A DNA stretch of 64,000 bases from Sabellastarte sp. h YS-2021 (lineage: Eukaryota > Annelida > Polychaeta > Sabellida > Sabellidae), in contig OZ024930.1 of assembly GCA_964017235.1 (NCBI GenBank), forward strand, positions 155,992,221 through 156,056,220. The letters are read 5' to 3'. The notes below the pieces were generated by a model. It had not been told where the DNA came from and did no database searches. It saw only the letters and a program-made list of their open reading frames with translations. Shown piece by piece: positions 1-64,000 of the stretch. Both the position numbers and the translations under genes were made by a program. Position 1 is the first letter of the stretch. Each line of letters begins with the position of its first letter.

Positions 1-203
1 TAAAAGTATTGCAGATAGCCAATTTTTCTCAAATAACTCATTCACCTACTTTTGGGAGAGCTTTCACTTGCTGAAGTTTCAGACCCATAGCTAATTATTC
101 ACCTACTCAAAATGAGTAAATGTGAATTATCTCTTAAAAGTATTGCGGATAGCCAATTTTTCTCAAATAACTCATTCACCTACATTTGGAAGAGCTTTCA
201 CAC
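1..203. repeat. Direct duplication, 134-bp spacing
   Basis: A segment beginning TAAAAGTATTGC at position 1 recurs at 135 with only a few substitutions for about 70 bases (through the GAGCTTTCAC motif), then diverges. It lies at the left edge, so more copies may exist outside. No coding frame is convincing here. Confidence 0.75.
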
Positions 204-259
204 ACGAAAATGAAAAATTGTGAATATCTCGGAAAAACTATTTCTTCTCCTTTAATGCT

Positions 260-1290
260 CGGCGGGAGAGACACACCGCGGCAGTGGTCTTGTTTTCAAA
301 AATTTTTGTCTCACCAAAAATGGTGGCGATTTTGAATTTTCGAAGTTTTTGCAAAACACAAAAATGCTTATATCTCGAAAACTGTGCTAGATGGAGCGAA
401 TTCAACAAAATTTTTGACCTGCTGGATATCTCTGCAGAGTACCCATGCCAATTTTCAAAATATTTTTGTCTCGCCAAATATAGCGGCCATTTTGAATTTT
501 TGAATTTTTTGCAAAAATTGCAAAACACAAAAATGCTTATATCTTGAAAACCGTGCTAGATACAGCAGACTGCGCTGACTTTGGTTGCCACAACAGTATA
601 AGGCTAGAAACGGAACATGTTCTTAATACTTTAGCGCTCACCTTTATATCCTTTTCAGGACGCTTTGTTTTTGCTATGCAAAAATATTATCTTTTTTTTT
701 TGCGAGCGATCCTCTAGTTATTGCTGGTTTCTGTGCATTTAAAAGAAAATGATTCAAGTTATTTTGCTAAAGTTAGGCATACATTTGGCTTGCTTGGTAT
801 TGCATTTGGCACTGTTAGCTCTGTGGGTAAGCGAGTAAGAGCTATTAAGGTATGCTTGAAAATTTTTGACCCAGAAGGTACCAGAGAAGTATTCTATTCA
901 AAAGTGATTTTCGCCACTTTTGGAGGCCATCTTGTAGTTTAGTGGAAAAGAAAAACTTGAACCATTGCTTGGAAACTGTAAGAGATAGAGATCCATAGAG
1001 TAGTGGAAAAGTATCCAATACATAAGGGTAAAATTTCAATTTTCATAAATTTTGGCGGCCATCGTGGATTTTAGCTGAAAATAAAAATTTAAAATATCTT
1101 GGAAACCGTATAAAAGAGATCAATTTTGAGTGAATTTTTGACCTGGAGGGTAGTACTGAAGTAGCCTATACAAAAGGATAACATTTTAATTTTTGCAAAT
1201 TTTGGTGACCATCTTGGATTTTAGCTGAAAATAAAAAATTGGAAATATCTCCGTAACAGTAAAAAGATGGAGCAATTTCGAGTGAATTAG
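260..1290. repeat. Diverged tandem repeat, about 155-170 bp period
   Basis: At least four or five old copies share the same order of blocks: AATTTTTGACC, then a GGCCATCTTGGATTTT-like block, then AATATCTYGGAAACCGT. Blocks are seen around 327-420, 430-560, 865-985, 1020-1120 and 1135-1255. Indels and substitutions are frequent, so the array is old. Short open frames across it are poorly conserved between copies and I do not treat them as genes. It abuts the 73-bp minisatellite directly. Confidence 0.65.
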
Positions 1291-4200
1291 TGAGAAGTGG
1301 AAGTTGAAGGAGGAGAGGAGAATCTGTGCCATGTACACAGTGGCGAAACACTCAGTGACACATGTCCCTAGTGGAGGATGGGAGAGGAGAGGAGGATCTT
1401 CACAATGTATGCAGTTGGCGACGGTCATTCACACATGTCCCCAGTGGGGGATGGAGGAGGAGAGGAGGATCACTGCCATGTATGCAGTGGGGGATGCTCA
1501 GTGACACATGTCCCGAGTGGGGGATGGGAGAGGAGAGGAGGATCTCAGCCATGTACGCAGTGGGGGACACTAACTCACATATGTTCCCAGTGGGGGATGG
1601 TGGAGGAGAGGAGGATCTCTGTCATGTATGCAGTGGGGGAGGCTCAGTGACACATGTCCCCAGTGGGGTATGGGGGAGGAGAGGAGGATCTCAGCCATGT
1701 ACGCAGTGGGGGACACTCACTCACATATGTTCCCAGTGGGGGATGGTGGAGGAGAGGAGGATCTCTGTCATGTATGCAGTGGGGGAGGCTCAGTGACACA
1801 TGTCCCCAGTGGGGGATGGGGGAGGAGAGGAGGATCACTGCCATGTACGCAGTGGGGAATGCTCAGTGTCACATGTCCCTAGTGGGGGATGGTGGAGGAG
1901 AGGAGGATCTGTGCCATGTACGCAGTGGGGGACACTCACATATGTTCCCAGTGGGGGATGATGGAGGAGAGGAGGATCACTGCCATGTACGCAGTGGGGG
2001 ACGCTAATTGACACATGTCCCCAGTGGGGGATGGGGGAGGAGAGGAGGATCTCTGCCATGTACGCAGTAGGGGACACTCACTCACATATGTTCCCAGTGG
2101 GGGATGATGGAGGAGAGGAGGATCACTGCCATGTACGCAATGGGGGACGCTCAGTGACACATGTCCCTAGTGGGGGATGGTGGAGGAGAGGAGGATCTGT
2201 GCCATGTACGCAGTGGGGGACACTCACTCACATATGTTCCCAGTGGGGGATGATGGAGGAGAGGAGGATCTCTGCCATGTACGCAATGGGGGACACTCAG
2301 TGACACATGTCCCCAGTGGGGGATGGTGGAGGAGAGGAGGATCACTGTCATGTACGCAGTGGGGGACGCTCAGTGTCACATGTCCCTAGTAGGGGATGGT
2401 GGAGGAGAGGAGAATCTGTGCCATGTACGCAGTGGGGGACACTCACTCACATATGTTCCCAGTGGGGGATGATGGAGGAGAGGAGGATCACTGCCATGTA
2501 TGCAGTGGGGGACGCTCAGTGTCACATGTCCCTAGTAGGGGATGGTGGAGGAGAGGAGGATCTGTGCCATGTACGCAATGGGGGACACTCACTCACATAT
2601 GTTCCCAGTGGGGGATGATGGAGGAGAGGAGGATCTGTGCAATGTACGCAGTGGGGGACGCTCAGTGACACATGTCCCTAGTTGGGGATGGTGGAGGAGA
2701 GGAGGATCTCTGCCATGTATGCAGTGGGGGACTCTCACTCACATATGTTCCCAGTGGGGGATGATGGAGGAGAGGAGGATCACTGCCATGTACGCAGTGG
2801 GGGACGCTCAGTGTCACAGGTCCCCAGTGGGGGATGGGGGAGGAGAGGAGGATCTCTGCCATGTACGCAATGGGGGACGTTCAGTGACACATGTCCCTAG
2901 TGGGGGATGGTGGAGGAGAGGAGGATCACTGCCATGTACGCAGTGGGGGACGCTCAGTGTCACATGTCCCTAGTGGGGGATGGTGGAGGAGAGGAGGATC
3001 TGTGCCATGTACGCAGTGGGGGACACTCACTCACATATGTTCCCAGTGGGGGATGATGGAGGAGAGGAGGATCACTGCCATGTACGCAGTGGGGGACGCT
3101 CAGTGTCACAGGTCCCCAGTGGGGGATGGGCGAGGAGAGGAGGATCACTGCCATGTACGCAGTGAGGGACACTCACATATGTTCCCAGTGGGGGATGATG
3201 GAGGAGAGGAGGATCACTGCCATGTACGCAGTGGGGGACGCTAAGTGACACATGTCCCCAGTGGGGGATGGGGGAGGAGAGGAGGATCTCTGCCATGTAC
3301 GCAGTAGGGGACACTCACTCACATATGTTCCCAGTGGGGGATGATGGAGGAGAGGAGGATCACTGCCATGTACGCAATGGGGGACGCTCAGTGACACATG
3401 TCCCTAGTGGGGGATGGTGGATGAGAGGAGGATCTGTGCCATGTACGCAGTGGGGGACACTCACTCACATATGTTCCCAGTGGGGGATGATGGAGGAGAG
3501 GAGGATCACTGCCATGTACGCAGTGGGGGACGCTAAGTGACACATGTCCCCAGTGGGGGATGGGGGAGGAGAGGAGGATCTCTGCCATGTATGCAGTGGG
3601 GGACACTCATTCACATATGTTCCCAGTGGGGGATGATGGAGGAGAGGTGGATCTCTGCCATGTACGCAATGGGGGACGCTCAGTGACACATGTCCCTAGT
3701 GGGGGATGGTGGAGGAGAGGAGGATCACTGCCATGTACGCAGTGGGGGACGTTCAGTGTCACATGTCACTAGTGGGGGATGGTGGAGGAGAGGAGGATCT
3801 GTGCCATGTACGCAGTGGGGGACACTCACTAACATATGTTCCCAGTGGGGGATGATGGAGGAGAGGAGGATTACTACCATATACGCAGTGGGGGACGCTC
3901 AGTGTCATAGGTCCCCAGTGGGGGATGGGGGAGGAGAGGAGGATCACTGCCATGTACGCAGTTGGGGATGCTCAGTGTCACATGTCCCTAGTGGGGGATG
4001 GTGGAGCACAGGAGGATCTGTGCCATGTACGCAGTGGGGGACACTCACATATGTTCCCAGTGGGGGATGATGGAGGAGAGGAGGATCACTGCCATGTACG
4101 CAGTGGGGGACGCTAAGTGACACATGTCCCCAGTGGGGGATGGGGGAGGAGAGGAGGATCTGTGCCATGTACGCAGTGGGGGACACTCACTCACATATGT

Positions 4201-7200
4201 TCCCAGTGGGGGATGATGGAGGAGAGGAGGATCACTGCCATGTACGCAGTGGGGGACGCTCAGTGTCACATGTCCCTAGTGGGGGATGGTGGAGGAGAGG
4301 AGGATCTGTGCCATGTACGCAGTGGGGGACACTCACTCACATATGTTCCCAGTGGGGGATGATGGAGGAGAGGAGGATTACTGCCATGTACGCAGTGGGG
4401 GACGCTCAGTGTCACAGGTCCCCAGTGGGGGATGGGGGAGGAGAGGAGGATCACTGCCATGTACGCAGTTGGGGATGCTCAGTGTCACATGTCCCTAGTG
4501 GGGGATGGTGGAGCACAGGAGGATCTGTGCCATGTACGCAGTGGGGGACACTCACATATGTTCCCAGTGGGGGATGATGGAGGAGAGGAGGATCACTGCC
4601 ATGTACGCAGTGGGGGACGCTAAGTGACACATGTCCCCAGTGGGGGATGGGGGAGGAGAGGAGGATCTCTGCCATGTACGCAGTGGGGGACACTCACTCA
4701 CATATGTTCCCAGTGGGGGATGATGGAGGAGAGGAGGATCTCTGCCATGTACGCAATGGGGGACGCTCAGTGACAGATGTCCCCAGTGGGGGATGGAGGA
4801 GGAGAGGAGGCTCTCAGCCATGTATGCAGTGGGAGATGCTCAGTGACACATGTCCTGAATGGGGGATGGGAGAGGAGAGGAGGATCTCAGCCATGTACGC
4901 AGTGGGGGACGCTCATTGACACATGTCCCCAGTGGGGGATGGGAGAGGAAGATCTCTGCCATGTACGCAGTGGGGGACGCTCAGTGACACATGTCCCCAG
5001 TGGGGGATGGTGGAGGAGAGAAGGATCTCAGCCATGTACGCAGTGGGCGACACTCACTCACATATGTTACCAGTGGGGGATGGTGGAGGAGAGGAGGATC
5101 TCTGGCATGTATGCAGTGGGGGAGGCTCAGTAACACATGTCCCCAGTGGGGGATGGGGGAGGAGAGGAGGATCACTGCCATGTACGCAGTGGGGGATGCT
5201 CAGTGTCACATGTCCCTAGTGGGGGATGGTGGAGGAGAGGAGGATCTGTGCCATGTACGCAGTGGGGGACACTCACATATGTTCCCAGTGGGGGATGATG
5301 GAGGAGAGGAGGATCACTGCCATGTACGCAGTGGGGGACGCTCAGTGACACATGTCCCCAGTGGGGGATGGGGGAAGAGAGGAGGATCTCTGCCATGTAC
5401 GCAGTAGGGGACACTCACTCACATATGTTCCCAGTGGGGGATGATGGAGGAGAGGAGGATCACTGCCATGTACGCAATGGGGGACGCTCAGTGACACATG
5501 TCCCTAGTGGGGGATGGTGGAGGAGAGGAGGATCACTGCCATGTACGCAATGGGAGATGCTCAGTGACACATGTCCCTAGTGGGGGATGGGGGAAGAGAG
5601 GAGGATCTGTGCCATGTACGCAGTGGGGGACGCTGATTGACACATGTCCCCAGTGGGGGATGGGAGAGGAAGATCTCTGCCATGTACGCAGTGGGGGACG
5701 CTCAGTGACACATGTCCCCAGTGGGGGATGGTGGAGGAGAGAAGGATCTCAGCCATGTACGCAGTGGGCGACACTCACTCACATATGTTACCAGTGGGGG
5801 ATGGTGGAGGATAGGAGGATCTCTGGCATGTATGCAGTGGGGGAGGCTCAGTAACACATGTCCCCAGTGGGGGATGGGGGAGGAGAGGAGGATCACTGCC
5901 ATGTATGCAGTGGGGGATGCTCAGTGTCACATGTCCCTAGTGGGGGATGGTGGAGGAGAGGAGGATCTGTGCCATGTACGCAGTGGGGGACACTCACATA
6001 TGTTCCCAGTGGGGGATGATGGAGGAGAGGAGGATCACTGCCATGTACGCAGTGGGTGACGCTAAGTGACACATGTCCCCAGTGGGGGATGGGGGAGGAG
6101 AGGAGGATCTCTGCCATGTACGCAGTAGGGGACACTCACTTACATATGTTCCCAGTGGGGGATGATGGAGGAGAGGAGGATCACTGCCATGTACGCAATG
6201 GGGGACGCTCAGTGACACATGTCCCTAGTGGGGGATGGTGGAGGAGAGGAGGATCACTGCCATGTACGCAATGGGAGATGCTCAGTGACACATGTCCCTA
6301 GTGGGGGATGGGGGAGGAGAGGAGGATCTGTGCCATGTACGCAGTGGGGGACACTCACTCACATATTTTCCCAGTGGGGGATGATGGAGGAGAGGAGGAT
6401 CACTGCCATGTACGCAGTGGGGGACACTAAGTGACACATGTCCCCAGTGGGGGATGGGGGAGGAGAGGAGGATCTGTGCCATGTACGCAGTGGGGGACAC
6501 TCACTCACATATGTTCCCAGTGGGGGATGATGGAGGAGAGGAGGATCTCTGCCATGTATGCAATGGGGGACACTCTGTGACACATGTCCCCAGTGGGGGA
6601 TGGTGGAGGAGAGGAGGATCACTGCCATGTACGCAGTGGGGGATGCTCAGTGTCACATGTCCCTAGTGGGGGATGGTGGAGGAGAGGAGGATCTGTGCCA
6701 TGTACGCAGTGGGGGACACTCACTCACATATGTTCCCAGTGGGAGATGATGGAGGAGAGGAGGATCTCTGCCATGTACGCAATGGGGGACGTTCAGTGAC
6801 ACATGTCCCTAGTGAGGGATGGTGGAGGAGAGGAGGATCACTGCCATGTATGCAGTGGGGGACGCTCAGTGTCACATGTCCCTAGTGGGGTATGGTGGAA
6901 GAGAGGAGGATCTGTGCCATGTACACAGTGGGGGACACTCACTCACATATGTTCCCAGTGGGGGATGATGGAGGATAGGAGGATCACTGCCATGTACGCA
7001 GTGGGGGACGCTCAGTGTCACATGTCCCTAGTGGGGGATGGTGGAGGAGAGGAGGATCTGTGCCATGTACGCAGTGGGGGACACTCACTCACATATGTTC
7101 CCAGTGGGGGATGATGGAGGAGAGGAGGATCTGTGCCATGTACGCAGTGGGGGACGCTCAGTGACACATGTCCCTAGTTGGGGATGGTGGAGGAGAGGAG

Positions 7201-9894
7201 GATCTCTGCTATGTATGCAGTGGGGGACTCTCACTCACATATGTTCCCAGTGGGGGATGATGGAGGAGAGGAGGATCACTGCCATGTACTCAGTGGGGGA
7301 CGCTCAGTGTCACAGGTCCCCAGTGGGGGATGGGGGAGGAGAGGAGGATCTCTGCCATGTACGCAATGGGGGACGCTCAGTGACAGATGTCCCTAGTGGG
7401 GGATGGTGGAGGAGAGGAGGATCACTGCCATGTACGCAGTGGGGGACGCTCAGTGTCACATGTCCCTAGTGGGGGATGGTGGAGGAGAGGAGGATCTGTG
7501 CCATGTACGCAGTGGGGACACTCACTCACATATGTTCCCAGTGGGGGATGATGGAGGAGAGGAGGATCACTGCCATGTACGCAGTGGGGGATGCTCAGTC
7601 TCACATGTCCCTAGTGGGGGATGGTGGAGGAGAGGAGGATCTGTGCCATGTACGCAGTGGGGGACACTCACTCACATATGTTCCCAGTGGGAGATGATGG
7701 AGGAGAGGAGGATCACTGCCATGTACGCAGTGGGGGACGTCAGTGTCACAGGTCCCCAGTGGGGGATGGTGGAGGAGAGGAGGATCACTGCCATGTACGC
7801 AGTTGGGGATGCTCAGTGTCACATGTCCCTAGTGGGGTATGGTGGAAGAGAGGAGGATCTGTGCCATGTACGCAGTGGGGGACACTCACTCACATATGTT
7901 CCCAGTGGGGGATGATGGAGGAGAGGAGGATCACTGCCATGTACGCAGTGGGGGATGCTCAGTGTCACATGTCCCTAGTGGGGGATGGTGGAGGAGAGGA
8001 GGATCTGTGCCATGTACGCAGTGGGGGACACTCACTCACATATGTTCCCAGTGGGAGATGATGGAGGAGAGGAGGATCTCTGCCATGTACGCAATGGGGG
8101 ACGTTCAGTGACACATGTCCCTAGTGAGGGATGGTGGAGGAGAGGAGGATCACTGCCATGTATGCAGTGGGGGACGCTCAGTGTCACATGTCCCTAGTGG
8201 GGTATGGTGGAAGAGAGGAGGATCTGTGCCATGTACGCAGTGGGGGACACTCACTCACATATGTTCCCAGTGGGGGATGATGGAGGATAGGAGGATCACT
8301 GCCATGTACGCAGTGGGGGACGCTCAGTGTCACATGTCCCTAGTGGGGGATGGTGGAGGAGAGGAGGATCTGTGCCATGTACGCAGTGGGGGACACTCAC
8401 TCACATATGTTCCCAGTGGGGGATGATGGAGGAGAGGAGGATCTGTGCCATGTACGCAGTGGGGGACGCTCAGTGACACATGTCCCTAGTTGGGGATGGT
8501 GGAGGAGAGGAGGATCTCTGCTATGTATGCAGTGGGGGACTCTCACTCACATATGTTCCCAGTGGGGGATGATGGAGGAGAGGAGGATCACTGCCATGTA
8601 CTCAGTGGGGGACGCTCAGTGTCACAGGTCCCCAGTGGGGGATGGTGGAGGAGAGGAGGATCTCTGCTATGTATGCAGTGGGGGACTCTCACTCACATAT
8701 GTTCCCAGTGGGGGATGATGGAGGAGAGGAGGATCACTGCCATGTACTCAGTGGGGGACGCTCAGTGTCACAGGTCCCCAGTGGGGGATGGGGGAGGAGA
8801 GGAGGATCACTGCCATGTACGCAGTGGGGGACGCTCAGTGTCACATGTCCCTAGTGGGGGATGGTGGAGGAGAGGAGGATCTGTGCCATGTACGCAGTGG
8901 GGACACTCACTCACATATGTTCCCAGTGGGGGATGATGGAGGAGAGGAGGATCACTGCCATGTACGCAGTGGGGGATGCTCTGTCTCACATGTCCCTAGT
9001 GGGGGATGGTGGAGGAGAGGAGGATCTGTGCCATGTACGCAGTGGGGGACACTCACTCACATATGTTCCCAGTGGGAGATGATGGAGGAGAGGAGGATCA
9101 CTGCCATGTACGCAGTGGGGGACGTCAGTGTCACAGGTCCCCAGTGGGGGATGGTGGAGGAGAGGAGGATCACTGCCATGTACGCAGTTGGGGATGCTCA
9201 GTGTCACATGTCCTTAGTGGGGGATGGTGGAGGAGAGGAGGATCTGTGCCATGTACGCAGTGGGGGACACTCACATATGTTCCCAGTGGGGGATGATGGA
9301 GGAGAGGAGGATCACTGCCATGTACGCAGTGGGGAACGCTAAGTGACACATGTCTCCAGTGGGGGATGGGGGAGGAGAGGAGGATCTCTGCCATGTACGC
9401 AATGGGGGACTCTCAGTGTTACATGTCCCTAGTGGGGATGGTGGAGGAGAGGAGGATCTGTGCCATGTACGCAGTGGGGGACACTCACTCACATATGTTC
9501 CCAGTGGGGGATGATGGAGGAGAGGAGGATCACTGCCATGTACGCAGTGGGGGACGCTCAGTGTCACATGTACCTAGTGGGGGATGGTGGAGGAGAGGAG
9601 GATCTGTCCCATGTATGCAGTGGGGGACACTCACTCACATATGTTCCCAGTGGGGGATGATGGAGGAGAGGAGGATCTGTGCCATGTACGCAGTGGGGGA
9701 CGCTCAGTGACACATGTCCCTAGTTGGGGATGGTGGAGGAGAGGAGGATCTCTGCCATGTACGCAGTGGGGGACTCTCACTCACATATGTTCCCAGTGGG
9801 GGATGATGGAGGAGAGGAGAAGCTCTGGCATGTACGCAGTGGGGAACGCTCAGTGACACATGTCCCCAGTGGGGGATGGGGGAGGAGAGGGGGG
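1290..9894. repeat. 73-bp minisatellite array, about 118 copies
   Basis: The unit is a G-rich, mostly purine half (GGGGATGGTGGAGGAGAGGA) followed by a mixed half containing CCATGTACGCAGTGGGGGAC and CACATATGTTCCC or CACATGTCCCTA. Two unit types often alternate, giving a 146-bp dimer: one with GATGGTGGAGG...CTGTGCC...CACTCACTCACATATG, the other with GATGATGGAGG...CACTGCC...CGCTCAGTGTCACATG. Occasional units are shorter (for example near 4930 and 5650). Because 73 leaves remainder 1 on division by 3 and the unit rarely contains a stop, open frames with a 73-codon period appear in all plus frames and also on the minus strand. These are by-products, not genes. The left edge is diverged (1290-1400) and the right edge ends in a GGGGGG run. 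Confidence 0.95.
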
Positions 9895-10693
9895 ACCAAA
9901 TCTGTTACTATCTTTTCTGAATGATTAGTTTGTGTTCTATAATGTTATACTCGTATTGTGTGACAAATAAAAGCTAACATTTCATTGACCTATTTTTTTC
10001 TCTTCAAATAATGATTTCTCTTTGAAGCATCTCCCATTACGGACATAACGTGGTGGGGGACGTCCCCCACTACGTACATACCATCCACCATCGCGCGTAC
10101 TCACTTCAGCGATGAGGATGCCTCTTTTAATGGGATCTAAGTTGGATCAAGACCCTTCTTCTGATTAGTTTTTTTCATGAAGTTCAAACAAGTAGTATCT
10201 GCTTCATCCTGCTAATAAAAAAACAGACAAATAATATCTCCATAGCGGAGGTAATAAAAGTATGTACAAGTGTAGGTTATTATATCCCATCTATATATCC
10301 CATAAAATACAAATATAAATAGAAATACCAATAAAACGTATAAAACTCTCTTCAAATACAGCAGTGACGCCACAAACCCGTCTAGTTTATGTCATTAATG
10401 CAGCATAAAAACAGATTTAAAACATAATATTCACACACAGAAGACCTGTATACACACATTCATATATGTTACGTTGGCTACTAGGCGATAAAGGACTTGA
10501 AAACATTAAACAACTTATATCCACACCATTACACCACCCCTACATATGTTGCTGTTAAAATGTCAATTGTTTCAACAATTATCAGCATTTGTCTGTTTCA
10601 ATATTAAAACCTCTTTTGTACTTTACAAGCTACATTAACAAACCATGGCAGCTATGGCTCCATCCACTCGTCTTTATATATCTCATTCAAGCT
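9895..10693. other. Flank between minisatellite and gene copy B 3' end
   Basis: AT-rich DNA that should contain the 3' untranslated region of the minus-strand SMPDL3 copy B, whose stop codon is at 10694-10696. No unambiguous AATAAA on the minus strand stands out close to the stop. It contains the palindrome at 10048-10075; otherwise I see nothing. Confidence 0.5.
10048..10075. repeat. 28-bp palindrome made of two inverted minisatellite fragments
   Basis: The core GTGGGGGACGTCCCCCAC (10053-10070) is a perfect 18-bp palindrome, extended to 28 bp with one mismatched pair. Each half resembles the minisatellite block ATGTACGCAGTGGGGGACGC, one half direct and one inverted. It sits about 150 bp outside the array. 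Confidence 0.75.
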
Positions 10694-11083
10694 TTAAAAC
10701 AACTTCTTTGTCAAATACATCAGTAGTCCATAGTATATAACTATCTGAACAAATCCTTGACAATGCTCAGGATTTGCTTTGTTTGCCATGTCTTCGCCGT
10801 CCTGCTGACAAGATGCATTCCTCTTGTGACATTTATCAAACTCTTCATAATCCAGATACTCAATGGAACACAGATGGATTGTCTTACACTCACAATTACA
10901 TGTCATTTCTTCTTCATCCACTTTCACTGTGTTGAGGTCAAAGAAGGTATCAAAACTCTCACTGTTATGTTTCTTCATTTCTTGCAGTAGCCTGTGTATT
11001 TCGCCAGCACTGATGTTATGAAGGTTATAGGTTTCCTTAAAGCTGTACAGGAACTTCCATTCGGCTTTCATCAAGGAATTAGC
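10694..11083 (-). CDS. SMPDL3: SMPDL3 copy B exon 7 (C-terminus)
   Basis: Acceptor TTTGTCCAG; 129 codons and a stop. Starts ANSLMKAEWKFLYSF and contains the disulfide-type blocks CNCECK and CSIEYLDYEEFDKC. The end (VIYYGLLMYLTKKLF) is hydrophobic, suggesting a GPI-attachment signal or membrane tether. Confidence 0.92.
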   Translation of the reverse strand, partial: ANSLMKAEWKFLYSFKETYNLHNISAGEIHRLLQEMKKHNSESFDTFFDLNTVKVDEEEMTCNCECKTIHLCSIEYLDYEEFDKCHKRNASCQQDGEDMANKANPEHCQGFVQIVIYYGLLMYLTKKLF

Positions 11084-14000
11084 CTGGACAAATGGTTAAA
11101 AGATTTAACTAATAGATGTCAATTTAAGACAACAGTTATGCATTTTACAAACAATATATAATAGCAACTATTGAATTCATTGTGTATATAACCAACAGTC
11201 TGAAGTGGTTTGGAGAACTAGTTGTTGATCACTGCACTAACTAACACCTAGGCTACATAGTTCTGTGCAAGACTCACGAGTAATATATGAGATGAGCATA
11301 TTTAACTTGTCCAGTTTCATCAGTGGTTCGATGCTTTTGATATTTTGGTAGCATCTGTTAGCTTTTTTATTTAGGACATGTTTGCCACAACAGACGACAT
11401 TTTTAGATTGTAGTTGATTTTGAAATAAAATGTTTGAAAAGTCTCTTATGAGCTTTCATCAGCTCATCTTCAGGTTGGGGAGGGACGGTTGCATTGTTTA
11501 CATTTATTTTTATTTATTTGAGGTTTTACGTCGCTTCCAACACTGTACAGGTCATATCACAATGGGAAGTTGGAAGGGCAGAGGAAACCAGTACATACAG
11601 TTGGTCAAAGTTCTGTACTGTAAACTGCCAACCAACGGCAAGCAACTACCAGCTTTCCCACTTGAGGCCATGCCGGGAACCGAACCCAGGCCTCAGAGTT
11701 TACAGAATTGGTTAGGGTCAGTGGTGATTTCCCCACTTGTCATGTTGGGTTTGCAAAATATCAAACATGGGTCTCTGGGGCTTGTCGGTCATAGTTCCCG
11801 TCTTGTCCTATACTGTAACCGTCTTGTCTTGCCGGCCAGTCTTGGTTCAGTACAAAGACACAACCTCCTGACAAACCATAGACTATAACCAAGCCTACTT
11901 GAAAGGAAACTGGCCTGTCATACACATTATAGACCTGACTTTCTCTTCTCATCAAGACGGGAAGTCTCTAAGTCTTCGACCATAGAGAGTCGATAATGTC
12001 TCTGCAGGACAAGCCGGAAACACATCATAACAAGCCATAAACACCGACAAGGCAGTTACAGGAACAGACAAGACGGGAAGTGTGTAGGACAAGCTGGCCT
12101 CATTTTACCAACCCGTTGCTTGTCAGCTATGAAATCTATGACTATATAAGGTCAGTCGGTTTGAGCAATGCGTCATTTGGAATCTGGCATATGACGGATT
12201 ACATCTGGCACAGTTTAAGATAAGGCTTTTGTTATTTTTTACAAATTAACTAGGATTTAGTGTTGAGATACAAATTGGGCTTTTTTGTTGATAGGCTTTT
12301 GTTTTTTACAAACGCTGCTTATAAAAAGAAATATGGGTCCTAAAAGGGCAGAAGAATGGGGAAGATAGAAGTCCCCACAGTGACACCTACAGAGTTTGTG
12401 TTGGGGTATACAGCTACTGACATGCAGAGGAGGAGGGAGGGGAGACAACCGAGAGAGAGGAGGGAGGAGGCACAAACGACAGAGGGAGGAGAGGGAGGAA
12501 ACCAGGATGGAGGAAACTACACACTCAGCTGAGGAAGGAGTGGCCGAAAAGTCTGCAAGGACAGAGAGATGTGACACAGAAATGGACACAGAGCGTGGAG
12601 GAGATGTGGGCACATCTCAATTACAAATCAGGAACAAGAAGGAGCATATGACAAACATTTACTTAACAGACTCAGATGAGGGGGGTTTGTGGACTTTTTC
12701 AAGGATCACAAGAAGCTCTACAACAAGACCAACAAGCACTTTAAGGACAAGACCAGGAAGGAATGCCTGTGGGAGAGGTTCACCAACAGCCACAACAAGC
12801 TGTCTATAAAGATTTGGATCGAATCCCAAAGGACTCATTACTGCAAACTCACCCAGTCAAAGTCTTGGTAGGATCACAAGGAAATGGCAGAGAGGCAGAA
12901 CTGGATTCACGATAAATTTAACTTCTTGAAGACACACATCGGATGCAAGGGATTCAGCAAATTTTCAGGCCTTAGGCTTAACTGTGGGCTCAGACTTAGG
13001 ACTTTTGCCTCAGCTAAGTTTTGTCTTAAATCTTAGCTAATACTCTGGTCTAAATCTTTAAGACCACAATAAAACATTTTTAAACATAACAATGAAAACG
13101 TTTAGTTGAAAATGTTTAGTAACCCAAAAGATAGGGTTTACAAACGTTTTGTAAATGTTCAAAATATCTTTATATATTTTTAATGTTTACTGGGTCTGTA
13201 GTTGGAAGGAAAACAGTCGGTCGTAGATGGGAAGTCTCCAAGTTTTTGGTTGCAGTGTCAGTTTCATCACACCAGGGCAAGCTGAGAACACAGCAGGACA
13301 AGGCGTAAGAGGAAACTGACAAGACGGTTACAGCAACAGACAAGCTTGGAAATGTATAGGACAAGTCTGTTTCATCTCACCAACTTACAGCTTGTCCTGA
13401 GGAATGAAAAATCACAATATTTAAGTCAATAAAAACAAAATGGCCCTAAGCTTATATAGAAAGTCTCTCTGATGTATAGTTGCATCTTTGCAGTGATAAA
13501 TGATGAGTAACAGCAGCGACAAGGGGTTTATAAGGTGTTGCTTGGATCCCAACTTGCAATCCCGACGCCAGAAATTAATCAGTCTAGTCGGTGTGGATCA
13601 GGACACTGCTCCAGTCTTGTCTGTTTGTCACTACAGCTTGTCCTCACCTGATACAGCTTGCTGGTTAGGGCATTAAGACTTGTCCTGATAGTTTCTCATC
13701 TAGTTGTGTAGAAAAAAATATCTTCTGGATTTTTGTTCCCGATCCCGACTCAGCTAACTGACCCTAGAGTCAGGAAGGTTCAGTTAGGGTCGGCTCCAGT
13801 GGAACAAGTCCATAAGAAGGGGGTGGGGCCACTTTATGGGATGCCTCCTCTTTACATGAACATAACCAAGATACAAGGTCTCTCTTTAGAGTCATAAGGA
13901 CAAGGTTGGGAAGCAAAATTAAAATATAAGTTGCTACGACTGAAAGGAACTGTGACACCAGGCCTTAAGAGTTACAAGTAATATGAATAACATTGACAGA

Positions 14001-17000
14001 GCTTATTCATCATGTAATAAGGAAGTTATGTGAGAGTATGTGACAAGGTCAAAGTTGGGGTTTTAAATCCCGTTCAACAGCCAGGGTCATATTGAGGCAG
14101 GTCCGCAGCATTCCCACTTGTGGAACTCGAACCCACAGGGATGACAGCTTATGATAAGATGCCAAACTTTGCTAACCACTAGGCGACCGAGGACCTATGA
14201 GAGTTTGTGTGTGGGGACTAGGGATGGGTCGGTAGGCCCGGTATCTCGGTATTGAGATCATTTTACTGAAATACAGTGAATACGCCACTTTACAAATTCT
14301 TAAGAAATTATAAGCTTTTATCCCACATTTCCGTACATTTTGCAGACTTATAGACTAGCGAATATGTTGAGCAGAACTGCCATGTTTTGGTTACGGCACT
14401 TTATAACCGTTATATCACTTGTCAACACATATAATTGAAGGAAAACATAAAATATTGGGAACAAACATGAAATCTGAAGAAATTGTACACGTTTATCTCT
14501 TATTTTATGCATTTGGGGACTTTTATTGCGATGTCGTGAAGAGGAAACATCCATGTTTGGTTGGGGTGTACTAAAACGCGGAGTCCCGGAATTGTTACGG
14601 TTTTGCTTTGACGACCTCCTGATGTATACTTTTTAGGTACCGACCCATCAATAGTGGGGACCAATAGTTATTCTTTTTGAGGCAGACATACATGGTATGA
14701 TATGTTGGGGGGTTTACACCTAGGTCACACTCTTAAATGCTGACCGCAAGAGCTACATACAAGAGGAAAATATTTAGCCTGTCAGGGCTCGTTTGTGGCT
14801 TGCTTCATGTTTCAGTAGTATCATCTCTTTGCAATAAGTCATATTCGGGTAGGAAACATATTTGGCACAACATTGACGGCCATTACAACATGTATATTTA
14901 AAAAAACAATGTTTGCAAACCTGTCATATCCTCTTACGTGCTGCAGTAAACTGGACAGTTGCTATATGGGATGGCTCATTTTAAATGTGCACTGCCAAGG
15001 TATGAGGTCCATTTGCAGGGCAACTTATGGACCAGAACTCAAATACAAGTTCTCATGTTCACACAGAATTGTATAATTTATTTATTTATTTGGGGTTTTG
15101 CTTTCAACACTGTACAGATCATATCACGATGGGTAGTTTGAAGGGCAGAGGAAACCAGTACATACAGTTCGTCAGGGTTCTGTACTGTAAACTTCCAACC
15201 AACGGCAAGCAACTACCAGCTTTCCCACTTGAGACCGTACCGGGAATCAAACCCCGGCCTCAGAGGGGGGAGGTGAGAGTGTTACCACTCTGCCACCATG
15301 TCCCCTCAAAGAATTGTATAACAAGCCCTTTATATATAATGTTACTGTGTTGTATAATAGTGTAAAATCTTGATAAGATCATATTCCTATGTTACAATAC
15401 AGAAGTAAGAAGGGTTAAATCTTCTTGAAATGCTCAATAAAAATTTCCCTGAGATTATTCAGTATAATCTAGCCTGTCAATATGCTCAACATACAAACCA
15501 TTACTAAATCCAGATAGTACTGTTGGATATCGACGAGTTCATAAGTAGATCTATCAAATATGTAGCGTCTCAGTGCAGGATTATGGGGCGGTCCAATCCA
15601 GTCACCCACACGCAGCTTCCACGGTGTCACAGATGGAGAAATATACATGCCAGTGACTGGCTCTCCTGTAGACACACAGAAGGCACTTGTCATAATATTT
15701 AACACTTGGTGTCCCATGCACAAAGATGCATTTTACTGAAATTTACAGATTTACAGATTTTGTCCAATTAAATAAGTAGTCCTTTTGTTTAAGAAGTATT
15801 CTTTTTTATAAAAAAAACTCTAGTTACAGAAACTATTCAGTTGTTTTTCCCTAATAGGTATTTACGTTCTTGAAATATGATCTGTATTCAGCAGCTGACC
15901 TTTTCATGCATGTTTTAGTACTGGCACTTATCTTGTTAAATCATAACAAATCTTTGAAAATTTGTTTTTCTTTAGTATAAAAACAAATGCAATAATTCAC
16001 AAATGAAAAGCTTCTTTAAGTAAAAACAGAATAAGAAACTTTGCAACTACGGTCTTAGATCTTTTGTAAAGAGACACCCTGATTTCATGGATCAATAGAT
16101 ACAGTACAACTTCATTTAAAAATATTTGCAATAAACACAAAACGTTTTAAACTTTAGTTATGTAATACTGTTCATCCTCAAACATTTAACTTTGTAAAGA
16201 CATCACACAATATATCTTTTTGCTGTTGTGTTTGTATATCTTCAGTTAAACCGTATATTATTGGTCATAAATATAAGCTGTTAACAATCACATAAAAACA
16301 CATCAACATCCAAATGAGAAGTCACAAACTATAACAAAATAAATAATTTTTCTATGAAAAAGCAATGCTTCAATCAGGATACTATTATTAGACTAGTATA
16401 ACAACAGGGTATCTATATGTAACAACCACAAATTCTAAATGCCTACTGTTTCCCATATGACAAAACATGCACCTACCCATTTCATTGTAGAAGATCTTGA
16501 ATGTATCTTGATGGATATGACCTGAGAACGATCCAATGATAATGTCTATATAAGAGGTAAGAATGTCCAGTAACTTGGCATTCCCTGCTGGTGTTAATGA
16601 GCCATGGCCACCACCAAAACTGCTGGCTTTACCAATAGGTACATGGTCGAACAGGTATACCTAGTAAATAGACGACATGGTATTATAGAACCTCATGTAC
16701 ATCAGTGTTAACCAAGGCTTGAAGCCCATAGGGGATTCCCCAAAAGCTCAGCCTGTTAATAGTAGTATAGTACAATACATTACAGTATGTTATGGTATGG
16801 TGTGGTAAGGTATGATATGGTATGGTATGGTATAGTATCTCCATTGTTTCTTATGTCTATGTGTGAGCAAGTAAGATTGCCTTGGAATTACATTACATTT
16901 AAGGCTGAGTAACTTAAGTGGATGTTAAAATTTGTGTATACTAGACAGCTTATTTAAACTATTCCTGTGAGGTGGACAGCCTCAAGATCCCATTGGGAAA

Positions 17001-20000
17001 TAGCTAGCATTCTCTTGCAAGATATTATTTTCAATAAAAAAGAAACTCTTTCAGAAACTTTCAGAAAGTGTCTTCAGTCCATTGTACACTGCAGTTCACC
17101 TTTATTTAATATTGCATATATATCTACATAACAGTGAATATAATATATCTAATCATATAAATGTTGTGTACCAGTTCAGATTGTTTAACAGTTGCAACTT
17201 GTAAAACAAATCGGTACAAGTTACATGTGCAAAATGCCTGCGCAAAGCTTCATATTTTATCAGCCAAGTTATTCATTTTGATGAAAATATACTTGGAAAT
17301 ATTTTGATTCTGTTTGATAAAAACATACCAGCCAAAAAGGGGATCTTCAGGGAAAAGTGGGAGAAGGTGTATATCCTACATAGGGGGGGGGGGGGGGGGA
17401 CGTCTGAATTATGTTTAGGGTTCTCCCAATTAGTTGACATATCTTGTATGCATTTCTTTCTTTGTGTAAAACTCGGAAGATGCCCAGAATCAAATTCACG
17501 TTACAGCATAGTAGTTTATCTAAATAGTGGGTCGGTTCACGATCATACACAGCATAACAAAGATTAGCTTAGGTGTAATAATGAAATCAAATAACACCCG
17601 AACAGAAGTCAATCAGTGAGGGGAATTTGGTTTCTTTGTTTTACAGCTCCATAGCATTTCTATGCGGTGAATATATATTTTCCTGATAATTTGGTATTTT
17701 TAAAACATACATTTAAAATGTCAATTTATTCACATTTTGCAATATTATGGAAAATTTGAGGGATGTTTTCCTTGTATTTTAGAAAAAAGGGTTTGTACAT
17801 GGTTTGGGAAGTACTACACGTCATATAAATATTCTGTTTATCCAATCAGTAAAATAGATGAAATAGAGGCTTGTAACAACTTATTTTGTATCAACGACTT
17901 ATTTTGTATTACCTGACTTATTTTGTATCAATTTTTGACTTATTACCTGACTTATTTTGTAGTTAAATTTGCTTTATTTTGTATTATTCCTGACTTATTT
18001 CATACCAACAGTTGACTTAATATGTTACAATATGGTGGGCAGAATTTTGACAAGATTTCAGGGTGGTACAAAATAAGTCAATAATACAAAATAAGCTGCT
18101 CTGTAGCCAACTTGTTTTGTATCACTGACTGTGGAACTCTTTGTTTATTCATTATTTTTATATTGCATTAAGACTTTTGCATAGATTAAACTAAAACATA
18201 GACCATAAGTTAGGAAATACATCCAAATTGTTATAATTTTCAAATATTTGCCTTTTATTAGCCATTCCATGAAAGACCATGCAATTTTTCTTGTATGTGT
18301 AGCAATTCCTATTAAAAATTGAAGATCCCCGGACATCTCAAAAACTACAATAGGTGCAATATGTTAAAAAGACATAGCAATCTTTTGGAATGATGATAAA
18401 TCTGCCAAACTTGACATTATTTTCATCATTTTCATGTAATTTTCATGATAATTTTGTGGAAGAAGGACTTCTTACAAGGTATTTAGCACATAAGAATTGG
18501 AAAAATTGCATTTAACCCTGAAATTTTAGTACTTGCAAAGCTTGGGGTTATTAAAATGATACACGGTCATTCTTGTTTTCTTTTTGATACATAAAAATTG
18601 CTTAATGCTACCAATGGATAAACACATGTGCCACCTTCTCTGTATTCTATTGAATAATGCTGAGCTGACTTGTGGTTACCATTTGCCTGTTGTCTATAGA
18701 ATTGGACATTTTGCTTAATAAGATTTTGGATATATGTAGTTTTGATGCTGTGACGGTATTGTTGTCACCTATGGTGTCAAGCTGGGCAGTCTCTGGGCCA
18801 AGCAGGCGGGTGGCTTTAGTAATAAGTTGTCCCTGCTTTATCTCATAAGCCATAAGGGGTAGGATGTTGAGCCTTGATAGAGACATTGAGTGACATTGGT
18901 TAGGAGGTGTAGGTGTGCAACATCATAGCATGACCTTGATTTGACCTTGCCGTAGTGGATCTTTAACATCTTATCCGGCCCATATCTTTCACACTGTAAG
19001 GTGTAGGATGTTGATACTTGGTAGGAATATTGGTTAGAAAGTACAGGTTAGCAATGTGCATTGTAACATGTTGACCTGTGACCTTGTCATAGCAATGCTA
19101 ACCTTTATAGTCTTTAGAAAGTTGATACTTTACATGAACATTGGTTGGGGGACAGTTGTATTGTTCAACTTCATAGTCTTACATCAATGCTCCCTATAAC
19201 TTTAACGCAATAATGTTGAACATGAATATAATATTTAGGCAGATTTTTCTTGAGTGTACGAAGTGTACATTTTAACATCTAATCTAATTGAGTTCATTGA
19301 TTTTTGCCAAGGTTGTGGGATCTGTGCATCTCTGATGCTATTTTTATCTGGAAATACAACATGTTTGTTGCTACCAGTTGCAGTATTTTAACCTTTTTAT
19401 GCTAGTGTTTCCACCAATAAGCCAAATCTGAGCTCTTTAATATGTAAACTTTATCTGATTCAACAAGGGCATTCATACTTCCACAAATATATTCCAGTCC
19501 AAAATTTAACACCAAACTCAAATTCATTTATAGATGCAGATATAATTTTCAATATACTACTGACTGGTCAAATTAATTATATCTCTGTGAAATGCCAGTG
19601 CTGAAAATAAGAATTACTATCAGGCAAATTGTAAATGGACTACAAGATTGAATACAGTAAGGATTAAATTCCTTTGAGTCCATCCTTTGATGGAGACAAG
19701 GCACTATAAAAGGTGAATTGAAATTACTACAAATTAAGTCATTGACACAATACAAGTTTTCTATAGAGCAGCTTATTTTGTATTATTGACTTATTTTTTG
19801 TGCGCACCGTTTGTGACATATTAAGTCAACTGCTGATACAAAATAAGTCGGCAAAGTAATACAAAATAAGGCAATTTTACTAAAAAATAAGTTGGTAATA
19901 CAAAATGAGTAAAAAAGTGATACAAAATAAGACAGGTAATACAAAATAAGTCGTTGATACAAAATAAGTTGTTACAAGGCTCAATGGCCGTTTGTAGTAA

Positions 20001-22890
20001 ATAATGTAAAAGTTGGTCCCCTTATTTTATTGTAGGGTCATAGGGAAAAGGTGAATGAAAAACTTCTGAAAAACGTTTTTCATGTCAAAGTGACCACTGG
20101 TCTCTAAAATGTCACTGTGGTTATTAATTATTAATTTGGACCAGTCTCAAATTAAACCTTCTTTTGAAAATGATCACAAAGAATAAGCTTGTAATTTTCA
20201 TGTTGTTACATATGGGCATTATGCAAGCATGTCTTTATAAGGGACAATTCTATGTGTGGCTACAGAGTTTTTTTAACCGTATAAGCACATTGAATTATTG
20301 ATCTCTGTCTTCTGCAGCAAGTGATACTAATGGTTTCTGTATAAACTCTGGAATTATGTGGAATCTTGTAGAACCTTCTGGTGTCGCTATTGTTTGCATT
20401 ATCTTTCTGGAACATTCTGAAATCCAGAGAAATACGTATATGTCATGATAGAAAGTCCAAACTGGTAGAAGCTTTACGGCGTTAGCTAATTAAATTTTGT
20501 CAGCAGTCACTTCCTGCATTGCATTTAGTTGCGCAGTTAACATTAATGCTTCTGGAGCAGCATTTATCAGATTTTGGACCCTAGGGCAATACCCAAAACT
20601 CTTAGATTGAACTTTATACCGAAACTCCAGTTAGACTTTCTACTGGTAGATTTTGAAATTCTGCCAGATTGGATTTTCTACCATGACAAAGAGTGTGAAA
20701 ATCCTGACCACAGTCAGTTTTGAATTGGTGTTCTTTTCAGACAGAGATCTTTGAAATTGCTATATTGAGGATTGTTTTATCTGTGTATCAAATGGATACA
20801 ACCTAAATGTTATATATACTCTTTGTGGTGAACTGATACTTGAATAAACTAGATATAGTGTGTGAATTTATCAGAGAGTGGATTTACTGAATTTTGGATT
20901 TTGTTCACATCTTGGAGTAAACAGCGACATTCTTGACATCTGGATCCAGACATTTCGTTGGACACAGTGGACACATACATTTAACTGTTAATTAGGTGGA
21001 TAGGACAGATTGGTTTTATTGTACATTTTTATTGTTTTATTAATCATCAGAGTATATCAGTTGACTGTAATTATTATTTTGATTGTTAAATAAATTTGTT
21101 AATTAAAACTTTGAATTTTCCTGTTACAACTAGAAAGCAACTGGTAATTGCCATTGGTCTTGCCCTGTTGACCATAACAAGACCCCCTGCACACAAACAC
21201 ACAGATACGAATTTGCTGTTTTGGGAATGTTTAGGTTCATCGAATATACTTTTCCTTTCAGACTCTGTCTTGTTTACCTTTTCTCCGTCATGTCTGGATT
21301 TGTTCAAAACTTTCTCAAGCCAAGCAAATTGTCCTCCAGGATCCTCTTGTCCTTCGGTTGCTTTGTTAAGTATAAAGTAGAGATTGGTGTTCAGTATAAC
21401 TGCTCTGACTTTAGGACTCTCGCTTAGGGTACTGGTAAAATATGCTCCTGTAAAAGTAATAATTGTATAAAAATATTCAGAATATTTACTACATTTGCTG
21501 AATGTGTGTGTTTAGTTTCTTTTGAATATGGCTGCCAAAATGACACTGGAAGCCAATATTGGCCCAATTTAAATAATGACAGACTGGTGTCAGTGATGAC
21601 TAAGTACAATGTACTTGTGATCACCAGATTTTCTTGTGCGCCCGACATAATAAGTGATCATGATTGCTACATATTTGACACCACATATGGCATTATGACC
21701 AGTGAGCATCAGATTTTCCCCTGAGCTCAAAATCTTCTCAGGTAGAAGTTTTGAACTCACTGAAAACTAACCTTGTCTGAAGGTATCTTGCATATCTGCA
21801 GTATCCAGCCAGTCACTCCACATATCCGCTAAACCATTATACAGTGTATTATTCTCCCCAGGCAGTTGGTGTTTTGGGAAGTAGTCATGGTTACCTATTA
21901 CTGGCACCACCAGTGTGCCAGGAAACTCCTTCACTATAATATCAGTGATGTTCTGTGTGACTTCTAACACTTTGTCCGTGTGGAATAAACTAAGGTTCTT
22001 CACATGAGATGGATTGTCTCTGGAAAAATATGTGTTATGGTGTAACACCTCTTTCAATAGATAAGTTTTCCGACATATGCTCAGGTAAATCTAAATCCTA
22101 CCAAAAGCTGAATTCAAATCCCGAGCCAAGGAGACGTAGGCCGTGTAATTAAATGTCCAACTTGTTAACGTAATGAATACATACTTGATCAAAGATATTG
22201 CGTGTGGAAGGTTTAATACCATTCGTGTTATTGATTTTGCTTCCATATACATTGTGTAGGTCATATTATGACACGTAGATTTTGGAGATGAAACAGAAAC
22301 AGTGCAACTTGTGTACTGAAAATTCTGTCCCTTCGAATCAGAGGTGTCTCTTAAGATGGACTTTGGAAATGTTTATTTAATTATCCATATATGAAACAAA
22401 TAACACGAATTTAAATTTTATACACAATTAGATTTGACCACAGCATATTTATTTTTAACATCATGCTATGTGGACATGAATTTTAGTGGATATGTTTATT
22501 GATACCTCGGCCACAGATTGCCACACATGAGAGGTTATAATAATAATAATAAATTTTAATGGTCAATAAATTAACACAGACATTATAATATCTTCAAAAA
22601 ACATGAACGCCATAATCTGCTTCCCAATTTCACACCATCAGATGTCAAGAATTATGATATATGTACTAGAACATAATAGGAACACATCCCAAATGACATA
22701 TTCAAACAATATACAGTGGATAAAGATGACAGCACAAGCGTGTAGTACGAGTATAATATTTATTGATCCTCATCAGTGATACAATTTTGGTATATGTCTG
22801 GCGAGGGATGTTTTTCTTTTATTATCCAATATTCTGTGTACATTATATTCAGCACAAATCCATATTTGAAGGAACAATGCGAAAAGGCTG

Positions 22891-22964
<74 letters not shown>

Positions 22965-25900
22965 GTTACAATCAATCTGTGAAACCAGTCATTACGCTGA
23001 AAGTTTCAGTCATTTCACGTAATGACTGAAATGGCCAGTCATTACACGTAATGACTAAAATTTTCAGTCATTTCATGTAATGACTGAAATCTATGGTTCA
23101 TTTTTACACAGATTGACTGAAAAGATTTCAGTCAATCTGTGTAGGTGTTGTTTTTCATTGAAACATTTTTATTATTCAAAACCTTTGTACATTGTTCCCC
23201 TGCACTGTGAACATTTGTGTGGTAGAGAACTGTTATGGGTATTAAATATTGAACTGGTTTAATCAAATTAATAACTTTGGAATTCTCGCAAACTTTCTGA
23301 ATTTATATTCAGAATTTTCAAACCTAAACCCAGAATGCTTAGATGTATTTAATTACTTTTTAAATTTTATGTGGTTTTTTAAACTAAACTCATTATGTCA
23401 TAGAATGTAAAATAACTCTTTGTGATCAATGAATAAAAATGAACTTTATGTCTTGTTTGAAGACTAATACTCATTTATCCATCATAATTTATGATACAAT
23501 TTTGCCTTTTATGTTATTAATTAAAGGCTCAATTCTATTGTGGCAAGTTGTTAGGAAGCAGGAAACCATGAAGTCTTTGAAGTGAATCTTGTCCACTGTT
23601 ACTTGTCCTAATTGCAATGCAGGTCTTTTCATGTTATTTTGTTCTTTGGGGCCATGTTACTGTTGTTTGACCTCTCTACATAAACAGCCTGGGTATCAAA
23701 GGTGGAGTGACCTTTAGTGTTTTAAAGTAACAACTTAATCCATTCTTGTAATAGTTAATAAAGCCTGAGTGGGGTAATTTATAAGCTCTAACCCATACCT
23801 GAGTACCATTGTAACTGTATTTTCATATTATTAAATAACCCTCAAGATACATGATTTATTGCAAGTCCTAGGTGATGTGTTGCATTGACTACCAGACAAT
23901 TTGCTCCCATTCATAAATCCTCCTCAGCTTTTGGCTGATAGATTTATTGAATTTTTTACAGAAAAAAATTGAGAATATCCGCTCAACTTTCCTTGCTTCC
24001 TTCAATTTGCAACACATCTCCCCTGACTCTCCTCCCCCACACTTTCCACGTCTCTCCACTGTTACAGAGGAATCAGAGGATCAAGTTGTCAAAATCATCA
24101 TGAACTCTCCAAGTAAATCATGTTCCCTTGGCCCACATCCTCATCATCCTCATCACTTCAATAATCACTGCCTCACTTGAACAAGGTAAGTGTCCTGTGT
24201 TTTTCAAGCAGGCCCATGTTACTCCAATCCTCAAAAAATCAACCCATCACTTCAATAATTAATGCTTCACTTGAACAAAGTAAGTTTTTCAAACAGTCCC
24301 ATGTTACTCCAATCCTCAAAAAATCATCCTTAGACAACTCCTTCCTGACTTCCCAATCAATAATCTCTTCAATAATTAATGCTTCACTTGAACAAAGTAA
24401 GTTTTTCAAACAGTCCCATGTTACTCCAATCCTCAAAAAATCATCCTTAGACAACTCCTTCCTGACTTCCCAATCAATAATCTTGGTAATCAAAGCTAAT
24501 TTAAAGCTATTTATCTCAATTCAGCCATTACACGTAATGACTGGACCTTATTTTCAGTCATTACGCGAAATGACTGAAAATTTTAGTCATTACGTGTAAT
24601 GACTGGCCATTTCAGTCATTACGCGAAATGACTGAAACTTTCAGTCATTACGCGAAATGACTGGTTTCACAGATTGACTGTAACATATATATATATATAA
24701 AGGCACCAGTGAATATAAAGACGTGCGTTTTTAAATTGCAACAAAAAGAAGGTGGCAACACTTGTCATGGACACAAAATAACAAAATAATTATCCATTGA
24801 TATTAGAAAGTTCTTATAATTTTCAAAGAAAACACTGCTGGTCTAATAATGATCAATAATGAAGAATGCATGAATAAACAATAATAATCAAATTGACAGG
24901 AATTGACTTCATCAAATAAATAAATTGTGACAGATTATGCATACCAGTTTTACAAAAAAAAATAATGCCAATATAGTCATGTGAAGGTCTGTGTGTGGCA
25001 AGGTAAAAAGCAGCAGTTTCAGCATCAGTGTGGAAGGAAGTGAAAGTCAGGTATATAGATCTGTCTGCATGATGTGTTGGCTCTGTAATATAGTGTTGCA
25101 AAGAAAACTTCCAGCACATTTGTCTAATTCCACCGTCATCTAAAGTTGTATTAATGCCACTGCCAATTACTAATATGACTGTTGATTGTATTTCTGGGGG
25201 AGAATTTGAAATGTAGCATTAGTTCTATTTTCGTGTATTGTAAATTAAACTCATTGATAAAGATTGGTGCTGCTTTTCTAACAACTGAAACATTGCCTCC
25301 AAAGCCATTGAGGTTCATGTTATTTTCAACAAAGGTAACATTGTCATAAACAGCTTAATCCTGGAAATAGTTATGAAAAAAACAAACTTGTATCCATGTA
25401 TTTCATGACGAAAAAGTTCAAGTTAGTTGCCAGAATTTCAGTAATACCAGAAGAGAGTGTTTTGCTGTCAAGTTAACATATTCTCAAACTTTGATAGCAA
25501 TGAGGCTTCAGGTGTGGTATCAGGATAAGCATACAAAACTCCAGACAAAAAGTTCAAATTTCAAAAGAAAACCTGTTGTCATGACAATATTTTCACCCAC
25601 TCATATGGGTAAAATGGTCCAGGTAAGAGATCATGTGCACAGAGATCAAGACATTGTAGAAATTTCATAAAATATGTAAAGCTTTTTGGTTTGTTGTGAA
25701 GTAAAAAAAATAAACAGAAAATGTGATGGTTATAATGGCAGCAACAGGTGCCAAAAATTCAATTAAAACTGCTGATTTTCTGTCTTGGTGAACCTAGTCT
25801 GAAAGTTTGATAGCAATGAAGCTTCAGGTTTGATGTCAGAAGCCTGTAGATAGCAATGAAACTTCAGGTTTGATGTCAGAAGCCTGCATAAGCTTTCAAG

Positions 25901-28900
25901 TCCCAAAAATGGTTGTCATGGCATCATTTTTGCCCTATCTTGGCAAGGATGTTTGTGGTAAACTTTTCCTGGGATACACATCCTGCAAAAATTTGGTAAG
26001 GATCGGTCCAGTATTGTGGATATGAGAGGATATTAATTTTGGACAGGTGGACACTGACTATTCCTATATATCCCTTCAACTTTCGTTGACATGGAATAAC
26101 AAGCAGCAACTTTGAAACCTTTCTTGTAGTGTATATAACATATTTACAAGTAGCATACTTTCATAATATTAAAAAATAAAGCAGTGTTTTTCAACAAATT
26201 TGTAAGGATTAATATACAAAGTAGACCACCATCTACCAGTATTGCAACCTTTTTTTGAATAGTTTCAGTCACTTCTGGAAAATAGTCCTCTCACAAACTG
26301 ATAACCTGGTTATCATAGGTGACTGCAATATTTACCTTGAAACAGCATGCTCAAATTCAAAAATCTTTTCCCTCCCTGCTTGAGTCATCTGATCACAACC
26401 AAAAAGTTAACTTTTCCACTCATATTCATGGACCTACTCTTGACCTGGTTCTAACCAAATCCAACAATAGCAATATTTCTTATGTCCACACAACTGATGC
26501 CTTTTCCGTCCATTTTTCAATAAGCTTCACCTTAAATCTCTCAATTACTAGATCCCAAAGTTATGCTACTGTCACTTTCCACAAATACCATAAAATTGAC
26601 AAAGAGAAAATGGAAACAGATTTATCACTTCTCAGCTCCTTATCAATCCTCGTAAGTAAGCCAATGCTTGGTACAACCAATATCACTAAACCTTGTCAGG
26701 CCTGATTGACAAACACATACCACCACACACCAAACATTTTAAGGCAAAGTACATTCCAGGATTGGTAAGCAAAAGTGTCATTTTGGCTAAAGAGACCAAG
26801 CTTTTGTTTGAATGCATCTGGTACCGAAACAGATCCACATTCAACAGATCACAATATATACAGAAAGTGCATCAGTACAAAAGAATCTGCATGCAAGCCA
26901 AATTTCAATTCCAAAAATTCAAGAAAATCATCCCAACCCTAAAAAATTATGGCCAATCCTAGGCGATGTGTTGGGTAGACTACCAGCCAAGTTGCTCCCA
27001 TAAATAAATCCTCCTCAGCTTCTGGCTGATAGATTTGTTGAGTTTTTTTACAGAAAATCCGCTAAACTTGTCCCGCTTCCTTCAATTTGTTGCGACACAT
27101 CTCCCCTGACTCTTCTGCCCCCATGCTTTCCACATTTCTCCACTGTTACAGAGGTTCAAGTTGCCAAAATAATAATGAACTCTCCAAGTAAATCATGTTC
27201 TCTTGACCCTTGGCCCACATTTCTCATCCTCGATTATCTGGACATCAATATTCAGTGCCTCACTTGAACAAGGTAAGTGTCCTAAGTTTTTCAAGCAGGC
27301 CCAAGCTACTCTGATCCTCAAAAAATCATCCTTAGACAAAGAAGTGCTCAAAAATTACAGACCTGTTTCCAATCTCAATTTTATTTCAAGAATTCTCAAA
27401 AGGGTAGTAGCTGTCCAGCTTCAAACCCACCTTGATAAAACTGGCCTTATGACTGGGTTTCAACCAGCTTACAGAAAACATCATTCTACTTAAACTGCCC
27501 TCCTTAATATTCAAAATGATCTTCTCCTTAATATGGCTAAAGGGTCTGTCACAGCCCTCACCCTCATGGATATCTCCAACACTTTCAACACCATAGACCA
27601 CACCATCAAACCCCGATAAAACTGAATTTATCTTGATAGGCTCTAAAAACAACTGTAAACAAGCCCCCCCCCCCCGACTTCCCAATCAATATTCTTGGTA
27701 ATCAGGTCTCACCAGCACCAAGTGTCAAGAACCTTTGAGTGGGGTGTTATCCGCCAGGAGCCTATTGACTTTAGTCTTATTGAATATATGGAAGAGATGT
27801 GCACCAACATCACTCCCCCAAGAAATAGTGAACTATGGGGATAGACACCTGATTGGTAAACTGACTGATACATATATTAAATTAATATCATTACCTTGTG
27901 ATTTTAATTAAACCCGGGATTTGACAAAGTAAAAATTTGTTATTAACTTTTACTTTATATAATTATTAAAACTTAATTCCGGTTATTAATTTAATGTATA
28001 TCATTATAATTTATTAAAAACAATAATTTTATTATCTTGATTTGATACACATTCACTTCTATGATTTATTATCCAGGGTATAAAAATTACCCAATTTTGA
28101 CTCAATACAGTAATTCGTATTTAAAAAGTAATATTGAGTAATATATATTACATGAAATAAGTATACCACCAAATATACTTAAATCAGATCTAATTAATTG
28201 TCTTTTCTGATAATTGTCAGGAAATCAATTTAATTAAATATAATGTGTCAGTTATTAATAAATACTTGACTTTGTACTCACACACATAAAATGTATGTAA
28301 TATTGTTGCACTATTAACCGATTAAGGTTTAATAGATAGTTAACTCATAAGAAGTGTTGAATTACTGCCATTAAAAATGTGATAATACACATACTGTATT
28401 TTATTAATGTGTTTTTACTACAATATTGAGTCCTTAATAAATACCCAACTGGTCAAATAAACTAGTTGAAATTACCAACACACTTTAGTATGACATAAAC
28501 TTATTTGGGCATCCTCATAATGAAGGATTTGCCAGATAAGCTAAATGGCTGTTCTCATAAGAATGAGCGATCACAATGTCATGCACCACAAACTTTGAGA
28601 CTTGCACAAAGGGGATAACATGACGATCCCCCACTGGACAATCACTGATGTATATTTACTTTGGCTATATGAAGGTGGACTGTACTGAACACACAAAGTT
28701 GCATACACAGATAATGATTAAGTAATAAAACACAAATTAGTGGGTTTACTGCACTTTATTATCTTTATTTTCAAATAATAATAATGAAAAATAAATTATA
28801 ATCATTCTGAACTGCAAAATTATCATTATAATAATCAGCAAATTATTATGATTATATTTTTGCTATTAAATTATTAAAAGCAGATAAGAAAATGTAGGAC

Positions 28901-31900
28901 TATAAATATGTATGTATTCCTAGGTAATCTTGCAGTTACTATTTTAAAAATATATTATTAACATCATTAGATATCTGTCTGACTGATGGTTATAATTTTT
29001 TTTTTTTTTTGTTATTGTTAGAAAATGAACTTAAGATAAATTGAAAATGAACTTAAGATAAATTGAAAGACCAGTTAATGCCACTTGCATATTGAAAGAA
29101 TGTGGAAGTTGAGGTACTTAAAATAATGCAGCTACTTTCAGTTGATACTAAAAACCACTTACATTCAAATAGAAAAAAATGATAACTATTGGGAATTAAT
29201 AATCTTGAGGATGTTAACATAATATAACAAAAAAGCGCTAAACGGTATTGACTAACAGTTTAGTCAATACTGATGTCTACTTGACATAATATAATAAAAA
29301 AGCACTCAACTGTATTGACTAACAGTTGATACTATAAGCAGCTGATTCTTCCTACTGGTGCTGCAAAGCTTGATATCTGCTGATAATTTCTAATCTCAAG
29401 GGTGATTACACAACATATCATATAATAGTTTTAAATATACTAATATTTATTAAAAGTTCAGCTGACTATAGTACTTCATTTGTTAAGAATAATAAATTAA
29501 AGACTAAATGATATTTAGTAAAGAATGTGTGTAAAACAAAGTGTCAGCTGGGTATCTTGAAAAATTGCACTAATGTTAGCTGGGTATCTTGAATTAATGC
29601 ACTAATGTTCAATAATCAATGTGATGTTGTCTTTGACATTTTAAGCCAGTTATATTTGTATAGCCAGTTATATGTAAAGCTTAAAATAACATTACATCTC
29701 AAGAGTGGTCACACAGCATGGTATAAAATTTACAAAATATGTAAAATATAATGTACTTATTGAAAATTCACCTGACTATGGGCATTCATTAACAAATTGA
29801 ATATATTAATAAAGTCAACACTAAATGACAAGCAGTATCAGATGTGTATAAAAATGCTCAGTAATAAATATGTCCTTGGCGTTATGGGACATGTATATTT
29901 ATCTTTTTATTACGGTTTAAAAACTGATTATGATATTTAACATACTTCTGTAGGAAAGTCCTAAAAGGATATAACACTGTCCTTATATATACATGGTTAG
30001 GTTGGTAGCTATGATATTTCAAGTCCTAAATCAAGGACATCCAAGTAAGTTTGATGCATATTTGTACAGGTAACAAAAAAAAAACCAGTTACAAATTATA
30101 TCCAGCTTCTCACACAGTTATTATTATAATATATATTGTGTGATAGGCTGTGACCTTACACTTAAAGATATGTTATGACATAGCTAAGTATAATTATACA
30201 ACAGACATCAGTAATTGAAATAAAGACTAGGCAAAGTAAAAAAAACTCTTTATAATTGGAACTGAACAGTCTCCAGGCTTTATGTATATACAATGCCAGA
30301 ATGCAATTGTACTTGTTTTATGTATGGTCTGATGTGTGACACTATAATAAATTTAAATATGTTGCTAGGTATAAACCCATTTATCATAGTAACATTGTCA
30401 CTTAAGAAATATACGAGATATGTGTTTATGTTTTTGTACAGTATGTGGAAATTATTGAATCTAAAAGTATACGAAAGGCACACTAATTATGGCAGTTAGT
30501 ACTAAAGTATAAGACATTTTGGTAAATAATTTTGAAAGTTTTGTAATCCATGTAAAGGACATTTATTTATGCCAAAGTTGAATAGTATCTAAACAGGCAT
30601 AACTACAAAAGTCTGTGTGTGTTTGGTCTAACAATGTTCCCTTTAAATAATAAACCATTCTTCAGAGACCAATCATAAACAGGTGTGTATATAAATGAAA
30701 ATGGGAAAGACTAACCACTAATGTTTTCCAGGTAATTACTCCATTCTTTTTCATTTTTTTACCCTTTGATTTGTAGCCATAAATATTACTATGTGTATTC
30801 TATGTATTTGTCTGTGTTTAACAGTTGTTCATCTGTGTAGCTTATGCACTTGTAATTTTGTTTGTTTTGTTCTTTGGCATATTATTCACTGTGTGAAAAC
30901 TGAACTAAAACATTGTGGTGCTTGTAGGCCATATTTAAACTATAAGAACCGCAAACTTGTAGCTAGTATATCATGTTTCTTCATGGTGTATGTTACAAGA
31001 AAATATAAATTTGCAATCTTTTTGAGTTATTACAATGACACTTAATAAAATAAAACTAAATTCATTCAATTGTCGCGGTTTATGTGACAGGAAAAAAAGA
31101 CTTAATATTTTTCAGTGGCTTAAGCGTAATCATTCTGGCATAACAGCATTACAAGAAACTCACTCCACACCCTTAGATGAGCAAATTTGGCAGAAGGAGT
31201 GGAATGGTAAAATATATTACTCACATGGTCGGTCAAATAGTAGTGGGGTAGCAATCTTAATCCCTGATAAGATACTCTCTGATATAGAAATCACCAATAT
31301 AAAAGCTGATCAAAATGGCAGGTTGATTGTCTTAGAGTGTAAGATTTGTCTTAATCCATTTGTCATTATTTGTGTATACTTTCCCACTAAAGATAAACCA
31401 ACACAACAAATGGACTTTCTCAGCTATTTCAAAAGTATGGTAAATGACTATGTCGGTAAAAATTTACTCATTTGTGGGGACTTCAATATATGTTTAAATT
31501 TAAAATATGATAAAAAGGGGGGAAATAGAGAAATTGAATCATGTTGTGCAAAAGATTTAAAGTATTTTATGGAAGAAGTAGATATTGTCGATATATGGAG
31601 ATTAAGGCATCCAGACCTACTCCAATATAGCAGAAGAGAGAATTCAAAAACAGGATTTGTACTATCTAGAATTGACTTTTGGCTTGTTTCTACTGCCCTA
31701 GAATATCAAATTGAATTAACTACAATAAAACCTGGAAATAGTTCTGATCATAGCATTATTTCTATCAATTTAGAGTTACTGGATACTCAAAAAAGGGGCA
31801 GAGGCTTTTGGAAATTCAACAATAACTTATTAACTGATCATACTTATATTGATATTATTAAAAAGACTATCAGCGATATTAAAAATAATGATGTGATGGA

Positions 31901-34900
31901 GAATAAGTCACAGCTTTGGGATTTTGTAAAATGCAGAATAAGAAGTGAAACTATAGCTTATTCTATTCAAAAGTCAAGGACAAATAGACTAAAAGAAGAA
32001 AGAATCAAAGAGACATTGGAAAACTTGGAAGCATCGCTGGCCACGGATTGTAGCCATTTAGATGCATACTACAAGGCCAAACACAAGAATGGGAAAATTT
32101 TCAAAAGATAAAACTAAAGGGCTCAATTTTGCGGTCAAAAGCTCAATGGGTTGAAGATGGGGAACAAAATAGCAAATTCTTTCTAAATCTTGAGAAAAGA
32201 AATTATAATATAAAGCACATTAAAAAGCTTATACAAGGAACGAACATAATAACTGACCCAGTAGCTATATTAAAAGAACAAAAACGATACTATGATAATC
32301 TTTACTCATCAAAGCAACATCATTTTAAAAATTTCATTGAAATAGAAGATCATTTTTTGAGAAATACGGCTATTCCAAAACTTTCAAATGATGAAAGATA
32401 CTTTTGTGATCAAAAGCTACAGCCAAGAGACTACAACACTGCTTTAAAAAATCTTGCCAATAACAAGTCCTCTGGTTCTGATGGTTTGACAACTAACTTT
32501 TACAAATTTTTCTGGCCAGATATTCGTGACTTACTGGTAGCAAGCTATAACTATACTTATGATAACAAGCAACTGTCACAAGACCAAAAAATAGCAGTAA
32601 TAAATTTACTTCCTAAAAAGGACAAAGACCTGCGCTTCTTAAAGAACTGGCGTCCTGTAAGTCTACTTAACACCGACTACAAAATTCTAACAAAAGCCTT
32701 GGCACAAAAACTGCAGAATGTAATTGGCCAAATAGTTAACCGTGATCAAATTGGATATATAAAAGGCCGCTTTATTGGTGAAACCATCCGCACAATACAT
32801 GATATTGTGTATCTAACAGAAGAACAAAATATGAATGGCTTTATTACATTAATAGATTTTGAGAAAGCATTTGATAGCATTGAGTGGAATTTTTTGTTTA
32901 AGTGCTTAAAAACATTTAATTTCGGAGATGCATTTCTAGATTGGATAAAAATTTTATATACAGATATAAAATTGTGTGTTACTAACAATGGATATTACTC
33001 TGAATGCTTTAAATTGTCTCGATCAATTAGACAAGGTTGTCCTATTTCGACCCTCTTATTTATTTTAGTTGCAGAAATATTAGCAATAGCCATCAGAACA
33101 AATGAAAATATTCATGGCCTCCAATTTAATACCAAGATAAATCATACATATAAGCTTGCTCAATTAGCAGATGACACTACTCTCTTCTTGGCTGATCTTG
33201 ATTCAATTGCTCACAGTATTACATTATTTGATAAATTTAAAATGATTTCAGGTTTGACTGTTAACCTGGAAAAAACTGAAATAATTCCTTTGGGAAGAGA
33301 TAGAAATAAAACCATAAATTTATCAGGTAATTTGAAAAAGATCACTTATAACATGGGACCTTTTAAAACTTTAGGAATTTGGTTTTCAAATAATCATAAT
33401 GATGCAATTGACTTGAACTATTCTCCAAAAATTGAAAAAGTTAAAACACTGCTTCAAATCTGGTTGGGTAGACACCTGTCACTTAAAGGTAAGATAACAA
33501 TTTTAAGAGCTCTGATAATTATCACAGATTTCATTTTTATTTACAGTCTTGTTTGCTCCATTTTATATTCTTGAAAAACTAGATAAACTACTTCTGTCTT
33601 TTCTTTGGAGCAACAAAACACCAAAGGTAAAAAGAGAAACCATCATTGCAAGTATTGAGGATGGGGGCCTGAAGATGCCAGATATATTTGAAATAAATAA
33701 AGCAGCAAAAATCACATGGGTAAAGCGTTTAGCAATTGAGGAAGATGGTAAATGGAAAGATTTAACGTATAAGTTATTAAACATAGATCGACAACATTTT
33801 GTATATAAAATGCCTCCAGCATATGTTGATGCATGTAAAACAAAATTTCATAAACAATTAATGGAGAGCTGGATATCTATAAAAAACACTGTACCATTAT
33901 CATGTAATGAAATATTGAATGAATATATTTTTCACTCAAGCTTAATAACTTCTGGCAATGATGCACTGAATATTCAAAAGTTTGGATCTTTCTATAAACG
34001 AAGTAACTTCCTTAAACTTATAGACATTTATGATAAAACTACACGTAACATAATGACGAAACAGGCATTAGAAACCAAATTTAAGTGTTGCTTAAACTAC
34101 ATGCAGTTTTTGATGTTAAAAAGTGCTATGCCAGCATTATGGCTGAAAAAGCTAAAGTCTTCGTCAACTGAAAATATTGATAGGTCCCCAGACTCAATTT
34201 TTATAAAATTAGGACATAAGCTGGTTAAGATTGAACATACAAAAACTAAGGATATTTATGCACAGTTACTCGGTAAAAAAAAACACATTACCATCAGCGA
34301 TAAATGTATGGTCTAATCTTTTTCCTTTTTTAGAAAACTATTCATTGAAAGAAACATTTTTGCTACCTTTTAAAATATCAATTGAAGCCTTCTATCAAAG
34401 CTTTCAGTACAAAATTTTGAATAGAATATTAAATTGTAGAGAAAATCTTTTTAAATGGAAAGTAACCAGTGATCCAAACTGCACTTCATGCACAGCAGTA
34501 GATACAATAGAACACCACTTGTATTATTGTAATGTGAGTGTGAAGTTTTGGAAACAACTGTCAGAATGGTTGAAAAGTATCTTGGACATTAAATTTAACT
34601 TTACAGTATGTGAAGTTTTTTTTGGTTTTTGGCCATCTGATAACGTAATTTTTGAAGCAATCAATTACCTAATGCTTATTGGAAAATGGTTTTTGAACAA
34701 TAAAAAGAGTGAGAATAAAGAGGTGCATTTTTCAGAATATTTAGTTTTTATAAAATCAAAATTAGAAGTCTTACTGGAAGTGAACAAGAATAATAATAAA
34801 GCATTCTTTATATTACTTGACAAAATACTAAACAGTCTACAGTGAACCAATTCAGTACAAAAAGGAAAGAGTTGTAAATTTGTTTTCACCATAACTGATA

Positions 34901-37900
34901 TTGTTTATTGTTAGAACAGTGGTTGGCATTATGTGTGTAAAAATTACACATTTGTCTTGTGTTTTTTGTGTACACTTGTAATATTGTATTGTGCCTAATT
35001 GTGTTTGTGTTTGTATTGTATTTTTGTATGGTATGTTTATGTTTTATGAAAAATAAAAATATGAAAAACAAAAAAAAATGATTACATTTTTGCACTTACC
35101 TGTAGTCCCCCAGGAGTTCAGAGGAAGCCTTTTAAAATATATTGACCCTGGGGGATACTTGTCCCCAGGATTAAGGAGCAAATCCGCAGGAGCAAGGCGG
35201 ACCCCTTAAATGCACCTCAGTAACCAAATTTGTCCATCTCACAGCCTCTGATGAGAACTGACAACTCATCGAAATATTGACACCAGATTAGGTGTAAATA
35301 TAAGGCAGAGATACATTTTGAGTCTTGACCCTTTCACTGACACAACACTTATCTTGAACCTTTGAGTGGTGTTTGATTTTAACTTAACTCTTTCAGTCAT
35401 AAAATCCACCATAGTCTATGCTACATATCTCTACCAAATTCGTCCCCTTCTCAACCTTAAAACACCAGTCCTTCTAGCAAATGCTTTCTTAAGCAACAGA
35501 TTGGACTACTGCAATTCCCTGTTTGTATCACTGATTTTGAGTTAAGAAGATTCCAGCAGGTCAAAAACACACTTTGCAGGGATGTCACTCACCCTCTAAG
35601 TTCTCTCATATTACCCCTCAATTAAAAAAAAACTCCATTGGCTCCAAGTTAGGTAGAGTGACCAATTTAAAATAGGCCTCATTACATACAAAATTCTAAA
35701 CCATGGCCAACCAGTTTACCTGAGTGAATTAATTCCCCTTCAAACCTCCTCCAGAAACACAAGATGCAGCAGCCTTGAGTTCCTTCACATCCCCACCTTT
35801 GACCGTACAGTTCACAAATAAAAAAAAAACACTTTTCAAATTCTTTCAGTCACTATGCCCCTGTTCTTTAGAACTCTTTCCCTTTCCATATAAGAAATAG
35901 CCCTTCTGTCACATCATTCAGGAAACACCTTAAAACTCACCTGTTTAACTTAAGTTTCCCCACCTAGTCTCCTTATCTTTTGGTTACACCCATAACTCTA
36001 GATAACTGACCTTGTCTGCCCCTCAACTATCCTTATGACTGATGTATTTGTTACCATAGCACACAGAGTTCCCATTTGTGGGGAAGATATTGCGCCTGAA
36101 AAGCAGTAGATTACATTAGAAAGTATGTGACGCCACTAAATACAAAGATGTATATCTTCATCTGTATTTCCTATATTTAAGACAAATACAGTGTGTGGTG
36201 TGTACTAAATGTCTTTATCATGGGTACTTACAGATTACAAATGTCACTACAGCCGAAATACAAAAGTCTTGTATGTGCTTGTTATATGTAAGTAAGTTGC
36301 TTTTCTAGCGAGCTTTATTAGGGTTATAATTTCTACTTGAAATCTGCACACAAAGTAGTACTTAGCAAATAAAGGTACATCTTTATATCTTATCAGTGGC
36401 CAAGATTCACTACAGATTAAACTGACTGTTTTATTTCTAATGTGTGTCTATTTAAGGTATATGCCAAATTAAAAGCAAAGCAATATTTTTTTGTGATTGA
36501 ATATTGCTGCAAGCCACACCTCAAAGTCACATGTACACACACGCACAAATCCACTCACCCAGACCACAGAATAAAGTCAGCATTTGCCCCTCTTTCTATA
36601 CTCTTCATGGCGTTGACTGAGGATTTCACCAAAACCCAGGGTGGGTGACAATTAAAGTTTCCAAACTTCCCTGGATCTTGCAGGTCCTCTCCACAAGATT
36701 CCTGCCTGGTTTCGTACCAAGGGTCATAATGCACATCAGTCAGCTGCCAGAAAAACCCTGGAAATGTAGAAAACTGTAGCATGCATGTTCAATGCAGATT
36801 TGAAAAGTTATGAAAGTCTAAATGATTGAACAAATGTGAAAACATTGATTTCACCACTTTAAATGACTACGCCATCACCGCTTGCAAAAGCCAAATAATG
36901 GGTTTGCCCATGAGTCCTTTACCATGATACAGCACTCTTTAAATGCATTCACCAGGTGTTTGGTTAGAATGTGTAGAATAAACTACATTAACTATATGCT
37001 GATATTGAAGATCTACAAATCTGTTTTGAAAATATTCACACAAAGTGTGACAGTTATGTCATGTATGATTATATATAAAAATTTATCTTAAATATTCTAC
37101 TCAAGATAAAAATAAAAAGATTTAAAAAAAAGATTAATTAATTTATTTTACACCTTGAATCATGTGATCTCAACCAGTCGGTTAATGATCCTACCCATCT
37201 GCATGTGATCATGTTTGACCTCATTTTATCTCTCGGTAATCTGGATACAAGCGTTAATGTTAAAATCTGTAAATTTTTATCCAACCACTCAGTCGTCAAA
37301 TGTTCCATTTCGAGCAGTAGAGTGCTTTAGGCACCATGTTACTTAAATGTGATCTACATGAACAGTACGTACATGTTCTTAGTGAAATTCTCAACAGATA
37401 TGGGCCACTTGTGTCTAGACTGATAAAAAGAGCCTCCTGATTGGTTGTCGGTGTCTTATCCAATTGCAAAGTCCCTGAGGCATCAATTTGACAGAGCATG
37501 ACATAGAGTGAATAATACACTTAGTAAAAGTCAACTTTGTTGTCAAATTTCTTGGTGCAAACGACTTGAAATAAAAAAAATAAGTCATCTATTTCGCAAT
37601 CCACATCAAAGAAAAATAGTCAGCATTCTAGAAAGTTATGGCAGGAACTACATAAAGCCCTGAACATGGCTTCTGAAAATACATTACCTTTCCATCAGTC
37701 AGGGAAGTCATTCTTCAATTAGTTTGCATCTTTTTTCTCCAACAAAATTATGAAAAGGTGAGATAGATTTTTCCCTCTGACCCTAAAAGTGCTGTACATC
37801 CTCTTCCTGATGTTACCATAATTACTGTCTTTATTCAAGTTTCTGGAAATGCTGTCAATAAATAATTGCTAACTTACTAACAAAACCTTGTTCTGTCCCT

Positions 37901-40900
37901 TGGACCCCTGGCCAACATTTCCCATCAAGGAATGCATGGACATTCTACCTCCACCAATCACAAAACTTGTTATTTACTCTATCATTGAGGCAGATATTAC
38001 TGATGGCTTCAAAACTGCTCCTCTTTCCTCCCTGCTGATGGTCTACAGTAGTCCTGCTTTGTATCAGGGTTTAGTTTCAATTCAAAACTGGTTAAATGTG
38101 TGGTTGCTAAGAAGCTTTTAGAACACATGAATGTCCAAGACTTAGACAATTTGTACTAGTCTGTCAAAAAAAAACGGGCCACTGAAATGGCTCTTCTGTC
38201 CAAAGCCAAAGTTCACTTATCATTGGACTAACAGTCTTGGTAATGCTTGACCTCTCCGCTACCTTTGATACCACCCACCATTTCACTTTTTGTATATGTC
38301 TTCAGACATGGTTTGGGAGTTGGGAGTTCTCTTCATAAATGTTTTCCTTACTACTGTACTGAGTGTATCAGTCTATAAAATTGGTTCTATGTTGTCTGAT
38401 CCTTGTAAACTCTTGTATGTTGTTCTCTAGGTTGTGGTTTGGGTCCTCTGTTTTTTTTCACTCTACACTACTTCCCTGGTTAACTGTTTTTGTGCTGTTG
38501 TGCCTAAGAGTTCTCTTAATAAGGTAGAGATTGAGCTTTATAAATGTCCAATTAGAGTTATAATTAGAATAAGAAACAGCTAAAAATTTCCAAATTTGAA
38601 ATATTTTTTAAATATTTATGCAGATAGAACTATCTTGCAATAAAAAGTATGACTTTGGTTTTCCAGAAAGTGGTGAATGTTCATCTTTGCATTTAAAGGA
38701 TATATAGAGGTCCTCCCACCCCAAGGCCAGTCAAACACATTACCGACAGATTGTTTGTTATAAATACATGTATTAACTAAAGTGTAAATATGACTACTAC
38801 AAATTATATTAGAGTTAAACAATAAATACAAATACAGGTTATTAAATGTCACTTGTACGTGCATAAAGTAAAAAAAAACCTTGACCTGAGCCAAGGTCAG
38901 GGTTAACCAAGATATTAAGATGAAGTAATAATGAGTATGACGTCTGCTAGATTATCTTGATTGCAAAATAATAGAGGAGAAAGAAATTTTGATTTTAACA
39001 AACATATACAGATACAGTCATAACTTACATACAATGATTACAAATATAAAATATAGATCCGGCGAATATACCACAACAGTGAAAATGCTTACAATGCCAG
39101 AATAGTTGAAATGTTTACAAAAAAAACTCAGGGCGAGTGTGAATGAACCCTAAATAAGTATTGAGTAAGATGGATACACACTATAGCAGGTATATCGGCA
39201 TAAGTTCCTTCAAGAATGGAACTATAGGAGTAGTGTTCTTAGAAATGTCTTAAGAAAGTGGGGAATGTTAGCAGGTGCATTAACTTCACTAGCTTTAATT
39301 GAATTGTTAGAAAATTTATCCACATCAATAGACAGTAAAAATATAACAGTAGGAGTATTTATTGACTTGAAAAGGTCATTTGACATTATAAATCATTCTA
39401 TATTAATTAGAAAATTGGAATTCTATGAAATAAGAGGAAAAGCATTAAGCTGGGTTAAGTCATATCTAGATAATAGAAAACAATATGTTCATTTTGATGG
39501 TGTAAATTCAAGTTTGCTAAAAATATTATGTGGTGTTCCACAGGGTTCAATTCTTGGCCCAAAGTTGTTTATTTTATATATAAACGATATATGTAATGTC
39601 TCGAAAATTTTGAAGTTTATCTTAGTTTTTCTTCCCTGGTGGTCACACCCACAATCCTGGATTACCGACCTTGAACGCCCCTCGACTTTCATATGAAAAT
39701 GATTTTGTTTAATTAGCGCACTGAGTTCCCCATTGTGGGGAAGATATTGCGCTTGCAAAGCAGTAGATTAGATTAGATTATTTGCAGATGACACAAATTG
39801 CTTTTTATACTGGTACAGATTTTAATAATATCTGTAATGTTATAACATTGGAATTAGAACAGTTAAATGTATGGTTTGCATTGAATAAACTATCACTAAA
39901 TGTAAGTAAAACAAATTATATAGTCTTTACAAATAAAATTTTAGTTGGGGATGCCAAAATTGTAATAAATAACTATGATGTTGAAAGGGTACAGGTTACA
40001 AAGTTTCTTGGTGTTATCATTGATGAAAAAAACATGGAAATATCATATAGCTCATGTAAGTGGTAAGATCAATAAAAATATATCAGTTATCTATAAAGTA
40101 AAGAAAGTTATAAGCTTTTATGCATTAAAAACTTTATATACCTCCTTGATTTTACCATATTTAACTTACTGTTGTGTAATTTGGGGCAATGCCAGTAAAT
40201 GTAACCTGAACAAAGTCATTGTATTGCAGAAAAGAATTCTAAGAATAATTTTTTACTCTAACTATAGAGAACATACTTCACCACTTTTTAAGAGATGTAA
40301 GTTACTAAAATTTAGTGATTTAGTAAATATAAATATTTTAATAGTGATGTTCAAAGTATATAATAATTTATTACCTGAAAATATTCAAATATTCTTTTTA
40401 AAGAATGTGAATTGTCATTATATAGCTAGATCACATGATAAATTTAGTTACCAATATGCTAGAACAAATTTAAAATCTAAAAGTGTTTCTGTCATTGGTG
40501 TCAAGGTTTGGAAAGACTCAGCAGTGATAAAACAAATATAACTTGTTTAAAAAAATTTAAATATGAGGTTAACAAGAGTATGTATGATATGTATGTTTGA
40601 AATAATGTTATTTATAGGTGCTTTAATTTGTAATATCTATACTTGACATTACAATTTCAAATTGTATTTATTTAATAACTTGCATAAATATAAGTTAATT
40701 TAAATATAATTGTATAAATAGGTAACCGGAAACAGGGGTGGCACTCATCTAAAAGCCAATAGCTTCTGCCAACTCCTTTTCCCAAATTTATATAATTCAT
40801 ATGTATTTTGAAGATGTAAATATGTGACATTATTCCAAAATGTTTGTTGTTTTCATGTTACTATATTGTAATCTGTTATTTCACAATTGTATATGATTAT

Positions 40901-41477
40901 ACATGGATTAATCAGGAAATAAACTCATTATTATTATTATTAAAAATACATTCGTGTTTAATGTCAAAATCAAATCCTTTCTTGTAGTTGATCATTGTAA
41001 TGTGTGTTAAGTTGAAAGCATGTTAAGTTCTTGCACTATAAAATGTACTTTTTCAGCTACAACTTTAAATTTGAGATACAATAAAAGTACAATAATTTGG
41101 TCATTTAAGATTTTTATTAAATCAATACCACTGTTCTATATATCTTCGAAAATATTTTAAAAGCAATTAAGTTATTTAAAGGTGAAGCAAAAGCAGTAAT
41201 TCACAGCCCCCCACCCCAACTGTCTGCAGGCCTTCTACAAATGTTTTTAAACAATGTCCTTTAATTAGATTTTAGCAACAAAAAAAACTTGCCAGCACTG
41301 ACATAAAATAAAACCTTTTAAAATCAATGCTATAATCTTATGTCTTGCATTGGTAATTATGTTAAACCAGCATGAGAATGAATATAGTATGATTATGAAT
41401 GATTTACCTTCATCAGAGTTTCCAAAATTCACCTTCAAGTACAGCAATATTGCAGTTAGAAAATGAGTAAATTCCAT
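10694..41477 (-). CDS. SMPDL3: Acid sphingomyelinase-like phosphodiesterase, copy B (complete, 7 exons)
   Basis: Spliced coding sequence: 41477-41408, 36757-36559, 22019-21772, 21447-21278, 16660-16477, 15665-15499, 11083-10694. All introns are GT-AG and phases join cleanly, giving about 452 residues, the usual length for SMPDL3A/B. The family are secreted or membrane-tethered calcineurin-like metallophosphoesterases that cleave phosphodiester and nucleotide-type substrates. Visible motifs: a short hydrophobic signal segment (residues about 5-15), D31-x-H33, G67-D68, GNHD at 109-112, H212 in DHVP, and GHIH (H254, H256). Together these supply the binuclear metal site. The C-terminal third has the Cys-rich CECK and CSIEY blocks of the family. 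The last ~18 residues are hydrophobic, as in GPI-anchored SMPDL3B. The exact substrate is not deducible. The introns hold most of the window's transposons. Confidence 0.93.
11503..11697 (-). mobile_element. SINE family 1, 5'-truncated copy
   Basis: Shares with copies at 15077, 42026 and 43298 the body GGTTTCCTCTGCCCTTCCAA through GTTGGAAGCGACGTAAAACC (minus strand) and a TTTATT-rich 3' end. It is flanked by the 7-bp direct repeat GTTTACA (11496-11502 and 11698-11704), as expected for target-primed insertion. The tRNA-like head is cut off after the B-box region. It lies in intron 6 of gene copy B. Confidence 0.85.
11945..13398. repeat. Diverged ~180-bp direct repeats flanking a MADF pseudogene
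   Basis: Segments 11945-12125 and 13225-13398 share blocks in the same order and orientation: GGGAAGTCTC, AAGACGGTTACAG or AAGGCAGTTACAG, AACAGACAAG, TGTATAGGACAAG or TGTGTAGGACAAG, and ACCAAC. They bracket the MADF-type frame at 12396-12960. This may be an old mobile element or a dispersed repeat pair; an inverted partial copy occurs near 11795-11830. Family not recognised. Confidence 0.5.
12396..12960 (+). pseudogene. MADF-domain protein pseudogene (transposon-associated type)
   Basis: An acidic, Arg/Glu-rich segment (12396-12680) leads to a recognisable MADF DNA-binding core: VDFFKDHKKLYNKT, KECLWERF, WIESQRTHYCKLT and ERQNWIHDKFNFLK. Two lesions are visible. A 5-G run at 12681-12685 shifts the frame (one more G would restore continuity), and TGG TAG at 12866-12871 sits where relatives have a Gly-Gln-like pair. 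Such MADF proteins often accompany PIF/Harbinger-type transposases, but no transposase is seen here. Located in intron 6 of gene copy B. Confidence 0.7.
14043..14198 (-). mobile_element. SINE family 2 with tRNA-like head
   Basis: On the minus strand it begins GGTCCTCGGTCGCC, with an A-box-like CGCCTAGTGGTTAG and a B-box GGTTCGAGTTCC, then an unrelated body ending TTAAAACCCC. Near-perfect 11-bp direct repeats (GAGAGTATGTG at 14032, GAGAGTTTGTG at 14199) flank it. It differs in sequence from family 1. Confidence 0.7.
15077..15309 (-). mobile_element. SINE family 1, full-length copy
   Basis: Flanked by a 12-bp target-site duplication AGAATTGTATAA (15065-15076 and 15310-15321). Read on the minus strand, it has an A-box-like TGGCAGAGTGGTAAC, a degenerate B-box (GGTTTGATTCC), the family body and a tail of TAAATAAATAAA. 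Located in intron 6 of gene copy B. Confidence 0.9.
15499..15665 (-). CDS. SMPDL3: SMPDL3 copy B exon 6
   Basis: 167 nt; acceptor GTCTACAG. Encodes ISPSVTPW, NPALRRYIFD and QQYYLDL, standard family blocks. I place the donor at ATG|GTTTGT. It is not a strong consensus, but it is the only choice that keeps frame with exon 7 in both copies; the nearby stronger GTATGT would create a stop after joining. Confidence 0.88.
16477..16660 (-). CDS. SMPDL3: SMPDL3 copy B exon 5 (His ligands)
   Basis: 184 nt; acceptor TTTACTAG, donor GTAGGT. Encodes VYLFDHVPIGK (His212) and SFSGHIHQDTF (His254 and His256), the last three metal-binding histidines. Confidence 0.95.
17383..17399. repeat. 17-bp poly-G run
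   Basis: An uninterrupted run of G follows CTACATA in intron 4 of copy B. Its length may vary between individuals or reflect sequencing uncertainty. Confidence 0.9.
17871..19977. mobile_element. 2.1-kb inverted-repeat element with iterated ACTTATTTTGTAT motifs
   Basis: The ends TTGTAACAACTTATTTTGTA (17871) and its reverse complement (ending 19977) begin inverted repeats of about 220-250 bp. Each consists of many copies of ACTTATTTTGTATYA spaced by a few bases. The inner edges (about 18122 and 19757) also match as inverted copies. The immediate flanks share GGC. The interior has no transposase-like frame, so this would be a non-autonomous DNA transposon of unrecognised family. It lies within intron 4 of gene copy B. 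Confidence 0.75.
18860..19200. repeat. Degenerate ~140-bp repeats inside the inverted-repeat element
   Basis: Blocks GTAGGATGTTGA, ACATTGGTTAG or ATATTGGTTAG, and TGACCTTG recur two to three times with heavy divergence. Non-coding. Confidence 0.45.
19978..21277. other. Intron 4 remainder of gene copy B
   Basis: Ordinary AT-rich sequence. I see no coding frame, RNA gene or clear repeat before exon 4 at 21278. Confidence 0.5.
21278..21447 (-). CDS. SMPDL3: SMPDL3 copy B exon 4
   Basis: 170 nt; acceptor TTTTACAG, donor GTAAAC. Encodes GAYFTSTLSESPKVRAVILN through GQFAWLEKVL, the conserved strand and the PGGQF.WLE block of the family. Phase 0 at its end. Confidence 0.93.
21772..22019 (-). CDS. 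SMPDL3: SMPDL3 copy B exon 3 (GD and GNHD motifs)
   Basis: 248 nt; acceptor TTTTTCCAG, donor GTTAGT. The split glycine codon and Asp68 form the GD motif, and VIGNHDYFP carries the Asn-His ligands. About 190 bp at the low-coordinate end is almost identical to copy A exon 3, while the remaining 60 bp is strongly diverged. Confidence 0.95.
22893..22960. repeat. (TA)n microsatellite, about 34 units
   Basis: A pure alternating AT run directly abuts the left end of the inverted-repeat element at 22963; a shorter (TA) run abuts its right end after 24686. The YIYIYI open frames across it are artefacts. Confidence 0.95.
22963..24686. mobile_element. 1.7-kb inverted-repeat element with palindromic GTCATTACG iterations
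   Basis: The left end ATGTTACAATCAATCTGTGA and the right-end reverse complement ATGTTACAGTCAATCTGTGA match. Each end continues with several copies of a palindrome-like motif (CAGTCATTACGCGAAATGAC and close variants): left block about 22963-23130, right block about 24520-24686. Both ends sit in TA repeats, consistent with TA target preference or (TA)n growth. There is no transposase; the interior holds LINE-derived fragments. Confidence 0.75.
23947..24484 (+). pseudogene. L2/CR1-like LINE reverse-transcriptase fragments with 117-bp duplication
   Basis: The peptides VTEESEDQVVKIIMNSPSKS and SNPQK or VTPILKKSS match the pre-RT and first RT blocks of L2/CR1-type LINEs. The segment is broken by stops. 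The part 24251-24367 is repeated almost exactly at 24368-24484, and an earlier partial copy is at about 24156-24250. It lies inside the inverted-repeat element at 22963-24686. Confidence 0.7.
24687..26279. other. Intron 2 stretch of gene copy B without recognisable genes
   Basis: AT-rich; holds the small duplication at 25811-25888 and fragments resembling dispersed repeats (GCAATGAAGCTTCAGG blocks near 25500 and 25810; GGTAAGGATCGGTCCAGTAT near 25995). No supported gene. Confidence 0.45.
25811..25888. repeat. 40-bp tandem duplication
   Basis: TAGCAATGAAGCTTCAGGTT through AGCCTGTAGA at 25811-25850 repeats at 25851 with one or two changes. Confidence 0.85.
26280..27620 (+). pseudogene. Decayed L2/CR1-like LINE (endonuclease end and RT start)
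   Basis: The endonuclease C-terminal block is visible near 26310-26530 (GDCNIYLE, HIHGPTLDLVLTKS). After a degenerate spacer come RT blocks at about 27150-27490: NSPSKSCSLDPWPTF-like, ATLILKKSSLD, LKNYRPVSNLNFISRILKRV and TGFQPAYRKHHST, then a broken TALTLMDISNTFNTIDH-like block near 27545. Stops and frame changes throughout show that it is dead. Same family as the pieces at 23947, 35345 and 37860. It is antisense to the host gene, in intron 2 of copy B. Confidence 0.75.
27830..30780. other. Very AT-rich intronic tract, no gene seen
   Basis: About 3 kb with many short A/T runs and local direct repeats (for example TTAGCTGGGTATCTTGAA near 29545 and 29575, ATTGACTAACAGTT near 29249 and 29316). 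Short open frames at 30280-30500 and 30791-31045 have no recognisable domain. The upstream part of the following LINE could begin somewhere in here, but I see no ORF1. Confidence 0.5.
31035..34845 (+). pseudogene. LINE ORF2: AP endonuclease + reverse transcriptase, three frameshifts
   Basis: The N-terminal AP-endonuclease (31035-31790) shows FNCRGL, LQETHS, GDFNICL and SSDHSI. The RT domain (about 32440-33500) shows KSSGSDGL, NWRPVSLLNTDYKI, TLIDFEKAFDSI, RQGCPISTLLF and the catalytic block LADDTTLF. A C-terminal zinc knuckle (CTSCTAVDTIEHHLYYC) is at about 34470-34530. The whole spans about 1270 codons, a normal length for Tx1/L1 ORF2. Three single frame changes break it: near 32082 (before EWENF), near 33500-33550 (before FAPFYILEKLD) and in the A9 tract at about 34274-34282. 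It is inactive as read but young-looking, with catalytic residues intact. Confidence 0.9.
31035..35079 (+). mobile_element. Tx1/L1-type non-LTR retrotransposon, ORF2 plus 3' end
   Basis: Contains an almost full-length ORF2 (31035-34845), a short 3' untranslated region and an A-rich end (AAAAATAAAAATATGAAAAA and an A9 run ending near 35079). No ORF1 was found upstream, so the element may be 5'-truncated or have a diverged ORF1. It lies antisense in intron 2 of gene copy B. Target-site duplications were not identified. Confidence 0.88.
35244..35306 (+). ncRNA. Hammerhead-ribozyme remnant, type I (Penelope-like element)
   Basis: The order is GCCT (stem I) - CTGATGA - stem II region - GAAA - stem III hairpin - TA - AGGC (stem I), the type I hammerhead layout. 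Stem III is strong: five A/T pairs next to the core, one G-A mismatch, then ACACC/GGTGT around a 6-nt loop. Stem II pairs only two bases directly, and an alternative GATGAG/CTCATC hairpin competes, so activity may be lost. Known hammerheads of this layout occur in the terminal repeats of Penelope-like elements. It lies between the LINE tail (35079) and L2 debris (35345). Confidence 0.6.
35345..36117 (+). pseudogene. 3' end of an L2/CR1-like LINE
   Basis: Interrupted peptides match the RT thumb and C-terminal region of L2/CR1 LINEs: VLLANAFLSNRLDYCNSLF, LITYKILNHGQPVYLSELI, SRNTRCSSLEFLHIPTFDR and YAPVLWNSF. The 3' untranslated end contains GTGGGGAAGATATTGCGC and stops at AGCAGTAGATTACATTAGA. 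The same 3' end occurs as a nested insertion at 39625-39780. Multiple stops; inactive. Confidence 0.8.
36559..36757 (-). CDS. SMPDL3: SMPDL3 copy B exon 2 (DxH motif)
   Basis: 199 nt between acceptor CATTTCCAG and donor GTGAGT. Encodes GFFWQLTDVHYDPWYE through ADFILWSG, with the first metal ligands Asp31 and His33. Same length and phases as copy A exon 2. Confidence 0.93.
37860..38290 (+). pseudogene. L2/CR1-like LINE RT fragment
   Basis: Broken frames read TKPCSVPWTPGQHFP, KECMDILPPPITKLVIYS, ADITDGFKTA and, after frame changes, SSLIIGLTVLVMLDLSATFD, i.e. RT blocks 1 to 3 of an L2/CR1 LINE with stops between them. Located in intron 1 of gene copy B. No functional product is expected. Confidence 0.65.
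39255..40945 (+). pseudogene. Jockey/CR1-group LINE RT, 3' half, split by a nested insertion
   Basis: RT blocks before the insertion: GVFIDLKRSFDIINHSIL, LEFYEIRGKALSWVKSYL and CGVPQGSILGPKLF. After it: FADDTNCF, LNVWFALNKLSLNVSKTNYI, FLGVIIDEK, the thumb region (KTLYTSLILPYLTYCCVIWG), and the C-terminus ending near 40541. A frame change lies near 40060. The 3' untranslated region ends in an ATT-repeat tail at about 40925-40945, typical of this group. The 5' half is missing. Confidence 0.82.
39625..39780 (+). mobile_element. 156-bp nested 3'-end of an L2/CR1-like LINE
   Basis: It interrupts the RT frame exactly between the codons for KFIL and FADDT; removing it restores AAG TTT ATC TTA TTT GCA GAT. 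The insert matches the 3' untranslated end at 35955-36117 (CACACCCA, GTGGGGAAGATATTGCGC, AGCAGTAGATTA) and ends in three GATTA units next to a TTA target. This is a heavily 5'-truncated insertion. Confidence 0.88.
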
Positions 41478-42025
41478 CCTTTTCTACAAACACAATTAAC
41501 TTAAAATATATTCTGTCAGATGAATATAAAACTCTGTTTGAAAGTTTATATATTTAAAGTACACACTAATAGTTGCAACCCTTTTTCACAAATGTTTATC
41601 TGATGATGTTTAAAACAGCCATGTCGTAATAGACAGCAAGCATCTTGGCCAGTTATTTATGGATAAGGTATTGTGTAAAAAAATACACACTTGTTTGTAT
41701 ATCGCGTGGAAGAGGCTTATGGGGACAGTTAGCATTGGTCTTCCCAGGGCTTATATTCACCAGCATTCACAATTTTAAAAAAAAACTTTTGTTAATTTAT
41801 TTTAATATCCTATAAAGTAGACAGAATAATACACATGAAAGAATTTATAAATTCCTTATTGTTTTAGAATTCTTACGTAATCTTTAGTGGGCAAAATATA
41901 TTCAAGATAACACATATTACCACTTATTTCACAAGCTAGGTTCAGTTTAGTACAAGTCCCTTAGTGAATCATTTGAACTGGGCAGAGTCTGTGAGGTCAG
42001 AACCAGGTGATTAAATGCCCAACTT
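40946..42025. other. Around exon 1 of gene copy B
   Basis: Apart from exon 1 (41408-41477), this is AT-rich sequence with no further coding signal. The copy B promoter should lie just above 41477, but no clear TATA box, CpG island or initiator stands out. Confidence 0.4.
41408..41477 (-). CDS. SMPDL3: SMPDL3 copy B exon 1 (signal peptide)
   Basis: Starts at ATG (41477-41475) and encodes 23 residues plus one base. The stretch FLTAILLYL is a short hydrophobic signal-peptide core. The exon ends GATGAAG before donor GTAAATC. Phase 1 matches the exon 2 acceptor exactly and rebuilds the glycine before FFWQLTD. This assignment rests on phase and signal character rather than on paralogue comparison, because the copy A counterpart is not seen. 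Confidence 0.75.
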
Positions 42026-42247
42026 ATTCACCATTTATTTATTTATTTGGGTTTTACAACACTGTATATGTCATATCACGAGGGGTAGTTATATGGGCAG
42101 AGCAAACTAGTACATACAGTTGATCAAGGTTCTGTACTGTAAACTGCAGACCATCGGTAAGAAACTACCATCTTTCCCACATAGGGTTTGTGGTTTGAAC
42201 TGCCGACCTCAGAGGTAGGAGGCGTGTTACCACTGAACTACCATGGC
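42026..42247 (-). mobile_element. SINE family 1 copy
   Basis: Flanked by the 8-bp direct repeat CCCAACTT (42018-42025 and 42248-42255). The minus-strand order is the same as at 15077: tRNA-like head with GTAGTTCAGTGGTAAC, family body and a TAAATAAATAAA tail. More diverged than the copy at 43298. Confidence 0.87.
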
Positions 42248-43297
42248 CCCAACTTGGCCATTGAGGTTAGTCATTACAATAGCTGTATGCAAAAAATATG
42301 TCATTTGTATTCTAACTTTTGAGCTATAACTTTTTATGGAAAAATTATATTGAAAAATACCTTTGTCCAAATTCTCAGAAAGTTGTCTACTTTGTGAGAT
42401 ATCTTTTGAAAACAAGAATTATTTACTAAATAAGAACCCCCAGACAATATTACAAGTGGTTCAATTAAAATTCTTTTTGCTTGACTTTTACTCAAAGTAT
42501 ATCTTAATCATGGTTTATATATTGTATTTAAATGTTCAGGATACGTTCTACTTTGTGCTGAAATTAAAATTGAAGACAGTCTATAGAGTTTTATTTGCGG
42601 TGTGCTAAACAGTATATTAAACAGTTTGTGCCAGGCTACATAACCTGACGGTTTCTTAACAGTGTGTGTCTATGTGTAAAAGTTTATAGAAAAATCGCAG
42701 ACATGAATTAAACCATCATTTGCAAACCTTGATATCCGTGCACTGTAGCCCATTTGTTTCGCCTATGATTCTAGTGGTTGCAAAAAAATTGCAAGTATAA
42801 GCCTCATTTAACATGAATAAGTTTAAAGGTAATATATGGTTCTATATATAAACCAAGAGACATAATCTAATACTACTACATTTGACATTTTATATGCACA
42901 TACAATCCTTGAATATTTTTTTTATTTGGTCATTATAAATTACACCCATATGGAAAACAACCCCGAGTGTTTGAAATGATCTATATCTTTTCGAGCATAC
43001 ATTTAGAATATTAAATAAGTATTTTGCATGAACACAGTTTGGTTGGGTTCTTTGTGTAAATGAAATAAGCTGTGTATCTTTCAAGTTGCAAGAGGGGTTG
43101 GGTGCACAGTTGCCCCAACTGAGAGTTAGTCAAACAGGTAATGCAACCAGAGACCAAGTATTGTTGCATTACCAAGTGACCAGTCTCAGAGAATTCAAAC
43201 CCCAAATCCAGCCATCTCGCATGAGTGATAAAGGTCACAGTCATGGTAACAGCCCGCACTCTGCGACCTATAAACAGGCCAACCCCTACTAATATGG

Positions 43298-43527
43298 TTT
43301 TGTTTATTTGGGGTTTTACGTCGCTTTCAACACTGTACAGGTCATATCACGACGGGTAGTTGGAAGGGCAGAGGAAACCAGTACATATAGTTCGCTAGGG
43401 TTTTGTACTGTAAACTGCCGACCAACGGCAAGCAACTACCAGCTTTCCCACTTACGGCCATGACGGGGATCGAACCCCGGCCGCAGAGGTGGGAGGCGAG
43501 AGTGTTACCACTCTGCCACCGTGGCCC
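43298..43527 (-). mobile_element. SINE family 1, best-preserved copy
   Basis: A 15-bp target-site duplication CCCCTACTAATATGG (43283-43297 and 43528-43542) flanks it. The minus strand shows a clear A box (TGGCAGAGTGGTAAC) and a perfect B box (GGTTCGATCCC) in a tRNA-derived head, then the body CTGGTTTCCTCTGCCC and GTTGAAAGCGACGTAAAACC before a short A/T tail. It is not a tRNA gene: no acceptor stem closes after the B box. Confidence 0.93.
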
Positions 43528-43655
43528 CCCCTACTAATATGGGGTCAAATGAAAGGTCATAACACAGATCTGTGAATGGCAGAAAGAGACTAGCTTGGCA
43601 TACTTTATATACATGTTTAAATAAAGGGGAGGAAGTTTATAAAATTTAGAGCTTA

Positions 43656-43876
43656 TACTGCTCAGCCAGTGAATTTCGTCACCCCAGTGAAGTTCGTCAC
43701 CTGCATTTTATGACAATATTAAATAGTTTTTACTGTCCAGTTACGGCATTTGTATATACCTTGCCATTGAAAGTAGCTATTCCATTTATTTAAATGTGAA
43801 TATTGCCTGTTCTTGAGCGTTTTTATGGCAGGTGACGAACTTCACTGGGGTGACGAAATTCACTGGCTGAGCAGTA
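43656..43876. mobile_element. 221-bp MITE with perfect 49-bp terminal inverted repeats
   Basis: The left end TACTGCTCAGCCAGTGAA and the next 31 bases are the exact reverse complement of the right end. Within each TIR a motif of 17-18 bp (CAGTGAATTTCGTCACC, CAGTGAAGTTCGTCACC) occurs twice in tandem. The ends read as TA plus CTGCTC, consistent with TA target duplication as in Tc1/mariner-type MITEs. Perfect TIRs suggest recent activity. Confidence 0.9.
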
Positions 43877-44411
43877 GAGTAACTTTTAAAAAACACCAAC
43901 AGTGTACACATAAAAAGGGGCTCAATAAAATAATACATAGGGTTACCCATACTTGACAATAGCTAATTACAATTAAATCCCCAAATTTCACACATAATTA
44001 CAAGAATTAATTACTATCATATTTTAGAATCATACACTTAAAGACCATAAAATTACTACTCTAGCTTGAACTTGTTCTCTTTCTTTCTTTGATTGACTGA
44101 GAGGCTAAATGTTTTAATATTTTTGGATTAAAATAGAGCTTTACTTTACAGTTTTATAATGGCTTTGATCAGAAGGGATTGATGTGCACCAAGTAAATTA
44201 GTAAATGTTCTGTACAATCGCAGAATGATGCCACAAAAGCTTATTGTATAATAATGAGTGATTTACAAAATATAAAAGACAATAAAGAATATAATGTGAT
44301 GTTCTATTATTAATTGCTTATCATTTTACTAGAAAATATCCAATCTAGGTTATAAATTAAGTCTTTGCAATTTATATCAGCAGTTCATATTTAATTGTTT
44401 ATACATTCCAT

Positions 44412-44545
44412 GCCTTGGGTCATTGAATGTACACATTCCCAATTGAATTTACACATTTCACATCTCAGCCATTGAATGTATACATTCAATGATTTGCCCA
44501 CTGAGTGTACACATTCAATAGCTTGACCCATTGAATGTATACATA
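44412..44545. repeat. About five ~30-bp units with palindromic TTGAATGTAYACATTCA
   Basis: Units carry TTGAATGTACACATTC, TTGAATTTACACATTT, TTGAATGTATACATTCAA, TGAGTGTACACATTCAA and TTGAATGTATACAT at roughly 30-bp spacing, separated by CCCA-type linkers. The TGAATGTATACATTCA core is a perfect palindrome. Confidence 0.8.
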
Positions 44546-44672
44546 AATCTGAACTCCTGCAAGCAATTCAACGTGTAAAACCGGTTCAAAACAAGTACAA
44601 TACCGGTACAAACAGGGGTACAATCAAAAACCCCAAGAGTACTTCAGGGAGTCCAGATGCAAATAAATCATA

Positions 44673-44742
44673 GCCTCTGATGAGACTCTACTCTGTACTC
44701 AGCAGTCGAAATACAACTGACATATAGTTGATTATATAAGGC
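44673..44742 (+). ncRNA. Type I hammerhead ribozyme of the Penelope-like element
   Basis: GCCT - CTGATGA - GACT...AGTC (stem II, four pairs) - GAAA - stem III - TA - AGGC. Stem I pairs GCCT with AGGC. Stem III pairs three bases next to the core (A/T rich) and CAACT with AGTTG around a 7-nt loop, with a small asymmetric bulge. All core bases of the hammerhead are present and the predicted cut follows the TA before AGGC. The stem III sequence differs from the copy at 35244 but keeps pairing. Confidence 0.78.
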
Positions 44743-44989
44743 AAATAATATTTTATTTTCCTAGTTTGAGTGTAAGCAGGAAGTAGTCTTATTGGTATTT
44801 CACTACGAGTGCTCCTTCAATTACTGCTAGCCAGAATGACTTCTGTGATGCCACATCAAGTGCCAATGTCACTCCAGAACCCAGTAGTGGTTATGACACA
44901 CCCATCCAAAGAACAAGAATCTCAGATGAGACTATCAACACCCTCACCTCTGTCAGTGCCAGACTTGCAGGAGTAGAATCCGAGGCAAG

Positions 44990-45324
44990 GCAAATGCACT
45001 TACTGCCCTTTGATTAAGAAAATCAATAAAGTCAAGTGTATCTTCACCCATAAGTCATACCAACTAAAGACTTACCAAAACATATCATGTGAATTATCAA
45101 ATGTCAGATATTTGATTTCTTGTAAAAAATGCAATAAACACTATGTCGGTGAGAAAAGTAGGGCATTAAGGAAAAGAATGTATGAATACAAAGCTTCAGC
45201 ACAAAAATATGGACAAGACACACTAGTGCCAGGCCACTTCAAAAGTGAAGGGCATAACCACAGAGATATGCTGTTCTCTGTGCTAGAGTGGTGCACACCA
45301 AAATTTGACCACCAATACAGCTAG
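44990..45324 (+). pseudogene. GIY-YIG endonuclease domain of Penelope-like element
   Basis: The leading Cys pair (CTYCPLIKK), then VRYLISCKKCNKHYVGEKS (GIY-YIG core with the internal CKKC knuckle), RALRKRMYEYKAS (catalytic Arg region) and GHFKSEGHNHRDML match Penelope-like C-termini. The frame stops at 45324, but homologous sequence continues after the stop (ARRKYLGYSNCTA, GINQF), so the C-terminus is prematurely cut. Confidence 0.85.
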
Positions 45325-45787
45325 GCGCAGAAAATATCTTGGATATTCAAATTGCACTGCCTAGCCCCAATTGGGCATCAACCAATTTGTGTGAATCTTT
45401 TAGGTATCATCCAGACTACATTGCACTCAGTAGTCTACCCTCTTTGTCTTTTACACTTCTAAAGTATCTAGCAATGGTGTAATTGTTAAAGGGAGATACA
45501 TCAAACAATAATTTGGTACCCACAATGCAGATTGAGGAAGAGTCATTCTTGAGTACAGGAGGAGAATCTGTACTCAAGGAAAGTAAGTACATTATGGACA
45601 TTAATTTCAATTGGTAATTTCATAAACACTAAATACGCTAAAAAAGTTTTAAAATGGGCAGTGTGTGCAGCCAGGGTTGATGGTATATAAGCCTGGTCAA
45701 TTCAGAGTGCCCAGGGTAAACATGTACTATGTTTAATAAATGATTATTCTTTAATCCAATATATACAACAACTAATAATTATTTACA

Positions 45788-46643
45788 TACTGAAACCAAG
45801 GCCACCTAGCTAGAATATATGTATCGCATTAACCAATTTGAAGTTTACACTTAATCTAGAGATTTAACTCTAATTACAATGAGGTGGCCATAACTTAAGT
45901 TCACCTTAATATAATAGTGTATAAACATAATCATTAGCATCAACTCTTAAACTGTGAACTTAAATCAGTTTAAGCGGACAACATGTTACATTGAAGCGGC
46001 CATAACTTGAGATTAGCCTATATTGATAGTAAGTAAAGTACTGCTGGTTATTTGAACGTAAATATGTAAATATACAGAAGCAGTAGAATTAGCCTGACCA
46101 CATATTTGGAGTCAGGCATCAAGGTCAAGGTGACTAAAAGATTTGTTTGTGTCATGCACTGGGGAATTTAAGATTTAAACCCCTTACTTCAAGATTTAAA
46201 ATACTGTTTAAGAATTACTGAAACCAAGGCCACCTAGCTAGAATATATGTATCGCATTAACCAATTTGAAGTTTACACTTAATCTAGAGATTTAACTCTA
46301 ATTACAATGAGGTGGCCATAACTTAAGTTCACCTTAATATAATAGTGTATAAACATAATCATTAGCATCAACTCTTAAACTGTGAACTTAAATCAGTTTA
46401 AGCGGACAACATGTTACATTGAAGCGGCCATAACTTGAGATTAGCCTATATTGATAGTAAGTAAAGTACTGCTGGTTATTTGAACGTAAATATGTAAATA
46501 TACAGAAGCAGTAGAATTAGCCTGACCACATATTTGGAGTCAGGCATCAAGGTCAAGGTGACTAAAAGATTTGTTTGTGTCATGCACTGGGGAATTTAAG
46601 ATTTAAACCCCTTACTTCAAGATTTAAAATACTGTTTAAGAAT
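45788..46643. repeat. 428-bp tandem duplication, essentially identical copies
   Basis: 45788-46215 is followed directly by 46216-46643 with no difference that I could find over the lines compared (offset exactly 428). The unit begins TACTGAAACCAAGGCCACC and ends TTTAAGAATTAC. Non-coding; it contains two related GGCCATAACTT blocks. Confidence 0.92.
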
Positions 46644-46756
46644 TACTTATTTACAGAGTAGCCCCATGTAACAAGGGGAAAATTAATTCTAAGAAACTAA
46701 AACCAATGATGTAAATGGTCAAGATGTCACTGGGACTGTTGTTATAGTTATGACAA

Positions 46757-47060
46757 ATTCGTCGTGGATTCATTTGACCCATCCGAGATGATGGGTTGAC
46801 ACAAGATTGGACATTCATAGCAATTTGTGATGCCCTGAGTCGATTAATCGCCCATTGGGCGGAGTTATCCTAAGTGAGAGTTCCCTCTTCAATCGCATGC
46901 ATTGACACAGCATAAGCCATGAACACTGAAGCAGCGTCCCCCATTGAATGGATGGTCTGTTACACGGCATGTCGGGCGACCTCATGATCCTTAACAAGAT
47001 AAATGTTAAGCAATTGTCCAGATATCCTTTAAGACAATGATAGTTGATCATATATAATTC
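46757..47060 (-). pseudogene. Decayed coding-like segment, family unknown
   Basis: One minus-strand frame reads sensibly through two stops: ISGQLLNIYLVKDHEVARHA, stop, QTIHSMGDAASVFMAYAVSM and HAIEEGTLT, stop, DNSAQWAINRLRASQIAMN. It is richer in GC than its surroundings and ends near 46760. I do not recognise the family; capsid- or nucleoprotein-like or another element-derived protein is possible. No function assigned. Confidence 0.35.
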
Positions 47061-47590
47061 ACTTTTTTAATTCCCTATGGTAGCCCGCGTTGGGCCAATG
47101 CATGGTTGGCTCAGTAATGTTAGCGTCTAACGTTTATACTGCCCTGATCTGTGTGAAGTGGCTGGTTTACCTTGGACTGTGTATTAATCCCATTGCTGGG
47201 CTTTATTACTGTGGTTCCCCTTGGGAAATGAGAATGGGAGATAAAAAGTTGAAAAACTATCCAGATACATAATTTATCACGTCTCAGACCTGTTTAATTT
47301 ATGCTATTAATGGCTTCTATCCTACAGGAAAAAAACTTAAAAAATAAACATTTTTCAAGTACTGTAATGTTATTTTCTATGTAAAGTCAAATATACATTA
47401 TAGACATTATTTAATATGATGTAAAATTAGATAAGCCCAGGCTGTAACTAATATGCATGGAAGTACTGAACTTCGTAAACATAAAAGAAAACTTCATAAA
47501 CATAAAAAGTAATGAGTTTTGTCGATATAGAATACATAAATTTAACAAACTTATTGCAACTGTGGTTTTATCCAATGGCTATACTTAAAG

Positions 47591-47986
47591 TCATAAAAAC
47601 AACTTCAAAAGCACCAGAATTCCACAATATATAACCGTTGGAACAAATTCTTGATATTGCAGAGCATTTGCTTTGTTTGTAGCTGTTTTGTCATTCTGTT
47701 GACAAGCCATTTTCTTTTTGTAGCATTCATCAAACTCTTCATAATCCACATACTCAATTGAACACAGGTAGATTGACTTGCACTCACAGCTACATTTTCT
47801 CTCCTCTTCTCCTTCCACTCGAGTGTGTACTGTGTTAAGGTCAAAGAAAGTGTCAAATTTCCCACTGTTTGGCTTCTTTATTTCTTGCAGTAACCTGTGT
47901 AATTCCCCAGCACTGATGTTGTGGAGGTCATAGGTTTCTCTAAAGCTATACAAGAAGTTCCATTCAGCTTTCAGCAAGGAGTTGGC
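47591..47986 (-). CDS. SMPDL3: SMPDL3 copy A exon 7 (C-terminus)
   Basis: Acceptor TTCTAG; 131 codons and a stop. ANSLLKAEWNFLYSFRETYD aligns with copy B. The exon is less conserved than exons 3 and 4 and has a 2-codon longer acidic loop (RVEGEEERK). Hydrophobic tail. Confidence 0.92.
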   Translation of the reverse strand, partial: ANSLLKAEWNFLYSFRETYDLHNISAGELHRLLQEIKKPNSGKFDTFFDLNTVHTRVEGEEERKCSCECKSIYLCSIEYVDYEEFDECYKKKMACQQNDKTATNKANALQYQEFVPTVIYCGILVLLKLFL

Positions 47987-50900
47987 CTAGAAGTCAAAAT
48001 TGTTGAAGGATTTAACAATGTAATATCAAACTTATACTGTGACAGTAAATACATTCACAATTTCGTTTATTGAAAATACACAGCCCTCCCCAATTTACCA
48101 GCATTTTATTTACCTGCTGGTAAATCTGTGTACTTCTTAAGAATATATTTGTAGTGTATCTGTGTACTTTTTAAGGATATATTTATAGTCTACTTAGTGA
48201 CATCATTCTTTGTAAACAATGTAACAGAAGTAAAGGGACTTGACTCATGTATGAATATGCTTGATTTTATTTCATTCATTCTTTAGCATACCTCATATAT
48301 GTTAAATCAAGCAATGAGAAAAATTTGTTATCGTCAATAAAGTCAATGTGGATTTAAAACTTATCTCTTATCAGGATATGTGATGAATAACTGAAATTAT
48401 AGTTGTTGGATTTTCAAGAATGTGTGTTTTGCGTTATGTTCCTTATAAATACACTGAGCAATATATTGATTTCTTTGCCAATTCGCTACAAATGTCACAA
48501 ACCTTGTTGAGAACTTACTATTTGTTAGTCCACTCACTAAACACTACAAGAGCATACTGGTTTCCACCCACTTTCAAACCCACTCTAATGACTAATATTG
48601 ATTAGGCATCTCCACCATTAGATAAACAATTCGTATGCATGAGATAGCATGTGAATTAACATTTCTGGCACTGGTGGCAGAAACACATAAAATCTATATG
48701 TTTGTGATTGTATAAAGTAACTGTGTATATCTAATAATATTTTTCATGTTGTTAAGACAGAAATATGGTCCCATTCAACCAATTACAAATATTCTTACCC
48801 AAATTGTCTTCTTTCCAACCCATTCATATATTTGTTACATAGATTAAAGTTGCCTGCTATCTTGCTGTAAGTCAAAGTTTTGCATCCAGTTCAACAACAA
48901 CGAAGGTTATATTGGGACAGGCTCTTAGCATTTTTCAACAGAAGTGACAGCCTTGTGATTACATACCAAATTTACTAAGCCCTAGGCCAACAATGACCTC
49001 TGTACACAAACAAAATGATAAAATCTTCTTCAAAAGCTTGATTAAAATTTCCTTTTGAAAAATGTGTTTGACATACAAACCATTTTTAAATCTAAATAAT
49101 ACTGTTGAACATCTATGAGTTCGTAAGTAGTTTTATCAAATGTGTAGCGCCTGAGTGCAGGATTATGAGGGCGTCCAATTCTGTCACCGACACGAGCTTT
49201 CCATGGAGTTACAGATGCGGGGATGAACATAGCAGAAACTGCCTCTCCTGTTGATAGATAGAAGACACTTTTCACAATACTTGAAACTAGGGGCCCCTAT
49301 TCACAAAACATTTTCACATTAAAGGTTTCCTTCTTCAAAAAAAGATTGTTAAGAATAATTCTAGCTATGGCACTGTTTAATTGTTTGCATATTCATCAGC
49401 TTAAAAATAGTTTTAAGTAAGCAATTGATACTTTTTTAAATTTTAAGTGTAGACACGTTTCCTATGAAGCAATAGTTAATATTTCATTATAAACTACCTT
49501 TTATAAGATGTAAAAACAAAGGAAATGCTTTATAAATGCAGTAAATGGTTGGAATAAAACAAGAATCTTTGTGAATATGGTTCTAGATGTTTTAGGTATA
49601 AGTATTTCATTACTCTACAATACAAGCTTCAATATAGCTCTTTTTAACATATAGTGTATACATGCTAACAGAGGCCTACATGCAGCCCAAAGTGAGTTAC
49701 TTTTCGGATTCCAATATCTCATTGCAGTCACCATTATAGCTAAGACTATTTGAAATGTTAAAAGTATTTGTAGTGGAACACCAAACATGCTAGTTTTAAG
49801 GAAAGAAAGCTCGTATGTTACTCATATTTTAGTTATGCAACAGTGTGTAACTATTTATTTGGGATAATTTAACTTTGTAGGGATGTCACAGCATCAATTT
49901 TTTTTTTTAATTTTAAAATTGCAGTGTTTGTGTCGACACAGTTTAAATGTGTTTTGATGGTCACAAACAATAATGTCAAGACAAGTCCCAAGGTATCAAA
50001 TAATTCATTTAAATAAACTGTTTAAAAAATTCTAACCATACTTTCACGGAAATAAAACTTTGTGATTACCCATTTTATTGTAGAAGATCTTGAATGTATC
50101 CTGGTGTACATGAGCTGAGAACATCCCTAAGATGATATCTGCATAAGAGGAAAAAATGTCAAGGAGCCTGGCATTCTGTGCTGTTGCTAATGGGCCGTAG
50201 CTTCCACCCAGACCATAGACTTTACCAAGAGGTACATGGTAAAACATGTATACCTAGTAAACATAAAGTACATACACACATGTACAAATATATGGTATCT
50301 ATATGCAATAGCCACAAAATTCATATATCATCTTATATATCAGTGATACCAGCTCATGGAGCTCTAGGGTGTTCCCCCAAAACTTAACCTATCACAACTC
50401 ATCGGACGGATTCCCCCTCTTTAGCTTATAATATTGAAGTGTGCGTATATACTTCTTTCTTTGATTCTGCAAATCAGAAGATTCACAGGATTGAATCCTT
50501 TTTGATACATAGTTTATCCTCATGTATGAGGCTTTAAGATTCCACCTCACTTAAGTCCAGGGGCCTAGACGTAATAATGTAAATATGTAAAGCCTGAGTA
50601 AATGTCATTCAGTGAGGGTGATATTGTTCCCATATTTTCAGCTAAATATCTCTGTGCGTCAAACTTCAAGGGTTCATTTTTTTCCAGGTGAGATACATTA
50701 GTTACACGTACCAAAAATAAAGAAATTTTACAAGCTACTGGGTACAAAACACATAATATAATATTTATGAAGACGTAAGTGACAGGATACAGAGAGCATG
50801 TCATGATCTGCTATTTTGAATACAATTATTTTCAGTGGGTCAGTTTTCAACCCCCTTAACTAATATAGATTGCCCAAATGTATATTATACCAAGTAACAC

Positions 50901-53900
50901 TACTGCTAAATTCTTCAGCCAATATCAAAAGTCAGTAATTATGTTCTGTATAATATACCATGTGTTAAGATCATCTTATCAAATAACAGTCAGGCTGAAA
51001 TGTGAATTATATTAAGAAACACAACATTAAAATTATTTTCATATTCTTACCATTTTTCCACCGATATGAAAAACCAAAGATTTTTAAATTATACAAGTTA
51101 GCTGAATTTATAGTCAGTGAGTGCATGAAAAATGATACTACATGTTAGAGAATATGTGTGGAATTTAAAAATTGCATTTATTTACAGCTAACAGATTCAG
51201 TGATTATGAGTATTCACTAACTTGCATATTTAAATTCAATCACCACAACATTTACGTATGCATACATGAGACATTACTGTACATAATCAAGAACTATACC
51301 TGCACTGCTATATGATCTCTATCATTTTTATTTTATGTGTCTTTGAATATGCTATCACTGGTTTAAACATTGCAGATTCATAATGAGATTAGATTGCCAT
51401 CACTTTGTCTGTAGATATTGGCACATGGTAAAATAAACATACTTTGTACACATTAAATCTCACAGATTATGTATATATATATATCAAGATAAACCATGTA
51501 AGCTTAATGATCCATGGTTATTCAGCAGCCTTGTGGACTAACTCTATTGGTTAACATCTGTTTATTATGATATTAAGCACTGTAATATCTTGTCACCCTG
51601 ACCACAGAATGAAGCCACACGTATGGTGTGAAATAAATAACCCTGATAATTATGTTTTGTTTACAATGTAGCCATTATTTTACCATCCTTTTGTAGAAAG
51701 GTTTCTTGATAACTTTCCCAAGTAGTGTCAACAAAAATTGTTAGAATTTAATTAGGGATATGGTGTAAGTAATACTTTCTGTTTGTCCCCTCAGTAAGAC
51801 AGAGGATGTACCCAGAGCTCAGCCAAAGTGTCTGTACAATAATTTAAAGATTGATAGTATCGATTTGATACCTTTATTATTAAATAGCAGAGTCACCAAG
51901 TAAAGGAGAGTGAATAAAATTTAAACAACTTCTTTCATGTTTGCATGAGGACCTCAATGGCCTTTCGAAATAATCACTGTACTAGCATTCTATGCCTCTG
52001 TGGTAGACAATTCAAATGTGTAAAAATACTGAAGATCTGTAGTAAATTTAACCTTGCTGTTAATAGGGATGTGAAATAACAAACTTCAACTTTTATCCCT
52101 TAATAAGTCAGATATTTTTGAGGTGTTTTTACTGTGGTCAAAATATACTGTTCGCTCAGAACCTGTCTTGTTTACTTTACCTTTTCTCCATTATATCTGG
52201 ATTTATTCATGACGCTCTCTAGCCAAGCAAATTGTCCTCCAGGATCCTCTTGTCCTTGTGTAACTTTATTATACTTTAGGTAGAGATTGGTGTTCAGTAT
52301 AACAGCTCTGACTTTAGGACTCTCACTTAGGGTACTGGTAAAATATGCTCCTGTAGAAATAATTATATTGATAAATATCCATAGTATTCAATAGAATTAC
52401 ATGTAACAGTTACATTAAATGTTTAATGTTTAAATATGGCAGGTCAGCCAAAATGACAGTTGTTTCCGATGTTTTGCTAATGCAAGTGATGAGGCTGAGT
52501 CAGAAAAAGTGAAATGTTTCATCTGTGTGAGTGATGTTGACCGAATGTAAATGATTGTATTTTACCAAAGTAAGTGATGACGCTAGTCAGTGTAACTGTT
52601 ACAGCTCCCAGGAAGTTGAAGACAATGAAAAAGGCAACTGGGATTATAATATATATATTCTAAAACTACATTGTCATTGCAGAAGCACATATCAATTATT
52701 GTTTTGTTATATGTATATGTATAAGTGTTATAGCTAACTGGCAACTCCACCCAAGAACCCAAAAGGCTGCAAATGTCAGCCAGGAATCGGGAAAGGTCAA
52801 ATCCAAGGTCTTAATTACAGGTCGGACCTAAAGGTCAAACAAGGTCAAACCAAGGAAGCAAGCAGACACAGAATGGATTGAAGGGTGGAGTAAACAGTAA
52901 TTAAATAACCAGTGTGTTAGGTAATCAGTAATGAACTGTAGTTCATTGTAACCCTTCACTGAGTTTATATATTTAGTAAACATATACATATATATACCTC
53001 TGTAGTGAGTGAATGAAATGTACAGAAAACACCCAAGGGCCCAGTAGAATTAGTGATGAAGAACTCGTCGAAAAGCAAGGGCAACAGGGGAAGTAGAAGA
53101 AACAGCTGATGAAAGATATGACCAAATGGCATCTGACTTCCAGGTGCCATGGCTTCTAATGTGTTCAATTGGAACACCTTGATGGAACGCCCAAGAGGCG
53201 CCAGCCCTTCTGAAGTCATGGAAGGTGATGGAAGAAGGAAGAGCTAGAGCTTTGGAGATATCTTTTAAATGTTTTCTAGCTGTAGAGTCAGTTAATGGGG
53301 AAGAGTGTGTTGGTCTAGGAAGAAGAAAAAGGGGGGAATCTTCATGTGCTGGGTATAGGTGGAACATTAATTTTAAAGCTTTGATTGGGCACAAGGAAGA
53401 AGCTCCTAAATCTGGAATAGCTATTGTAGCAAAGTTCTTCCTATCTTGGATAGTCTTGGACCATTTTATTAGAATCAAAGCACCGTCTTGTGAGAAAATG
53501 ACATCACCTCTGGCTAGGTGCCTAGTATTGTCAAAAGTGTTAATTGAATGAGGGAGTACATTGGAAAGCCTTAGGAAGGAGAAGAAAAGTAACAAGTACA
53601 GTGTTTTAAAAATAATTGGAAATTGGAAGAAATCACACTGTTGGATAACTTGTTCCAACACATGGATATCCAAGAGGTTGACTCGTTTTGGGGTAAATGG
53701 GGCTTGTAGCTGTGTGGCTTTAACGTATAATGCCAGTCTCTGGTCTCTGAAAGGAGAGGTATCTAAGCCATGTAATATATGCAATGATCTAAGGGCTGCT
53801 AAATAATTTTGCATGTGAGCCGAGGTGATGGTATTTTGGTGAAGATATTCTAGAAAAGATAACAGAATTTCAACAGTTACCTTGAGAGGCAGCCCAGCCA

Positions 53901-56900
53901 CCACCTGGAAAGCCAGGAAGTCAGTCCAAAGCCTATGATACTGTCTTAATGTGGAAGGACGAAAGCCATGTTGAAGTTTGGCTGCAGCTGAGGTGGCCAG
54001 CTGGGCTGTTGCTCCAGGCAAGCTGAAAGAATAATAATATTAGATGGTATGATTAAGTAATGTCAAATCTAAGTGAGTGGGAACCCATTGAAAATTTGGC
54101 AAAATGGCATTTAGACGTGCCAAGTCAGTATTAGAAAAGGTCCACCTAGACAACAAGTCTGCGAGAACATTTTGTTTTCCAGGGATGTGAACTACAATAA
54201 GGTCTATATTGTAAAGGGCACAAATAAGCCATATATTTCGAGCACATGTAGCTAGCGTTTGATCCCTAGCCTTTCCAGCTTGTAATACTTCGACCACCGC
54301 CATATTGTCACAATAAATTTTTATTCTATGATTGGCCCAATGGCTAGCCCATATTTTAAGGGCAACAACTACATTCAAAATTTCTAAGTGGACAATTGTA
54401 TAGTTTCCATGTTTTACAGGAAGAGAAAGTGCATAGACCATATCCTTGAAAGCACCACCTAGGCCTGTAAGGGATGCATCTAAGTGGACCTCAAAGTGAC
54501 AATACTTATTATTATAGAATGTCACACCATTGTAGTGAACCAAAAAGGAATTGAACCAATTAAGATCTTTTTTGAATTCAGCAGTAAGTAAAATTTTGGA
54601 ATTAGTATGGTTGTCTCTAAGCAGTTGGAGCATACGATTAAGAAAATACCTTGCAGATTTAACACATTTTGTAATATAAAGAAGAGATCCTAAAAGTGAC
54701 TGTAGATCTTTCTTACTACAGTATGTTCTGTCATTCCAGTCTCTACATGTGGCATTTATTTGTGAGAGTTTATCTGGTGGCATAGATACAGTTTTGTTGA
54801 CGGAATCAATGAGAATACCGAGGCATACGACGGAAGTTGCGGGCAGTACTAACTTTTTGGTGCTAATATCTAGACCTAACTGTTGAAGTAAGGTGGTTAG
54901 GAACTGGAAAGAGTTCTGAATTTCAGATGGAAGGCCTATATAGATTAAATCGTCTATATAATTAAAGAATGTATGGAAGCCATGGGAAGCCATAATGTGA
55001 TGAATGGCATCTGTGCAACGCTGGAAGATTTGTGATCCGTGACGAAATCCGAACGGAATTGATCGATCTATATAATATTTTTGATTAAATTTGATGCCTA
55101 AAAGGTCTATGTCTGCAGGATCAACTTTTATCTGCCTGAAGGCCCTGCTGATATCCACTTTGTAAATTTGTGCAGAAGGACCAAGTTTTCGCAAGCAATC
55201 CGTTATAAGATCTATAGAAGGATAACGTAAATCGTAAGTTGTTTGTAAATAAGAATCTTTAAGTACACCATCATTGACAGAAGCACCATGTGGCCAACTA
55301 AGATCCATTATGGTCCGTTTGGTAGATGAATTTTGTTTATCTCTTACCATAAGTGGTGATACATGCAATGAAATAGGTTTATTGTGAAATGGGCCAAGTA
55401 TGGCTTTAAATTTCAATTCTTCTGTCAAATATTCCTGTACAGATTCAGAAGATGTAAGGGCTGAAGTATGGTTATTTTCGTTAGATAACAGATTAAAAGA
55501 TCTGTCAAAATCAAGAAGGAAGCCATATTGCAACAAATCGCATATTTGTGCATCCCAGTAACCTTGCAAATGGCTTCTCCATGCATTGATATTAAGACCT
55601 GATTGAACAGGAATACGACATTTGAGAAAGTTGGGTAATCCGGATTGTCTGATTAGTTTGTGAGCTTTTATCAGATCCGGGATAGTATCCCAATAAATTG
55701 GATCCCCAGTATAGATCTTGAGCGGTGAAGTGGGCAGGAAGCCAAAAGTTGACTGGTGTACCTCAGATGAAGACTTTATGTTTTGTGAAGGCATAACATT
55801 ATTATCATCACAATGTGCTATATTAGGCACAGAATTAAGATATTGAGGTTTTAATTTGGTACTAATTCCTACATTTGGAATAATTGTGTGGCTATCTAAA
55901 CTTGTGGATGTAACCTGAGAAGCCATATTTGGACGAAAGCCCATTGTGACAGTTGTATTGTCGCAACCCTCAGTGAAAAACCCAGTTTCGTTTTTATTGC
56001 CCTCCAAAGTTTGAAAATTTGCTTGAATAGCCAATTGTGGCTTAGATGAACTGTCAGATAGACTTTGACGTTGTTTTTTAATGTTGTGATTATTTTTCAA
56101 CTTGACAGTGCTCTGACTATTCTGTAGCTTAAGTTTCAGAGGAGTTGCATTCAAGTTAATATCAGCTTTTAGCTGTGTGGTATTGCAGCAATGCGACAGG
56201 TCTTCTGTCGGTTCAGTGACTGGGGAACCTTGAAGTGGTTCGAATCTGTTTTTGAGTGTTAAAACATTCACATTGATAGCCTTGTGTGGTTGTTTATTTG
56301 CTGTGGTCACACTGCCACCATGTGCCTTTACACATGCCATGTCAGTTGGTGTCACGGCAGATTTTTTGCCATCATTTTGAATTTTTGACAAGTTTTTTAT
56401 AGCACCTGTATAGCAAGTTCTCGCTTTATTTACGTTTTGAAGTTGAGTTGGATTCATTTTAGGTGTATGAACCTGGGAATCACGTTTGTGGCTCGAAACC
56501 TGTTGCACTGTGTTATTTGAAGGGAACTTGAGATTTTTTGATAAAACTTGTGCATAGGACATTTGTTTGGTAACCTTTTAAAATGCATTTGCATATGTAA
56601 TCCATTGAGTGGTCAATGTTTTAGAAGCTTGCAATTCTTGTTTTGCAAAAGGCACATGGCTACTGTAAACATAACGGTTGCGAAATTTTTGGATGGGATC
56701 AGAAAAAGTCCCACCCACCTTCATTCGTTTTTTGAAACCCGTTTTGACTTGTTTCTGCAATCATGCTCTGCATGTGGAAACAGTTTGGAATTTTGTTGGA
56801 AGCAGTAAGAACATACATGACGATAAGTGACACCTTTAGTTTCGTGGGTTCTGGTGTGAACGCATGTCCCTTGGTTAAAATACGTGCAGTTGAGTACTTT

Positions 56901-59900
56901 GGAATTTTTTGATCTTTTTTGAGAATTTTTTGAATCAACAGGGGAAGTGACATGTCTCTGAGCATTTGCTCGTCTAATTCTGTCCAGCTTATCTGTTTCC
57001 AAGTAACTCTTAACTTCGCCCTGTTTCATTCTGCATAATAATACAGCATGGCTGGCCATTGCTGCATCCCAAGAGAAGTCATGGGCGTCGTCCATCAATG
57101 AAATCAAGTAATCTAACATATGATCTTTAATTTTTTGGTCCCTTTCTTCTCTTAGAATGCGGCAATAGCCAGCAACCCATTGTACAGTAGTCAACTGGTC
57201 GTATTGGATTCTTTCTTTACTCGAACCCGAGAGCACGAATTCATGGGGCCACTTCACACGGTTCGGGACTACAACTTCTACAGGTCCGCCCCTTAAAGAT
57301 TTTATTTTTGTACCTGTAGCATCTGCAGAAGCTTCTTGCTTCTGAAGTAAGTGATCTTGTCTAATTGCATGTAGATCTGGCAAGGTTGTGTTGGTGGTTT
57401 GTGGTGGTGGCAGTGTGACCGGGGTATTAACCTGCGAACTAACTTTCTGTTTTTATTTTTTTATTTTTTTTGGATCCGAAGTTTTCTTGGAATTTGTACT
57501 CTCAATGGCATTCAAACGGTCATTTATTGCAGACAGTTGTGATAAGATTTGCACGTTTATTTGCTGTTGAAGTGCAGAATCAATGCCAGTCGCAGAAGTA
57601 CTGACGGAAGTACTTGAAGTACTCGGCATGGTATGTGTTTGTTTATTTGTGCTGTGATCCGAATCAGAATCGTCAGCGACAGCACTACAATTTAATTCAG
57701 ATTCTGCCGAATCAGAATCTGAATCATGTTGATTTTGATGCAATAAATTCTGAACGAATTGGGAATCATTTTGCATCTGTATAGAAGCCGGTACATGTAC
57801 AGTATCTTTGGTAGAACGCAGGTTATACTGTTTCGTTTCTGCTTCAGCCATTTGTTACAACATATATATATACAAGTAAAATAACATAAAACCACTTGAA
57901 ATATGGTGCAAATTCCAAAAGTGCTTGATAAAATTTTCTTGGTGCTGTGTTGCCAGTGCCTTTCAACTTCAAAATGGCAGATGATTAGGGGTTGAAACAG
58001 GGAGGCCAGGTGAGGACCAATCACATTGGACCACATGTGGTGTGTACCAAAATAATTTAAGGTAGGACCAACTTCCCCAGAACTGAACTGCCCCACACCT
58101 GCATGTGGCCCCGAAATATTTGACCAATATAAGTAATAACGCTGGGATATGTATGTGATGATCTGTAACATGTGTATATGAAGACATCGAGTCAACAAAA
58201 CCAATACTGTCTACAAAGTAGTACATTGAAATTAATGGGCTCTTGAAACCTGCAAATAGAACTCACCCAACATTTAATATGTTCCACAGACGTTCATACT
58301 TTCTTGCTTCACTTTAATTTGTCAAACATCTAAATTCAGTGGAACTTGGGGTTATACTGTATAACTGTGTCTTTAAATTGGACATCAAATCAATTATGCT
58401 CCGTTTAGTAATTTAAGTTAAGCACTAAATTGTTACATTGCTGGTGGATAAACAAGCACTAGCTTTGTTCTTCTGCATTACATGATATTACAGTTGATTT
58501 AAAATTACTTCTTTATGTCTAAAAACAGCAAGAACAACATAATTTCAATATATCGCTGTTTATCAATATGTATTGACATAAACTCAAGTTTTACATTTAC
58601 TCTTCGTAGAAAAAGGCAACTGGCTTTTTTAGGGGCAATTGTAAATTCAAAAAATGGCACCGTAAATTGACGCCAGTTTAATCTGCATATGTGTACCAAA
58701 GGGGTGTCAAATTACTGCATAAAGCAGCACATTTGTATATTTCTATGTTCAAGCCTTCAGAGGCAAAGCATATTGTCCAATTAGTAGCATACATAGATAT
58801 ATAGACATGTATTCAGAAGGAGTCCATATTAGAACACTGATACCTTTTAAAGACATTCTGATGAGGCATGCTTTATCCTGATTGACTTTTTAAATTTTGA
58901 GTATGACATAATAAATAGTGAGCATGATATAACTGGTACTCACCAAATCATCTGGTACTCACAAAATCTTCCTATGAGCTCAAGAAGTTCTCACAAGAAA
59001 CTAAGTTGGTATTACAATCTCGAGAAATATATGCTAAAATCAAAGTCGCAGTGTCCAAATTCAGGTACAATGAGGTTCTCTTTAAAAATATAAAAGAAAA
59101 AGTAAGAACAATATAATAATTAGTGGTCATGAGATGATATCGTGTTTACAAGATTCTCTGCTGAAACTAACCTTGTCTGAAGGTATCTTGTGTATCCGCA
59201 GTATCCAGCCAGTCACTCCACATATCCGCTAAACCATTATACAGTGTATTATTCTCCCCAGGCAGTTGGTGTTTTGGGAAGTAGTCATGGTTACCTATCA
59301 CTGGCACCACCAGTGTGTCAGGAAACTCCTTCACTATAATATCAGTGATGTTCTGTGTTATTTCCAAAACCATTTCTGTGTTTAGCAGACTCAGGTTTTT
59401 TGCATGGGCAGCATTGTCTCTGAAAAAAGTTAAAGTTATGGTGATATGTCCTTTCCAGCAGATTAAGTTATATCAGGACAGACACTCAGTTAATCCCATA
59501 TCCTACCGTGAACTGTGTTGGAACCCACGACCAAGGAGAAAAGAGAGAAATGATGAAATGCTGAATTGGTCAACCACCCTTTATAAACCACTGAGACCTT
59601 GAGTAAAAAGAAATTGGTTAATGTCTTTGGAGTGTATGATACCACTGATATTATCTACTAGAAATTTTGCATCACTGTCAGTACACATTGTTCAGGTTAT
59701 ATCACCATATGCAGATTTAAAAGATGAAAAAAAAACTGGGCATACTAACTTTTTCAAGATTTTTTTTCTGAACATAAATAGGGCCCAGGAATTTTATCAC
59801 TTAAGCTCATTGCAGAGATTCAGACATAGAACTTCTCAAGTTGGAAATTAGTTCCCATTACACTGTATAATCAGTGATGACTGTGAGCTCATCAAAGTAC

Positions 59901-60471
59901 TTTTAAAGAGCACACAATGAATAAGAAGCATTACAGCAAAACTTTTTTCAGCATTAGAAATGTTATTCAGAGGGATGATACCTGTCCCGTCTTTCCTGTG
60001 GATACTTTCAGAATATGAAAAGACACTCAAGCTTTAACTGCATATACAAACACAAAGAAAGAATGCTACTACTTGGTAGAAACATGCATCGACAGATGCA
60101 ATGTACAAATGCACTTGAAATTAGCACCACAAATAGACTTCAATATAATAATTTCCAAGTGTGTGCCAAATTACCCAGCCAAGCCTCATTTCTTTTGGGG
60201 ATGGAATATATTGCTAAAAGTTTAATCTTCAAGCTGCACCCAAGCTGTACACACACTGACTTGCATACTTACCCAGACCACAGAATAAAGTCAGCATTTC
60301 CCCCTCCTTCTATGTTCTTCATGGCCTTGACTGAGGCATGTACCAACTCCCAAGGTGCATCACACTCAAAATTCCCATACTTCCCTGGATTTTGCAGGTT
60401 CTCCCAACAAGACTCCTGTTTCGTCTGGTACCAGGGGTCATAATGGAGGTCAGTCAGATGCCAGAAAAATC
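47591..60471 (-). CDS. SMPDL3: Acid sphingomyelinase-like phosphodiesterase, copy A (exons 2-7)
   Basis: Coding exons: 60471-60273, 59419-59172, 52350-52181, 50253-50070, 49247-49081, 47986-47591. Lengths of exons 2-6 (199, 248, 170, 184, 167) and all phases equal those of copy B. The protein from GFFWHLTDLHYDP onward has every metal motif: DLH, GD, GNHD, YHVP and AHVHQD. The third His block reads SAHVHQD, with Ala where copy B has Gly just before the first His. The last exon encodes 131 residues with ECKSIYLCSIEYVDYEEFDEC and a hydrophobic end (VIYCGILVLLKLFL), again GPI-signal-like. The signal-peptide exon was not found up to 64000. The gene is head-to-tail with copy B, 6.1 kb apart, and hosts a DIRS-like element in intron 3. 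Confidence 0.92.
49081..49247 (-). CDS. SMPDL3: SMPDL3 copy A exon 6
   Basis: Acceptor CAACAG; encodes IPASVTPWKARVGDRIGRPH and QQYYLDLKM. The donor is placed at ATG|GTTTGT, as in copy B. Confidence 0.9.
50070..50253 (-). CDS. SMPDL3: SMPDL3 copy A exon 5 (His ligands)
   Basis: Acceptor TTTACTAG, donor GTAATC. Encodes VYMFYHVPLGKVYG and MFSAHVHQDTFKIFYNKMG, carrying three metal-binding histidines. Confidence 0.94.
50254..52180. other. Intron 4 of gene copy A, no gene seen
   Basis: AT-rich DNA. Small open frames lack recognisable domains and no transposon signature is evident, unlike the inverted-repeat element occupying the corresponding copy B intron. Confidence 0.5.
52181..52350 (-). CDS. 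SMPDL3: SMPDL3 copy A exon 4
   Basis: Acceptor TTTCTACAG, donor GTAAAG. Encodes GAYFTSTLSESPKVRAVILN, GQEDPGGQFAWLESVMNKS and ends at GEK in phase 0. Confidence 0.93.
53050..54021 (-). CDS. DIRS-like tyrosine recombinase
   Basis: About 323 codons without an ATG start. The frame is the same as that of the RT ORF and is separated from it only by a TAA (54042-54040) and six codons. Motifs: FSFLRLSNVLPHS (catalytic Arg), TFHDFRRAGASWAF (His-x-x-Arg, about residue 268), IRSHGTWKSDAIWSYL (His/Trp and the nucleophilic Tyr near 303). It would integrate circular cDNA. A pyrimidine-rich TTATTATTCTTTCAG just before the frame looks like a splice acceptor, so expression may need splicing or read-through. 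Confidence 0.88.
   Translation of the reverse strand: MPGATAQLATSAAAKLQHGFRPSTLRQYHRLWTDFLAFQVVAGLPLKVTVEILLSFLEYLHQNTITSAHMQNYLAALRSLHILHGLDTSPFRDQRLALYVKATQLQAPFTPKRVNLLDIHVLEQVIQQCDFFQFPIIFKTLYLLLFFSFLRLSNVLPHSINTFDNTRHLARGDVIFSQDGALILIKWSKTIQDRKNFATIAIPDLGASSLCPIKALKLMFHLYPAHEDSPLFLLPRPTHSSPLTDSTARKHLKDISKALALPSSITFHDFRRAGASWAFHQGVPIEHIRSHGTWKSDAIWSYLSSAVSSTSPVALAFRRVLHH
54040..56562 (-). CDS. DIRS-like reverse transcriptase-RNase H
   Basis: 840 codons from ATG at 56562. The first ~290 residues are Ser/Asn/Thr-rich linker. The RT domain covers about residues 390-640, with RTIMDLSWPHG, YKVDISRAFRQIKVDP, DRSIPFGFRHGSQIFQRC and the catalytic NYIDDLIYIG at about 535. RNase H follows at about 690-820: HLDASLTGLGG, HLEILNVV, YCDNMAVVEV and NVLADLLSRW, giving the acidic residues. 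It copies the element's RNA to DNA and degrades the template. The frame is intact, so this part could be functional. Confidence 0.92.
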   Translation of the reverse strand: MSYAQVLSKNLKFPSNNTVQQVSSHKRDSQVHTPKMNPTQLQNVNKARTCYTGAIKNLSKIQNDGKKSAVTPTDMACVKAHGGSVTTANKQPHKAINVNVLTLKNRFEPLQGSPVTEPTEDLSHCCNTTQLKADINLNATPLKLKLQNSQSTVKLKNNHNIKKQRQSLSDSSSKPQLAIQANFQTLEGNKNETGFFTEGCDNTTVTMGFRPNMASQVTSTSLDSHTIIPNVGISTKLKPQYLNSVPNIAHCDDNNVMPSQNIKSSSEVHQSTFGFLPTSPLKIYTGDPIYWDTIPDLIKAHKLIRQSGLPNFLKCRIPVQSGLNINAWRSHLQGYWDAQICDLLQYGFLLDFDRSFNLLSNENNHTSALTSSESVQEYLTEELKFKAILGPFHNKPISLHVSPLMVRDKQNSSTKRTIMDLSWPHGASVNDGVLKDSYLQTTYDLRYPSIDLITDCLRKLGPSAQIYKVDISRAFRQIKVDPADIDLLGIKFNQKYYIDRSIPFGFRHGSQIFQRCTDAIHHIMASHGFHTFFNYIDDLIYIGLPSEIQNSFQFLTTLLQQLGLDISTKKLVLPATSVVCLGILIDSVNKTVSMPPDKLSQINATCRDWNDRTYCSKKDLQSLLGSLLYITKCVKSARYFLNRMLQLLRDNHTNSKILLTAEFKKDLNWFNSFLVHYNGVTFYNNKYCHFEVHLDASLTGLGGAFKDMVYALSLPVKHGNYTIVHLEILNVVVALKIWASHWANHRIKIYCDNMAVVEVLQAGKARDQTLATCARNIWLICALYNIDLIVVHIPGKQNVLADLLSRWTFSNTDLARLNAILPNFQWVPTHLDLTLLNHTI
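56721..57851 (-). pseudogene. DIRS-like Gag, one in-frame stop
   Basis: Starts ATG at 57851 (MAEAETKQYNLRST). A Ser/Asp-rich N-terminus leads to a coiled-coil-like INVQILSQLSAINDRLNAIE, then a TAA at 57453-57455 in an A-rich tract. The same frame continues open (KQKVSSQVNTPVTLPPP) through the core WPHEFVLSG to a Cys/His cluster near the end (CTYFNQGTC, HVCSYC, HAEHDC), the zinc-binding tail typical of DIRS/Ngaro Gag. Total about 376 codons. The stop may be a recent lesion or a read-through point. Confidence 0.75.
57852..59171. other. Intron 3 of copy A upstream of the retrotransposon
   Basis: The 57852-58230 part is probably the leader or terminal repeat of the DIRS-like element (higher GC: CCCCACACCTGCATGTGGCC), but I could not match it to a copy on the other side. 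The rest is AT-rich with no gene. Confidence 0.4.
59172..59419 (-). CDS. SMPDL3: SMPDL3 copy A exon 3
   Basis: Acceptor TTTTTTCAG, donor GTTAGT. Encodes DNAAHAKNLSLLN through TLVVPVIGNHDYFPKHQL and DTFRQG. The 3' three quarters of the exon is nearly identical to copy B. Confidence 0.95.
60273..60471 (-). CDS. SMPDL3: SMPDL3 copy A exon 2
   Basis: Acceptor GAACACAG, donor GTAAGT. Encodes GFFWHLTDLHYDPWYQ through ADFILWSG with the DxH metal ligands. The upstream exon must end in phase 1, as in copy B. Confidence 0.93.
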
Positions 60472-60829
60472 CTGTGTTCAAAACTGTTATTAGGGATGTT
60501 GGACCAAAATATTGAGAATTAAGGTATGTAAAAATGTTTGAAAAAAATTTGAAAAAGAAAAATGATTTCACCATTTCAAATGGTTATGCCATCTAAGCTC
60601 CTAGTAAGTCCCCCAATATAAATCGCGGTACAGAACTTTCAAAGAAAAGAAATTGATGAATGACTGGGGGTTTTGTGGCATAGATTTATTTTCAAGACTT
60701 TTCACCTTAGGTGCTAGCCTGTTTACTACGTGTCAGTGTTCAAAGAAAGTGAAGGAATCCCAGAATACCAATATTATGTATCAAAATGTAAATCTGGCCA
60801 TATTATAGGCAGGGTTGGCCAAAAAAAAC

Positions 60830-61275
60830 CGGGTGGTTAAAACTGGTTAAAACGGCCTTTTACTGGTCAATAGTGGTCAATACTGGTCGATTGAAAAATA
60901 ATGAAATAACATCAAACAAGAATATACTATACTGATGAGTATTTGTTCCCATTTAAACTTGAATTATTGTGATTAAAATATACCAATACCTGTTTCAATT
61001 TATACAATTCTATTGGTGTCAGAGATTGAATTTATAGGAATTAGTCTTTTTTGAACCTCATCTGGTCAGTACTGGTCAGTTGAAATAAAAATGGAATACG
61101 AACATAGCATACTTTTGAGTAACTAAAGTTTCCCTATTTTAAATGAATGATTGTTGTTACAATATATCTGTACTTATTTCAAATTCCTAAATTTTGTTGC
61201 TTACAGGGACTGGATTTATAGATTTTGTTGTATTTGACCTTGATATGGTCAATACAGGTCAACTGCAAAAAAAAA
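60830..61275. repeat. Diverged ~185-190-bp tandem repeat, about 2.5 copies
   Basis: The block GGTCAATACTGGTCGATTGA (60872) recurs as GGTCAGTACTGGTCAGTTGA (61062) and GGTCAATACAGGTCAACTGC (61248). Intervening AT-rich parts also align loosely (AAATATACCAATACCTGTTTC with ACAATATATCTGTACTTATTTC). Non-coding. Confidence 0.7.
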
Positions 61276-61529
61276 AAAAAAAGACAATGCATATACAATA
61301 TTTTTTGCCTATTTTAATGAAATGTTGTTCAATATACCTGTAAGAGTTTAAATTTTCAGTATTTTATAAGTGATAAAAATTACACTCACAAGATTTGTTT
61401 GTGTTTAAAGTTTAAGAAATGTATATCATAATTATAATTTATAGGTGTACATCAATTGACAGAGATTGTTACTTTGATGGCAAAATATGAAGCTGTTCAC
61501 TGCAGAGTCTCAGCTTTTCTCTGGAATAT

Positions 61530-61758
61530 TAGAGTAAGAAATCTAAAATTCGCCAGGAATCTAAAATTCGCCACCTCTAAAACCTTAGTTAATTTTATGA
61601 AGAAAATGATGTTTTTGTCTAAAAATTGGTATTTTTCAGTTCAAAAAGCCATAATTTACTATACATTCAACAAATCTCACCACAATTCATTTATTTTATT
61701 AGTATTTTCACATGTGGCGAATTTCAGATATGTGGCGAATTTTAGATTTCTTACTCTA
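61530..61758. mobile_element. 229-bp MITE with iterated TIR (AATCTAAAATTCGCCA)
   Basis: The left end TAGAGTAAGAAATCTAAAAT and the right-end reverse complement match over about 26 bp. In each end the motif TCTAAAATTCGCCA or TCTGAAATTCGCCA is repeated in tandem about 17-18 bp apart. The ends read TA plus GAGTAAG, suggesting TA target duplication. No coding capacity. Confidence 0.83.
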
Positions 61759-62370
61759 CATGGTGCTTTTTGAGGTAGTGTGATCTCGATATGATATACA
61801 ATGAGATGATTCAATTGTGTGAATCAAAATAAGTATAAACATATAAACATGAATAAAGTAAAAAAATGGAACAGTAAGAAATTATTGAGTCATACTGAAC
61901 AAAGAGTCATGGGCAATATGATCACAAACTGAAATTATTTGGTCTTGACCAAAGCCAGAGCTGACATACCCTCAAGGCAGAACATATATTCATAGTTTTT
62001 CAAAGGTTAGAAAGCATGTTAAATCCATGGATTATGATTACACAATTTGCACTGGTTAACAAAGAAGAAGAAACAAGCTCATTACAAGTTAAACAGTGGT
62101 ACTCCCAAACCATGTGATGAAATAGATGAAAAATGCTGTGTTCCATCACATGTTACAAGGTGTTATAAGTGCAGACCCATATCACTAAGGTCTTTAATTA
62201 TGAAACGCTGAACATGAAGTGACTGAAAGTCAAACTGAATCCATCACAAGTCTTTACTCAAAGTTAACATTTCACAGGAGCAATTGACACCAGGTCCAAT
62301 ATATGTCAAACTTTTGTTGCACTAAAGCATGTGTAAAAGAAAAGAAATTGCAGTTCCAGCTGGACACCAG

Positions 62371-62920
62371 GGGACGGTTTCACAAAGGGTCTCAGACTTA
62401 GCCTGGACTTGGGATAAGTCAGGGACTTAAATCTGAGCATTTTGTCTTTACTAAGTCCTGGACGTAAATGGATTTCACAAAGGTTGACTTAGCTAAGTCC
62501 AAACATATCATATAACCACAGGGGTTTTCTATGTAATGTGATCTTTTATATCTAGTCAAAATATTTTAGTGGTAACATTTATCTAAAGGCTAACTCATTT
62601 TATCTTTGAAAAACGCTGTTTTTCAATGGGAAGCCTTGTAATCACATAGATATGTCTAAAGACTAATGTAGGGAGGTGTTCTACATATTTATTCTGTATT
62701 TTCAGGCATTTCAAATTTTGAAGTGAGAAAAATATATGGCGGCCATATTTAAGTCTTTGGTTACAAAGTTAAGCCCACTCTTGGGTAGACTTAGCCAAAG
62801 CCTAGACTTAGCAGCTTTGTGAAACCCTCTCAGTCTAAGACCACAGACTTAGCATTGTTTTAAGACAAAGGTCTTAATTTTAAGCCTAAGTCTGGGCTAA
62901 GTCCCTTTGTGAAATCGACT
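62371..62920. mobile_element. 550-bp MITE with GGTTTCACAAAGGG termini
   Basis: The left terminus GGGACGGTTTCACAAAGGG and the right-end reverse complement AGTCGATTTCACAAAGGGAC are inverted repeats, and inner ACTTAGNNNNGACTTAG-type blocks also match in inverted order. Flanks share CCAG (62367-62370 and 62921-62924). The interior is AT-rich and non-coding, consistent with a non-autonomous DNA transposon; superfamily not determined. Confidence 0.72.
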
Positions 62921-62924
62921 CCAG

Positions 62925-64000
62925 GACATCAGTGAATATGGCAGATTAACTGAAAAAAGTTACTTCGGACATTGCTAACACAAAACTGTAGAATAAATAT
63001 GGACAGGCATTCAGAGGTCTCAGTTCTCAATTGTCAAACAACTACATCACTTAAAGAGGGATCTAATTATCACCCAGCGGCTTACCAATCCAGAAGAGTA
63101 CTTACAGCACTTCGTAAAGGTGTGAAGAAAATACTGGACGAATCCCCTGTAGTGTAGGAAATAACAGAATGGCAGTAGCGAATCTCTTCTCAACAACTGA
63201 TCATAATCAGACCAGTTGCTACAAGCAACCTCCCTTTGGGATAAAAAGTGTTCAGGGAGTATTCCAAATGAGAGGGTTTTTGGCATTTTGGGAATATTTC
63301 TCTCCTTGAATGAGATATCAAAAACATCTTGTTTTGGGACAGTTCTAAGCAGAGCATGACTATGACTAGAGATAGTTTTACACAAAAGTGCAAGGGACTC
63401 GTCCAGAACAAAAAATCTGTTAAAATTCTTCAGTTAAAATATTAAAAATGTAAAATTCTCCAGTTATGTGTCACATATGATGATGTAACGAATCCGGGGA
63501 AAGTAAAATGTCAATCTCAGTTGGACAGGCATTGGACAGGGAGAGGTATTGAGAGATTGGTACTTTTATCTGCTTGGCAAAGTTTGTTCCCAACGTAACC
63601 TCAAAAATTAAGCTTGATAAGATGTTACCCTTTAAGTATTTAGCGGGATTGTGTTAAAATTTTATTTTTAGATGTTCTCTACAGTTCCAATAGGTTTTTT
63701 TGTGTGTGTGTCAGAACTTTGGCACAGTTTTACAATAACCCAATTGTAGAGAGAAATGACAGCTTGGAAAACAACTTCTACATAACATTTATGTTAAAAG
63801 CTTTAATGGAAATCATTTTCATTGTATTTTGAATAATATTTATGTTTAAACATGAGTGTAGTATAAACCGTTATTTATCATGCTCTTTATCTCATTATCA
63901 TCAACTTACTTACACTTCATAAATTGTATACATATACTTCAAGGTGACTTTCAAATTTCAGGTAATTTTGGAGTTGCTACGTGTGTACTGAGGTAGAATC
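62925..64000. other. Right-edge region, no gene assigned
   Basis: I searched the minus strand here for a signal-peptide exon ending in phase 1 for gene copy A. One hydrophobic frame (near 63411-63330) has no acceptable donor. No other feature stands out. Confidence 0.4.

Follow-up and report, generated by a model that had tools for sequence, protein, structure and literature searches.

A motif of 70 bases at 44673-44742 of the stretch analysed here, a window of 64,000 nucleotides, was described in an earlier note as a complete-looking type I hammerhead ribozyme attached to the remnant of a Penelope-like element (PLE). This raises the question of whether the motif is a hammerhead at all, whether it belongs to the element beside it and whether this copy could still cleave itself. 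Our reading, to which we assign a probability of roughly 85% with the model of its origin included, is that the motif is a worn type I hammerhead from the pLTR of a canonical PLE family.

The motif and the PLE segment in the window

The letters at 44673-44742 proved to be as described, GCCT-CTGATGA-GACT...AGTC-GAAA-...-TA^AGGC, with the claimed core and paired stretches, and they contain the invariant core of CTGANGA, GAAA and UH before the cut. When both strands were scanned, a type I hammerhead descriptor matched the window at this place alone. Its parts are as follows.

44673..44742, + strand: type I hammerhead motif, with the core CTGATGA at 44677-44683 and GAAA at 44708-44711
Between 44738 and 44739, + strand: predicted cut, after TA, from the descriptor match
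44673..44676, + strand: 5' side of stem I, paired with 44739-44742; pairing in 55 of 56 cells (98.2%) when 14 copies are aligned
44684..44688, + strand: 5' side of stem II, paired with 44703-44707; the fifth pair is C.C in the window copy
44711..44721, + strand: 5' side of helix III, paired with 44727-44737; 11 positions

By itself, the motif is weakly better than chance. In Markov-simulated copies of window positions 10001-64000 (54 kb, both strands, 150 copies for each setting), a stem II of 3 bp gave 0.047 descriptor matches per copy and one of 4 bp gave 0.027, and demanding two further helix III pairs left 0 matches in 150 copies. Because the descriptor was written after the motif had been seen, the true chance rate is higher than the simulated one. 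Covariance scores likewise leave room for the view that AT-rich DNA has brought together CTGATGA, GAAA and short complementary stretches by chance, in no relation to the endonuclease remnant. Under a model derived from 27 viral hammerheads, 44673-44742 had a low lone score of 15.5 bits (E 0.014), which ranked second in the window to a match at 41594 (15.9 bits) that we rejected as spurious, without stem II and GAAA.

In the window, Rfam yielded nothing at gathering and, at e-value thresholds, no usable hammerhead score, the best hammerhead match being 12.7 bits (E 6.1). The 34 bits of RF00163, a database threshold and not a defining trait, were not reached by the window motif. The score below threshold that the earlier note had named as grounds for refutation was thus obtained, but it does not refute the motif, and the Rfam negative carries little weight, because viral control hammerheads also miss gathering: 11 viral loci fetched by a hammerhead pattern gave 0 matches at this level, and three textbook hammerheads in the viral locus L081 scored 25.1-30.2 bits against the cut-off of 34. 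An RF00163 search of the window's genome gave 0 matches, and 14 control genomes likewise gave 0, so this search is uninformative. Many of the viral contigs, e.g., L033, L062, L081 and L100, carry several textbook hammerheads.

The motif lies within a segment whose homology to the aligned loci starts at 44564-44582 and stops at 45435-45459, with the following parts.

44564..45460, + strand: PLE-derived segment; pLTR end with the hammerhead, frame start, then endonuclease, without reverse transcriptase
44805..44985, + strand: roughly the first 60 codons of the PLE reading frame, from tblastn
44977..44989, + strand: junction of frame start and endonuclease, common to locus L124 on another chromosome
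44977..45321, + strand: GIY-YIG endonuclease fragment, with a CxxC stretch before it (Pfam PF01541)

The N-terminus of locus L154 was matched by tblastn at 44808-44966 (residues 2-54, 66% identity); the first codon of the window frame is ACG, and that of L154 and L159 is ATG. A GIY-YIG domain had been claimed 250 bp downstream of the motif, and the GIY-YIG-encoding frame indeed starts at 44977, about 235 bases downstream. The fragment scores 19 bits against PF01541, under the cut-off of 22.6, and shares about 65.9% identity with the L135 endonuclease. A tblastn search with the reverse transcriptase (RT)-endonuclease frame of L135 matched the window copy at the endonuclease end alone and found no reverse transcriptase, and a direct repeat beside the copy, as a pLTR partner, was sought and none was found. 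In the PDB, a sequence search with the endonuclease piece gave a best E of 0.036, to unrelated-looking chains. The viral and prokaryote collections gave one viral locus, L001, and nothing in genome contigs; L001 was rejected as a relative, since its GIY-YIG protein is of a different type and none of its listed frames encodes a PLE reverse transcriptase.

The window holds several further features. Immediately upstream of the PLE segment, at 44421-44546, short palindromic repeats CATTGAATGTAYACATTC lie 20-30 bases apart, and at 43656-43876 the arms of a perfect 49-bp inverted repeat, set 123 bases apart, resemble a small DNA transposon remnant. A direct repeat at 45788-46515 has identical copies of at least 300 bases, 428 bases apart, and a G-rich tandem repeat of ~8.5 kb, with GC up to 0.58 and strong strand skew, lies at 1330-9880. 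Recombinase-like and RT-like frames at 53050-57854 (- strand) resemble what we take to be a DIRS-type element, and frames at 31026-34845 (+ strand) resemble a LINE. Similar frames ~37 kb apart, at 10694-11095 and 47591-47986 (both - strand), are perhaps a duplicated host gene end.

Sibling copies: element structure, folding and covariation

A search of the source genome (1.79 Gb, 647 contigs) with the DNA of 44560-45460 gave at least 47 matches (40 of 2,414 candidates scored), mostly to the endonuclease end, with several that include the hammerhead; among the loci examined, the hammerhead descriptor was matched by four besides the window's own (L131/L156, L147, L153 and L154). At L135, a single 576-aa frame combines RVT_1 (36.9 bits, cut-off 29.6) with GIY-YIG (23.7 bits, cut-off 22.6), and L133 scores 25.8 bits for GIY-YIG. 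Over about 3 kb, L154 presents in order the hammerhead, the frame start MSAPSITASQ, reverse transcriptase-like frames and the endonuclease, while L137 has the hammerhead region twice on one strand (101-394 and 2522-2732), flanking an endonuclease at 1501-1958. The one-frame RT-endonuclease, the ordered parts of L154 and the flanking copies of L137 are canonical PLE traits. Because of the L135 frame and the L137 hammerheads on either side of the endonuclease, we assign the hammerhead family to the PLEs, and a predicted family order of N-terminus, reverse transcriptase and GIY-YIG endonuclease is part of the best explanation. The attachment of the motif to a PLE remnant is borne out in this way, by the endonuclease fragment in the window and by the PLE traits of the sibling loci L135, L137 and L154, and the genome search for pLTR structure that had been proposed with it yielded the direct hammerhead copies of L137.

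Fourteen copies, the window copy and 13 others, were aligned. Their common design comprises stem I GCCT/AGGC, stem II GACTG/CAGTC and an 11-position helix III that runs directly from GAAA to the cut site. Position 4 of helix III is a C.A mismatch in 13 of the 14 copies and C.C in the remaining one, and the fifth pair of stem II is G-C in 10 of them. The stem III proposed earlier, CAACT/AGTTG, does pair, but this register is suggested only by the window copy's own changes, and the siblings show 44711-44721 with 44727-44737 instead. The outer stem I pairs vary widely among the copies, and the outer part (loop-loop contact) is not clearly conserved; an outer stem I of AAATAAA/TTTATTT, plausible in the window copy, was discarded as broken in many siblings.

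The hammerhead is the best predicted fold in 5 of the 14 aligned copies. In the rest it exceeds the best fold by 0.1 to 9.2 kcal/mol: by no more than 0.9 in 2 copies, and by at least 1.6 in the remaining 7, the window copy included. At L137:127-238, a gap of 3.4 kcal/mol is due to an extra pair at the cut site, and the stem II probability is 0.98. Five further units, taken from arrays and from the loci of a second genome search, all folded best as hammerheads, and a hammerhead fold was obtained for 10 of 14 variant strings of a family pattern, to which we had supplied the stem I letters before folding. Among the viral controls it was the best fold in 26 of 27, the remaining one being within 0.4 kcal/mol. 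In the window copy, unlike these controls, the hammerhead is 4.5 kcal/mol above the best fold, with a probability of 0.003 for the closing pair of stem II, and the predicted structure pairs the core with the 3' portion of the stem II region. The copy looks worn because of this pairing, the C.C in stem II and a second helix III mismatch, at position 7, besides the C.A at position 4. Judged by these folding models, the hammerhead family looks competent and the window copy worn, and we infer that the latter is probably inactive. The suggestion that it is intact enough to self-cleave is therefore not supported; its identity as a type I hammerhead, with three helices and helix I open, was upheld by the same core and better stems in the siblings, in several of which the hammerhead is the best fold.

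A family covariance model, R2, pointed to a second motif in the window.

35242..35308, + strand: divergent hammerhead-like motif

R2, built without this motif, scores it at 39.1 bits (E 4e-7). It combines an 11-position helix III, interrupted by one G.A mismatch, with a stem II of just 2 bp, and its best fold pairs the core instead (-18.0 versus -10.7 kcal/mol for the hammerhead). The surrounding DNA has at least 40 genomic matches (40 of 291 candidates scored).

Covariation in the 14-copy alignment was not above shuffles, with no pair changed on both sides, and RNAalifold retained helix III and preferred a different pairing over stems I and II. Across the genome, the family pattern gave 339 matches (217 + 122) and a broad hammerhead pattern 2,141 (1,156 + 985), and each gave 0 when reversed. 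A second covariation set consisted of 14 of the 15 distinct strings counted among the family-pattern matches listed. In these, helix III has 7 double-change cells, a number reached by 0 of 5,000 shuffles, which ignore relatedness, and the count rises to 11 when the 35242 motif is added.

A chance match would be in keeping with the low lone score of the motif, its second place behind a spurious match, the Rfam negative and the competing fold of the window copy. In the siblings, however, the motif recurs with an unchanged core and better stems, both patterns match in large numbers but not at all when reversed, and helix III shows paired changes. The homologous genomic copies rule out a chance origin, which we hold to be extremely improbable, and they settle the matter: to judge from the sequences compared, the hammerhead motif is real.

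Arrays without reverse transcriptase and the origin of the window locus

The second genome search gave 42 matches, with regular spacing in several places, and the genome holds a striking series of RT-less hammerhead arrays.

Contig C1, 186.12-186.14 Mb: seven listed units, steps of 1933-1935 bp
Contig C7: five units, steps of 1934 bp
Contig C5: four units with a strand change mid-array, steps of 1540 bp
Contig C1, 139113-266477, near the contig start: all broad-pattern matches listed, steps mostly about 1157 bp
Contig C2, 51.92-52.09 Mb: long array, family-pattern matches listed, steps mostly 1527-1547 bp

Unit lengths are thus about 1157, 1540 and 1934 bp, and the sampled units keep endonuclease remnants. 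The four units of L188 are 98-99% identical in a self-alignment shifted by one unit, and in each a stub of the frame start (N-terminal) is fused to the endonuclease. L189 has homology to the frame start and the endonuclease, and L194, a unit of the C2 array, holds pieces of both. In a ~1157-bp unit sampled in L191, a piece of the C1 array at 139113-266477, a remnant of the endonuclease end is found (38% over 45 aa, E 2e-4), and the hammerhead is not the best fold, with a stem II probability of 0.09. No telomere run was present in the first 360 bases of contig C1. Unit orientation is flipped mid-array, like head-to-head pairs, at C5:4516152-4521287, C7:54981785-54989531, C2:23597191-23600586 and C11:81510187-81513028.

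That RT-less hammerhead units exist in long tandem arrays would fit a different history, in which the window hammerhead came from a retrozyme or satellite unit inserted by coincidence next to a PLE fragment. We consider this very improbable, as the sampled array units L188, L189, L191 and L194 themselves contain PLE pieces, L154 runs from the hammerhead through frame start and RT region to the endonuclease, and L137 has the hammerhead on both endonuclease sides.

The ends of 13 oriented copies of the 14 were compared, L161 being left out without a matching core string. Between pairs of copies, homology mostly stops at C3+117 to +136, just before the frame, and those among L159, L164, L169, L181, L185 and L186 extend to C3+241 to +263 or beyond. 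At the array junctions, the left side falls at 44918-44924, which corresponds to nt 114-120 of the frame, and the right side at 45110 to 45178, the left breakpoints being constant whatever the right one. For an Anolis PLE, reverse transcription is reported to begin 111-118 nt into the frame (PMC11167929). Since the left breakpoints are constant and near this start, fixed 3' ends abutting 5'-truncated copies are favoured for the arrays.

In this family, the ribozyme precedes the frame start by about 60 bases, and every copy has it close to the 3' end. In our working model, read-through transcripts from tandem or partial-tandem copies would be cut at the ribozyme and reverse transcription would begin inside the RNA shortly downstream of it, in which case inserted copies would end either just past the ribozyme or within the frame, at about nt 115. 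The window locus would then represent such a 3' end abutting the 5'-truncated endonuclease part of the next copy, or else an internal deletion of the reverse transcriptase.

With the same PLE origin, the latter possibility holds that the locus arose within one copy and not at the junction of two tandem copies. L124, on contig C11, aligns without a break over 44653-45204 (87%) and has the 44977-44989 junction in common with the window, which suggests that the RT-less form was copied as such. The window junction at ~44985, about nt 180 of the frame, matches neither of the two main 3' ends, as an internal deletion would allow. The array left breakpoints, on the other hand, are fixed at 44918-44924, as for a fixed 3' end, and the homology of L130 ends at 44989, which might mark a 3' end there. 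We place internal deletion slightly short of even odds, and for the window copy it is nearly as likely as a tandem junction.

Comparison with known hammerhead systems

In the accessible portions of the relevant papers, PLE hammerheads are described as minimal, usually without helix III (PMC6155905, PMC7229834, PMC7761336), and such minimal forms may cut as dimers (PMC7761336). Similar to these PLE/Terminon systems, as far as the available text of each source extends, the family described here has a type I core in the pLTR near the frame start and occurs in tandem or partial-tandem copies (PMC11167929, PMC6155905, PMC7761336). It departs from the minimal form, in which helix III is absent or nearly so and dimers are involved (PMC7761336, in its accessible part), by a helix III of 11 positions and by siblings that are predicted to fold as monomers. 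Relative to the published descriptions, within the portions of them that are accessible, the predicted long helix III is a new structural variant of the PLE hammerhead. The cut of Anolis PAc lies 26 bp inside the frame (PMC11167929), whereas the predicted cut here precedes the frame by 66 bp. The ends near nt 115, from a different PLE family, are consistent with the internal initiation of reverse transcription reported for Anolis.

The arrays invite comparison with metazoan (non-LTR) retrozymes, which also have type I hammerheads in RT-less tandem repeats, as described in the available part of PMC7229834. Retrozyme RNAs are given there as about 170-400 nt, whereas the present units span about 1157 to 1934 bp, contain PLE endonuclease remnants where sampled and are seen at the DNA level. 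Like the hammerhead satellites of Schistosoma and amphibians, the arrays place hammerheads within satellite-like repeats; those satellites have shorter units than here, with no PLE remnant mentioned in the accessible text of PMC7229834, and the amphibian helix III is given in the same text as very weak, compared with 11 positions here.

Tandem PLEs and hammerhead satellites are already known. A search by title and start of abstract, mostly outside the subscription literature, found no description of PLE-derived hammerhead arrays. As a tentative proposal, which we think doubtful on balance, monomer-capable PLE hammerheads with a long helix III and RT-less units multiplying as retrozyme-like arrays or satellites might link autonomous PLEs to hammerhead satellites, perhaps via circular or multimeric RNA. 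PLE hammerheads have so far been described as minimal forms needing a partner or protein, and the full helix III makes it testable whether they cut as monomers. Likewise, the graded series within one genome, from an RT-bearing element through RT-less single copies and short arrays to arrays of satellite size, makes it testable whether hammerhead satellites and retrozymes arise from PLEs or are mobilised by them, and the better-preserved arrayed copies may help to show the passage from PLE to satellite DNA.
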